Shown here in pieces: positions 1 to 47,347 of a stretch of 47,347 bases of DNA. The DNA comes from Candidatus Magasanikbacteria bacterium CG10_big_fil_rev_8_21_14_0_10_47_10. GTDB lineage: Bacteria > Patescibacteriota > Patescibacteriia > Magasanikbacterales > UBA922. Every line of letters begins with the position of its first letter. Position 1 is the first letter of the stretch. The position numbers and the translations under genes were made by a program. The notes under the pieces were generated by a model. That model was not told the DNA's origin and did not search any database. It saw nothing but the letters and a program-made list of their open reading frames with translations. The DNA is taken from contig PFCB01000030.1 in NCBI GenBank assembly GCA_002773135.1, positions 41,362 to 88,708 on the forward strand, in the 5' to 3' direction.

Positions 1-75
1 GTAGTAAAAAACCGCCATACTGACAAACCCAACCACAGCGGCGCGGCGCGGACTCATTTTGGGCTGTTTATACAT
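1..75 (-). CDS. 5' part of a CDS truncated by the window edge (MYKQPKMSPRRAAVVGFVSMAVFYY...), possible membrane-anchored protein
   Basis: Open reading frame from ATG at 75 running off the window; basic N-terminus then hydrophobic stretch. Confidence 0.45.
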   Translation of the reverse strand, partial: MYKQPKMSPRRAAVVGFVSMAVFYY

Positions 76-96
76 CTTTTTTTTTCTGTTCATACA

Positions 97-1257
97 TCAC
101 GATGTTTTCAGGACAAGCGTTGCCTTGCCTACCGGCAGCCCCGCGATGGTAAGCACATCAGGTTCCCTGTCACGGCCGAACGTAAGCACCCCCGCGACAT
201 GATGACTCACGGACGGGTCGGAAATCGACTGCCAGCGCTGAGCGGACATGCCGTCAAGTTCAGCCAACGATTGGTAGTCAAACGTCCTCAAATCCGTACG
301 ATGGTTATTCATGACAAGCAGAATGTTAGTATTCTTGAAATCAAGCGCAATATCATTGAGTTCATCCCCAAAATCGCGAGCCAATTGTTCCATGTTCCCT
401 GCTGTGATTGTCATAGCCTCAAACTGAATATATCCAACCTGTTCGTCTGCCTGCCGCTCTTGAGCCTGTTCCAAGGAGCCCACATATGCATTGTACGCGT
501 TTACCCCACCGGACAGGTCATACACGTTTGTATATCCGTCTTCCACCAACGTGTACGCCGCGGCCCTGCTCATGCCGCCTGATCGGCAATACAGTACAAT
601 CTTCGCGTTCTTATCTTTTGGGAGTGCCGTGCTGTGTTCAATCTCATTATATGGAATAAACGCGTCCGTTTGCGTGATATGCTCCTGCTCGGGAATATGG
701 ACATCAATCAGCGTAAAGTCCTTGTTGCTGAGCATGTCAGTGAATTTTTCCGGAGTTATTGATCTGTACGAAGTGATTCCACCTTCTTCACCTTCGTCGT
801 CCGCGTGATCCGACTGCAATTCATATGCCTCCGGTCCCAGATCAAGATTTATTTCTACCCAAATTTTTACCTCCGGCATTTCATCAACGCTTGGCTCGGT
901 CAAAAGCGTAGCCGTCTTAAAAAATTTGCCCTCCGGCTCTTCGTGCAAATTTGGATTAAACGTGACAGTCAGCACCCCCCTGTCACCGGGATTGAAATTG
1001 GTCTTGTTCACTACCGCACTCGTGCACGCGCAGCTTGTTGGAACCCCGGTAATAACAACCGACTCCGCTCCATTATACACAAATGGAAACTTGTGTGAGA
1101 CCGCCCCACCGGACTGCCGTATGAGGCCAAAATCATATGATGACTCTTCAAATGTAAACGTTGTCACACGGCTTATACCGGCACATCCGGCGCCGATAAA
1201 AATAACAACACCCAGCAAGAGAGATAAAAGAGACGCCCGTCTGGTTATGTTGGTCAT
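97..1257 (-). CDS. Lipoprotein-like DUF1573 domain plus rhodanese-like domain fusion
   Basis: Signal/lipobox-like N-terminus (IGAGC), DUF1573-like FDFG/SCACT motif (TSCACTSAV), rhodanese active-site loop CRSGGMSR. Confidence 0.8.
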   Translation of the reverse strand: MTNITRRASLLSLLLGVVIFIGAGCAGISRVTTFTFEESSYDFGLIRQSGGAVSHKFPFVYNGAESVVITGVPTSCACTSAVVNKTNFNPGDRGVLTVTFNPNLHEEPEGKFFKTATLLTEPSVDEMPEVKIWVEINLDLGPEAYELQSDHADDEGEEGGITSYRSITPEKFTDMLSNKDFTLIDVHIPEQEHITQTDAFIPYNEIEHSTALPKDKNAKIVLYCRSGGMSRAAAYTLVEDGYTNVYDLSGGVNAYNAYVGSLEQAQERQADEQVGYIQFEAMTITAGNMEQLARDFGDELNDIALDFKNTNILLVMNNHRTDLRTFDYQSLAELDGMSAQRWQSISDPSVSHHVAGVLTFGRDREPDVLTIAGLPVGKATLVLKTS

Positions 1258-1263
1258 ATATCA

Positions 1264-1788
1264 TTACTCTTTTACTACATTACCCCGAAAGGTAAACCGT
1301 ACATCCGGATGAGTCTTTGAATTTGTTGCAAGGATAACATCACGCGTGATCGGCCCAAGCGCGTTTGGCCCGTGTGCCATTGGATCAAATGTCGCGACCA
1401 CGCTCGCCCGCTCGCCCGATGCCACGACCATATCAAGGACACCGCTTGAACCATGCCCCTGCATCAATATTTTTGGAGACACCGCGCCGTCTGCCGTCGT
1501 AACAACCGCTTCGGTGCACATGCAACTCGTTTTTCCACTGGTAAGCACGATGGGTTCATCACCGGTATTCGTGAAATAAAAAGTGGCATTCACTGTTCCT
1601 CCACCGATAGGAATATCGCCAAGATCAAGATTGTTTTGCTCAATGTTGACGGTGCCGGCCGATTCCGTCAGTGCTGACGAAGAACGGATCGGCGAAGCGG
1701 TTGTTTGCCCCGCCGAAGTTGACGCACCCATTTTTGCCAGGCCAATGACAAGGATGCCAATGCCCAGTATTGTCAATCCAACTTTCAT
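1264..1788 (-). CDS. DUF1573 domain-containing protein
   Basis: N-terminal TM, LDLGDIPIGGGTVNATFYFTNTGDEPIVLTSGKTSCMCTEAVV. Confidence 0.8.
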   Translation of the reverse strand: MKVGLTILGIGILVIGLAKMGASTSAGQTTASPIRSSSALTESAGTVNIEQNNLDLGDIPIGGGTVNATFYFTNTGDEPIVLTSGKTSCMCTEAVVTTADGAVSPKILMQGHGSSGVLDMVVASGERASVVATFDPMAHGPNALGPITRDVILATNSKTHPDVRFTFRGNVVKE

Positions 1789-1841
1789 ATGCTTTTCAAG
1801 ATATTATGTTAGTGCCTTTCCCATATGTCATCCATTGGGAT

Positions 1842-2270
1842 TTACCAATTCTTACAACATGCCACGATTTTTTTTGCCCATCCGCTCCTGCTATTCACGA
1901 AGGCGACACCAAAGACGATCCATAACACCGCCAGCGTACCAAACACATGCACCGCCTGAGTCAGCAGGCCCAGCAGCGCGTATACCACCACCGTCGTGGT
2001 GAGTAAATATGGCAGGCGAAACACATGCCACGCCTCCGGAACCTTTTTTTCAAGCAGGTAATAGACCCCCACCACGCTTTGACCCATGAGAACACCTATC
2101 AGCGCAGGATGGTCAAACCGCCCAAGCCAATACAACGCAAGCAGGCCAAGCCATGTCAAGCTCACACTGGCGCAGATAGCACAATACCGCCACCCTGTTA
2201 CCTGCTTCACCAGCAAATGCAAAACAAACAGCAAGCTGATAGCTACAATAATGCTGAGAATAGGACTCAT
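1842..2270 (-). CDS. Multi-TM membrane protein with CAIC motif
   Basis: Hydrophobic ORF, GWRYCAICAS; ATG overlaps the stop of the upstream gene. Confidence 0.6.
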   Translation of the reverse strand: MSPILSIIVAISLLFVLHLLVKQVTGWRYCAICASVSLTWLGLLALYWLGRFDHPALIGVLMGQSVVGVYYLLEKKVPEAWHVFRLPYLLTTTVVVYALLGLLTQAVHVFGTLAVLWIVFGVAFVNSRSGWAKKIVACCKNW

Positions 2271-2794
2271 AGGCCAAACTGAAAGAATAGCGATATGAGC
2301 AACAGGAGTCCAAATGTAATGGCCATGCCTTGATACGGAAAATTCTTTTTTCGAAGCTTTGTCACATGGCCGCTCACATACGGTGCTGCGTACATGACGC
2401 CCGCACCTATAAACGAGCCGATCAAAAATCTGTTCACCATGTATGTTCTGTTGAAGAAAGATCCGTATTCACCAAACCAATACACATTAAATGAAGTAAA
2501 ATGTTGCAAAAGCGGTAAAAGCGGCACTATAGTGGTCACATAGATAATTGCGGCCAATATATGATCTTGATAACGGATATACTTTTTCTTTACAGTACGC
2601 GGAATCCATAACGCTAAAGCCAGCGCAAATGCGCCTATAAATATTCCCACAACATATGTACTTACACCAATATAGGCAGCACCAATTGCCAATGCGCCGG
2701 CTCCTGCTGTACACAATGGACAGTGCGCTTTTGCTACACCGGGGATAAAGGCCAATACCCCAAACAACGCAAGAATTGTTTTTTTCATACGCAT
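2267..2794 (-). CDS. Multi-TM membrane protein with N-terminal CPLC motif
   Basis: Signal peptide then AHCPLCTAGAGA and several TM segments; 4-bp overlap with the next gene. Confidence 0.65.
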   Translation of the reverse strand: MRMKKTILALFGVLAFIPGVAKAHCPLCTAGAGALAIGAAYIGVSTYVVGIFIGAFALALALWIPRTVKKKYIRYQDHILAAIIYVTTIVPLLPLLQHFTSFNVYWFGEYGSFFNRTYMVNRFLIGSFIGAGVMYAAPYVSGHVTKLRKKNFPYQGMAITFGLLLLISLFFQFGL

Positions 2795-3315
2795 TATAAT
2801 TGCATAAATTGCGATGCATTGCCTTCACTATCAATACTGTACACCGTAAAGGCTCCCAACTTTGGTCCCGGCATCCCCGGCGAACCGGATGGCATGCCCG
2901 GCATGGCAATCGTATCCACATCCGCATTCCCTTTCATTAATTCTTGTACCCCTTTTGCTGGAATATGCCCTTCAACTACATATTCTCCATCACCAACAAC
3001 CGACGTGTGGCAACTACGCATAAATTCAGGGATACCATATTGATCCTTAATTGCATCCATGTCTTCGGTGTCAATCACCTCAACATCATAACCTTCTTTC
3101 TTCATGTATGCGACATAATTGCCACAACACCCGCATGATGGCGATTTATACACGGTCAATGTTGCCGCGCGAACAGTGTTTGTTTCATTGTTTCCGGAAA
3201 AGTTAAAGAAAAAACCGGCTCCGGCAATGACGAGCACGGCGCCCAGCGCAAATGCTTTTTTCCCGCCTGTATTTTTCATATAGATGTAGATAATATATAT
3301 TCCAATCGAATACAA
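2794..3315 (-). CDS. DUF411 family metal-binding protein
   Basis: YKSPSCGCCGNYVAYMKKEGYDVEVIDTEDM...IPEFMRSCHTSVVGDYVVEGHIPA pattern typical of DUF411. Confidence 0.85.
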   Translation of the reverse strand: MYSIGIYIIYIYMKNTGGKKAFALGAVLVIAGAGFFFNFSGNNETNTVRAATLTVYKSPSCGCCGNYVAYMKKEGYDVEVIDTEDMDAIKDQYGIPEFMRSCHTSVVGDGEYVVEGHIPAKGVQELMKGNADVDTIAMPGMPSGSPGMPGPKLGAFTVYSIDSEGNASQFMQL

Positions 3316-3362
3316 AAAACCCTGCTCTTCTTCACAAAATGATATGAAAAAATAGCAGGGTT
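3313..3362 (-). terminator. Intrinsic terminator-like hairpin
   Basis: AACCCTGCT / AGCAGGGTT inverted repeat followed on the minus strand by a T-run. Confidence 0.6.
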
Positions 3363-3367
3363 GTTAT

Positions 3368-3796
3368 CTACCAGGTTTTAGCATGCAAAATACCCGAAGA
3401 AAATAATCGTGTAAAAATATCACAAAAATATCGCCACCGCGCCCACCAATCTCGCACATACGCGCGCGCTGCCATGTCCCCCTGCATGCGAGTGGGCACA
3501 GCCAAAAAGATTAGGATGAAAGTAAAAAACGCGGCAAACGGCCCCGCGGCCTTTTCAGCAAGCGTGAAAACGATGTCTGTGTGATGCGCAATCTTATCAT
3601 TTGCATCCATATCAGTGCTCTCAGCACCGCCCTTGCAACACGCCGAATGTTCACTATTACTCGCAGCCGCCATGCTGGTATGCGCAGGATGGGGAAATAC
3701 CGTTGTCATTGTCATACCCAAACCGGCACCTGCGCAAGAATACAGCAATGCAACAAGGACAAAAAAGGCAATTTGTTGTTTTTTGACCCAGTTCAT
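3368..3796 (-). CDS. Small membrane protein rich in Met/His/Cys, possible metal-associated
   Basis: MTMTTVFPHPAHTSMAAASNSEHSACCKGG...HH between two TM segments; same strand as DUF411. Confidence 0.55.
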   Translation of the reverse strand: MNWVKKQQIAFFVLVALLYSCAGAGLGMTMTTVFPHPAHTSMAAASNSEHSACCKGGAESTDMDANDKIAHHTDIVFTLAEKAAGPFAAFFTFILIFLAVPTRMQGDMAARAYVRDWWARWRYFCDIFTRLFSSGILHAKTW

Positions 3797-3898
3797 ATAT
3801 ATTGAATGGTAGCATACTCATTGCTCCAACACAAGCCGCCCCCCTTCACAAAAGAGCGCTTTTATGATACGTTCACCCAAGAAAGTAATTCCACACAT

Positions 3899-4108
3899 AT
3901 GCACAGTACTTCACAAGAAACACAAAAGAGATACTCCCGGTATCTGCAATCACGCGAGCCTGTGAGCGATTTTTTTGTGACCGTATGGGAACATATGGAT
4001 AAAAAAGGACTCTTGTCCGGCCTTGACGACAGCGAGACGCTTGAGCACGTCGCGGCAACCGCGGAAAAAATTCTTAGTCAATCCAAAACTTCCCACAGCG
4101 TATCTTGA
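3899..4108 (+). CDS. Small hypothetical protein (69 aa)
   Basis: Internal ATG of the 3806-4108 ORF; acidic helical-looking sequence MHSTSQETQKRYSRYLQSREPVSDFFVTVWEHMDKKGL. Confidence 0.45.
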   Translation: MHSTSQETQKRYSRYLQSREPVSDFFVTVWEHMDKKGLLSGLDDSETLEHVAATAEKILSQSKTSHSVS

Positions 4109-4133
4109 CGCATAATAGACCCAGGCGTATACT
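4105..4133 (+). promoter_or_regulatory. Sigma70-type promoter
   Basis: TTGACG-N17-TATACT. Confidence 0.65.
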
Positions 4134-4220
4134 ATTGCCTGGTTGAACTTCTCGCCTGTTGTCGGGTGCCGGCACCACGCGAGGAGTCTAGCGAGCGCAG
4201 GGGCGCTCAGGGAGAGCATC

Positions 4221-4304
4221 ATGCTACTGAAGGGAACGGTCGTTTTCTTCGGAACCCTCGTGATCTCGGTGGGCTACGGTCTGCTGATCATGTGGGGTTC
4301 GTGA
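4221..4304 (+). CDS. 27-aa hydrophobic peptide MLLKGTVVFFGTLVISVGYGLLIMWGS
   Basis: ATG preceded by GGGAG about 6 nt upstream; single predicted TM helix; GC3 20/26 codons, unlike the surroundings. Confidence 0.5.
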   Translation: MLLKGTVVFFGTLVISVGYGLLIMWGS

Positions 4305-4396
4305 CCTCAACCACTATCGGACCCACCCGGCGCGGGCGACATCGCATTTCTGCGGAGTTGCTCGCGCCGGTCACGGGTCCGCGAAAAGAAACTATT

Positions 4397-4422
4397 AAAA
4401 AGCCCTCATGGGGCGTTTTTTT
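4397..4422 (+). terminator. Intrinsic terminator
   Basis: AAAAAGCCC-TCATG-GGGCGTTTTTTT. Confidence 0.7.
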
Positions 4423-4499
4423 ATTTTTATAAATCGTTGCAGTATTTTCAAATACTGCTTTTCACTGTATCTTAGAAGGATAACGCGCTAAAAAAAAGT

Positions 4500-5630
4500 A
4501 TGGGATTTCCAAACATTATCATTGTTGGTGGCGGACTAAACGGCCTCGGCTGCGCCAAACGGCTTACGGAAAAAGGCGTGCCATTTACCCTGATCACAGA
4601 AAATATAGGAGGACGGGTAAAAATGTCGCCGGACGGAGAAACAAACTACGGCGCGTACTATATTACCGCGGACTGCCACACCATCATGCCCTATATAAAA
4701 AAAATGAACCTGGTGCATTTTGCAAAGGCGCACTTTCACCAGGGAAAAAAGCAGTACCGCGTCTATTCTTTCCGGATGATAAAACATATTCCGGCCGCGA
4801 TCCGTTTATTGATTGAGATATTCCGATTTCGTCATCACGTCCAAAAAATCCGCAAGCAGGCATTCCACACGGCCTATCGTGACCTGATAGAAAGTGATCC
4901 CTATCTAAAAAAATATTATCATCAAAAAGCAGGCGTTTTTATCAAACAGCACGGCCTGGAAAATTTTACCAAAGAATATCTGGAGCAATTTTTATGGGCA
5001 GCCTATTTTACTGATCCAAGAGAGGTCTCAACCAGCATTTTTCTTGGCGTACTGCTCACGCTGATTGTGCCAAGTTATTCTTTTGTCTTTCAATTTGACA
5101 AACTAATCGCGCCGTTTAAAAAACGCATCACATGTGACACCGTAACAGAAATCAGCCGCGGCCGCGACAAACGCTTTACGTTAAAAACAGCGTCCGGAAA
5201 AAGCCATCGGTGCGATATCTTGGTTCTTGCTACCCCCATGAACATCACCAATACGCTGGTTACGCCCCAAAAGATAAAAGGCGGCATAAATGTGAATTAT
5301 TATCACATTCGTGGCAAAATCAAAAAAAAATACGATGTAAAATGGTATAGTTTTTTCCCTATCAAAGATGAAGCGGTCATTTCGCGTGAAGCAAACGGCA
5401 CATATCTGTATTTTTACGGGCGCAAGGATCGTATTGTTCACTACTTTGACAGCTGGGAAGTGATTACAAAAGACGCGTGGCGCCCGGCGCTTTTTTTCTT
5501 GGGGGACGAGTATATTGACGAACAGCCGGAACCCAATTTATTTTTGGCAAATGACCACAATGTTCCCAGTACCGAAGACGCGTTTATCAATGGGCACTAC
5601 GTGGCGAATCTCATTCTTAAACAGCTTTAG
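4500..5630 (+). CDS. NAD(P)/FAD-dependent oxidoreductase
   Basis: N-terminal dinucleotide fold IIIVGGGLNGLGCAKRLTEKGVPFTLITENIGGRV. Confidence 0.75.
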   Translation: MGFPNIIIVGGGLNGLGCAKRLTEKGVPFTLITENIGGRVKMSPDGETNYGAYYITADCHTIMPYIKKMNLVHFAKAHFHQGKKQYRVYSFRMIKHIPAAIRLLIEIFRFRHHVQKIRKQAFHTAYRDLIESDPYLKKYYHQKAGVFIKQHGLENFTKEYLEQFLWAAYFTDPREVSTSIFLGVLLTLIVPSYSFVFQFDKLIAPFKKRITCDTVTEISRGRDKRFTLKTASGKSHRCDILVLATPMNITNTLVTPQKIKGGINVNYYHIRGKIKKKYDVKWYSFFPIKDEAVISREANGTYLYFYGRKDRIVHYFDSWEVITKDAWRPALFFLGDEYIDEQPEPNLFLANDHNVPSTEDAFINGHYVANLILKQL

Positions 5631-5644
5631 ATGCAGTACGCCTG

Positions 5645-6739
5645 CTACTCTTCCCCCTCCACCACAAACACCACCCTACCCAACGACTGCCCCCGCTGTG
5701 TCTCTACACTCACACGCCACTTGCCTGGCGGAACATCTCTTTTGAAAGAATATCCTCTGTACCCCTCATCCCGTCCGCCGAAAATGGCAAAAGACAGTCT
5801 ATCGCGGTCCTGCCACTCGCTTGTTGCCTCATCGTAGCGCTCCCAGTGGTGCACTATGCGGGTTTTGAGCTCTGCAGGGGCAAAGATGGCTGTATAGACA
5901 TAGACAGGCTCTCCTGGAGCAACATGGATGGTCTCTCCAGGGGTCAGGCGCTGCAGCAAGGTCTCATCTTCACCAGTCAAAACATAATCCCCACCGACGC
6001 GCTCCACCTTGTGGTACACCCCGGCTTCACGCAAAGACAGTGGAATCGGCGGAATAATATTCAAAAAATACAGCCCGTTCATAAACGCAAAAATGATCAA
6101 AATATGCACCGCGTACTTTTTGCGCCATGCAGCCATATGCGTATGCGCCCGCGACAGCAGCCACAAAAATCCGGCCATTACTCCCAAACTCAATATGCCG
6201 GCCGCAATGAACACCCACACGCTAATAGAATTGAATACATATGGCAGGATCAACGAACACAAAGAAAATATAATAAAATAATACACACTCACTTGCACGC
6301 CCGGCCGCAAATAGTATTGGCGGAACACATCGTTTGAAACCATCAGCAAAGCCAGCAAGAGCAATATCGGCCAGCTGGCGGACAGCGCGCCGGAAAACCA
6401 ATAAAAAATAAGAGATGCAGATAGAAGCGCACCAAACGCAAACTGAATAACAAAAGGAGAAATCAATCGCACATAACGCAACACTTTGCCCCGCTCAATG
6501 CCATGCGCGTCATAGGCGTTCATGTACGCAATAATGCCGCCCGCAATCACAAGGTACACTCCCAAGAGTATAGATGAGGTAACAATGTTTATTGTGCGAA
6601 AGGTAACCGTATCAAATAAAACACCCGTCACAAGCGTGGCGGGCATTAAGACGCGTTCGTATTTTATGAGGAACGCTTTTATTTCATTGTAGCGAGTAAG
6701 CCGCTTAATTTTCTCTTTCACGTTATTTCTTTTTTTCAC
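5645..6739 (-). CDS. Multi-TM protein with C-terminal DUF2914-like domain
   Basis: Several TM helices, then VYVYTAIFAPAELKTRIVHHWERYD...GYRGYSFKRDVPPGKWRVSVET. Confidence 0.75.
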   Translation of the reverse strand: MKKRNNVKEKIKRLTRYNEIKAFLIKYERVLMPATLVTGVLFDTVTFRTINIVTSSILLGVYLVIAGGIIAYMNAYDAHGIERGKVLRYVRLISPFVIQFAFGALLSASLIFYWFSGALSASWPILLLLALLMVSNDVFRQYYLRPGVQVSVYYFIIFSLCSLILPYVFNSISVWVFIAAGILSLGVMAGFLWLLSRAHTHMAAWRKKYAVHILIIFAFMNGLYFLNIIPPIPLSLREAGVYHKVERVGGDYVLTGEDETLLQRLTPGETIHVAPGEPVYVYTAIFAPAELKTRIVHHWERYDEATSEWQDRDRLSFAIFGGRDEGYRGYSFKRDVPPGKWRVSVETQRGQSLGRVVFVVEGEE

Positions 6740-7004
6740 CGCCCTTCACTGTATTGCTGGTATCTTTCAATAAACCCTTTGGCTCTGAAAAGACAAACAA
6801 GTACAACAGCTCCAAAATACCGGCAGTATTTACCACCAAAAAAACCAAAAACCAAACCCAGTCTCCGCGCCTTGCTGTTTTCCAAAGCGCAAACGCCTTC
6901 CAAATAAGACTCCACAGCGTAATAAGAGCGATAATGCTCCATACGCCACCCGCGAACGACCCGGGAGCACCCAGGCTCACCCAATCCATGTCTCGAAAAT
7001 GCAT
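6723..7004 (-). CDS. DUF5652-like small membrane protein
   Basis: WSIIALITLWSLIWKAFALWKTARRGDWVWFLVFLVVNTAGILELLYLF. Confidence 0.7.
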   Translation of the reverse strand: MHFRDMDWVSLGAPGSFAGGVWSIIALITLWSLIWKAFALWKTARRGDWVWFLVFLVVNTAGILELLYLFVFSEPKGLLKDTSNTVKGGEKKK

Positions 7005-7034
7005 AGAATAAAATTAGAATTAAGAAAATTATGT

Positions 7035-7213
7035 TAATTAAGGAGTAAGGAATAACCGTTGGAGGAGTTGGGGAGTTTTGTGCGTCATTACGAGAAGTCG
7101 TGCGCTCGCGAGCGGCGCGACGACGTGGTAATCCCGTTGATGAATGGGATTGCTTCATCCCAACTGCGTCGGGATTCGCAATGACAGTTCGTCAATTCCT
7201 TATTCCTTGATTA
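7035..7213. repeat. MITE-like palindromic intergenic element
   Basis: 19-bp terminal inverted repeats (2 mismatches) enclosing an inner GTCATTACGA...TCGCAATGAC palindromic repeat. Confidence 0.7.
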
Positions 7214-7225
7214 GTATACCATACT

Positions 7226-7258
7226 AAAAAACGCCCCGGCTAGGCCGACGCGTTTTTT
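7226..7258 (-). terminator. Intrinsic terminator of the cold-shock gene
   Basis: AAAAAACGC..GGC..GCC..GCGTTTTTT. Confidence 0.7.
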
Positions 7259-7271
7259 AATTTGAAAGCTA

Positions 7272-7472
7272 TTACGCTCTTCGAACTTGTGAAGCTGCAG
7301 GGCCTTTTGGACCTTCTGTCACTTCAAAAGTAACTTCATCGCCTTCTTTAAGATCGTTGTATTCAACGTCTATAAGTTCGTTAGCGTGGAAAAAGAGTTC
7401 TTTTTCCTCACCTTCGATAGCAATGAAACCGAATCCACGATCAGTCAATCGTGCAATCTTTCCTTTTTGCAT
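7272..7472 (-). CDS. CspA-like cold-shock domain protein
   Basis: MQKGKIARLTDRGFGFIAIEGEEKELFFHANEL...GDEVTFEVTEGPKGPAASQV. Confidence 0.93.
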   Translation of the reverse strand: MQKGKIARLTDRGFGFIAIEGEEKELFFHANELIDVEYNDLKEGDEVTFEVTEGPKGPAASQVRRA

Positions 7473-7569
7473 AGTATAGAGAAACTATGTGAATTAATGT
7501 CCCAAATGCAGAACGCTGCAGTATGAGAACTCGACATGTTCCTCTAACAGCTCTGATTCGTTACACAGC

Positions 7570-7598
7570 ACTATAGCATACATGGCACAATTTGTCAA
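7570..7598 (-). promoter_or_regulatory. Sigma70-type promoter of csp
   Basis: TTGACA-N17-TATAGT on minus strand, leaving an approximately 95-nt leader. Confidence 0.75.
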
Positions 7599-7609
7599 GA
7601 GCCAATGAA

Positions 7610-8638
7610 CTACTGCCGCCATATGGCCTTTGCCAATTTCCAACCATATTTGGCTAATATCAGCACAATAAACAGGTATAATCCATACTGAGCAACCAGC
7701 AGCAAAAGAGCCAATAGACCAATAGTAATATCCTGTCCTATTTGGTTAATATCCATGACAAAATCACGCACCGCCATACGCCATGAATCGTTAATATCAT
7801 CAACATCCACATAGGTGCGCTCAATCACATTCACATAAAAATAGGTGTACTCCAATCGATCAAGCTGTTCCGCTTTTGCGCGAGACAGCTGATCGATTTG
7901 CGCGTTCACGGATATACGCTCTTGCGTCAGTCTTTCAATAATGCGCACCTTGCTATCGATAATCGTTGCCAAGGCATCTGCATTGCGAGACTGCCTCGCA
8001 ACCTCGGTAATTTCATTGTATGAAGCAAGCGCGCTATCCAGTGTCTCTTCAATGGATACTTTTTTCTTTTCCAAAATTTCAAGCTGGCTGGTAAAATCTT
8101 CCACCAACCGTTTGATCGTATATGTATTCTCGGACAATTCACGCGGATCAAGTCCTTGAATAATGCTCAAAATTTCCGCCTTTTTTTCATTTTTTACTTT
8201 GAACGTATAATTGCATCCCTTGTCATATACACTCGCGTTTTCAAAAATAACGTCCGCGCGATCTTTGAGTATGGCAATGGTACCGCACGTTTTTTCAAGG
8301 TCTTGCGTTTCAATGCGCGCGCTATATTCCGTTACTTCAAACGCTTCGGCATTGTCCCCCGGGACAGGATTGGGTCTTGGCGGCTCCGGCATGATATTTC
8401 GAACAGAGAGAGCCACGGCATCACTTCCCACGGCATAGGCGATTTCCTTTGCCGCGTAGTCATCTTGCGGCACGCCGGCAGATATACCAGGCGCCAGTGT
8501 TTTTGATCGTGTAAGCGATGTAAGCGACGAACCGAGTATGCGGGTGGCAAACGCCAACACCACAATAACAAGAAGCGATAAACCAACGATTTTCATCACA
8601 ATAGACGGCCTGATATTCACTTGTTTAAGAAAGTCCAT
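7610..8638 (-). CDS. DUF4349-like membrane protein
   Basis: N- and C-terminal TM, YSARIETQDLEKT and long coiled-coil LEILEKKKVSIEETLDSALASYNEI. Confidence 0.75.
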   Translation of the reverse strand: MDFLKQVNIRPSIVMKIVGLSLLVIVVLAFATRILGSSLTSLTRSKTLAPGISAGVPQDDYAAKEIAYAVGSDAVALSVRNIMPEPPRPNPVPGDNAEAFEVTEYSARIETQDLEKTCGTIAILKDRADVIFENASVYDKGCNYTFKVKNEKKAEILSIIQGLDPRELSENTYTIKRLVEDFTSQLEILEKKKVSIEETLDSALASYNEITEVARQSRNADALATIIDSKVRIIERLTQERISVNAQIDQLSRAKAEQLDRLEYTYFYVNVIERTYVDVDDINDSWRMAVRDFVMDINQIGQDITIGLLALLLLVAQYGLYLFIVLILAKYGWKLAKAIWRQ

Positions 8639-8658
8639 ATAAAAAAATTAGTATCACA

Positions 8659-8949
8659 TTAAAGTCGTTCCCACGCCTCAACACCGCCTTCGAGAGACTC
8701 AATATTATAGCCCTTCGCTGTCAGCTCTCTGGCAACAATATCGCATCTGGCCCCGGACTTGCAGAGGACGACGATTTTTTTATCCTTTGGGAATTTACCC
8801 GCACCCGCGTCCAAGAAAATCTGCCCCATAGGGATATTGCGCGACCCGGGTATCTTTGATCCGGCCGTGAACTCGGTGGCCTCCCTCACATCAATCAAGT
8901 CAATATCCTCACCGCTCTCCATGTGTTGCTTGAGTTCGTGTGGCTGCAT
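8659..8949 (-). CDS. Stand-alone rhodanese-like protein
   Basis: IDVREATEFTAGSKIPGSRNIPMGQ and CKSGARC active-site loop. Confidence 0.9.
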   Translation of the reverse strand: MQPHELKQHMESGEDIDLIDVREATEFTAGSKIPGSRNIPMGQIFLDAGAGKFPKDKKIVVLCKSGARCDIVARELTAKGYNIESLEGGVEAWERL

Positions 8950-9026
8950 ACTGCGTGTAGTCTTAAAAATTATTGTTCCTCTGTTCTACGGACTATCATA
9001 CACCGCAACGGCAACAGGGATCAACT

Positions 9027-9051
9027 AAAAAAACGCCCGAAGGCGTTTTTT
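9027..9051 (-). terminator. Intrinsic terminator of the helicase gene
   Basis: AAAAACGCC-cga-AGGCGTTTTTT. Confidence 0.65.
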
Positions 9052-9058
9052 AAATCAC

Positions 9059-10357
9059 TTATGCTGTTCTACGGTGACCGCCCCCACTTCGCCCTCCTGG
9101 GGAACGACGTGCTTTAAATGGGGCTGGTCTTCCTCCCTGCCCGCGACTACTACCACGATTTCCGCCACGATAACCACCACCTCTGCGAGCAAATACCGGA
9201 GGCTCTTCGTAGGCAGGCTTTTCGCGCTCCGGCGGCAGTTCAGGCACAGACAAGATCGGCAATGACTTACGAATCAGTCGCTCAATCTTTTTGATATCAG
9301 CCTTCTCGGATGGCGTGACAAAAGAGATGGCTTTTCCAAACCGTCCCGCACGACCGGTGCGTCCAATTCGATGAACATAATCTTCCGAATTATCCGGCAA
9401 ATCAAAATTTAAAACAATTGAAATATCTTTTACATCAATACCGCGTGCCGCAATATCCGTTGCCACCATGGTACGAAATTTTCCACGAGTGAATCCGTCC
9501 AGTGCCGCTTTTCTCTGTGGTTGAGAACGATTTCCATGGATTTCGGTCGCTGTGTGTCCCATGTTGCGAATATCTCGCGCAATGCGTTTTGCCCCATGTT
9601 TGGTTCGTGAAAAAATGAGAATCTTTTCATGTTCATACTTTTGAAGCAACGAATCGAGCAAACGCATTTTATCATTTTTTCGAACGACAAATACTTCCTG
9701 CTCCACGTTTTCTGCGGATGTTCCCTGCGGCGCAATTTCAATCCGTAGCGGCATTTTCATAAACTGGCTGGCCAGTGATGAAATCGACTGCGGCATTGTG
9801 GCGGAAAACAACATAGTCTGTCGCTCTTTTGGTGCCTTTTGCAAAATAAGTTTTATTTGTGGCAAAAATCCCACATCAAGCATTCTATCCGCTTCATCAA
9901 GCGTAATCATGCGAACATGATCAAGAGAAAAAGCTCTCTGCTTCATAAGGTCAGCCAAACGTCCGGGTGTCGCAATCACAATGTGAGGCTTTGCCTTTAA
10001 GGCGCGGACCTGCGGATGTTGAGACGTACCGCCAATAATCACTGCCAAGCGCAGGCCAAGTGCGCCTCCAACTTGCTTCAGTGCCTGCTCAACCTGCAAC
10101 GCAAGTTCTCGCGTGGGGACCAAAATCAGTCCCTGCCCCTTGTGCACGGCCAGGCGCTGAATCATTGGGATACCAAACGCCAAGGTTTTTCCCGTCCCTG
10201 TCTGGGCAATCCCTACGATGTCTTTTCCTTCCAACGCGTCCGGAATAACCTGATGTTGTATGGGCGTGGGCGTATCAAATCCATTCTTCTCCAAAAGAGC
10301 CAAGAAATTGGCCTTTATCCCAAGGTCGCGAAAGCGACCGGTGTGTGACTGTGTCAT
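9059..10357 (-). CDS. DEAD-box RNA helicase
   Basis: AQTGTGKT, PTRELALQ, DEAD, SAT, ARGID, HRIGRTGRAG motifs; start placed at MTQSHTG, alternative ATG at 10396. Confidence 0.93.
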   Translation of the reverse strand: MTQSHTGRFRDLGIKANFLALLEKNGFDTPTPIQHQVIPDALEGKDIVGIAQTGTGKTLAFGIPMIQRLAVHKGQGLILVPTRELALQVEQALKQVGGALGLRLAVIIGGTSQHPQVRALKAKPHIVIATPGRLADLMKQRAFSLDHVRMITLDEADRMLDVGFLPQIKLILQKAPKERQTMLFSATMPQSISSLASQFMKMPLRIEIAPQGTSAENVEQEVFVVRKNDKMRLLDSLLQKYEHEKILIFSRTKHGAKRIARDIRNMGHTATEIHGNRSQPQRKAALDGFTRGKFRTMVATDIAARGIDVKDISIVLNFDLPDNSEDYVHRIGRTGRAGRFGKAISFVTPSEKADIKKIERLIRKSLPILSVPELPPEREKPAYEEPPVFARRGGGYRGGNRGSSRGQGGRPAPFKARRSPGGRSGGGHRRTA

Positions 10358-10362
10358 AAAAA

Positions 10363-10397
10363 AATGTGTGACCCGATGTTCTTGAAGGTCACACATT
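10363..10397 (-). promoter_or_regulatory. Terminator-like leader hairpin abutting the helicase start codon
   Basis: Perfect 11-bp stem AATGTGTGACC/GGTCACACATT followed by a T-run then ATG at 10357. Confidence 0.6.
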
Positions 10398-10454
10398 GAC
10401 ACAAAAAAGATTCGAGTCTCTCGGCGAATACAGCCGAGGATAAATGAATACGCC

Positions 10455-10483
10455 ACTATAGCAGAAAATGGCGATTTTGTCAA
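10455..10483 (-). promoter_or_regulatory. Sigma70-type promoter of the helicase gene
   Basis: TTGACA-N17-TATAGT on minus strand. Confidence 0.75.
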
Positions 10484-10585
10484 GAGACGATGCAATTTGG
10501 TGCTCTTGAAACAACAGACCAACCCATATACAATGAAGAAGCGACAGTATGGACATGTTACTCGAAACCATGTGATAAAAGTCTT

Positions 10586-11878
10586 ATGGAAAAAAAACGC
10601 ATCGCGGTTATTGGGGCGGGAATCGCTGGCCTTACATGCGCCTATGAACTGCACAAAGCCGGACATAACGTTGTTGTATTTGAAAAAGAATCGTATGTTG
10701 GCGGAAGGATGTCTACCAGAATAAAGGATGAATTTCCAATGGATACAGGCGCAAATCATCTGGCGAATGTGTACCACCACATGAGAGATCTTGTGGACGA
10801 ACTTCATCTTGAATGGGAGCCAATGAAATTTTTAAATTATCGCATTATAAAAGATGGGATGCCTGTCGGTCTTCTTGATACCATGGGGAGACTGGATAAC
10901 ATACGCCTCGCCTTCCAAGCATTCATTGGAAAACGGAGAAAAACGGATTTTTTCAACCTCTCCACTGCCGTCAAGTACGATACAGATAATGTTGAACATT
11001 TCACGCGCAAATACATGGGCAGTCGCGCATTTAAATATCTGATAGATCCTTTTGTCAGTGTGTATCAATTTCATCGCGGAGGCGACCTCAGTCTGGGCAC
11101 CATGTATGCCATGATTGAATCACAATACAACCACACAGAAGATTGGAAGCTTTCTCAAATCAAAGGAGGCATGATTGCGCTACCGCAGGCACTGGCAGAC
11201 ACACTTGATACGCGGCTGAATACGCCGGTAACCAACGTAGCTGTTCACGAACAGAACAGCCTCACCGTCGCGACCAAGGATGGAGTGGAAACAGTGGACA
11301 TTGTGGTGTCTGCCGCCACAGCCGATGTCACAAAAAAAATATACCCGAAAGCATCACCCGGGCAACGGGCAGTGCTTGATGGTACCGAATACGCGTCAAC
11401 ACTTGCCGTCGCACTGAAAGTCCCAAAAGATCTTTTGGGAGACACAACGATTGTATGGGTTCCCTATGTGGAAGGTAGCGCCATTTCCGGCTACACAAAT
11501 GAAGCAATGAAAGGCGATGATCTCATTCATAATGGCAAAACGCTCCTTCTTGTCTGGTTTCACGAAACCTTTGCAAAAACGATGATGGACAAAACAGATG
11601 AAGAAATATATGAGATTGCCCAAAAAGAACTGATCAAGGTCTGCCCGGCCATTACGGACAAATCATTGCTAGAAAATCACGACATCCAGCGATGGCCGCA
11701 GGCCATGCCAAAATTTTCAGCAGGGCACCTTTCACGCGTTGAGGTATTTTTAAAAAAGCATCAGGGAGAAAACAATGTATTTTTTTGTGGCGACTACCTG
11801 AATGCTCCTTGGACAGAAGGCGCGCTTCAACAAGGGCAGCGCGTGGCCAAGGAAATTATCGCGAAAATCGAGGGATAG
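10586..11878 (+). CDS. FAD-dependent oxidoreductase, amine oxidase / phytoene desaturase / protoporphyrinogen-oxidase-like
   Basis: RIAVIGAGIAGLTCAYELHKAGHNVVVFEKESYVGGRM and C-terminal VFFCGDYLNAPWTEGALQQGQRVAKEI. Confidence 0.85.
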   Translation: MEKKRIAVIGAGIAGLTCAYELHKAGHNVVVFEKESYVGGRMSTRIKDEFPMDTGANHLANVYHHMRDLVDELHLEWEPMKFLNYRIIKDGMPVGLLDTMGRLDNIRLAFQAFIGKRRKTDFFNLSTAVKYDTDNVEHFTRKYMGSRAFKYLIDPFVSVYQFHRGGDLSLGTMYAMIESQYNHTEDWKLSQIKGGMIALPQALADTLDTRLNTPVTNVAVHEQNSLTVATKDGVETVDIVVSAATADVTKKIYPKASPGQRAVLDGTEYASTLAVALKVPKDLLGDTTIVWVPYVEGSAISGYTNEAMKGDDLIHNGKTLLLVWFHETFAKTMMDKTDEEIYEIAQKELIKVCPAITDKSLLENHDIQRWPQAMPKFSAGHLSRVEVFLKKHQGENNVFFCGDYLNAPWTEGALQQGQRVAKEIIAKIEG

Positions 11879-13535
11879 GAGAAGTGGGAAGAGCGGCAAT
11901 CAATTCATCATCTGACGCAAGGTTCTTTGGATCAATAAAAGTATCCCCTGTTATGTCCATGTACAGCTGCGTGCCCGTGTGCAGGGTGCCTGCGATTCCC
12001 GCGTATCCGCTAGATGCATTGCACCACCAAAAATTTGGCCATGGCGTAGGCGCTTTTAAGCGACCAAGACCCATTTGCTTGGGTGTCATAGTAGAACCAT
12101 AGGCATTCCCCATTGGCGCCATACAAAAATCTTCATTCGTTGTCGGGGATCCAATTTGCTTCACCACTATGTGTTTGCGCAGATCCGGGACATATTTTTG
12201 TTCAATAATATCCAATAACCTATTTGCCATTTTTTGTTTCAGCTTCATATACTCCACATAGCTTGTGTCGTACGCATCTTTAAACGGCTGGTATCCCATA
12301 AAGGAAGCAATCTCCAAAATTTGACCGCCCTCGGCCGGGACAGTACCGGGCTCATTTGAATGAAGCGACGGCGTGGACATAAAAAACCAAGGCTTCTCAA
12401 AATTAAGATCTTTTTGCTGACGCCACATCTTGTTCATGTCCCAATCCTCCAAGTGCCATATATTAAATTTACCAAATCCGTACTCTCGGAGGTCAATACT
12501 ATTATCCAGGCCCAAATATATCATGAGACCTGTCATGGAATATTCGTAATCGAGCTTTTTTTGTTCGCGTGCGGGAAATTTATCCCAACCAATCAATTTT
12601 TTTGCCGCGAGCTGGGGATCCATATTGCAGATAAACCCTTTTTTCGCTGTAAATATTTTTCCATCTTTGGTTTCTACACTTGAAACACGATCCCCTTCCA
12701 CATTCACCTTTGTTGCCTCAGTTTCATAGTATATATGACATCCGGGTTTTTCGGTTATACAATTCACCAACCCCTCAATATATCCCTTAAAATGTTTTGT
12801 CGGATAGTACGCGCCCGTATTATATCCTCCAAATAGCCCAACATAGCTAAAGATGGATAATCTGCCCGGTGGTTCCCCCATGTCGCCGGAATTGGCAATC
12901 AGCACTGCCTGCGCTTCTTTTGATAAGCCACACTCGTCAAACACATCTTGCAATGTTTTCGCGCGATATTTCAACATTCCTCTCAATTGTAGGGCATACA
13001 GTGGAAACTGCCACCATGCAATTTTTCCGGTTGGAAACGCGCGCATTTCTTCTCGAAGACGAGCAAGAATACCGGTAAACTGTTCAACGTGCTTTTTTTG
13101 ACCGGGATACGCCGCATCAATATTTTGTGCGAGCTTGTCCCACCCATACGGAATTTTTACGCGTTTGCCATCCGGCATCACCATATGATCATATCCCGCC
13201 GGATCATATAAATTCCACGACAATTCTTTTTCAAGGCCTATTTTTTTCAAAAATTCCCACATGACTGCTCCTTTGCCACAACTCCATGTATAATGAATTT
13301 GCGCGCAAAAATGAAAATCCCCCGCGCGAAACGTATGCGCATACCCGCCGGGGACATCATGATATTCAAGCATACAAATTGTATTGCCGGCATTTGCCAA
13401 AAGTGAGCCAGCCACCAAGGCGGAATGCCCCGATCCGATGATTACGTAATCATATTCATGTCCCTGCGCGTACCGCTCATCTTGCGCGGCGTGCTGTTCT
13501 TTTGTGAGAGCCCCCGTGCTTGTTCGTTTGGCCAT
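11856..13535 (-). CDS. CrtI-family/retinol-saturase-like FAD oxidoreductase
   Basis: YDYVIIGSGHSALVAGSLLANAGNTICMLEYHDVPGGYAHTF and C-terminal GIAGTLHTGTQLYMDI. Confidence 0.8.
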   Translation of the reverse strand: MAKRTSTGALTKEQHAAQDERYAQGHEYDYVIIGSGHSALVAGSLLANAGNTICMLEYHDVPGGYAHTFRAGDFHFCAQIHYTWSCGKGAVMWEFLKKIGLEKELSWNLYDPAGYDHMVMPDGKRVKIPYGWDKLAQNIDAAYPGQKKHVEQFTGILARLREEMRAFPTGKIAWWQFPLYALQLRGMLKYRAKTLQDVFDECGLSKEAQAVLIANSGDMGEPPGRLSIFSYVGLFGGYNTGAYYPTKHFKGYIEGLVNCITEKPGCHIYYETEATKVNVEGDRVSSVETKDGKIFTAKKGFICNMDPQLAAKKLIGWDKFPAREQKKLDYEYSMTGLMIYLGLDNSIDLREYGFGKFNIWHLEDWDMNKMWRQQKDLNFEKPWFFMSTPSLHSNEPGTVPAEGGQILEIASFMGYQPFKDAYDTSYVEYMKLKQKMANRLLDIIEQKYVPDLRKHIVVKQIGSPTTNEDFCMAPMGNAYGSTMTPKQMGLGRLKAPTPWPNFWWCNASSGYAGIAGTLHTGTQLYMDITGDTFIDPKNLASDDELIAALPTSPIPRFSR

Positions 13536-13678
13536 ACTCGTACGATTTTATATTCAGTCTCACAATGGTACCACAATAAAAAATGCTGGCAATGGCATGT
13601 GCTTTTACCCAATTTTTTTTATCGCTTGAAACATTGGGGTTACCCATATACAATGGATGAAACACTAAGTAACATGGT

Positions 13679-14164
13679 ATGCAGCTGCCAAAGCGAAAAC
13701 CCGGGAAATACAGTCAAATTCCTTCAGATACAACCATGAGCCAGCACAAATATGAAGAGCTCAAGCGAGAACTTCAACAGCTGAAAGCAAAACATCCACA
13801 TGCTGCTTCAGAAGTAAGCCGGCTGGCGGAAATGGGAGACTTCTCCGAAAATGTGGAATACCAACTGGCCAAAGGGCGTTTGCGTGGCATCAATAGCGCA
13901 ATATTAAAAATCGAATACCAAATCAATCATGCGAATGTTATTCAACCCTGTCAAAATGGCATTGTGGAAATTGGAAGTATCGTTACTGTCTCATCTTCCG
14001 GGGGTGAACGCACATATACGATATTGGGCTCGTCAGAGGTAAATCCGAGTCACGGTATCATATCCTATCTCTCACCACTGGGTTCAGCCCTCCTTGGACA
14101 CAAACAAGACGATGACGTGGATGTATTAGGTGTGGGAATTTTCAAAATTATCAGTATCACATAA
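13679..14164 (+). CDS. GreA/GreB-family transcription elongation factor-like protein
   Basis: EVSRLAEMGDFSENVEYQLAKGRLRGINSAILKIEYQI; C-terminal FKBP-like GSIVTVSSSGGERTYTILG. Confidence 0.85.
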   Translation: MQLPKRKPGKYSQIPSDTTMSQHKYEELKRELQQLKAKHPHAASEVSRLAEMGDFSENVEYQLAKGRLRGINSAILKIEYQINHANVIQPCQNGIVEIGSIVTVSSSGGERTYTILGSSEVNPSHGIISYLSPLGSALLGHKQDDDVDVLGVGIFKIISIT

Positions 14165-14192
14165 AAAACATGGCATCAAAACCATGTTTTTT
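14165..14192 (+). terminator. Intrinsic terminator
   Basis: AAAACATGG-catcaaaa-CCATGTTTTTT. Confidence 0.75.
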
Positions 14193-14217
14193 CATTTGCT
14201 GAGACAGAACGGCAACA

Positions 14218-15018
14218 CTACTTCATTAACTTTTTTAATTTCTCTCGTGTACTTGTCACATAGTCATAGTGAAGCAAAAAGGCATACGCAAAACTAAAAT
14301 ATCCGGCTAACCACAGCAGATCAATATACCGATATAGTTTCACATTCCCGTTATAGGCTTCTACAAAAATGCCAAACAAAATATCTGCCAACAAGAAAAA
14401 GGCAAACCCAATGGTAACGGTGATCCAAAAACGAGCAAATTTCCCATCACCGGACTGGAGTAAGGGAAGCAAGACCAAGCTGGATGCGACCACAAGCAAC
14501 AAATCACCAATCCCATAGGCCATTGCTATCCCATTTTCAAGCATCGTCGCTCCCTGATGATACGCCTGGTACACTCCATAATATGAAATGGGAATAACAA
14601 AAAATGACACAATAATGATATACACGGCAATATGAGCAAGACGGATTTGACCAAACATTTTTTTTACTATGGCTCCTTCTTTGAGCAACGCATAGATAAA
14701 AAATATGTAGGCCAGCAAGAAAAAAATATCCGCAACAGATGGAAACGGATCGATATGTAATAAATTCTCAAAAACATACCAAAAAATCTCTCCCAGTGTC
14801 CAAAATAAAATACCCACGGACAAGCAAGTCATCATACCCCCTGTTATGCTTTTTGCATACAATCTCGACAATCGGAAACCTGCGACAACGGCAATGATGG
14901 GAAAAACAAGATAGGCGGTTGATATATACAAACCGGTCGGATCAACCGCAACATAGGACAACACTAAAACCAAAAATAGCAGGCACAACGGAACAAATAT
15001 TTTAAGACTTAATTGCAT
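14218..15018 (-). CDS. Multi-TM membrane protein, sensor-domain-like
   Basis: About 8 hydrophobic segments over 266 aa. Confidence 0.6.
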   Translation of the reverse strand: MQLSLKIFVPLCLLFLVLVLSYVAVDPTGLYISTAYLVFPIIAVVAGFRLSRLYAKSITGGMMTCLSVGILFWTLGEIFWYVFENLLHIDPFPSVADIFFLLAYIFFIYALLKEGAIVKKMFGQIRLAHIAVYIIIVSFFVIPISYYGVYQAYHQGATMLENGIAMAYGIGDLLLVVASSLVLLPLLQSGDGKFARFWITVTIGFAFFLLADILFGIFVEAYNGNVKLYRYIDLLWLAGYFSFAYAFLLHYDYVTSTREKLKKLMK

Positions 15019-15230
15019 ATAATCTTATTGAGAGAATATTTTTCAAGCTCCTGCTCGGCACCGCGCTGTCCCAGATACTCTGTCAAAAGCTCTGTTAAGG
15101 AAGTCAAAATAAGTTCGTCTGATTTGCCCACATAAAAATGACGGTACATGCCCGCCATGCTCTCGCCAAAATGTGTTGCTATTATTGTAACAGCCTTCTG
15201 TCTAATATCTTTGGAACTCATATGTGACAT
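15009..15230 (-). CDS. Small hypothetical protein (73 aa)
   Basis: Internal ATG MSHMSSKDIRQKAVTIIATHFGESMAGMYRHFY; overlaps the downstream membrane gene by about 10 bp. Confidence 0.55.
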   Translation of the reverse strand: MSHMSSKDIRQKAVTIIATHFGESMAGMYRHFYVGKSDELILTSLTELLTEYLGQRGAEQELEKYSLNKIICN

Positions 15231-15501
15231 AGTATACACTGTTTTCAAATTGAAAAAAACACCGATCATCCGGCGTTTATGATTGTTCTGCAATGCCGTA
15301 TTATCGAGACGGCTTATTATTCCTATTCCCAATACTCCGCTGCCTATAGGCACCTGTTGTGCTTGTTTTTTTTGCCTTGAAACCGCTACTTCCATGAAGA
15401 TGAGATTTTTGATTTCTAGACGTCACCTTTGAATCACTTGTATTTTTGGCAGCGCTTTTTAAATTTTTTAAAATTGTACTAAGCATATTTCTTTTTTATT
15501 G

Positions 15502-15527
15502 CTTCCCCTGCGGATACATTCAAAATG
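15502..15527. repeat. Intergenic repeat copy A (CTTCCcCTGCGGATaCATTcAaAATG)
   Basis: 22/26 identity to 16637-16662, direct orientation. Confidence 0.55.
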
Positions 15528-15659
15528 AGTCTATAAACGTTCTATATTATATAGTATGAATACAAAAGAACAAAAACAACCTGATACGACTGCCTTTGCT
15601 CTTTCCTCCTTTTTTCTCCTTCATTCGTTGCTTGAAAGAACGCTTCGGATGCAAAATCC

Positions 15660-16496
15660 TTACAGGTTCTGGCCCACCTCGCGGACGATCGATGTGACCA
15701 ACCGTCCGAACGGCTCCTTCATGCCATCAACGACCTGCACGACCCCCTCGTGGCTGATCGGCAGCAGAGAACCCATGCCCGCCCCCATGTTCGTGACCAA
15801 GGCGAGGTCCAGCACCTTCGCCCCCATCTGGGCCGCAGCGATGACCTCGGGAACGGTGGACATGGTTGCCACGTCAGCGCCCATGCGCGCCATGGCCTCG
15901 ACCTCGGCAACCGTCTCGTAGGTGCGCCCCATCTTGAAGGCCGACACACCCCAATGGAAGGAGACCCCTTCGTCCAGCGCGCACCGCTTGGCGATCCGCA
16001 AGAAGTGCGGGTCGAAGACCTCCTCCATGGGCGAGAACTCCACGCCGAGCTCCGGAATCCCCGGGCCACTCGTGGGGTCGGGGCAGTTGAGCCCCAGCTG
16101 CGAACGAATCCCCACGATGTCGCCGGGCTCCAAGTTCCGCGTCACCGCCCCGGTTGCGTGCGTGATGATGAGTCGCTTCACGCCCAGTGTCACCATGAGC
16201 CGGGTGAGGAAGACCACCTCGTGGACCGTGTATCCCTCGTAGAGGTGGATTCGGCCCCGCAGCATGACCACAGGGACTCCCTCCAAGTAGCCCCAGACCA
16301 ACTGGCCGGCATGGCCGGTCACCCCCGGCACCTTGCAGTGTGGAATCTCATTGTAATCACAGAATACCGACTGCCCCACCAGGTTGGTCAGGTAGCCAAG
16401 CCCAGAGCCTAGCGTGATGGAAAACTTGGGGATGAAGTCCCCCATCATCTCCTTGACCGCCGCAGCAGCCTGATCGAGCTTTTCCTTCTCAGTCAA
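15660..16496 (-). CDS. punA: Purine-nucleoside phosphorylase
   Basis: TLGSGLG, GHAGQLVWGYLEGVPVVMLRGRIHLYEGY, MSTVPEVIAA; AAGGAG SD ahead of TTG start at 16496 (ORF extends to 16520). Confidence 0.88.
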   Translation of the reverse strand: MTEKEKLDQAAAAVKEMMGDFIPKFSITLGSGLGYLTNLVGQSVFCDYNEIPHCKVPGVTGHAGQLVWGYLEGVPVVMLRGRIHLYEGYTVHEVVFLTRLMVTLGVKRLIITHATGAVTRNLEPGDIVGIRSQLGLNCPDPTSGPGIPELGVEFSPMEEVFDPHFLRIAKRCALDEGVSFHWGVSAFKMGRTYETVAEVEAMARMGADVATMSTVPEVIAAAQMGAKVLDLALVTNMGAGMGSLLPISHEGVVQVVDGMKEPFGRLVTSIVREVGQNL

Positions 16497-16550
16497 TGTA
16501 CTCTCCTTGGGGCTGAGCAAACCCCGTCATTACGCTCAGTTGCTTATGCC

Positions 16551-16579
16551 AAGCTAGCATTATTTTGGGTAAATGTCAA
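16551..16579 (-). promoter_or_regulatory. Candidate promoter of punA
   Basis: TTGACA-N17-TAGCTT with extended -10 TGc. Confidence 0.5.
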
Positions 16580-16600
16580 TATATAAAGGAAAAAAAGTAT

Positions 16601-16624
16601 AAAAAAATCTGCTCATATGAGCAG
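16601..16624 (-). terminator. Intrinsic terminator
   Basis: Perfect palindrome CTGCTCATATGAGCAG followed on the minus strand by a T-run. Confidence 0.6.
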
Positions 16625-16636
16625 AAAATAAATTTA

Positions 16637-16662
16637 CTTCCACTGCGGATGCATTTAGAATG
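16637..16662. repeat. Intergenic repeat copy B (CTTCCaCTGCGGATgCATTtAgAATG)
   Basis: Direct repeat of 15502-15527. Confidence 0.55.
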
Positions 16663-16763
16663 GATAAGTGAAAAAATATTGTTAACCAACGTGATATGTT
16701 TTGACTCTCCAGCCGACACATTACACTATATCCCTTCTGCTCGAATAACTATCACAATAGTCT

Positions 16764-17015
16764 TCAACGATGTTTACAACCGGGCCAGCAGCATGGCCGA
16801 CGCTTCCCTGATAATAGATCCGTGCGAGTCCTCTCTATTCGATGAGCACGTGTCTCCGGTTTCTTTGCTGATTCAACCCAACAAATCCATTCATTGCGCG
16901 CAAGCGGCGTAATATCTTCCCAAGCGGCTACTGCTTTTGGCACCGAGGTAAGAATCTTTTGTAAATCTGCCGGAATAGTATGAACCACTCCTGAAGATAT
17001 TTTTTTACTAGTCAT
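16764..17015 (-). CDS. YdeI/OmpD-associated-like small protein
   Basis: IPADLQKILTSVPKAVAAWEDITPLARNEWICWVESAKKPETRAHRIERT...GKRRPCCWPGCKHR. Confidence 0.75.
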   Translation of the reverse strand: MTSKKISSGVVHTIPADLQKILTSVPKAVAAWEDITPLARNEWICWVESAKKPETRAHRIERTRTDLLSGKRRPCCWPGCKHR

Positions 17016-17040
17016 ATCCTTAGTATGTCCATCCTTTCAA

Positions 17041-17691
17041 TTATATCCCCTCTGCCTTAAGGACCGTAATGATTGTTTGAAGAACTATCCTGATGTCTTT
17101 CAAAACAACAGCAGGCCCTGAATGCGATTCAATAAAAGAAATATATTCCTCATCCACATTCTGTTGAATGAGGAGACCACCTTTTTGTGCTTGGAATGGC
17201 CCGGTAATGCCACAACGAATTCTTTCACGCGTGTAATTGCCGCTTTTCTTTAATTTCTCAGAATTCTCAATGTTTGTCGGGCGCGGGCCGACCAATGTCA
17301 TATCTCCTATAAATATATTCCATAATTGCGGAAACTCATCCATATATATTTGTTTCAAAAAGCGACCGTAATAGGTAAGATTTTTTTTGTCTTTCTCAAG
17401 TGGCTTGGTATGAACGACCTTTCGCCGTCTTTGTTCTGACTCAATGACCCCTTTACTAAAAATACGAAACTTGCAAAAATTAAATCTCTTTCCTTCTGAT
17501 ACACGTGTTTCACAATAAAATAGTGGGGTTCTGGCCTTTGAAGAAATACTTTTTTCAATAAGCATCCATGCAGCAAAAAAAACAAGGAATGGAATTGAGA
17601 TAACGAACAACGAAATAACAGAAAAAATATCAAATAAACGCTTTGATACAGGAAATGGTACGGTCGTTATGCTGCGACGTTTTTCTGCCAT
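17041..17691 (-). CDS. Bacterial sugar transferase (polyprenyl-phosphate glycosyl-1-phosphate transferase family)
   Basis: KRLFDIFSVISLFVISIPFL, CKFRIFSKG, YMDEFPQLWNIFIGDMTLVGPRPT; start at MAEKRRS. Confidence 0.87.
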   Translation of the reverse strand: MAEKRRSITTVPFPVSKRLFDIFSVISLFVISIPFLVFFAAWMLIEKSISSKARTPLFYCETRVSEGKRFNFCKFRIFSKGVIESEQRRRKVVHTKPLEKDKKNLTYYGRFLKQIYMDEFPQLWNIFIGDMTLVGPRPTNIENSEKLKKSGNYTRERIRCGITGPFQAQKGGLLIQQNVDEEYISFIESHSGPAVVLKDIRIVLQTIITVLKAEGI

Positions 17692-17708
17692 ATGATAACT
17701 ATTAGCTT

Positions 17709-17750
17709 GCTCGGTGTAGCCAAGCAAAGCGAGGTGGAGACGGGCTCCCC
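17709..17750. repeat. GC-rich intergenic repeat copy C
   Basis: About 78% identity over about 43 nt to 20072-20114. Confidence 0.55.
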
Positions 17751-17872
17751 TGCCGGATGCGTTCATCCGACATCTCTACTATCTTTGAGCACCCTATCTT
17801 TTGGGCACCGCGGTCATCTGGTCAGGCGATTACCCTTTTCTACAGTGAACTCTCTATTTTGGTGTACGGCTC

Positions 17873-19915
17873 TCATAACTCTGGCCCGTCATCGTACACT
17901 TCAGTATCTGGCAGAACCACAATTCTATCCCACCGAAATCCCAAAGATTGAAATGTTTCCTCATCTGGAATTTTCCTTTTTACTATTTCGCCATTATGCT
18001 GCACGAGCTGATACACAGTTGGATTCAATGAATATTTGACCAGTATCCCATTTGGACGACTATTGGAATCAAGTGCAACATTATCAATTTTGTACATGGT
18101 CAGAAGCTGTGCATCAACATCCTCTATCCAGCTGGACCACTCCGGACCAAAATTAAATGCAGCAGCATTCTCATCTTCAATATGATACAAAACGTTCTGG
18201 AGTAACAAATACACTTTCGAATCAGATGGTGTTTTTACCAGCGCCCCCGAAGCAGGACTATACTTCGGACCCCAAGGAACAAATCCTAGAGGATCATCAC
18301 TCATCATATCTAGAACCGTCTTCTCTACAGCGGAAACATTGTCCCAACTATCATAGTATGTAAAAAAGACTGATCGATGCAAAATGGGTCTTTTTTTGCA
18401 ATCATCCGTAATAATATATATGGCAGATGAGCCTTCAGATTTATATGGCTTCCCCGGATCTAAAGGGCACCGGTCACGTCCGTATATCTTTATGGGAGTC
18501 TCTTCCATGAGAAGCGTCAAATAGGACATGGAGAACCAGGCAGCAGCCTTGCTCTCCTTTGGCACAAACGACAATCCATCTTCTGGCTGGTATAGTTGAC
18601 CAGATGGAGACCGTCCAATCATTGAAAAAAAATGATCTGCTCGAAGGTTTGCCCACGTTTCGGCAGGAATTCCACCATCATCGAGCCCGTAGACAGATGC
18701 CTGCACGTCAAACATAAAAAAATTATCAAACGACTGAATACTCCAGTCGATCCCCTGCGGATAGTACAATGTTGCCTGTGAGGGGCGATATATTGTGCCG
18801 CCCGGTGCATCGTACGGTGGAGATTGCCACTGATGATGACGAAGGTTGTCGTAAACCAGTTCCATATTCCAAAAGGAAGCAGCCGGGATATCTTGACCTC
18901 CCAGTAAAAAAATGATTGGATTCCACAAATTCATGTGGGCCGCAGCCATATAGTCAGGATGAACTCGGCCATGATTGTAGAGATATCCTTCTTCTTGAAT
19001 ATTCCATCCTCCAAGCCATGTTGATAGTGTTTTACCATCAATAATTTGTTCGCTATGCGTGTCCGACTCTTTTGCGAACGCAGAGAGCATCCACTGAATA
19101 CTGCGCGCTCTCCACACTTCTACATGTGGATGATTTGGCATCATGTTTACGGCCAGCGCAAAAATATTTGCATTCCAGGCATTTTCTTCGGCCTTACTGT
19201 CATCCGTACAATCATTGCAGTATGGCGGCAAGGAAACAAAACGATCTGCTTCGAACGCAACCATATTTGTGACATGCTCCTGTGTTTCGACCGGCAATGT
19301 ATCCCATACAAACCAGCTTCCAAAACCAACAAAAAATGACCAATGTGCGCACTGCCAACAATCTCCCCATATGCCACCATTTGCCATATGTGCTTCACTC
19401 AAAGAATCAATGAGTTCCCCCTCTATCGCAAAAAGTTCTGCCGTATTTGAGCCAAGGATTTCGTTATCTACAACGTCCAAACCCAAAAGAATACCAAGTG
19501 CCATGACTGTTTGGGCCGGTGGGCGAACATGGTTCTCTGTATATCCTTGAAGTTCGTATTGGCCATTGTTCACGGTCATATTTGCGCCAATCTCATGCTC
19601 AAGAACATACGAAAGAACTCTATTGGAAAGATAGAGTGTCTTCCCCGAAAGATCCTTTGACGCAAATGGTCGGAATGTATCTTCCTTCGCCAATCTATCT
19701 TGCCGCTCCTGTAACACAGAAAGCATATCTGGACGATGTGTCTTTTCAGAATCATACGGCATATTTTCATTCACCGCGAAGGTAAACGACGGAACCAGCA
19801 GGCAGAATAAAATAAGCCAAAAAAAACAAAGCGTTCTGCCCGTTATACGATGTACTGGTACGAAAAATATTGAAACACCAGTCTTGGACGATATCTGAAT
19901 ATTTAATGTGAACAT
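17873..19915 (-). CDS. Secreted 680-aa protein, possible alpha/alpha-toroid-like catalytic region with C-terminal CPR-type SPxVYxxxNG repeats
   Basis: Signal-like hydrophobic N-terminus; C-terminal ALVKTPSDSKVYLLLQNVLYHIEDENAAAFNFG and VKYSLNPTVYQLVQHNGEIVKRKIPDEETFQSLGFRWDRI. Confidence 0.55.
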   Translation of the reverse strand: MFTLNIQISSKTGVSIFFVPVHRITGRTLCFFWLILFCLLVPSFTFAVNENMPYDSEKTHRPDMLSVLQERQDRLAKEDTFRPFASKDLSGKTLYLSNRVLSYVLEHEIGANMTVNNGQYELQGYTENHVRPPAQTVMALGILLGLDVVDNEILGSNTAELFAIEGELIDSLSEAHMANGGIWGDCWQCAHWSFFVGFGSWFVWDTLPVETQEHVTNMVAFEADRFVSLPPYCNDCTDDSKAEENAWNANIFALAVNMMPNHPHVEVWRARSIQWMLSAFAKESDTHSEQIIDGKTLSTWLGGWNIQEEGYLYNHGRVHPDYMAAAHMNLWNPIIFLLGGQDIPAASFWNMELVYDNLRHHQWQSPPYDAPGGTIYRPSQATLYYPQGIDWSIQSFDNFFMFDVQASVYGLDDGGIPAETWANLRADHFFSMIGRSPSGQLYQPEDGLSFVPKESKAAAWFSMSYLTLLMEETPIKIYGRDRCPLDPGKPYKSEGSSAIYIITDDCKKRPILHRSVFFTYYDSWDNVSAVEKTVLDMMSDDPLGFVPWGPKYSPASGALVKTPSDSKVYLLLQNVLYHIEDENAAAFNFGPEWSSWIEDVDAQLLTMYKIDNVALDSNSRPNGILVKYSLNPTVYQLVQHNGEIVKRKIPDEETFQSLGFRWDRIVVLPDTEVYDDGPEL

Positions 19916-20071
19916 ATTTTCTTCTCTTCCATCTTTGAATTCGTATTATGACAGAAAAAAAAGGAAAAAAGAAGTAAAATACATATCATCACTATCTGAT
20001 GTTAAAAACATTTTCACATTAAATATAGTATAACAAAAAACTCGAACGAGTGCAGTTCAAGTCAACCTGGA

Positions 20072-20114
20072 TGCTCGGCGGAGACGAGCGAAGCGCGATG
20101 GAGTCGGGCTCCCT
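20072..20114. repeat. GC-rich intergenic repeat copy D
   Basis: Matches 17709-17750 in the same orientation; embedded in CAGTTC...GAACTG. Confidence 0.55.
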
Positions 20115-20147
20115 ATCTGGACGAGTTTCGAACTGTTTTTGCTAAAT

Positions 20148-20372
20148 CTAAACACCAATTTTCCAAGTATTCTTTTCCCGGAACGCTGAAATAGACTGTC
20201 GTTTTGCTGCATTAAAAACAGCAGATGGGGTTGTGTCTTGTTCTTTTGCATAATCAGAAAGTGGAATAATAGTCAGGCTCTGCAAATATGCAAGACGTTT
20301 GTGCAATGACTCAAGCACATTCAAAGAAAGAATTTTCTCCATTTGTTTTGTGTTCTTTCCGCTGTCATACAC
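20148..20372 (-). CDS. Small helix-turn-helix/excisionase-like protein
   Basis: LSDYAKEQDTTPSAVFNAAKRQSISAFREKNTWKIGV resembles HTH plus wing of excisionase-type proteins. Confidence 0.5.
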   Translation of the reverse strand: MYDSGKNTKQMEKILSLNVLESLHKRLAYLQSLTIIPLSDYAKEQDTTPSAVFNAAKRQSISAFREKNTWKIGV

Positions 20373-20502
20373 TTGAAATGCCTCATAGTAGGATTGCTTC
20401 TCTTTTTATAGAGATCAACCTTGAACATCTACACATCCTCAAAGTTCGAATCCAGTCTTGGGTAAGTCCTTTTTGTAGTATTTTTGAACCAATAGTTTAT
20501 CT

Positions 20503-20532
20503 AAAAACAAAGCATTATTATGCTTTGTTTTA
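20503..20532 (-). terminator. Intrinsic terminator
   Basis: AAAACAAAGCAT..ATGCTTTGTTTT palindrome flanked by A/T-runs. Confidence 0.6.
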
Positions 20533-20536
20533 TTGA

Positions 20537-20552
20537 GCTCCCAGACCTGGAT
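20537..20552. repeat. Duplicated 3' end of tRNA-Asn (16 nt)
   Basis: GCTCCCAGACCTGGAT identical to 23683-23698, same orientation. Confidence 0.55.
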
Positions 20553-20688
20553 GCATTCAGAACTGTGGATTGGGACAACTTGACCTACAATTCTACTCTA
20601 AATGCACGTTCCCATGAATATGGAAACGGGTGATACGAAAATTGATGGGTACGAGATAGTTCATACAATGGGAGCCCTTTTGATTCAA

Positions 20689-23577
20689 TCACTGTTTGCA
20701 TTTCTCCACGATTTGAATGGATATGTTTATCAACAGGAATAAGAACTGCCTTGCTCCAATCTCTCGTGCGCATTGTTTTGAAAAATCAATCATGGCGTCA
20801 TAGACTTTCTCGGCATTGACCTCCCGCAAAATAGTAAGATTCGGGTTAATACCAGGCAATGACAAGTATCTTTCTCCATTATCGGACACTATTTCAAAAT
20901 GCATTCCGCCCCTAGCAATGCCATCTTCTCCAAACATCACCACGTTTGAAAAGTCTTCTTTATTCCACAGTTGTTGATCAACTGCGACACAAACTCCCAT
21001 GTTCAGTCCGACGACAGAATGCACACGTTCCTTTGTAATCCGAAATTTCACCACCAGTTCTTCTCCACCTTCTGCTTCTTCGACGAATTTCCACTTCTCC
21101 AACTCACGCTGCATGGCAGGACCGTCTGCCCCCATAATCTTTTGTGAGATGACTGAGGACAATTTACCGGCATGTGTCCGCTGCGCGTTTGCTGCGTCAA
21201 GCTTGGCATTCACAATATCTGCGATCTTTTCCACCAATTCCGCCCCATTTTCAATATCCTCGGTGTATTCCCACATCTTAAATACTGTATCCGTATCGCA
21301 CACAACCCCGAATCGTTGAAATATATCCTTCACTCGCTGTGTCTTTTCTTCCTGGCCCATGTTACTTTTCATGACCCCAATAATCGAACGAACCGCCGTT
21401 TTTTTGGCTTTTGGACTTATGTCTGTCTTCAAGGCATCTTGAATTTGTTTATTGAAACCGTCTGGATCAATTGTACTATAGGCAGTCAAAGCTGCGTCTG
21501 CAATGTCCCGCAACCCGTCTTTTGACCACTCAAAAAGGGCAACCGCTTCCTCTCTTTCTGAGGCGGCTGGGATAAGCTTCATCCCCCCTCGCGCCAAGTG
21601 AAGCGCATAGCCAAAACGAAGGGCCTCATCTTGAAGTGCTGCATCTTTTTTTACCAATATTTCAAGCAGTTTTCTTCCAAACTCAACCACTTGGGCTGAA
21701 CCGACATCAATGACATTCTGGTTTGCATTTCCCTCTCCATCACCATCACCAACGATTTTCTTTTGATTGACCTCGCGCACGACATCTGCCATCAGTTCCC
21801 ATGGCTTATCAGAAAATTTCTCTCCTTCGTTAATGTCCCATTTCCCCAAGGCAAACCGTGCTTCCTTCCCCTGGAACGATTCCCATTCAAGTGGCACATC
21901 ATCCTGTCTTCCTTCTCTTGTCTGAATCAGCCCGCGATATTCATGGCGAGAGACCCCAACCGCAGGAGGAAAGACATGCGTGACAAACCCAATACCTTCT
22001 TCCGTAAGAAATTCATTATCCCACTCGCCTCCTTCAATGGTGTGGATTTTTTCGCCCACAGCGGCAATCATTTCTTGTGCAACGGCTTCTGGCGAATCAC
22101 CGGCCTCGACGCGATGTGAAAACGTTTGGAGCAGACTTAGGACCCATGGAATCTTGTTGCGTACAAAATCGATTATGTATGGCCGTTCGCTAAGGGGTAG
22201 TGTTGACCCCTTGAGTTCTCCCCCCTCCCTTCCAAAACTCGCATCCAGATAAAACGCAAAAAAATCGTTAAACTTTGCGCCGGTTTCAACCATCAGCTGG
22301 CGAAAAATCTTCGCTGATGCCTCGTCAGGACAAATAATGTTCATAAGTTCATTTTCGCCCTGATCAAACTGATCAACACGATCCAGAAGTTGATCCATTA
22401 CTAGTTTTGCAATGGCAGGCTGCGTCTCCAAGATTCCTTTGCACAAAATGTTTACGCGGGCATCGCACGACAATTCGAAATTCCTAATGGAAAACCCATC
22501 TACCCGATCACAAAAGATCTTCAATATAGACAGCGTACTTTCTACTTCTTTTGCTGGAAGCCTTTGCAAAAGGTCGGGCAGCTTGCTGGCAATAAAATCT
22601 TGCGCATCAGGATGATACAATATTGCTCTGTGTTTCAATGTTGAAAGCAACCACTCTCTGTCTTCTGATTCAATCTCCTCATACCCACTAAAACCATCTG
22701 TAAGATTGCTTGCGGTTGCTTCAAAATGTGCTTTATAGTCTTCAACGTCTAGTTCGCCAAACTCAAATGCCCTCAATTGGGGAATACTCAACCTATACAT
22801 AAGCCGATCTTTACCATATTCATTCCCTCGAGAAATTTTTTGCCTAATTTCATCAGTTGAAAAATACTGTAGGACATTTTTATATTCGCCACCCATTACC
22901 TCATATGAAAAAAAATCTGGATTTCCATCATATACATCTCTGATGAGTTCATTCCACTCAGCGTCTGTGAATACCCCCTCAAAGGCTTCTCTTTTCCCCG
23001 TCAAAGACGTAACCAACAAGCTCATCTCACTGCCATAAATATTCATCATAGCAACATTGCCTGGGGGGGGAATCTCTTTACTGCTTAGCTGGTCAATAAG
23101 GATCTTCTTTTTTTCTTTCGAGTCATACAAAGACCATGGAAAATTTTCAAAATGCGCATGCCTGCCAGGAGCAAACCAGTATTCCAATACCAACCCCTTA
23201 TCGCATCGTTCCAGCACAGATTTGGGGACACGCAGAATATCGAAGTCACGCATTAAAAAAAATGCTTTTTGGACCCCTACATCTGCCTGAATCCCTAGCG
23301 GCAAAAGGCCAAAAAGTTGCGACATCCCCCGTTCATGTTGAAACTTGTCTACAACTTGTTCAATAAATTTTGGATCTGCCCAGTATTGCGAATCAATAGA
23401 AGATACAATCTGCTCCCAATTTGGATATCCTCCGGCATCTCTCAACTGCGCAAAAAGACTTTCCAGTTGCTTTAGCGCAGCAGCGGTATCACGTTCTTCT
23501 TCTTGCATTTCTTGCAGCCCCTCAGAAATCATCGCTCCCTCAGATAGAGAGGATTGCTTCATGCCTTTTCTTTCCAT
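20689..23577 (-). CDS. Large hypothetical protein (962 aa), probably frameshifted near its C-terminus
   Basis: Long ORF without recognised motifs; plausible continuation in ORF 20585-20773. Confidence 0.65.
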   Translation of the reverse strand: MERKGMKQSSLSEGAMISEGLQEMQEEERDTAAALKQLESLFAQLRDAGGYPNWEQIVSSIDSQYWADPKFIEQVVDKFQHERGMSQLFGLLPLGIQADVGVQKAFFLMRDFDILRVPKSVLERCDKGLVLEYWFAPGRHAHFENFPWSLYDSKEKKKILIDQLSSKEIPPPGNVAMMNIYGSEMSLLVTSLTGKREAFEGVFTDAEWNELIRDVYDGNPDFFSYEVMGGEYKNVLQYFSTDEIRQKISRGNEYGKDRLMYRLSIPQLRAFEFGELDVEDYKAHFEATASNLTDGFSGYEEIESEDREWLLSTLKHRAILYHPDAQDFIASKLPDLLQRLPAKEVESTLSILKIFCDRVDGFSIRNFELSCDARVNILCKGILETQPAIAKLVMDQLLDRVDQFDQGENELMNIICPDEASAKIFRQLMVETGAKFNDFFAFYLDASFGREGGELKGSTLPLSERPYIIDFVRNKIPWVLSLLQTFSHRVEAGDSPEAVAQEMIAAVGEKIHTIEGGEWDNEFLTEEGIGFVTHVFPPAVGVSRHEYRGLIQTREGRQDDVPLEWESFQGKEARFALGKWDINEGEKFSDKPWELMADVVREVNQKKIVGDGDGEGNANQNVIDVGSAQVVEFGRKLLEILVKKDAALQDEALRFGYALHLARGGMKLIPAASEREEAVALFEWSKDGLRDIADAALTAYSTIDPDGFNKQIQDALKTDISPKAKKTAVRSIIGVMKSNMGQEEKTQRVKDIFQRFGVVCDTDTVFKMWEYTEDIENGAELVEKIADIVNAKLDAANAQRTHAGKLSSVISQKIMGADGPAMQRELEKWKFVEEAEGGEELVVKFRITKERVHSVVGLNMGVCVAVDQQLWNKEDFSNVVMFGEDGIARGGMHFEIVSDNGERYLSLPGINPNLTILREVNAEKVYDAMIDFSKQCAREIGARQFLFLLINISIQIVEKCKQ

Positions 23578-23644
23578 AGTTATACAATAATGAATTACAA
23601 TATTACAATCAGGATATCAATATTCAAATCCAAAATCAACCAAT

Positions 23645-23675
23645 AAAAAAAGACTCGAACAGAGAAGTTCGAGTC
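23645..23675 (-). terminator. Intrinsic terminator downstream of tRNA-Asn
   Basis: GACTCGAAC-TTCTCT-GTTCGAGTC-TTTTTTT. Confidence 0.85.
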
Positions 23676-23680
23676 CTTCT

Positions 23681-23755
23681 TGGCTCCCAGACCTGGATTC
23701 GAACCAGGGACAACCACGTTAACAGCGTGGTGTTCTACCACTGAACTATCTGGGA
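23681..23755 (-). tRNA. tRNA-Asn(GTT), CCA encoded
   Basis: TCCCAGA acceptor paired with TCTGGGA, anticodon loop CTGTTAA, T-arm CCTGGTTCGAATCCAGG, discriminator G plus CCA. Confidence 0.95.
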
Positions 23756-23799
23756 ATTGATAAAAAACTATACTATATATAGTATCACAAGTCAATCAA

Positions 23800-25017
23800 A
23801 TGACACCTATTCGCCTTGACAATTGCCACATTTCCTCCCATACTAGCCCGACTATGACGCAGGCAATACCCATCACCATCATCCACTACGACGAAATAGC
23901 GCTCAAAGGTGATAACCGCCGCCGTTTTGAAGAATGTTTGGCTGAGAATATCCGCGCAAAGCTAAAACGCGCAGGGCTTTTGGACTGCAAAATCAGACGG
24001 CTGTACGGCAGAATCACAGCCGCTCATGGAACATGGGATGCTCTGCAAACACAAACATTCCACGAATCATTGCAGACAACATTTGGCGTTGCTTTTTTTG
24101 CGGACGCGCTCCTTGTTGCAAATGATTTGGATGATATTGAATACGCGGCCCTGTCCATTGCCGGCAGACAGCCATTTCAAACCTTTGGCATTGTGACCAG
24201 ACGCGCGGTAAAAAATACACCGTTTAATTCAAAAGAAACCAATATTCAAATAGGATCGGCCGTGCAGCACGCAAGTGGCGCAGGTGTTGATCTTACCAAC
24301 CCGGAGCTCACCATTCACATTGATATTACACAAGATGGTTCCTTTGTGTACGCAAATAAAATTGCAGGGCCGGGCGGTCTTCCAACAGGTATCCAAAGCA
24401 AGGCACTCGTGCTTATTTCCGGTGGAATCGACTCACCGGTTGCCAGTTTTATGATGCAAAAACGCGGCATTACACCCGTCTATCTTCATTTTCACTCATA
24501 CCCATTTACATCTGACGCGTCCATAGACAAAGTAAAGCGGCTTGTACAACAACTTGATACATTCAGCGGACCAAGTCCTTTATACATGCAGCCATTTAGT
24601 GACATACAAAAAGCCATTTTGCGCGATGTGCCGGATAAATATAGAATTATCATGTACCGTCGCTTGATGATGCGCATAGCCGAACGACTGGCACAAAACA
24701 TAGGAGCAAAAGCGCTTATAACCGGCGAAGCCCTCGGCCAAGTGGCGTCACAGACCATGCAAAATATGGCTGTTATTGAAAATGCGGTCAGCATGCCCAT
24801 TTTGCGGCCACTTATTGGTTTTGATAAAAAAGATATCATCCAAAAAGCGCAGGCAATTGGTACATACGACATTTCAACAGAACCGCACGATGATTGTTGC
24901 ACCGTTTTTATGCCAAAAAAACCGGCCACCCGAGCAACATTGAGTGATATTGAAGAGGTGGAAAAAAGGCTGCTAATCAGCAGCCTTGTAGAGCAAGCAC
25001 TCAATACAATTGTGTAG
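23800..25017 (+). CDS. thiI: tRNA 4-thiouridine synthase ThiI (no C-terminal rhodanese domain)
   Basis: THUMP-like N-terminus, PP-loop LISGGIDSPVASFMMQKRG, CCTVFMPKKPAT. Confidence 0.92.
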   Translation: MTPIRLDNCHISSHTSPTMTQAIPITIIHYDEIALKGDNRRRFEECLAENIRAKLKRAGLLDCKIRRLYGRITAAHGTWDALQTQTFHESLQTTFGVAFFADALLVANDLDDIEYAALSIAGRQPFQTFGIVTRRAVKNTPFNSKETNIQIGSAVQHASGAGVDLTNPELTIHIDITQDGSFVYANKIAGPGGLPTGIQSKALVLISGGIDSPVASFMMQKRGITPVYLHFHSYPFTSDASIDKVKRLVQQLDTFSGPSPLYMQPFSDIQKAILRDVPDKYRIIMYRRLMMRIAERLAQNIGAKALITGEALGQVASQTMQNMAVIENAVSMPILRPLIGFDKKDIIQKAQAIGTYDISTEPHDDCCTVFMPKKPATRATLSDIEEVEKRLLISSLVEQALNTIV

Positions 25018-25028
25018 CATCTTTTTCG

Positions 25029-25580
25029 TTAGCCTTTTTTCTTGACGGAAAGCATGGCAAGAATAATCAGACCAAACGCGGTCATCGCCATCATGGGAAT
25101 AGTGATATACCCAAAATTCAAGAAAAACCGATCAGTGCAGGAGGCCGCGTACCCTAGGTCGGAGCAGGGAAGAAGTGGATTATACGTGACTTGTTCAATG
25201 TAGTGAAAGCCCGCGATCACCAACCCCACGGTTGATAATACAAGACCATACGCGGCAATACCGGCGTCTTTTTTCGCCTGAGCCATCCCGAGCAACAGAA
25301 CCTGAGGATACATCATAATGCGCTGATACCAACACAGCATGCACGGCGCGTAGCCGGCGATTTCTGAATAAAACAAACTGCCCGTTGTCGCAATCAGCGC
25401 GACGACAAAACCGAGCATAAGCGCCCGGGGCTTCAGCCAATGCAGCAGGCTCATCCACCAATCACCGCATTTTTTATTCCCCAGCTTGGCACCAATCCAT
25501 GAGACAAGAGCACCGGCCAATATAACGTCACCAACAATGGTGAGGATTGCCAATATTTTTGTGACATTCTCTACAAGCAT
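25029..25580 (-). CDS. Disulfide bond formation protein (DsbB/BdbC family)
   Basis: SEIAGYAPCMLCWYQRIMMYPQVLLLG and LLPCSDLGYAASCTDRF. Confidence 0.88.
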   Translation of the reverse strand: MLVENVTKILAILTIVGDVILAGALVSWIGAKLGNKKCGDWWMSLLHWLKPRALMLGFVVALIATTGSLFYSEIAGYAPCMLCWYQRIMMYPQVLLLGMAQAKKDAGIAAYGLVLSTVGLVIAGFHYIEQVTYNPLLPCSDLGYAASCTDRFFLNFGYITIPMMAMTAFGLIILAMLSVKKKG

Positions 25581-25604
25581 ACAATGAATACTTACTAAAT
25601 TATA

Positions 25605-26084
25605 TTAGACGTGACAGGTACTCATGCCCCGCTTTTCCAGGTACTGCTGATGATATTCTTCTGCCTTATAGTAGGGACCGGCCGGCTCAATTACCGTTGC
25701 GATAGATTTTTTGTAACGACCGGATTCTTCTCTGTTCTTTTTTGATGCCTCGGCAACACTTTTTTGCTCGGGTGAATGATAAAAAATAACAGAACGATAC
25801 TGTTCACCAACATCGGGCCCCTGACGGTTGACGGCCGTCGGATCGTGATTTTCCCAAAATATAGTCAAAAGGGCGTCATACGAAACCTTCTCAGGGTCAT
25901 ACTCAACATGAACCACCTCAGCGTGTCCGGTATCATGCGTACATACCGCTTCGTAGGATGGATCTTCCACGTCGCCCCCCATAAAACCCACGCTCGTTCC
26001 CACGACCCCGTCAACATGGCGAAATACTTCTTCAACCCCCCAAAAACAACCGGCACCGAATGTCGCTACATGAATGGTTTTCAT
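25605..26084 (-). CDS. msrA: Peptide-methionine (S)-S-oxide reductase
   Basis: ATFGAGCFWGVEEVFRHVDGVVGTSVGFMGG...YEAVCTHDTGHAEVVHVEYDP. Confidence 0.95.
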   Translation of the reverse strand: MKTIHVATFGAGCFWGVEEVFRHVDGVVGTSVGFMGGDVEDPSYEAVCTHDTGHAEVVHVEYDPEKVSYDALLTIFWENHDPTAVNRQGPDVGEQYRSVIFYHSPEQKSVAEASKKNREESGRYKKSIATVIEPAGPYYKAEEYHQQYLEKRGMSTCHV

Positions 26085-26086
26085 AC

Positions 26087-26479
26087 TTATCCTTTTGAAA
26101 GACGCTCTCGTACCTTTGCCACCACATCCTCAAGCGTCCAGTTGCTCTTAACTAAATAATCATATACTTCTTGCTTGTCAGCCTCCTCTACATCTTTCCC
26201 TTCACTCAAGTTGCTCAATACTATCACAGGCACTGAACGGCCCCAATGATTGATCCGTAATTTTTTTAACATCGTTACGCCGTCCATAACAGGCATAATC
26301 AAATCAAGCAAAATAAGATCCGGTCGTTCTTCTTCGGCTTTGGACAACCCTTCTGCTCCATCCCGGGCTATCACAACATCAAAACCCTCGATGGTAAATT
26401 TGTGCTCGAGCGCCTTTACCAAATGGGTATCATCCTCCACAATCAAAATGGTTGATCGCGCACTGGTTTCTTTCGTCAT
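26087..26479 (-). CDS. Response regulator receiver protein
   Basis: ILIVEDDTHLVKALE, LILLDLIMPVMDG, VLSN, K of DYLVKSN. Confidence 0.9.
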   Translation of the reverse strand: MTKETSARSTILIVEDDTHLVKALEHKFTIEGFDVVIARDGAEGLSKAEEERPDLILLDLIMPVMDGVTMLKKLRINHWGRSVPVIVLSNLSEGKDVEEADKQEVYDYLVKSNWTLEDVVAKVRERLSKG

Positions 26480-26489
26480 ACAAAGTGTG

Positions 26490-26939
26490 TTAATTATTGT
26501 CCTGAGCAACAGGACAATGCTCAGGGTCATCAATACATTTTTTTAAATCACCGACAATCTCATCCAGCGTATGCTGCGCTTTTATATAAAATTTGTTTAC
26601 ACCCATGCTCAAATACGCAGAAATTTTATCATCGCTCACAGTATTTGATACCACCAGCACGGGAACATCAGCCCATTTACCGTTTTTCTTTTTGACCTGC
26701 TTGACAAAGTCCAACGCGTCTTCGTTCCCAAGCAAATAATGATCCACCCACATGGCATGAATATGTGGCAAACTCTTAACATAATCCAGCGCCTGTTCCA
26801 CCGATCGCGCTGTAATAACTTCATACCCACTTTTTTCAAGCTTGATACGGATGACATCTAACAATGGTTGTTCATCCTCTAACACGAGTATTACGGTGTC
26901 TTCAGAGGCTTTCTCTATCATTTTTTTCTTCGATATCAT
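26490..26939 (-). CDS. Response regulator receiver-like protein
   Basis: VILVLEDEQPLLDVIRIKLEKSGYEVITA, VDHYLL in place of the usual LDLxMP, VVSNTVSD, FYIKAQ. Confidence 0.85.
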   Translation of the reverse strand: MISKKKMIEKASEDTVILVLEDEQPLLDVIRIKLEKSGYEVITARSVEQALDYVKSLPHIHAMWVDHYLLGNEDALDFVKQVKKKNGKWADVPVLVVSNTVSDDKISAYLSMGVNKFYIKAQHTLDEIVGDLKKCIDDPEHCPVAQDNN

Positions 26940-26942
26940 ATG

Positions 26943-28985
26943 TTATGTAAGTGATTTAGTTCCCTTTTTTTCTTTCATACCCGAAAGTGGTAACTCCACA
27001 AAAAATGTTGTCCCCTCATTTTCTACGGATTCAAACCATACTGTCCCACCGACATGATCGACAATTGATTTGACTATGTAGAGGCCAAGGCCCGTTCCTT
27101 CGGTATCCATTTTCACTACATTATCAGCCCGAAACAGCTTTGTAAAGATTTGATGCTGCTGACTTTCCGGAATGCCGTATCCGGAATCAGCTACCGTGAT
27201 CCTCACAACGCCCCCTTGTTCTTTTTTTCCTCGCTGGACAACTCCTATTTCTATACTTCCACCCTGGGACGAATATTTGATGGCATTGCTCAACAAATTT
27301 TCAACCACGATTCTAAGCAACTTTCCATCAAGCATCATGGGTATACCCTTTTCATTACCATTCACGGTAAGTTGTATATCTTTTTTCTTAGCCAAGACTA
27401 AGACATCGGAGACAACATCATTGACGAACTTTGAGATATCCTGAAGCTGCGGTGACACCATAAATGTTCCCATTTCTATGCGTGACACGTTCAAAAGCGC
27501 ATTTACCAGATCCACCATCCTATGATTCCCCGCGTATATTTCATTGAGATACTTGCGCTGAGGCTCGCTGATCTGGCCGGCATCGCCGGACAAAAGCATT
27601 TCCGTATACCAGTTAATGGTTGAAAGTGGTGTCCTAAGTTGATGTGATGCCAGAGACACAAACTCTGTTTTTGATTTATCGACTTCATACTCTTTGGCTA
27701 TGTCACGGAAAACGACAACACCGCCAACCGCCCTATCCCCTATTTTCATGACTGAGGCGGTCACACTGACCGGAATGATCTGCCCTCCCTTGTGGGTATA
27801 AAAATACCGTGTCTGCAGCGTTTCATTATCTTTAAAAACCTTCAATGTCAAAAATTGTTCTTCAGCAATGGGAATACCGTTTTCATCCGTCGGCTTCATT
27901 ATATTTGGCCATAGCTGGCCTGTGACTTCATCCGGACGATATCCGGTGATAGTACACGCCGAATTGTTTACAAGGCGGACCCTTCTTTGCATGTCTGTCA
28001 CCACCAGCCCTTCACCCAGAGATGAAAGAATTGCTTCATCTTTCGCTTTCTCTCCTTCGATTACATTTTTTTCTTCATTAAGATCCTCCAATAAATTCAG
28101 CATGGCCAGCTTCGTATCTTGCAATTTTTGATTCTTATCCTTCAGCCTCGCCAACGCTTCTGTTGTTTGCTTTGTTTTGTAAGCGACCTCTTTGGTTAAC
28201 GATGCGTACGATTCTCGCAGTTTATTTCGCATCACATCAAATGTTTGAGAGAGCAGACCTATTTCATCCTTTGCATAGACAGGAATGACAATATCAAACT
28301 CACCATGCGACAGCTTATCCGCGACGTCTGTTAACTCATGAAGAGGGCGCATGATACTTCGGCGCAGGGCGATCATGACAAATGAAAGAAGAACTAAGAC
28401 AACAGCAACAATTCCGGCCAAAAATTCAAGACTGCTTGAAAAAATAAAATCAATGTCCCGCTGTCTTTTTTCAATATCAACATACGTTATTTCCAATATT
28501 CTGTTTACCGCGGGAACAATTTGGTCGTCAATCATCCGAATACGCGCAACCAAATCCGCCGCTTGTCCATCACTATCACCGCCCTCCACAGCGACAATAA
28601 TTTGACGGGACAAGCCACTTCTATCGGATAGTAGCCCCACATATGTTTCAATTTGTTGAACAATAAGATCATTCCCCATCATCGATACAAGAACATTTGT
28701 GTTCGCGCTCACGCGTAAATCAGTCTGAGTGGCCAAACGCGAGTATTGGGGATCACCGGTAAGAACAAACCGGTCAATCGCAGATAGTGATTCATGCACA
28801 TCACGCGAAATCTCCGCGGCTGTTGCTTGTTCAGTTACATGCATTTCAATCTCGGCATTGATTTTTTGGATATCTTTGATTGAAAAATACGCGTAGAGTC
28901 CGAACAAAAGGATAATAACACTGACCAAACCAAAACCAAAAATAAGCTGCGATCGAACCGATATATTGTGTAATCGCGTCATCAT
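26943..28985 (-). CDS. Sensor histidine kinase (sensor loop, HAMP, PAS, HisKA, HATPase_c)
   Basis: TM-flanked N-terminal domain, LTDVADKLSHGEFD HAMP, FVSLASHQLRTPLSTI H-box, NLLSNAIKYS, GTGLGLYIV. Confidence 0.93.
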   Translation of the reverse strand: MMTRLHNISVRSQLIFGFGLVSVIILLFGLYAYFSIKDIQKINAEIEMHVTEQATAAEISRDVHESLSAIDRFVLTGDPQYSRLATQTDLRVSANTNVLVSMMGNDLIVQQIETYVGLLSDRSGLSRQIIVAVEGGDSDGQAADLVARIRMIDDQIVPAVNRILEITYVDIEKRQRDIDFIFSSSLEFLAGIVAVVLVLLSFVMIALRRSIMRPLHELTDVADKLSHGEFDIVIPVYAKDEIGLLSQTFDVMRNKLRESYASLTKEVAYKTKQTTEALARLKDKNQKLQDTKLAMLNLLEDLNEEKNVIEGEKAKDEAILSSLGEGLVVTDMQRRVRLVNNSACTITGYRPDEVTGQLWPNIMKPTDENGIPIAEEQFLTLKVFKDNETLQTRYFYTHKGGQIIPVSVTASVMKIGDRAVGGVVVFRDIAKEYEVDKSKTEFVSLASHQLRTPLSTINWYTEMLLSGDAGQISEPQRKYLNEIYAGNHRMVDLVNALLNVSRIEMGTFMVSPQLQDISKFVNDVVSDVLVLAKKKDIQLTVNGNEKGIPMMLDGKLLRIVVENLLSNAIKYSSQGGSIEIGVVQRGKKEQGGVVRITVADSGYGIPESQQHQIFTKLFRADNVVKMDTEGTGLGLYIVKSIVDHVGGTVWFESVENEGTTFFVELPLSGMKEKKGTKSLT

Positions 28986-30880
28986 ATGTCAGACGATATG
29001 CCAAGCACATGGGCGGTATCCCAATTAAACACTTTTTTCACGCGCGCCGCGGTTTCTGTTTTTAACCAAGAAGGATGGCTCCCTCTTAAAATAAGAGCGG
29101 CCTTGTCACCGGCCAACGTGCCAACGTCAAAGGGATCATACCCCAACCCAACCAGTGCCCCGGCATCAACATCGTCCGGATTGCAGGCGATGGTCGGAAT
29201 CATTTCTTGTCGAGCCCATTCGATAATAAAATTTTTACCTTCTCTGCCAAACGATGTATCGCAGGAAAGGTAAAATACGTCCACGCCAGATCCATCTACC
29301 GTAATGTTTTCAATAAGCTGCGCGGTTTGAATTGCTGAAATATCCACCACGTCAAAACCTTTTTCTTTACTCAACTCAACCAGCTCCTTCAGCTGGAGAG
29401 ACACACCGGGGTCATTCTTTCCATGTATGTACCCTACGGTATGAAACCTTTTGCCCGTAGAAGATGAATTTTTAAACAGTGTCTCCAGCAAATAAAATTG
29501 ATCTTCCAACGGAACATAATCTCGGACACCCACCAGATTATTTTGAGAATGATCCAAAGAAGAAATCAAACCCAATTCAACGGGATACGTAACAGATGAA
29601 AAGACAACCGGAATATTGTCCGTGAGACCATGCGCCATGAGTGTCCCCTGTGTTGTAAGTGAATAAATAATATCCACTCGTTGATCTATGAATGCTTGAA
29701 TTGACCTCTCCTGCTCGGCAGGGTCTCCCATGGCATTGCGAAACACATAGTGAATCGTATCACCGTCTTTGTAGCCCGCGCGCGTCAGCGTATCCATAAA
29801 GCCCCGGATACTCTCTTCGTCATTTTTATTTTCATCCCAAAAAGATATGCCAACAACAACATCCGTTCCGTTTGGGCGCTTATATGAATATATCCGAACC
29901 AAAATAAATACAACAAACCCAAGAATGATCAACAAAGCGACCACTCCAAACACATTCCCATGCCGCGTGCGGCCTGATTGACTGCTTTCTACATGCGATG
30001 GTGCTACAGATGCGTCAGCGCTCTCCGGAGACTGCTTGTACAAGAAATAAATCCCGATCAACAGAAAGACAAACCCCAAAATAGCCATTGAGAGCGGAGC
30101 AACCGTGTGAACCAAAATGACCAATGCTTTTCTTTTTTTCGCATTCGTTACCTGTTTTTCAACACTCGCGTCCGTGTATGAATTACTGAATGAATTCCAA
30201 GGGGAAACCCGATCTCCGCTCGCACGATCATAGTAATATGCCGTGCTATGGTCAGCGAATTTCACCAGGTACCCGGTTATTGGTTCGACCCAAACCTCCA
30301 CATGCGGGTCCACTTCCACCCCGCGCTGTTCCGGAACACCGGGAAGATATTGCAACTCATTGCTCTGATCGATTCGGACATTCCTATAATCACTTTCGTA
30401 ACGAAAAACGCGCAAGCCAAACAACGATTCTTCTTTAAGAAAAATCATCCGTGCCGGCCCGTCATAATTCGTATGCCAATATGTGAATGTTTCTCCCTTT
30501 GATAACCCCCGAGGAGCAAATAAATACCCCTGCCGGTCTTTGTCTCCATACCCCGCCGTATGCGCTCCCGTCTTGGCGTTGACGCCGTATTCTCTTTCAA
30601 CGGAAAAAATAAAATCGTCCGTCAAATTTGTTACTGAAAAAGAATTATTGAGTGTATACGTATCACCGTCAATCGCTGTGACAGCATATCCATATTCTGA
30701 CTTCGATATTTGTGCCCCTACAAAATCTTGCGCGTCTTCATCATAAAAATTATCTAAAGAAAAAAGATCGGCTGAATATGAAAAATCGGCAGGCAATTTC
30801 GTTATTTCCGGTGCGATCAAAAATATCCATATGGGAATGAAACAAAAAAAGCTTGCTGCTAAAAAAAGATATTTCTTCAT
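28982..30880 (-). CDS. Fusion of DUF3068/PorA-like exodomain and ABC_sub_bind-type substrate-binding domain
   Basis: N-terminal TM plus beta-rich domain, second TM, then VVVGISFWDENKNDEESIRGFMDTLTRAGYKDG...VFSSVTYPVELGLISS. Confidence 0.7.
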   Translation of the reverse strand: MKKYLFLAASFFCFIPIWIFLIAPEITKLPADFSYSADLFSLDNFYDEDAQDFVGAQISKSEYGYAVTAIDGDTYTLNNSFSVTNLTDDFIFSVEREYGVNAKTGAHTAGYGDKDRQGYLFAPRGLSKGETFTYWHTNYDGPARMIFLKEESLFGLRVFRYESDYRNVRIDQSNELQYLPGVPEQRGVEVDPHVEVWVEPITGYLVKFADHSTAYYYDRASGDRVSPWNSFSNSYTDASVEKQVTNAKKRKALVILVHTVAPLSMAILGFVFLLIGIYFLYKQSPESADASVAPSHVESSQSGRTRHGNVFGVVALLIILGFVVFILVRIYSYKRPNGTDVVVGISFWDENKNDEESIRGFMDTLTRAGYKDGDTIHYVFRNAMGDPAEQERSIQAFIDQRVDIIYSLTTQGTLMAHGLTDNIPVVFSSVTYPVELGLISSLDHSQNNLVGVRDYVPLEDQFYLLETLFKNSSSTGKRFHTVGYIHGKNDPGVSLQLKELVELSKEKGFDVVDISAIQTAQLIENITVDGSGVDVFYLSCDTSFGREGKNFIIEWARQEMIPTIACNPDDVDAGALVGLGYDPFDVGTLAGDKAALILRGSHPSWLKTETAARVKKVFNWDTAHVLGISSDI

Positions 30881-31842
30881 ACGACGGACAGTTCATCGAC
30901 AGGGCGAGTACTCGGTGTAACCGCCTCCAACTGTCGAATTTTTTCCTTTAACGCGCGCATTTTCAGCTCTCGACCAATCATTAGGCTATTCATTTTTTCC
31001 AACTCTTCCGTCTGGCGGCGCAGTGTTTCTTCAGTGAATTGAGCATCCGTCACATCATGCACAATACCGTATAGTCGGATGGGTTTACCATTCTCATCCG
31101 CCTCCACCTGCGTGATGCAATGAATAATACAATTCCGTCTCTGAGCCGTCACCATTCTTTCAAAAGAATTAAAGCCTTCTTTTGTTTGTAACGAATGCTC
31201 TACAAGCTCAAACATTTTTTGTCGAGTATCCGGATGAAAATAATGAATCCACGCCTCCATGGATACATCTATCGAGTCCGGCTCCAATTCGTAAATTTGG
31301 TACATTTCATCCGACCAATGAACAACATTCCGCTCAATATCCCATCCCCATGAACCGATACGAGCAACCTTCTGTGCTTCATCGAAGGCTCTCGTCTTAC
31401 TGATTAATTCTTGCTCCATTTCTTTTCTGTCCGTAATATCATGTCCTGTCACAATATACCCGTCAGGCACGCCCTGCGTATTGTGCGCGATGGTAGCCCG
31501 ACCCCAAATAAAAAGGTGCCCCCCATCCTTTCGAACAAACACCATCTCGCCGACATATCCTTGTTCAAAATCTTTTTCCAGTCGATCAAAAAGAAACGAT
31601 CGCGACTTTTCAAATTGCGATTTTGTCATCAGTGTTGGAACAATGGGTCTGCCAATAATCTGATCCACTTTCAGACCATGCATGTTCGCCCAAGCCAGGT
31701 TTACAAATCGTACTGTAAAATCTATGTTCAAAATCAAAATACAGGCAATAGTCGCTTGCAATGCCCGCTCCAAATGGTTTATTCTATCTTCAATCTCCGC
31801 GCAATTATGTGGCGGATTTTGTTTTTCACTCTCTGTCTGCAT
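30877..31842 (-). CDS. PAS-domain protein with two PAS domains and no kinase domain
   Basis: LINIDFTVRFVNLAWANMHGL...GYIVTGHDITDRKEMEQEL and second PAS VVHWSDEMYQIYELEP; start at MQTESEK. Confidence 0.85.
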   Translation of the reverse strand: MQTESEKQNPPHNCAEIEDRINHLERALQATIACILILNIDFTVRFVNLAWANMHGLKVDQIIGRPIVPTLMTKSQFEKSRSFLFDRLEKDFEQGYVGEMVFVRKDGGHLFIWGRATIAHNTQGVPDGYIVTGHDITDRKEMEQELISKTRAFDEAQKVARIGSWGWDIERNVVHWSDEMYQIYELEPDSIDVSMEAWIHYFHPDTRQKMFELVEHSLQTKEGFNSFERMVTAQRRNCIIHCITQVEADENGKPIRLYGIVHDVTDAQFTEETLRRQTEELEKMNSLMIGRELKMRALKEKIRQLEAVTPSTRPVDELSVV

Positions 31843-31872
31843 GCTGTAAAGTATAGCATGTTCAAGTAAAAC

Positions 31873-31900
31873 AAAAAACTGCACCGTGTGCAGTTTTTTT
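31873..31900. terminator. Bidirectional intrinsic terminator
   Basis: AAAAAACTGCAC-cgt-GTGCAGTTTTTTT. Confidence 0.8.
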
Positions 31901-31922
31901 GAGTACTATACAGTAACTCGCT

Positions 31923-32429
31923 CTACCGCGTAACTCTCACCTGTGCGGCGTTCTCAGACTCGCAGGCTTGAATCACAATCGCTCCTGTTGAACTTGATAT
32001 GAGTGTATACCCTGTCGTTCCCGCAGACCATGTTACGGCGCCGGTAGGACTGACCGGTACTTCGGCCAAGTACCCTTCGGCAACAAGTCCTTGCAGATTC
32101 ACACAATTTCCATCCGCGGTAACCTGTGCGTCACACGACGCGTTGTCGTCATCGCACCCCGCGACATCACTTCCAATCATGTATATTTCTCCCGCAGTCA
32201 AAGCGGTAATAGCTGACAAATATGTCCCGCCATTATCAATCTGATCCACTTTCACGGCACTCAAAACAGCGGTGACATCCGTCCACCGCGCCGCGTCTCG
32301 CGCATCGCGAAAACGAGTAAGGGGGTCAAGGGCGACAAAAGCGACTGCCGCCAAAATCGCGATAATGGCAATGACGATAAGCAACTCAATAAGCGTAAAT
32401 CCTCCTCGTTTATGTTTTGTATCAAACAT
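31923..32429 (-). CDS. Type IV pilin
   Basis: GGFTLIELLIVIAIIAILAAVAFVALDP class III signal peptide. Confidence 0.93.
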   Translation of the reverse strand: MFDTKHKRGGFTLIELLIVIAIIAILAAVAFVALDPLTRFRDARDAARWTDVTAVLSAVKVDQIDNGGTYLSAITALTAGEIYMIGSDVAGCDDDNASCDAQVTADGNCVNLQGLVAEGYLAEVPVSPTGAVTWSAGTTGYTLISSSTGAIVIQACESENAAQVRVTR

Positions 32430-32503
32430 ACATAATCTTTTTTAAATAATTCTAGCTATAGAATACCATCGGCGTCCTTTTTTTTCAAGAAATTCCAGTA
32501 ACA

Positions 32504-33976
32504 TTATTGGAGACGATCAACAACAACGACCTGCAATGATGTTTGTTCAGCATTATATGATGTCTGATCTTCGGTTGTAGTTGGCAGCTCTTCACCGGGA
32601 ATATCAAGTACCGGCGGCAAAATAGGGCTTATCGGAGTCACCGGTGGCTGCTCAATATTTGGAATCCTCTCCAAAAGCTGTTGAATCTGCGCGGCCTGTT
32701 CATCGCGGCCCTGCTGGCGCTGCGCATCCCTGTATGTGTATACGGAATCCATAAAAAAGGCTCCCAAAATAAATACAAGGAGAAGCGCAACCAACTCAAT
32801 ACCAAACTTGCTTTTATTCTTTCCATACGACGTATGCTTCATAAGCGCGCTTTGCAGCTTTCCCTGTTTGCGCGGCGCCGATGCTGGCTGAGACGTTTTT
32901 AACGGCTGATACTGACCGCGTTGAATGGTACTGGTTTTTTTTGGTGCTTTGGGATCAAACGGGACGAGTCCATTCGCGTCGAGAAATTCTATATGAGGAT
33001 CACTGCCATTTGGCAAGGCCAAACCGACTGCCTCAATAAACACACTACCCACATCAGCGCCCGGCACGAGAGGCGACGCCCCTAATCGTACAGGGACTCC
33101 CACTGTTTGGGACAATACGTCCAAAAGGCCTTGCTGCGCGCTGCCTCCTCCAACCAACATCATATCGGCCACGGCAATATTTTGCCGCGCTGTGGTCTCT
33201 TTTAATATCCGTACCAATCGGTCACCTAAGGCGGCCGCGACTTGCGTCATAGTGGGACTGCCGGAAATTTGCATCTGCGCCTTTTGCTGCTCTGCCGCGG
33301 CCATGTCTATGCCCTGCTCCGCGGCAATGGCTCCGGTAAACGTCGAGCCGGCGATATGTATGGTCTGAGAGCGAACAATACCGGTTTTATCAAAAACACC
33401 AACATGGGTTGTCCGGCTTCCAATGTCAACCACTGCCACAGGATTTTTGGGCATCCCGGAAAAAAGTGCCCGGGCCGTTGCTATCTGTTCGCTATCAAAT
33501 CGGTTCACTTTTATCCCCTGCTCGCGAAAAAAAAGCTGCCACGCGGCAATATACTTTTTGCTTGTTGCCAATACCCGAACCCTGACCGAGCCGTTTGCGC
33601 CGGGATATGTCTGAAATGAAAAATGAATGTCCTTTTGAGGGAGAGGTAATATTTTGGGTAATTGTTTTCGCAAAATATCATTCAGCTGTTTTTTTTGCTC
33701 CTCCGGAATGGAAAAAATATGAATATACACGTGTGACTCGGGAATGCCAAACGCAATCCCCTGCGAACGAAGCGGTATGCCCGCCTGCTGGTAAACCGCG
33801 CTAAGAGCCTGCGCCAATTTTGCGGCATCGACAATTTCTCCACGCTCCACAATGCCGGGAGCAATGCCAACACGCCCTTTTGCTTTTACCGTAAAACCGC
33901 GCCCTTTTTTATCCAAAGAAACTAGCTCTATGGTGCTATCGGAAATATCGAGCCCTATGTTGGTGTGTTCCATCAT
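32504..33976 (-). CDS. pilM: PilM-like type IV pilus assembly protein with C-terminal TM segment
   Basis: NIGLDISDSTIELVSL, VVDIGSRTTHVGVFD, MLVGGGSAQQGLLDVLSQ; single TM near the C-terminus. Confidence 0.87.
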   Translation of the reverse strand: MMEHTNIGLDISDSTIELVSLDKKGRGFTVKAKGRVGIAPGIVERGEIVDAAKLAQALSAVYQQAGIPLRSQGIAFGIPESHVYIHIFSIPEEQKKQLNDILRKQLPKILPLPQKDIHFSFQTYPGANGSVRVRVLATSKKYIAAWQLFFREQGIKVNRFDSEQIATARALFSGMPKNPVAVVDIGSRTTHVGVFDKTGIVRSQTIHIAGSTFTGAIAAEQGIDMAAAEQQKAQMQISGSPTMTQVAAALGDRLVRILKETTARQNIAVADMMLVGGGSAQQGLLDVLSQTVGVPVRLGASPLVPGADVGSVFIEAVGLALPNGSDPHIEFLDANGLVPFDPKAPKKTSTIQRGQYQPLKTSQPASAPRKQGKLQSALMKHTSYGKNKSKFGIELVALLLVFILGAFFMDSVYTYRDAQRQQGRDEQAAQIQQLLERIPNIEQPPVTPISPILPPVLDIPGEELPTTTEDQTSYNAEQTSLQVVVVDRLQ

Positions 33977-33979
33977 ACC

Positions 33980-34360
33980 TTATAAGTATTCCCAATCGGA
34001 AGCCGTCACGGTCGTACCACTTATCGACGCATCCACCCGAAGCACCTGCCTGACATTGCTGAGCGTGCTTGTCACGTACAATGTTCTCAACGCGCCGTTT
34101 GACGCTATGGACAGTATACAGGATCCGTCCCCCAGACTCAAAGTATCACCCGTGTATGCGCCCTCAAAACGCAAACGACGCAATCCTTCATCAGCGCACC
34201 CATCGGCTATGGCACGCGCCTCATACTGCAAATCCTGTGTAAATCCAATATCCAAATCGCCAATGCTTAAAAACGCGGCGCTCATTGCCAGTATAAGTGT
34301 GGCCGTCCCCACGACAATAACCACGAGTAAAAGTGATAATCCCTGTTTGTTCATATTCAT
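33980..34360 (-). CDS. PilX-like pilus component
   Basis: NKQGLSLLLVVIVVGTATLILAMSAAF; AIADGCADEGLRRL. Confidence 0.7.
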   Translation of the reverse strand: MNMNKQGLSLLLVVIVVGTATLILAMSAAFLSIGDLDIGFTQDLQYEARAIADGCADEGLRRLRFEGAYTGDTLSLGDGSCILSIASNGALRTLYVTSTLSNVRQVLRVDASISGTTVTASDWEYL

Positions 34361-34866
34361 AGGCGTGTGCTGGCGGTGGACGTTACCGATGTTTGATAAA
34401 AAAATTCAATACCGGTTGAGCTGGCGTACATAACATCCGCAACCATCCGAATGCTATCGGCGCCCGATACAGGACTCAAATTTGTAAAAATAAATTTGGT
34501 GATTGACAAGTCACTGTCGGTCACCGGCACAGCGGGATTTCCGCCCTCACTCACCTGCAACCGACCGTTATCTCCGGTCAATGAAAAGATAGTTGGATCT
34601 TTTGATGCGTCAAGCATTTGAAGCGAAAGCACGCCGGGATCCGTATCAAACGTTGACGCGCCGGTATTAACTGCAGTCGCCTGCTTTACCGCGTCCGTGA
34701 TCGTCAACACCGCCAATCGCATTTGAGCATTTACACTCTGTATGGCATAACTCTTATTCCTGGCGGTTGAAATATGCAAGGTAAACGTGACAAGGGCCGT
34801 GGCCACAATACTAAAAATAGCAATGTAAATGATACTTTCAAAAAGTGTAAAACCGCTTTTGTTCAT
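34357..34866 (-). CDS. Type II/IV pseudopilin
   Basis: MNKSGFTLFESIIYIAIFSIVATALVTFTLHIS. Confidence 0.85.
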   Translation of the reverse strand: MNKSGFTLFESIIYIAIFSIVATALVTFTLHISTARNKSYAIQSVNAQMRLAVLTITDAVKQATAVNTGASTFDTDPGVLSLQMLDASKDPTIFSLTGDNGRLQVSEGGNPAVPVTDSDLSITKFIFTNLSPVSGADSIRMVADVMYASSTGIEFFYQTSVTSTASTRL

Positions 34867-34869
34867 ATG

Positions 34870-37800
34870 CTATCGGTAGTTAACCCGAATCTCAGAAAAT
34901 GTCGGCGTATTTGTCCCGTCGCCAATCAACTCCAATCTATATTGAGCCCACCGGTTGCCATTGAGCGAAGTGGACACAAGCGATCCGGTATTGTCGGTAA
35001 AATAGGTTGCCGCGCCACTCTCTCCATACCACGCCGTCCATGCACCCGGGCTTCCGCCACTATCAGGGGCTGTCCGCAACTGAATTTTTGCCTCACATGT
35101 TGGTGTACACGCGGGGATACTTTGATCCCATTCAACCAACTGTACAGGCGACGCGTCTGACATATCAAACGCAGAACCGATGACCCAACCGCTCAGTGCG
35201 TACCCTCCGCCTCCACCCGATTCCCCATAATCAACACGGACATTATCAAGTCGCACAAACTGCGTCCCATCGCTCTGCAAAAACGATTTCAATACTATTT
35301 TTCCACTGCTGGTGGAAAAATCCCCGATATTAGTATCGACAATTGCTGCTGTGTTGTAGTTACTCGCTCCGGCAGCAGCCCACGAACTTCCGTTCCAATA
35401 TTGCCACGTCGCCCCCTCATCATCGGAAAGTTGGTAATACACTTCCCCGCCATTTTTAATGGCTGTTTCAGTAAAACCTGTCCACTGTTCAGGACTTGCA
35501 AGCGACAGTGATGTAGAGGCTGTCACCGGTGGCACGTCGGTTGGATAGCTGCTTGACGATTCAAGCTCAATAGTGGTCACAAAACCGTCTGATCCGGTAC
35601 TTTGATACGCGATGGCATATGTATCCGCGGCAGCAAGCTCCACAATGCTGGGATAATAGGCATCTGCCGTATCAAACTCCAGTGTATCAAGTACCGCGGC
35701 GCCAATTTGCCCATTGGTGGCGATATCTATCATAGTGATGAATCCATCACCGGCAACACCGGAATACGCAATAAAATAATAATCTCCGGTCGCGTACAAC
35801 AAATCAGGATAACTGGCGTCATTGGTATCAAATTCAAACGTGTCCACGGTGCTACCACCGATATTACCGCTTGAGTCAATGGTCATTGTCGCGAGCCAGC
35901 CATCACCGTTCGCACCCTGATACGCGACAGCATAATAGTCCCCGGACACATGTTCCAGATCCGGCCGAAAGCCGTCACTTGGATCAAATTCAAAACTGTC
36001 GACAGTGCCGGCGCCAATATTCCCGCTTGAATCAATCGTCACTGTCGCCACCCAACCATCATTCCCAGGCCCTCTGTACGCGATCGCATAGTAATCACCG
36101 GACACATGAACCATGCTTGGTTCCCTACCATTATTGTTATCCCACTCGAGTGTATCCACCGTACCCGCACCAATATTGCCGCTTGAATCAATCGTCACTG
36201 TTGCAAGCCAGCCATCAGTCCCAGGACCCTGATATGCGATTGCATAGACATCACCACTGACGTGGACGACGCTGGGCACGTCACCGTTTCCAGTATCATA
36301 CTCCAAAGAGTCAACAACAGAATTCCCAATATTGCCGGATGAATCAATCGTCATAGTTGCAAGCCAGCCATCAGTCCCAGGACCGGCATACGCTATGCCA
36401 TAGACGTCCCCACTCACATGAAAAATATATGGTTCCCCACCTTGACTTGTGTCAAATTCAAGTGTATCGATGACACTGGCAACAATGGTACCGGCTATGT
36501 CAATATCAACGGTTGCAAGCCAGCCATCGCTTCCAGGTCCTTGGTACGCAATAGCGTAAATATCACCACTCACATGAATCATGTGCGTTTCCGCTCCGTT
36601 GCTCGTATCAAATTCAAATGAATCAATTACTGCGTCGGCAATGCCGGACAGTGAAGCAGCGCCCGCCTTAAGTTGCGCGTAGCCGCCCGTGACTTCAATT
36701 TTAGCTGAATCAAACTGATAGTCTCCGGAATTGGAAAACGTCCAATCGTATGACTGTTCACAACTAATGGTCACATTGTCCAGCTGTACAAACTGCGCAC
36801 TGTCGCTTTCCAAAAATGCTTTGAACATGATAGCCCCCGTACTTGTTGAAAATGTTTGAATATTAGTATTAATCACGCTACTGATATTGTAATCTGTGGC
36901 ACCCACCGCGCTGGCCCACGCGGCTCCGGTCCAATACTGCCATGTGGAGCCAGCGTCTTCTGACAGTTGGTAGTATATTTCCCCTCCATCTTTTGACGCG
37001 GTCTCGGCAAACGCGGACCATGTATCAATTGCCGGCACGCTAAAGGACGCGGTTGGATTGATTGAAGGAGTATCCGAAGGGTATGTTGATGCTGTTTCCA
37101 GATCAATAGTTATCACAAATCCATCCCCCGCAACCCCTTCATACGAAATGGCATAGATGTCACCGGCGACTATTTCTACCATGGTTGGATTCGTACCATC
37201 GGATGTATCGAACTCCAAGATATCAATGGCCGATGCCGCTATATTCCCGTCTGTTTGAATGTCAATCAGCTGGACAAATCCGTCACTCCCCGGCCCGTTG
37301 TACGCGACCAGATAGGCTGTCCCGGTAGCGTACAAGATACTCGGAGTAATTCCGCTACTGGTATCAAATTCCAAGCTATCTATGAGGCTATTTGTTATGT
37401 TGCCGGACGTATCAATCGTAACTGTCACCAGCCACCCATCCGCGCCCGGCCCGTCATAGGCTATGGCATACACGTCACCGCTCACGTGCTGCAACTCCGG
37501 CCGGTTCGCATCATTCGTATCAAATTCAAAGGTATCAATGGTTGACGCTGTGATAGCCCCCGATGCATTAATGGACACTGTTGCCAACCACCCGTCTCCC
37601 CCGGAGCCGTTGTAGGCAATGGCATATACATCACCGGATATATGAACAATATCCGGTCCCTGCCCGCTGTCTGTATCGTATTCAAAACTGTCAACGACGC
37701 TATTTGCGATATTACCGGCTGAATCAATATCCACGGTCGCCAGCCAGCCGTCTCCTGCCGGGCCCTGGTATACGATTGCATAAATATCGCCGGCAATGGC

Positions 37801-38907
37801 AATGACGTTCGGTGTTTCTCCATTGGATGTATCATACTCAAGGCTGTCAATAACAGAAGCTCCAATATTGCCTGACGAGTCAATGGTCATCGTCACCAGC
37901 CACCCGTCAACACCCGGACCGTTATACGCGATACCATACACGTCCCCGCTCACATGAAAAATATCAGGCGTATCTGCGTCGGTCGCGTCAAATTCAAGTG
38001 TATCAATCACACTGGCTGTAATCGTCCCCGCTGAATCGATATCAACCGTCGCAAGCCACCCATCTCCATTGTCACCTCTGTACGCTATAGCATAGATATC
38101 GCCGGACACATGAATAATATCAGGTTCGTGACCGTCAACCGTGTCAAATTCAAAACTGCTCAAGACAGCATCAGCAATACCGGACAGCGCTGGTGCACTT
38201 CCCTTCAGCTGCGCATTCCCCCCTGTCACTTCAATTTTCCCGCTGTCATACGAATACTGACCCGGTGTTGTAAATTCCCAAATATTTGTACCACACCCGC
38301 CCCCTGCAGAAGCCAGCGTTACCTCTCCGGCAACTGACACATTCACATTGCTATCATCACTATCATACTTTGTCGCGTCCGACCACAATGACTGACCAGC
38401 CCCTCCCACCCAATCAGTCTGCGTCCAATCGGAACTGTCCCAGTTACTGACATACGCCACTCGCTCCACTGTTGAAGTGACACCAGGTCTTGGCTGCCAC
38501 TCCACCAGAACGCTGGCAAGTTTCAAATGCTCATCTGTGTACGTTCCCGGACAGGTAACAATATCACTGCTTCCGTCTCTGCACACATCCTCAAAGGTAA
38601 TTGTCCGCACATAGTCACCAATAGTCTCTGTTGTATTTTCTCCATCAAAAATCCATTGTGCCCCACTCACTGACACGGAACTGGTTGAATATGTGAATTC
38701 GTTATATGCTCTGTCTCTGATGGATCGCACGGCTTCCAGTCCTTCCTCTGCCAGCGAGGTTGCCTGTACGTAGTGGGTGCTCTGAACATCCGCCCTTCCA
38801 TTTCCTGCAGACAAGCTTAAAATACTTGCCGCCAAAATAGCAAAAACGGCAATGCCCAACATTGCCTCCAAAAGTGATAGCCCTCTTTTATCTGTCGTAA
38901 TTCGCAT
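34870..38907 (-). CDS. Giant minor pilin fused to two 7-repeat propeller-like modules (1345 aa)
   Basis: N-terminal KRGLSLLEAMLGIAVFAILAASILSL prepilin motif; 7+7 tandem repeats of about 46-48 aa of the form VSGDxYAIAYxGPGxDGWLATVxIDSSGNI. Confidence 0.85.
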   Translation of the reverse strand: MRITTDKRGLSLLEAMLGIAVFAILAASILSLSAGNGRADVQSTHYVQATSLAEEGLEAVRSIRDRAYNEFTYSTSSVSVSGAQWIFDGENTTETIGDYVRTITFEDVCRDGSSDIVTCPGTYTDEHLKLASVLVEWQPRPGVTSTVERVAYVSNWDSSDWTQTDWVGGAGQSLWSDATKYDSDDSNVNVSVAGEVTLASAGGGCGTNIWEFTTPGQYSYDSGKIEVTGGNAQLKGSAPALSGIADAVLSSFEFDTVDGHEPDIIHVSGDIYAIAYRGDNGDGWLATVDIDSAGTITASVIDTLEFDATDADTPDIFHVSGDVYGIAYNGPGVDGWLVTMTIDSSGNIGASVIDSLEYDTSNGETPNVIAIAGDIYAIVYQGPAGDGWLATVDIDSAGNIANSVVDSFEYDTDSGQGPDIVHISGDVYAIAYNGSGGDGWLATVSINASGAITASTIDTFEFDTNDANRPELQHVSGDVYAIAYDGPGADGWLVTVTIDTSGNITNSLIDSLEFDTSSGITPSILYATGTAYLVAYNGPGSDGFVQLIDIQTDGNIAASAIDILEFDTSDGTNPTMVEIVAGDIYAISYEGVAGDGFVITIDLETASTYPSDTPSINPTASFSVPAIDTWSAFAETASKDGGEIYYQLSEDAGSTWQYWTGAAWASAVGATDYNISSVINTNIQTFSTSTGAIMFKAFLESDSAQFVQLDNVTISCEQSYDWTFSNSGDYQFDSAKIEVTGGYAQLKAGAASLSGIADAVIDSFEFDTSNGAETHMIHVSGDIYAIAYQGPGSDGWLATVDIDIAGTIVASVIDTLEFDTSQGGEPYIFHVSGDVYGIAYAGPGTDGWLATMTIDSSGNIGNSVVDSLEYDTGNGDVPSVVHVSGDVYAIAYQGPGTDGWLATVTIDSSGNIGAGTVDTLEWDNNNGREPSMVHVSGDYYAIAYRGPGNDGWVATVTIDSSGNIGAGTVDSFEFDPSDGFRPDLEHVSGDYYAVAYQGANGDGWLATMTIDSSGNIGGSTVDTFEFDTNDASYPDLLYATGDYYFIAYSGVAGDGFITMIDIATNGQIGAAVLDTLEFDTADAYYPSIVELAAADTYAIAYQSTGSDGFVTTIELESSSSYPTDVPPVTASTSLSLASPEQWTGFTETAIKNGGEVYYQLSDDEGATWQYWNGSSWAAAGASNYNTAAIVDTNIGDFSTSSGKIVLKSFLQSDGTQFVRLDNVRVDYGESGGGGGYALSGWVIGSAFDMSDASPVQLVEWDQSIPACTPTCEAKIQLRTAPDSGGSPGAWTAWYGESGAATYFTDNTGSLVSTSLNGNRWAQYRLELIGDGTNTPTFSEIRVNYR

Positions 38908-38910
38908 TGT

Positions 38911-39393
38911 TTACTGCAATAATATTTTCCCGCTTGCGAGAACGTGAATGGTTGACTGAATATTGAGTGTTGGATGTGTAATGACGATATCGCTTGTGAC
39001 GCTTGGCAACCCGGACCCTTCGCTAAAATGATAGTCTGTGGCATCCGGACTCAACTGGACCGCCTGGTACGTGACTACTCTGTCATATTGCGTTTCTCGC
39101 GCCGCATACGACCCGCCTTCATACAGCGTCACGCTATCGCTCTGCACATACACACCATGCGCGTCCAAGTTATACCGCGCGCTGGATCGTGTTTGCGCTG
39201 TCCGGAGTGCTTGCGCCACTTCTGCCGTCGCGTCACCAAGCTGTGCACGCGGCTGCAGCCGCGCAAAAATTGCCGCTCCGGCAGCGCTCATTATTGCGAT
39301 CATGGCAATAACAATAAGCAATTCAATTGTCGTGAGCCCGGATCGAGACGCATGCGTGCTATCTGTTTGCGCTAACGCTACCCGTAATTTCAT
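38911..39393 (-). CDS. GspH-like pseudopilin
   Basis: RSGLTTIELLIVIAMIAIMSAAGAAIFARLQPRAQLGDATAEVAQALRTAQTRS. Confidence 0.8.
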   Translation of the reverse strand: MKLRVALAQTDSTHASRSGLTTIELLIVIAMIAIMSAAGAAIFARLQPRAQLGDATAEVAQALRTAQTRSSARYNLDAHGVYVQSDSVTLYEGGSYAARETQYDRVVTYQAVQLSPDATDYHFSEGSGLPSVTSDIVITHPTLNIQSTIHVLASGKILLQ

Positions 39394-40462
39394 AAATTGG
39401 TGTAATAATGGCCAAACCAAGGGTGGTCACCACAACCCCTATCAAAAGGAGCAAAATAGGCTCAAGAGCCGTTGTCAGTGCGGTCGTTGAGGTATCAACT
39501 TCCTGTTCGTAAAAATCGGCCAAATACAGCAATGTTTCACTCAAATTGCCGGACTGCTCACCCACATTCACCATGTTAATAACGAGTTTGGGAAACAAAT
39601 GTTCAAATTGCTGCAAATTTTCAGCCATGCTTTTGCCACTTTGTATCTCAGACGCCACCTTTGCCAATGCGAGTCGATAATATCGGTTGGTAACGGTACC
39701 GCTGGTGATTTGTACCGCGTTATCAATATTCACACCACTGCCAAGCAGCGTCCCAAAGGTTAAACAAAAGCGAGCAAGATTTGAACTTTTTGAAATATGT
39801 TTCAACAGTGGAAACTTGAGCAATATTTTATGCGTGACCGGCTGTGAAAAAGTGGCTCTTGCCAACGCGACAACGCCCACCAAGATAGCCAACGAACCTG
39901 TTACAACAGCCAACCCATGCGCGCGCATCAAATCCGAAAACCACAGCACCATGCGAGTACTCAAAGGAAGCTCAATTCCTTTTAAACCCTTAAACAGCGG
40001 CGTAATTTGCGGTAAAATGTAATACGCCATGCCAAGCGCCAAAAAAAATGCGGCAATCAGCACAATGGCCGGATACGTCATGGCGCTCTTCACGCGTCGC
40101 ACCAATTGTTCTTCACGTTTGAGCTGATCCGCAATGTTTGTCAAATTCCCGGCGAGTGTTCCGGACGCTTCACCCGCTCGAACCACATCAGTAAATAAGC
40201 CGGGAAACACTTTGGGATATTTTGCCATTGCGTCCGCCAGCGATGATCCTTCTTCAATAGACCCGACAAGCTTTCCAATGACTTTTTTTAACTTCCCCTT
40301 TGCCGAGTCGGCCGCTATTTCAAGCGATTCGTGCACTGTCAGGCCGGCCTCGATCATAACGGACAAATGCTTGGCAAATACAGCCATGTCAACCACGGAC
40401 ACGCGGCCAAAACTGATTTCTTTTTTCCAAAACGGCAATTTTTTTGTTGTTTTTTCAGGCAT
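39359..40462 (-). CDS. pilC: Type IV pilus inner-membrane platform protein
   Basis: DMAVFAKHLSVMIEAGLTVHESLEI, VVRAGEASGTLAGNLTNIADQL, VGEQSGNLSETLLYLADFYEQEVD; start at MPEKTTKK. Confidence 0.92.
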   Translation of the reverse strand: MPEKTTKKLPFWKKEISFGRVSVVDMAVFAKHLSVMIEAGLTVHESLEIAADSAKGKLKKVIGKLVGSIEEGSSLADAMAKYPKVFPGLFTDVVRAGEASGTLAGNLTNIADQLKREEQLVRRVKSAMTYPAIVLIAAFFLALGMAYYILPQITPLFKGLKGIELPLSTRMVLWFSDLMRAHGLAVVTGSLAILVGVVALARATFSQPVTHKILLKFPLLKHISKSSNLARFCLTFGTLLGSGVNIDNAVQITSGTVTNRYYRLALAKVASEIQSGKSMAENLQQFEHLFPKLVINMVNVGEQSGNLSETLLYLADFYEQEVDTSTTALTTALEPILLLLIGVVVTTLGLAIITPIYEITGSVSANR

Positions 40463-40469
40463 ATTTTTA

Positions 40470-42167
40470 TTACATGGCAACGCGCAGTACTTCTTCAAGG
40501 GTCGTCACCCCATCGAGTACTTTGCGAATGCCATCTTCAAGCATGGTTGTCATACCTTTTTGTCTTGCCGCTGCTTTAATTGAGTCGGAGTCTGAATGAT
40601 TGACCACCAGCTGTCGCATTTGTTCATCCATGATCATGACTTCAAAAATACCGATCCGTCCGGCGTATCCCGTATCGCCACATACTTTGCAGCCATTCCC
40701 CTTATATAGCCGAAGATTATCAAGGGAAACCCCAATACGACTCAAAAACGCTTCACGCTCGCCATTATCCTGCAATATTTTCTTTTCCTGGTCAGTAATG
40801 ACATGACTTGCTTTGCACGACGCGCAAATCACCCGAACCAAGCGCTGCGCAATAATAATATTAACGGTTGACGCGACTAAAAATGGCTCAACCTGCATGT
40901 CGAGAAGCCGAGGCAGCGATGTTGGCGCGTCGTTTGTGTGCAATGTTGACAACACCAAGTGTCCGGTCAATGCCGAGTTAACACCAATTCCCGCTGTTTC
41001 TTCATCTCTGATTTCTCCCACCATGATGATATCCGGATCCTGCCGGACTATCGAGCGAAGCCCCTGCGCAAAAGTAAGGTTTGTTTTTGTATTCACCTGA
41101 ATCTGCGTCACCCCCGATATATCGTATTCAATAGGGTCTTCAATAGTGGCAATATTCACATCACGCTTGTTGAGCAACTTCATCACCGCATATAAGGTCG
41201 TTGTTTTCCCGCTTCCGGTCGGACCGGTCACCAATATCATGCCGTGAGGGTTCTTTATATTTTCTTTTACTTTTTCCAAATCATGGCCAACAAGACCCAA
41301 ATTCGTAAGAGTAAATTGACGGCCATGCGACGACAACAAACGCATCACGACATTTTCGCCATACTTGGTCGGAACCACAGAGACACGAACATCGATCGCT
41401 TCGCCCGCGTCACTGACAAAACGAAATTTTCCATCCTGCGCGGCACGGTGCTCATCCGTACGCATACGGGACAATACTTTAATGCGTGTCATAACACGCG
41501 AATGCATGTCCAAATCCATTTCTAGTCGATCACTCAATACGCCGTCAACACGAAACCGCACCAATGATTTTCGTTCATACGGTTCGATGTGAATATCAGA
41601 CGTTCCATTTCTTTCCGCGTTGTTCAAAATAAGGTTTGCCACATGCGCGGTCAAACCTTCCACCGCATCGTCTGCCTCAATATCCTCAGTCGTATCGTCG
41701 GAGATAGTGTCAAGCAAACTTTCGTACGCAGCTTTTATATCTTTTTTGTACCGTTTCAACGCGTACGCAATGTCCTGAACAAGCGTGATAAAGACCTGAA
41801 TAGATGTATCAAAACGTTTCTCCAGTACATCAATAATCTCGGTCTTTGTTGGGTCAACAATGGCTACCTGCACTGTCCCGTTCGCCTTGCCAAATGCCAC
41901 AATCTGTTGACTCACGGCCATGCTTTCAGGTATTTGAAAAAAAATATCATCATCTACTTTTTGTTTTTGCAGGTCAACATATTGATAACCAAAATACTCA
42001 CCTACAGCCTGACCCAAAAGCGCTTTTGTTAAAACATTATTATTAATAAGGGATTGCTGCAATGGAACATCATCTTGGGTTGCCAACTGCGCGGACTGAA
42101 GCATATCTTCTTGGGAAAGATACGCCTTTTCAATAAGTATCTTTTGTAACAACGCGTCATCAAGCAT
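40470..42167 (-). CDS. pilB: Type IV pilus assembly ATPase
   Basis: Walker A GPTGSGKTTTLYA, IATIEDPIEYDI, Walker B IIMVGEIRDEETA, CxxC zinc motif CKVCGDTGYAGRIG. Confidence 0.95.
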   Translation of the reverse strand: MLDDALLQKILIEKAYLSQEDMLQSAQLATQDDVPLQQSLINNNVLTKALLGQAVGEYFGYQYVDLQKQKVDDDIFFQIPESMAVSQQIVAFGKANGTVQVAIVDPTKTEIIDVLEKRFDTSIQVFITLVQDIAYALKRYKKDIKAAYESLLDTISDDTTEDIEADDAVEGLTAHVANLILNNAERNGTSDIHIEPYERKSLVRFRVDGVLSDRLEMDLDMHSRVMTRIKVLSRMRTDEHRAAQDGKFRFVSDAGEAIDVRVSVVPTKYGENVVMRLLSSHGRQFTLTNLGLVGHDLEKVKENIKNPHGMILVTGPTGSGKTTTLYAVMKLLNKRDVNIATIEDPIEYDISGVTQIQVNTKTNLTFAQGLRSIVRQDPDIIMVGEIRDEETAGIGVNSALTGHLVLSTLHTNDAPTSLPRLLDMQVEPFLVASTVNIIIAQRLVRVICASCKASHVITDQEKKILQDNGEREAFLSRIGVSLDNLRLYKGNGCKVCGDTGYAGRIGIFEVMIMDEQMRQLVVNHSDSDSIKAAARQKGMTTMLEDGIRKVLDGVTTLEEVLRVAM

Positions 42168-42172
42168 ACATA

Positions 42173-42556
42173 TTACTGAGATTGAGCGAGTGTTTGCTTT
42201 ACATGATCAATCACCGCGTTGAGTGGTGTGTCCGACTTTACAAAATAATCTCTGGCACCCATTTCTTTTGCTTTTTGTATGTCCTGTTCCTGGCTCAAGT
42301 TAGTAGAGACAATAACCGGGGTCGTGTCCCCCCGTTGCTTCATACCTTCCAAAACCGCGAACCCGTCCACTTTTGGCATCATCAAATCCAAAAGAAGTAA
42401 TGCATATCCTCCTTGTTGCAACGCCGCGAGCGCTTCCTCTCCATCATTGGCCACCTGAGCATCAAAACCAGAACCGTTCAGCTTTAGCTGCAGAGCGCGT
42501 GCCATTGGTTTTTCGTCTTCGGCAATCAAAATCTTTTGCCGTACTGAGTCGGGCAT
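42173..42556 (-). CDS. Response regulator receiver protein heading the pilus operon
   Basis: ILIAEDEKPMARALQ, LLLLDLMMPKVDGF, DYFVKSD. Confidence 0.9.
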   Translation of the reverse strand: MPDSVRQKILIAEDEKPMARALQLKLNGSGFDAQVANDGEEALAALQQGGYALLLLDLMMPKVDGFAVLEGMKQRGDTTPVIVSTNLSQEQDIQKAKEMGARDYFVKSDTPLNAVIDHVKQTLAQSQ

Positions 42557-42740
42557 AGTTCCTATAATTAGAATCCGAACAAGGTAAGTATACCAGAAAG
42601 AATTTTTTGTGCACAGCTTTTCTTCACCTTTCGGTTCAACAAATTCAAAATAAATGATACTGTATCTTTAGTAACAGAGAAGTTCTTCAGAAACTCATGC
42701 GCGTGGGTTTTTATTTTGCCTGTTTCTCAGATTTCATCTT

Positions 42741-43406
42741 ATGAAATTGCTCATTATTGAGGACGACCCCAACATAGTGGCCATCCTAAAAAACAATTTC
42801 GATTCAGAGGGATTTGTCACCGATATTGCTGACGATGGCGACGCAGGTTCCGCTATGGCTCGAGTAAACCAATATGACCTGATCATACTGGACATGAATC
42901 TGCCGCATAAGTCAGGAGATGCCATCTGCAAAGAAATAAGGGGCGCGGGAAAAAACACTCCCATTCTCGTCCTTACAATCGATGAACATACTGACAATAA
43001 AGTCGCACTGCTCAACGCGGGTGCCGATGACTACATAACCAAACCGTTTTCGTTTCATGAGCTGCTTGCCAGGGTTCGAGCCATTCTTCGTCGACCGACG
43101 CAGATTGCCGATGACACAATGCGCGCGCACGACGTGACCATGAACATTTCCAGCCAAACCGTCCGCGTTGGAAGCAAAGAGGTGTACTTAACCAGGAAAG
43201 AATTTTCGCTTCTGGAATGCTTAATGAGAAACAAAGGAAAAATGGTGTCGCGCGGCATGATTATAGACAACGCCTGGGATAACGACGCGGATTTTTTCTC
43301 AAACGCAATTGAAACGCATATCCTGAATATAAGAAAAAAAATTGATAGCAAAGACAGGTATCGCCTGATCAAGACAGTCCCCGGCCGGGGATACAAAATT
43401 GAGTAA
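42741..43406 (+). CDS. OmpR-family response regulator
   Basis: LLIIEDDPNIVAILKNNF, LIILDMNLPHKSGD, winged helix ending RYRLIKTVPGRGYKIE. Confidence 0.95.
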   Translation: MKLLIIEDDPNIVAILKNNFDSEGFVTDIADDGDAGSAMARVNQYDLIILDMNLPHKSGDAICKEIRGAGKNTPILVLTIDEHTDNKVALLNAGADDYITKPFSFHELLARVRAILRRPTQIADDTMRAHDVTMNISSQTVRVGSKEVYLTRKEFSLLECLMRNKGKMVSRGMIIDNAWDNDADFFSNAIETHILNIRKKIDSKDRYRLIKTVPGRGYKIE

Positions 43407-43494
43407 ATTATTTTATATAAAGGTCGAAAAATAATGTATTATTTACAAAAGAAAGAACCCTGTCGATTTTTTAAAAAAACAAGGGAATCCATAT

Positions 43495-43608
43495 ATGAAT
43501 GATGTAATCAAAAAAGTGCTCACAAGCAAATCTGCTCGAAACAGCGCGTCCCTCACGGCAATGGTTGCCGTTGTCATGACCGCCGGCGTGCCGTGGCTCA
43601 ACGCGTAG
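43495..43608 (+). CDS. 37-aa peptide MNDVIKKVLTSKSARNSASLTAMVAVVMTAGVPWLNA
   Basis: ATG preceded by AAGGGA; basic N-terminus plus TM-like segment; followed by an intrinsic terminator. Confidence 0.45.
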   Translation: MNDVIKKVLTSKSARNSASLTAMVAVVMTAGVPWLNA

Positions 43609-43627
43609 CCTAAACGCTATCAACGAT

Positions 43628-43676
43628 AAACTGGATACCAAAAATGCCGTGTGCGTACCTTGGTATTCAGTTTTTT
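43628..43676 (+). terminator. Intrinsic terminator between the 37-aa ORF and the histidine kinase
   Basis: ACTGgATACCA...TGGTATtCAGTTTTTT. Confidence 0.65.
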
Positions 43677-43681
43677 CAAAT

Positions 43682-45076
43682 ATGAACGATAGACTCATAC
43701 AATACATTTCCCCGACATCCAACCATGAAGACACGCACCGCAGACAATTTATTTTGCATGTTCTTCTTTGTGCCACAATTATTTTACTGTCCATCGCGAG
43801 TTTTCTTATTTTGATCCAATCAATTCAGCTTGGCAGTACTTTTCGCGGGCTTCCTCTGTGGATTAATCTCGTACTGCTAACATTTTTCATAGGAATATTC
43901 CTCCTGTCAAAAAAAGGGTTCCCCCATATTTCATCGCAACTTTTTATCTGGACATATTTTTTATTTTCGATAGCGCTTGCCATACATTGGGGGGTAGAAT
44001 TAATTGCCTCACTCATGTTTTTCGCACTCATCATTGTAATGTCTGGCATCCTGGTTAATTCTCTTTTTGCTTTTTTTATAACGATGGCAATTTCCTTTAC
44101 TCTCTTTGTTCTGCATCATCTCCAGACGACTGGAGTAACTCATCCCAAATTGTATTGGAAACTTGAGCAATGGGGACGGGGAGAAATTATCACAGTGGGA
44201 ATTCTTTTTTTCATCATCGCCACCGTCTCATGGCTTTCGAATAGGGAGATAGAAAAATCTCTGAAGCGAGCAAGAAACTCTGAAACGGCGCTCAAAGAAG
44301 AAAGAGATATGCTTGAAATCCGGGTAGATGAAAGGACCCGTGAACTGCAAAAAACGCAGATGGAAAAAATAGCGCAACTTTCCCGATTCGCCGAATTTGG
44401 CCGACTTTCCAGCGGACTCTTTCATGACTTGGTAAACCCCCTCACCGCCGTATCACTCAATATAGAAAAAATGAAATCACATACGACCGGGCAGGGTGAA
44501 ATGACAGAGATTGAAGAAGATCTTATACGAGCAAAAAAAGCGACCGCACACATGCAAGCGCTTATCCAAGCAGTTCGCAAGCAAATGAGCCAGCAAACCG
44601 TTCAGGAACTTTTTTCCATCAATGAAGAAATAAAGGAAGCGATTCAAGTGCTGCACTACCGCGCCAGAAAAAACAATGTCAGTATTGAGTTTCAGTCCCA
44701 GCATGACATTCAAACGTTTGGCGACTCCATAAAATTCAGTCAGGTCGCGAGTAATTTACTATCGAATGCGATTGATGCGTACGTGGAGAGTCAAACCCCA
44801 AGCCCCGGCAGAAAAGTCCGCATTACCCTGAAACAAAAAAACAGCGACGTCATACTGGAAGTGAATGACCGTGCGCATGGCATACCGGCCGACATCATCG
44901 ATACCATATTTGAACCTTTTTTTACAACCAAGCAATTTCATAATGGAATAGGACTCGGTCTTTCCATTACAAAAAATATCATTGAAAAAGACTTCGGCGG
45001 GACGATAACGGTTCAAAGCAACGAGCAAACAGGAACCAATTTTACCGTCACCTTTCATAAAAGAGACACCCTATGA
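43682..45076 (+). CDS. Membrane sensor histidine kinase
   Basis: About 6 N-terminal TM segments, coiled coil, GRLSSGLFHDLVNPLTAVSLNIEKM, NLLSNAIDAYVES, GIGLGLSITKNIIEKDFGG; start at MNDRLIQ. Confidence 0.92.
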   Translation: MNDRLIQYISPTSNHEDTHRRQFILHVLLCATIILLSIASFLILIQSIQLGSTFRGLPLWINLVLLTFFIGIFLLSKKGFPHISSQLFIWTYFLFSIALAIHWGVELIASLMFFALIIVMSGILVNSLFAFFITMAISFTLFVLHHLQTTGVTHPKLYWKLEQWGRGEIITVGILFFIIATVSWLSNREIEKSLKRARNSETALKEERDMLEIRVDERTRELQKTQMEKIAQLSRFAEFGRLSSGLFHDLVNPLTAVSLNIEKMKSHTTGQGEMTEIEEDLIRAKKATAHMQALIQAVRKQMSQQTVQELFSINEEIKEAIQVLHYRARKNNVSIEFQSQHDIQTFGDSIKFSQVASNLLSNAIDAYVESQTPSPGRKVRITLKQKNSDVILEVNDRAHGIPADIIDTIFEPFFTTKQFHNGIGLGLSITKNIIEKDFGGTITVQSNEQTGTNFTVTFHKRDTL

Positions 45077-46641
45077 CACATATGTCTTTGACCAATATAC
45101 TTAACCGCCAGTCCGTCGATGGATCGTTCGCGGATGAGGATACGCTCCCATCTGTCTTTGAAACAGCGTGGGCACTTCACATGTTGCATGATAATCCTGA
45201 TGTAAAACAAAGTGCTGATGCAGGCAAAGCTGCAACATGGCTTCTTCAACAAAAGAATGAACAGTGGATATTTAGCGATTCTGTTGGCATACAATTTTTT
45301 GTTTTGTCTGCCATCACCCGGCATAACCCAGGCAGTATACACGGCGCTCCCCTCGCCCATATTCTCACGCAATTAACTTCCCTTGAATTGAGTGAAGGAG
45401 GACCCTATGGATCAATACCTGATTCAACTACTGTAGATGTGGGAGTCAATCTTATGATTGCCTATTTCCTATCATTGCTTGATGTTGAACTCCCTGCACT
45501 TACTCAACTGATTGGAGGAATTGATGGAGACTCACCCATTGTATCATCCGCCTTTCCGGATGAATCACCAATCCGTTATGTCCTGCAAAAAATGCACAAA
45601 ATAAACACGTCAACAACTTCCAACGTAACCGTACGGAAGACAAATGATAGTGAACAACGCATCATGGATATGATAACTGATTTTGCCCGGCAACAAATGC
45701 ACCACACATCTTTGGATATGGGAAACAAAGCGCTGGAACAAATACAAAAAACGATGCGTGGAAATCAAGACAAACAAATGCCCTTGATGGCCTACTACAC
45801 ACGTGAAGCACTGGGATCAAACGGTTCTCAATTTTCAAACAAAATTATTGCAAAATTGGGCTTGACAAATATTTTTTTCTGGACAGCATTTATTATTTAC
45901 GATGATTTTTGGGATAACGATGAAGCTGCCAATCCGCAGATACTGCCAACCGCCAATCTCTTTGCCCGTTACTATACGCACTTTTTTACCAATATTTTCC
46001 CGGCCAAACCGGCATTCACAACTTTTTTTCATGCCCTCATGGATCAACTGGATGCAGCCAACACATGGGAAACCATATACTGCCGCACCACTGTAGAAAA
46101 TAATATTTTTTCCGTTCCTGATGTGTTACCTGACTATGGCGATTACAGCGCAAAATACGCACCGGCTTCTGGCCATGTACTCGGTCCGCTTGCTCTGTTT
46201 ACCGTACTCGGGCAAAATGTTTCATCCCAAGACAGCGGCAATCTACTCCGATATTTCAAACACTATCTGATTGGCATGCAAATTAATGATGACGCGCACG
46301 ATTGGGAAGAAGATATGCAAAGGGGGCACTTAAGTACTGTTGTGGTAATGCTGCTCAGTTATTGGAAAACCATGTATCCACACAAAACAACTATTCATAT
46401 GGTTAATGATCTTCCGGAATTACAAAAAATATTTTGGTTTAAAACCATTCAGCAAGCCTGTACGGCAGCCATGTACCATACCGACCTATCACGACAGGCA
46501 CTCCATGCCATCTCTGTTATTGAAAACATGGCGCCTCTTGAATACTATATCAATAGTACGGAAAAAACAGCCCGCGATGCCATGCAAGAGCAACAGCACA
46601 GCACAGACTTTATTAGCGCATACAAAAAAATTAATCACTAA
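45073..46641 (+). CDS. Class I isoprenoid-synthase-like protein with N-terminal terpene-cyclase/prenyltransferase-repeat-like region
   Basis: IIYDDFWDND (DDxxD) and MQINDDAHDWEEDMQRGHLST second Asp-rich motif; N-terminal NRQSVDGSFADEDTLPSVFETAWALHML; ATGA overlap with the kinase. Confidence 0.6.
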   Translation: MTHMSLTNILNRQSVDGSFADEDTLPSVFETAWALHMLHDNPDVKQSADAGKAATWLLQQKNEQWIFSDSVGIQFFVLSAITRHNPGSIHGAPLAHILTQLTSLELSEGGPYGSIPDSTTVDVGVNLMIAYFLSLLDVELPALTQLIGGIDGDSPIVSSAFPDESPIRYVLQKMHKINTSTTSNVTVRKTNDSEQRIMDMITDFARQQMHHTSLDMGNKALEQIQKTMRGNQDKQMPLMAYYTREALGSNGSQFSNKIIAKLGLTNIFFWTAFIIYDDFWDNDEAANPQILPTANLFARYYTHFFTNIFPAKPAFTTFFHALMDQLDAANTWETIYCRTTVENNIFSVPDVLPDYGDYSAKYAPASGHVLGPLALFTVLGQNVSSQDSGNLLRYFKHYLIGMQINDDAHDWEEDMQRGHLSTVVVMLLSYWKTMYPHKTTIHMVNDLPELQKIFWFKTIQQACTAAMYHTDLSRQALHAISVIENMAPLEYYINSTEKTARDAMQEQQHSTDFISAYKKINH

Positions 46642-46726
46642 CCCATAATCTTCATACTTTCTTTATATATTATTTATCAGACATTGAACCACGGCTTTGT
46701 AGACTACCAATACTACTACAGTGTCT

Positions 46727-46876
46727 ATGACGCCAACTATTCTCAAAGAATTCAGATGCAAGAATTGCAATAAACTTTTTTTTAAAGGTCACATTTTGGA
46801 GGCGATTATAGAAATCAAATGTAAAAATTGTAAGTCGGTTGAAACAATAGATCAGATGCAGTCAGTGACACCGTAG
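46727..46876 (+). CDS. 49-aa Com-like zinc ribbon protein
   Basis: MTPTILKEFRCKNCNKLFFKGHILEAIIEIKCKNCKSVETIDQMQSVTP, two CxxC knuckles as in phage Mu Com. Confidence 0.7.
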   Translation: MTPTILKEFRCKNCNKLFFKGHILEAIIEIKCKNCKSVETIDQMQSVTP

Positions 46877-46930
46877 CGCTGCCGCTATATTCGAATATGG
46901 CATAATACAGTCCAGACACTATACGGTTTT

Positions 46931-46958
46931 AAAAAATTGCTACTAGTAGCAATTTTTT
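46931..46958. terminator. Bidirectional intrinsic terminator
   Basis: Perfect 28-nt palindrome AAAAAATTGCTACTAGTAGCAATTTTTT. Confidence 0.8.
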
Positions 46959-47209
46959 AATGATTCAATAATTCTTCTCCGTAGTGGGACCCACGTAGAG
47001 CCACCTTTCTTTAAGGTCGATTCTCGTTTTCGTACCACGCTCTCTGATACATATGCTTCATAATACACGAGACGAAATGGTCGGTACGGTGCGCTAGATT
47101 TGCATTCTCCAATGTTGTGTTGTGTCACTCTCCTTTTCAAATTGTTTGTCGACCCTTTATAAAACCAATCTTGTTTTTTCAAAGATTGAAGCACATATAC
47201 ATAGTACAT
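46943..47209 (-). CDS. GIY-YIG nuclease domain protein
   Basis: MYYVYVLQSLKKQDWFYKGSTNNLKRRVTQHNIGECKSSAPYRPFRLVYYEAY. Confidence 0.92.
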   Translation of the reverse strand: MYYVYVLQSLKKQDWFYKGSTNNLKRRVTQHNIGECKSSAPYRPFRLVYYEAYVSESVVRKRESTLKKGGSTWVPLRRRIIESLKNCY

Positions 47210-47232
47210 ATTCCCTCCTTAAATGTATTGAA

Positions 47233-47347
47233 TTGCTCAAGCGAGTACCAGAGCCAACCTCATCACTTCCGGACGGGGCAGGCACTGGCGCTCGCGGATG
47301 CGTCAGTAAAATATAATTTGGCTGTTTGGTATGTGTTGCTCAAGCGA
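47233..47347. repeat. Partial tandem repeat at the window end
   Basis: TTGCTCAAGCGA at 47233-47244 and again at 47336-47347, GC-rich spacer. Confidence 0.35.

Follow-up and report, generated by a model that had tools for sequence, protein, structure and literature searches.

What is encoded by the short GC-rich segment at 4131–4396 of the window, the 47,347-nucleotide stretch of a Candidatus Magasanikbacteria genome (G000) analyzed here? The first-pass annotation had described a compact transcription unit that could be a new structured RNA, a dual-function small RNA, or a small foreign gene. The segment is indeed GC-richer than its neighbors (0.60 GC, against 0.456 for the window), and direct reading located the promoter, the 27-codon ORF, the hairpin, and the terminator where they had been claimed. 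All the signals lie on the plus strand. The sigma-70-type promoter TTGACG-N17-TATACT occupies 4105–4133, with the −35 hexamer starting at 4105 and ending at 4110, a 17-nt spacer, and the −10 hexamer at 4128–4133. It matches 10 of 12 consensus positions and was the sole plus-strand promoter-like site found by the scan in 3700–4700. A sibling unit (L114:7899-) reuses both hexamers with the same spacer length. The 5' leader (4141–4209) contains the further upstream hairpins that had been noticed, which are real and pair 4147–4155 with 4179–4187 and 4193–4198 with 4203–4208. Its first bases, GGTTGA, are able to pair with TCAACC at 4307–4312, on the 3' side of the stop codon. By direct reading, a Shine–Dalgarno sequence, GGGAG (4210–4214), is followed 6 nt downstream by the ATG of a 27-codon ORF (4221–4304, ATG to TGA), which reads MLLKGTVVFFGTLVISVGYGLLIMWGS. 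The 3' UTR (4305–4390) holds a nested hairpin at 4318–4381, in which the outer stem, CGGACCC (4318–4324) with GGGTCCG (4375–4381), encloses a 14-bp stem and a CGCA-TTTC-TGCG cap. An intrinsic terminator, GCCCTCATGGGGC plus a T-run, at 4397–4422 was also found by an independent terminator scan, and a second terminator-like hairpin (4439–4458) follows shortly 3' of it.

The predicted transcript is highly structured. The 290 nt from 4136 to 4425 fold with −145 kcal/mol (z = −6.8), and none of 200 shuffles was equally stable. The 3' hairpin by itself reaches −50 kcal/mol (z = −7.1), and by part the z value goes from −2.8 in the 5' leader to −4.3 in the ORF and −6.3 in the 3' UTR. In a genome-wide survey of 6784 folds (250-nt stretches, both strands), the plus strand was 3.75 sd stabler than expected from the regression on GC, whereas the minus strand was 0.28 sd stabler. 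In this survey, the plus strand of the target ranks 16th in stability relative to GC content, and its minus strand is unremarkable. Such one-strand stability points to the structure of a transcript and not to a plain DNA palindrome. The best-folding stretches of the genome include several GC-rich islands of similar look. Another of the most stably folding stretches, L063:3770-4230, is promoter-driven and forms long nested hairpins without an obvious ORF; in it, ARAGORN found no tmRNA, and Rfam reported nothing.

The same segment bears the marks of a coding sequence. The 27-aa peptide is predicted to form a single transmembrane helix (best 19-residue Kyte–Doolittle mean, 2.1). Its codons have G or C in 14, 10, and 21 of 27 cases at the first, second, and third positions, respectively, giving a GC3 of 0.78. 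The GC periodicity (21/27 at the third position against 24/54 at the others; Fisher p = 0.004) is similar in sibling genes. The combination of a Shine–Dalgarno sequence, an ATG, and a hydrophobic ORF of 20–60 aa was retained in 0 of 2000 dinucleotide shuffles, by criteria set post hoc with the ORF already seen. Together with the hairpin and terminator, these features favor an mRNA over a non-coding RNA. Counting against the mRNA reading, the ORF region itself beats shuffles in folding (z = −4.3), as would likewise be expected of a non-coding RNA. The case for translation is built on composition and layout, because no peptide homologue was found in anything searched.

The anatomy, structure, and composition of the unit, as read from the sequence, also indicate that it belongs to a class. 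Counting the target, about twenty to forty GC-rich genes of this stand-alone kind are scattered across the genome (~1.04 Mb, 46.7% GC, 36 contigs), of which 1,036,240 of 1,043,962 bases were analyzed, the window included. Host ORFs center on GC3 values of 0.35–0.55, with a tail of genes at 0.73–0.97. The flanks of fifteen high-GC3 genes beside the target show a recurring plan: a sigma-70 promoter of the form TTGACA-N17-TAnnnT, a short 5' leader that often begins with a hairpin, a Shine–Dalgarno sequence, one mostly orphan ORF, a 3' UTR with a GC-rich hairpin, and then a T-run terminator. Among 17 units (the target included) picked by GC3 and not by promoter, some with start codons corrected by eye, 11 had a promoter matching 10 or more of 12 positions in the 300 nt upstream, compared with 21 of 169 host genes (p = 5e-6). 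The 3' regions of units are GC-richer than those of host genes (median 0.52 versus 0.44, p = 5e-7) and exceed them in structure for their composition (p = 4e-4); structured 3' ends also occur in some host genes (9 of 60 with z < −4). A promoter-first scan gave 282 sigma-70-like sites, of which 37, including some tRNA, RNase-P-like, or host genes, were followed by at least 0.55 GC over the next 200 nt; the target ranked seventh of the 282 by downstream GC. An automatic filter for a promoter, a Shine–Dalgarno sequence, and an ORF of at least 20 codons with GC3 at least 0.28 above genome GC returned 21 units in this genome, the target among them.

Most of these units carry clear, long ORFs. The 27-aa unit is among the smallest of the class, and its ORF is the shortest among the members examined, several of which were selected or start-corrected by eye. 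Small hydrophobic or membrane proteins are also encoded by L090 (65 aa), L105:4536- (83 aa), and L109:17212+ (67 aa), and L102:19300- (149 aa, with an N-terminal helix) is listed among them. Most of ten high-GC3 genes searched against Pfam had no family, the exceptions being a dUTPase, a histidine phosphatase, and a MopE-like protein. Ten sibling proteins had no PHROGs family except a dUTPase, and the L090 protein had no match in genome_contigs. The GC-rich gene at L117:14628-16841 encodes a 737-aa MopE-type repeat protein. The best plasmid matches of this protein come from Sandaracinus (Myxococcota), a hint of a high-GC donor. Within the window, a further unit of the class (15660–16502, minus strand) is purine-nucleoside-phosphorylase-like by eye, with a GC3 of 0.85, its own promoter, and a 5' hairpin. 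Members share no common sequence beyond weak motifs. In the 3' regions of high-GC3 genes of this genome, CCCACC occurs in 9 of 34 and CCAAGG in 7 of 34, counts reached by 0 of 300 dinucleotide shuffles for two motifs that were picked from many k-mers; the 3' UTR of the target carries the former as ACCCACC at 4321.

Here, we propose that the segment is probably not a non-coding RNA but an autonomous mini-gene with a single cistron, whose short mRNA would be bracketed by hairpins and encode a membrane peptide of one helix. Among the three original options, the small foreign gene is the best supported because its architecture and codon composition match those of the GC-rich single-gene units of the genome, and the new structured RNA did not pass the test of conservation described below. 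From these features we infer how the unit would be transcribed, translated, and protected as a message. The strong sigma-70 promoter would fire at ~4140 and yield an mRNA of ~280 nt ending at 4422. The hairpins of the leader, together with the highly stable nested one in the 3' UTR, would bracket this message and probably shield it from exonucleases, as would be expected from bacterial mRNA decay in general, and they would probably also isolate it from its neighbors. A ribosome binding at GGGAG would produce the 27-residue peptide, which would insert by its one helix into the cytoplasmic membrane. The most likely role of the predicted peptide is that of a small accessory modulator of a membrane protein. 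Like the remaining GC-rich orphan units of the genome, the unit was probably acquired whole from a GC-rich source. Reduced bacteria are thought to be streamlined, yet about twenty or more stand-alone units, mostly orphan, with a foreign composition and elaborate message ends, appear to be present in this genome. Should these units be expressed, they would directly provide candidates for accessory functions or for interaction with a host, including many small membrane proteins overlooked by annotation pipelines. They would also form a natural panel for studying how message lifetime depends on hairpins at the two ends.

The alternative that survives best, although we consider it unlikely, is a free-standing structured non-coding RNA, such as an sRNA, for which the 27-codon ORF would be incidental. 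The stability of the whole transcript (z = −6.8), ORF part included, and the position of the predicted transcription start, which falls on the first paired base of the fold, are consistent with it. The genome also offers a parallel at L105:4072 (minus strand), where the ~260 nt after a strong (11/12) promoter are GC-rich and heavily hairpinned, and no SD-preceded ORF of 20 codons was found in them. This region, directly downstream of the small membrane-protein unit L105:4536-, is possibly a true structured non-coding RNA. Against the non-coding reading of the target, the Shine–Dalgarno sequence, codon periodicity, and hydrophobicity are not expected by chance, and sibling units with the same hairpins bear long, unmistakable ORFs.

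Conservation in relatives, which had been anticipated for a new structured RNA together with Rfam and covariance searches as checks, was not borne out. Rfam contained no family matching the unit, either at the gathering level or at E ≤ 10, and the best sub-threshold matches were low-scoring miRNA models. A covariance model derived from this one sequence with its predicted fold found nothing convincing in 384 phylum genomes (one weak match, E 0.08, L060); in the genome of the target, it found the target itself, an overlapping antisense match (E 0.002), and one chance-level match. Among 95 relatives, the unit DNA had no homologue, just a 42-nt terminator-like match (L002), and the peptide had no convincing match in relatives. 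Homologues with compensatory base changes, the hallmark of a new conserved structured RNA class, were found neither in the 95 relatives nor in the 384 phylum genomes. Nothing meaningful was obtained with the unit DNA and peptide against phages and plasmids or with the peptide against Pfam, NCBIfam, PHROGs, and PDB, and the frame-extended peptide had no match in genome_contigs and viral_contigs. The viral contigs hold 17-mer matches to the unit, which are short for so large a collection. In the same genome, L083:about 1470-1900 resembles RNase P RNA by eye, with the GGAGGAAAGTCCGAACA motif after a 10/12 promoter and an AT-rich insertion. Rfam at the gathering level did not report this candidate, a warning on Rfam-negative results in this lineage.

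A type I toxin–antitoxin system, with a small hydrophobic toxin whose structured mRNA is silenced by an antisense RNA, is improbable. A small hydrophobic peptide, a structured mRNA, and a stable 3' end are typical of type I toxins, and the unit resembles the Hok, Ibs, and TisB types in its short hydrophobic peptide, preceded by a Shine–Dalgarno sequence, and in its structured mRNA and stable 3' end. No antisense RNA gene was recognized beside it: the only candidate antisense promoter is a weak, unconvincing 9/12 minus-strand match at 4451–4423, made of the A-run of the terminator. The unit is also single copy, and its layout is common to ordinary-sized soluble proteins, as same-layout siblings encode unrelated, mostly soluble proteins of up to 737 aa. 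The mini-gene product can also be compared with small membrane peptides of the CydX, KdpF, and AcrZ type, which modulate larger proteins and which it resembles in size (20–40 residues), in having one helix, and in being encoded by a tiny gene that is separate or at an operon end. It differs from them in that no similarity was found in Pfam, NCBIfam, PHROGs, or PDB and in that a recognized partner gene is not adjacent.

We give still less weight to a transcription attenuator, in which a 27-aa leader peptide and the terminator control the FAD-oxidoreductase gene at 4500. The order of leader peptide and terminator is as expected, and the gene follows in the same orientation after 77 nt, with no promoter of its own found by the scan; however, the predicted folds contain no visible competing antiterminator pairing, the peptide has no run of a single amino acid, a further terminator-like hairpin stands at 4439–4458, and in siblings the hairpin and terminator come after ORFs of any length. 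The 4500–5630 gene (Pfam Amino_oxidase), which had no homologue in 43 sampled relatives, is one of three FAD-dependent amine-oxidase/phytoene-desaturase-type oxidoreductase-like genes in the window, the others being at 10490–11878 and 11856–13535. A non-autonomous mobile element (IS200/IS605-type or integron cassette) with the hairpins as recombination sites can practically be dismissed: the GC-rich segment carries a palindrome close to each end, in surroundings that are otherwise ordinary, but it is single copy, lacks direct repeats of >12 nt, folds on one strand only, and has complete promoter-to-terminator gene signals. Repeated ends or recombination sites in multiple copies, as in integron cassettes and IS200/IS605 derivatives, were not found.

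Morons, the autonomous accessory genes that prophages carry, are recognized by their own promoter and terminator and by a composition differing from that of the flanking genes. In phages, they are independently transcribed, horizontally acquired elements (PMC6469090). The mini-gene resembles them in having one protein-coding gene with its own predicted promoter and terminator and a base composition unlike that of its neighbors (0.60 versus 0.456 GC), set between unrelated genes. In contrast to phage morons, the unit is chromosomal and does not reside in a prophage: ten neighboring ORFs are DUF1573, DUF411, FAD oxidoreductase, DUF2914, or DUF5652 proteins or have no Pfam family, and none is phage-like. 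The phage collection had no match to the unit. The units are also many per genome, uniformly GC-rich, and furnished with elaborate 5' and 3' hairpins. Thus, the unit may function in the manner of a moron, although it is not classed among them. More tentatively, it is conceivable that some lineages of the family, with reduced genomes of ~1 Mb, recurrently acquire autonomous GC-rich hairpin-bracketed orphan units as a chromosomal counterpart of morons, whose codons and hairpins would be kept for message stability or insulation. Literature searches for high-GC orphan units of Patescibacteria returned no work on this topic.

In other genera of the family, the automatic filter returned four units in 253 kb of G025 (39% GC), five in 91 kb of G013 (43.5% GC), and one in 182 kb of G031. 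Samples of 77–400 kb from G027, G002, G020, and G001 gave zero. The class thus appears patchy within the family, being clear in G025 and G013 and absent from the samples of four genera. Leader and 3' hairpins are present in the G025 and G013 units too, among them a 38-codon unit of G013 (L184:2631-). A sibling of the target (L077 family) has a homologue in G025 (31% identity within the matched region and 27% across the alignment), which is also a GC-rich island in an AT-richer contig; a wider search of 384 phylum genomes found this family in its own genome alone. In G013, a DEAD-box helicase gene is flanked by three GC-rich units (L184:455-3345), whereas the DEAD-box helicase gene of the window (9059–10807) has no recognized GC-rich unit beside it, which suggests gain or loss of units at related helicase loci.

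Follow-up and report, generated by a model that had tools for sequence, protein, structure and literature searches.

Within a window of 47,347 nucleotides (the whole stretch of DNA analysed here), we identified a giant pilin gene whose product is predicted to carry two seven-bladed beta-propellers, each inserted into a beta-sandwich behind a class III prepilin N-terminus. The gene sits in a slot of a pilus operon in which related genera keep the ends of the protein and vary the payload between them. We consider it likely that the product is a tip-located modular minor pilin presenting two propellers with different ligands. How ultrasmall (Patescibacteria-like) bacteria recognize their partner cells is little understood, and pili are the leading candidates; with its conserved pilin slot and genus-varying payload, this locus is a clear candidate for specificity. 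As far as our searches go, the presence of this repeat family in pilins, its doubling, its nesting and the variable payload of the slot are new.

A giant gene with a prepilin N-terminus in a conserved pilus operon

The open reading frame that the initial annotation had placed at 34870-38907 is found at those coordinates on the minus strand. The gene is single-copy in the host genome (1.04 Mb, 98.9% complete), and it lies among the following genes:

40470..42167, minus strand: PilB/GspE-type assembly ATPase (profile matches)
39359..40498, minus strand: PilC/GspF-type platform protein (profile matches)
38911..39420, minus strand: GspH-like minor prepilin (profile match; conserved beside the giant gene)
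34870..38907, minus strand: giant modular pilin gene (1345-aa open reading frame)
34357..34866, minus strand: GspI/GspJ/ComGF-like minor prepilin (profile matches; conserved order)
33980..34360, minus strand: pilin-like protein without Glu+5, in the GspK/PilX position (sequence; conserved order)
32504..33976, minus strand: PilM (profile matches)
31923..32429, minus strand: probable major pilin (Pfam N_methyl above cut-off)

This order, that is PilB, PilC, GspH-like, giant pilin, GspJ-like, GspK/PilX-like, PilM and major pilin, is kept in most related genomes, and most relatives close the operon with a homologue 48-69% identical to the probable major pilin.

The N-terminus of the giant pilin, MRITTDKRG/LSLLEAMLGIAVFAILAASILSL (the slash marks the predicted cut), combines Gly-1, Glu+5 and a hydrophobic stretch of ~21 residues, and fits a class III prepilin with the cut context KRG/LSLLEAMLGIAVFAILAAS. 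The Pfam N_methyl model matches residues 7-29 with 18.4 bits, slightly under its 21.2-bit cut-off, which several same-slot orthologues exceed. A helix is predicted at residues 8-62 of the AlphaFold2 model, and the same genome encodes a prepilin peptidase at another location. The class III prepilin N-terminus read from the letters by the initial annotation thus agrees with the sequence, the conserved pilus operon and the peptidase gene. Judged by its motif, its extra modules, its assembly-gene neighbourhood and the peptidase in the genome, the giant protein fits a modular pilin, with modules behind the pilin module that have no specific tie to pilus biology, namely the two predicted seven-bladed propellers. 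Its parts are as follows:

38293..38907, minus strand: pilin module, residues 1-205 (kept in orthologues)
38821..38907, minus strand: class III prepilin leader and hydrophobic N-terminal helix, residues 1-29, predicted cut after G9 (sequence; N_methyl; modelled helix)
38173..38295, minus strand: beta-sandwich 1, N-terminal strands, ~residues 205-245 (model; contiguous with the C-terminal part in propeller-free relatives)
37066..38157, minus strand: predicted propeller 1, seven 52-aa blades, residues 251-614 (repeats, model, fold matches)
36748..37065, minus strand: beta-sandwich 1, C-terminal part, ~residues 615-720 (model, comparison with orthologues)
36637..36747, minus strand: beta-sandwich 2, N-terminal strands, ~residues 721-757 (model; 60% identity of halves)
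35530..36621, minus strand: predicted propeller 2, seven 52-aa blades, residues 763-1126 (repeats, model, fold matches)
35212..35529, minus strand: beta-sandwich 2, C-terminal part, ~residues 1127-1232 (model, comparison with orthologues)
34873..35178, minus strand: C-terminal beta module, residues 1244-1345 (kept at orthologue ends)

Two blocks of seven repeats are predicted to fold as beta-propellers

Two blocks of seven repeats had been read from the sequence at the outset, and counting confirms them: the giant pilin holds 14 repeats arranged 7+7, every one of exactly 52 aa. Repeats start at residues 251, 303, 355, 407, 459, 511 and 563 in block 1 (residues 251-614) and at 763, 815, 867, 919, 971, 1023 and 1075 in block 2 (residues 763-1126). 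Aligned over 510 columns, the halves of the protein (residues 205-721 and 717-1233) show 60% identity; this identity and the exact period exclude a chance repeat.

AlphaFold2 modelled the giant pilin as two separate pieces, with related loci aligned for each. The piece comprising residues 722-1345 reached a mean pLDDT of 87.6 and that comprising residues 1-721 a mean of 80.4, with blades mostly at 90-97 in both and much of the pilin part and sandwich lower in the latter. Because the first 120 residues include stretches of pLDDT 45-78 and the pTM is 0.61-0.63, the pilin region and the placement of domains relative to each other are of low confidence. Each block was modelled as a seven-bladed, four-stranded beta-propeller. 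In both models blade 7 contributes just three strands, the outer one being missing. Closure of the ring by a strand from before blade 1 is usual in propellers, and going by strand order, the strand at residues 250-255 preceding blade 1 could supply the fourth strand of blade 7. Blade position 34 is repeatedly occupied by an aromatic residue (W/F/Y).

Searching the PDB with Foldseek placed the seven-bladed lectins PLL/PHL of Photorhabdus at the top for both models (E ~1e-11), and the VIA fold comparison gave Z ~30-32 over ~300-320 residues to CylK, PLL4 and YncE. The Photorhabdus proteins share with the modelled propellers seven W-type, four-stranded blades (PMC6943638); they differ in being soluble lectins, and their sequence identity to the giant pilin propellers is 8-15%. 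Searched by sequence, the PDB gave no convincing match for the giant pilin, and GenBank phages and plasmids gave no match. In Pfam, no repeat model scored above its cut-off over the blades; the one match there at E<0.001 was DUF3471, under its cut-off, and the PHROG matches of the blades were all of unknown function; on these searches a known repeat family was rejected. The initial annotation had suggested two seven-bladed propellers, with structure prediction and a homologue search as checks. Prediction returned a propeller for both blocks, and the presence of two seven-bladed beta-propellers in the giant pilin is supported by these models of both halves, by the fold matches and by the seven blades seen across the family.

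Each propeller is nested within a beta-sandwich

A jelly-roll-like module had been proposed between and after the two blocks. The module exists, but its placement differs from that proposal: the first strands of each sandwich precede the propeller block and the remaining ones follow it, and therefore each propeller is inserted in a sandwich. Relatives point the same way, as the beta-sandwich is contiguous in those that are free of propellers. The protein of locus L031 contains both an empty sandwich unit (residues 243-358) and a filled one (residues 401-866), with the propeller in the same loop, and in loci L045 and L072 it is a LamG-type domain that the propeller splits. We therefore view the propeller as an insert into beta-sandwich loops, and such nesting as a route to adding binding heads to pili.

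An old duplication followed by divergence that is greatest in one set of loops

At the DNA level the repeat is mostly eroded (1.9 copies with 76% matches in Tandem Repeats Finder), and the two halves have diverged at synonymous sites almost to saturation (pS 0.72). For these reasons the repeat is neither a recent duplication nor an assembly artefact. Between the duplicated propellers, dN is 0.31 versus a dS of ~2.4; these values mark the two propellers as products of an old duplication that purifying selection has maintained. They also pair with each other in a tree of 14 propellers (support 99/96), and therefore the unit was duplicated within the lineage.

Differences between propellers 1 and 2 are unevenly distributed, affecting 59% of residues in the D-A and B-C loops as opposed to 37% in the A-B and C-D loops and 31% in strands. 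With loop boundaries taken from DSSP, on which the significance depends, and with a face assignment that presumes canonical propeller topology, this bias has p=0.013 against the loops of the other face and p=1e-4 against the strands. A wider loop choice, made after viewing the data, gave p ~1e-11, and the DSSP-based figures are preferred. In canonical topology the D-A and B-C loops lie on one face of a propeller; the pair has therefore kept its scaffold and altered one face. Conserved blade positions recur in every blade, and they do so in the phage proteins described below as well.

The same slot carries different payloads in related genera

In ~15 related genera, the same slot holds a pilin with conserved ends and a differing payload. 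The slot proteins range from ~670 to 2060 aa and share the pilin module and the C-terminal module around different middles, which consist of propeller-free sandwiches, of one propeller, or of LVIVD plus LamG plus propeller. The last type is seen in the L045 orthologue, from another genus, in which residues 170-1420 hold LVIVD repeats, LamG domains and a propeller nested in LamG.

At locus L040, the GspH-like gene is separated from the modular pilin by an additional prepilin of 553 aa (frame L040_-_0_1178) with a major-pilin-like N-terminus.

The propeller family in other pilins, a surface protein and viral contigs

The homologue search found relatives, and matches to a blade HMM fit seven blades in all 13 further blocks (13/13), two of them loosely. 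Three of these blocks belong to related pilins (L031, L032, whose sixth blade is partly masked, and L045), one to a pilin-like protein of Desulfobacteraceae (L064), one to a surface protein (L072) and eight to viral contigs (L073-L080). Among the latter, the L077 and L078 proteins are identical, the blade count of L079 is inferred from spacing, and several blades of L080 are low-scoring. More divergent versions, with blades that are not countable, are found in L033 and L039. The family is rare, occurring in 4 of 379 genomes of the phylum at E<=1e-8 and in 1 of 395 genomes of the phylum of the Desulfobacteraceae genome at E<=1e-10. These occurrences point to a seven-bladed repeat family that lacks an above-cut-off Pfam model and extends across pilins, a surface protein and phage contigs. 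The propellers of the phage contigs are ~26-42% identical to those of the window. Firm support in the tree of 14 propellers is limited to the window pair and one phage pair, and horizontal exchange is not resolved.

Several of these loci show features of their own. The L072 protein (L072:3-3026), from a distant family of the same phylum, is a non-pilin surface protein that carries its propeller in LamG and ends in a C-terminal membrane anchor and a basic tail. In the IMG/VR contig L073, a major head protein gene lies near the propeller gene, and the propeller protein of the IMG/VR contig L074 weakly matches a minor tail protein family. The propeller in the IMG/VR contigs L073-L080 may be part of phage particles.

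Proposed function and alternative explanations

We infer the processing, tip location, binding, ligand type and biological partner of the giant pilin as follows. Prepilin peptidase would cut the N-terminal pilin module, which would then join the operon's minor pilins of H-, J- and K/X-like type in a type IV pilus tip complex. The ~1140 residues past the pilin module are predicted to contain one unit twice over, each time a beta-sandwich that holds a seven-bladed propeller in a loop, and then the C-terminal beta module; the doubling of the unit goes back to the old internal duplication. Conserved strands and turns hold the scaffold, and because the one-face loops of each propeller have diverged, ligands probably differ between the two propellers and would most likely be glycans or proteins of another cell. 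Across related genera, both ends of the protein are retained and its middle is exchanged.

Tip position, adhesin role and host-cell attachment are plausible by analogy with known systems. PilY1/PilC of diderm type IV pili is a tip adhesin with a beta-propeller that is presented by a minor pilin complex. The giant pilin would likewise present propellers at the pilus tip, with the difference that PilY1/PilC is not itself a pilin. No match to T4P_PilY1 (PF05567) was found in the giant pilin, ruling out PilY1 identity; a PilY1 search across the genome gave no hit, and neither did its control. Modular pilins are an established class, with 264 architectures in a survey of InterPro (PMC8179133, PMC9934059). 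Among them are PilB (vWA) and PilC (lectin) of Streptococcus sanguinis, in which a pilin module bears adhesive modules; models place both at the tip, and they bind proteins or glycans (PMC8179133, PMC9934059). Like the giant pilin, they join a small pilin module to large grafted modules and are thought to be tip-located; unlike it, they are much smaller and use vWA or concanavalin-type lectin modules with no propeller. A further parallel is PilX2 of Nanosynbacter lyticus TM7x (Saccharibacteria), also a minor pilin of an ultrasmall bacterium with a seven-bladed beta-propeller, in its case of RCC1 type, whose deletion lowers host binding from ~10.6% to 4.6% (PMC12206443). PilX2 has one C-terminal RCC1-repeat propeller and no predicted PilD signal (PMC12206443), whereas the giant pilin has two predicted propellers of another repeat family, nested in sandwiches, and a recognisable class III prepilin N-terminus. 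A propeller of the PilX2 type is ruled out, as the Pfam RCC1 model found no match in the giant pilin at E<=1.

A propeller fold by itself is no proof of function, and enzymes and protein scaffolds use propellers too. It is conceivable, though unlikely, that the propellers of the giant pilin are structural or enzymatic and not adhesive, forming a glycan-degrading or matrix-anchoring module or a mere spacer stalk. Enzymes are common among propellers of such fold (CylK, sialidases and glycoside hydrolases are among the fold matches), and sialidase-type enzymes also pair propellers with beta-sandwich or lectin domains. No catalytic family was matched by sequence, however, and the recurrence of conserved positions in all blades, phage proteins included, is what scaffold residues would show, rather than one catalytic centre.

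PilM and a separate N_methyl major pilin are encoded in the operon, and a payload that varies by genus fits varied external targets better than a constant cargo. Both observations argue against a role in a pseudopilus, where the protein would belong to a secretion or DNA-uptake system and its bulk would capture cargo or DNA and not cells. We judge this improbable, even though type IV pili have PilB/PilC/H/J/X in common with type II secretion and competence, Gsp and Com families account for several of the matches, and Thermus has in ComZ a modular pilin with a proposed DNA-binding role (discussed in PMC8179133). That the protein is a phage receptor or decoy, with the kinship of pilin and phage propellers reflecting an interplay of pilus and phage, is very improbable: homologous seven-bladed propellers do exist in phage contigs, one near a major head protein gene, but they are just ~26-42% identical to those of the window, the tree resolves no exchange, and no phage of the lineage is known here.

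The tip-located modular minor pilin with two different propellers may be part of a wider pattern, which we put forward tentatively. The slot between the H- and J-like genes could be a dedicated pilus-tip cassette site with fixed ends, where genera swap one binding payload for another (one or two nested propellers, LamG, LVIVD, Cys-rich inserts). The propeller, in turn, could represent an unnamed binding-domain family that phage structural proteins have as well. If this were true, pili and phages would share the same receptor-binding module.

Other genes of the window

Two further open reading frames of the window, at 20689-23577 (962 aa) and 17873-19915 (680 aa), have no Pfam match at E<=1e-5. 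The gene at 28982-30880 encodes a PorA-like N-terminal region fused to an ABC_sub_bind domain, and it adjoins genes for a histidine kinase (26943-28985) and a PAS-like protein (30877-31884), with which it possibly makes up a sensor system.
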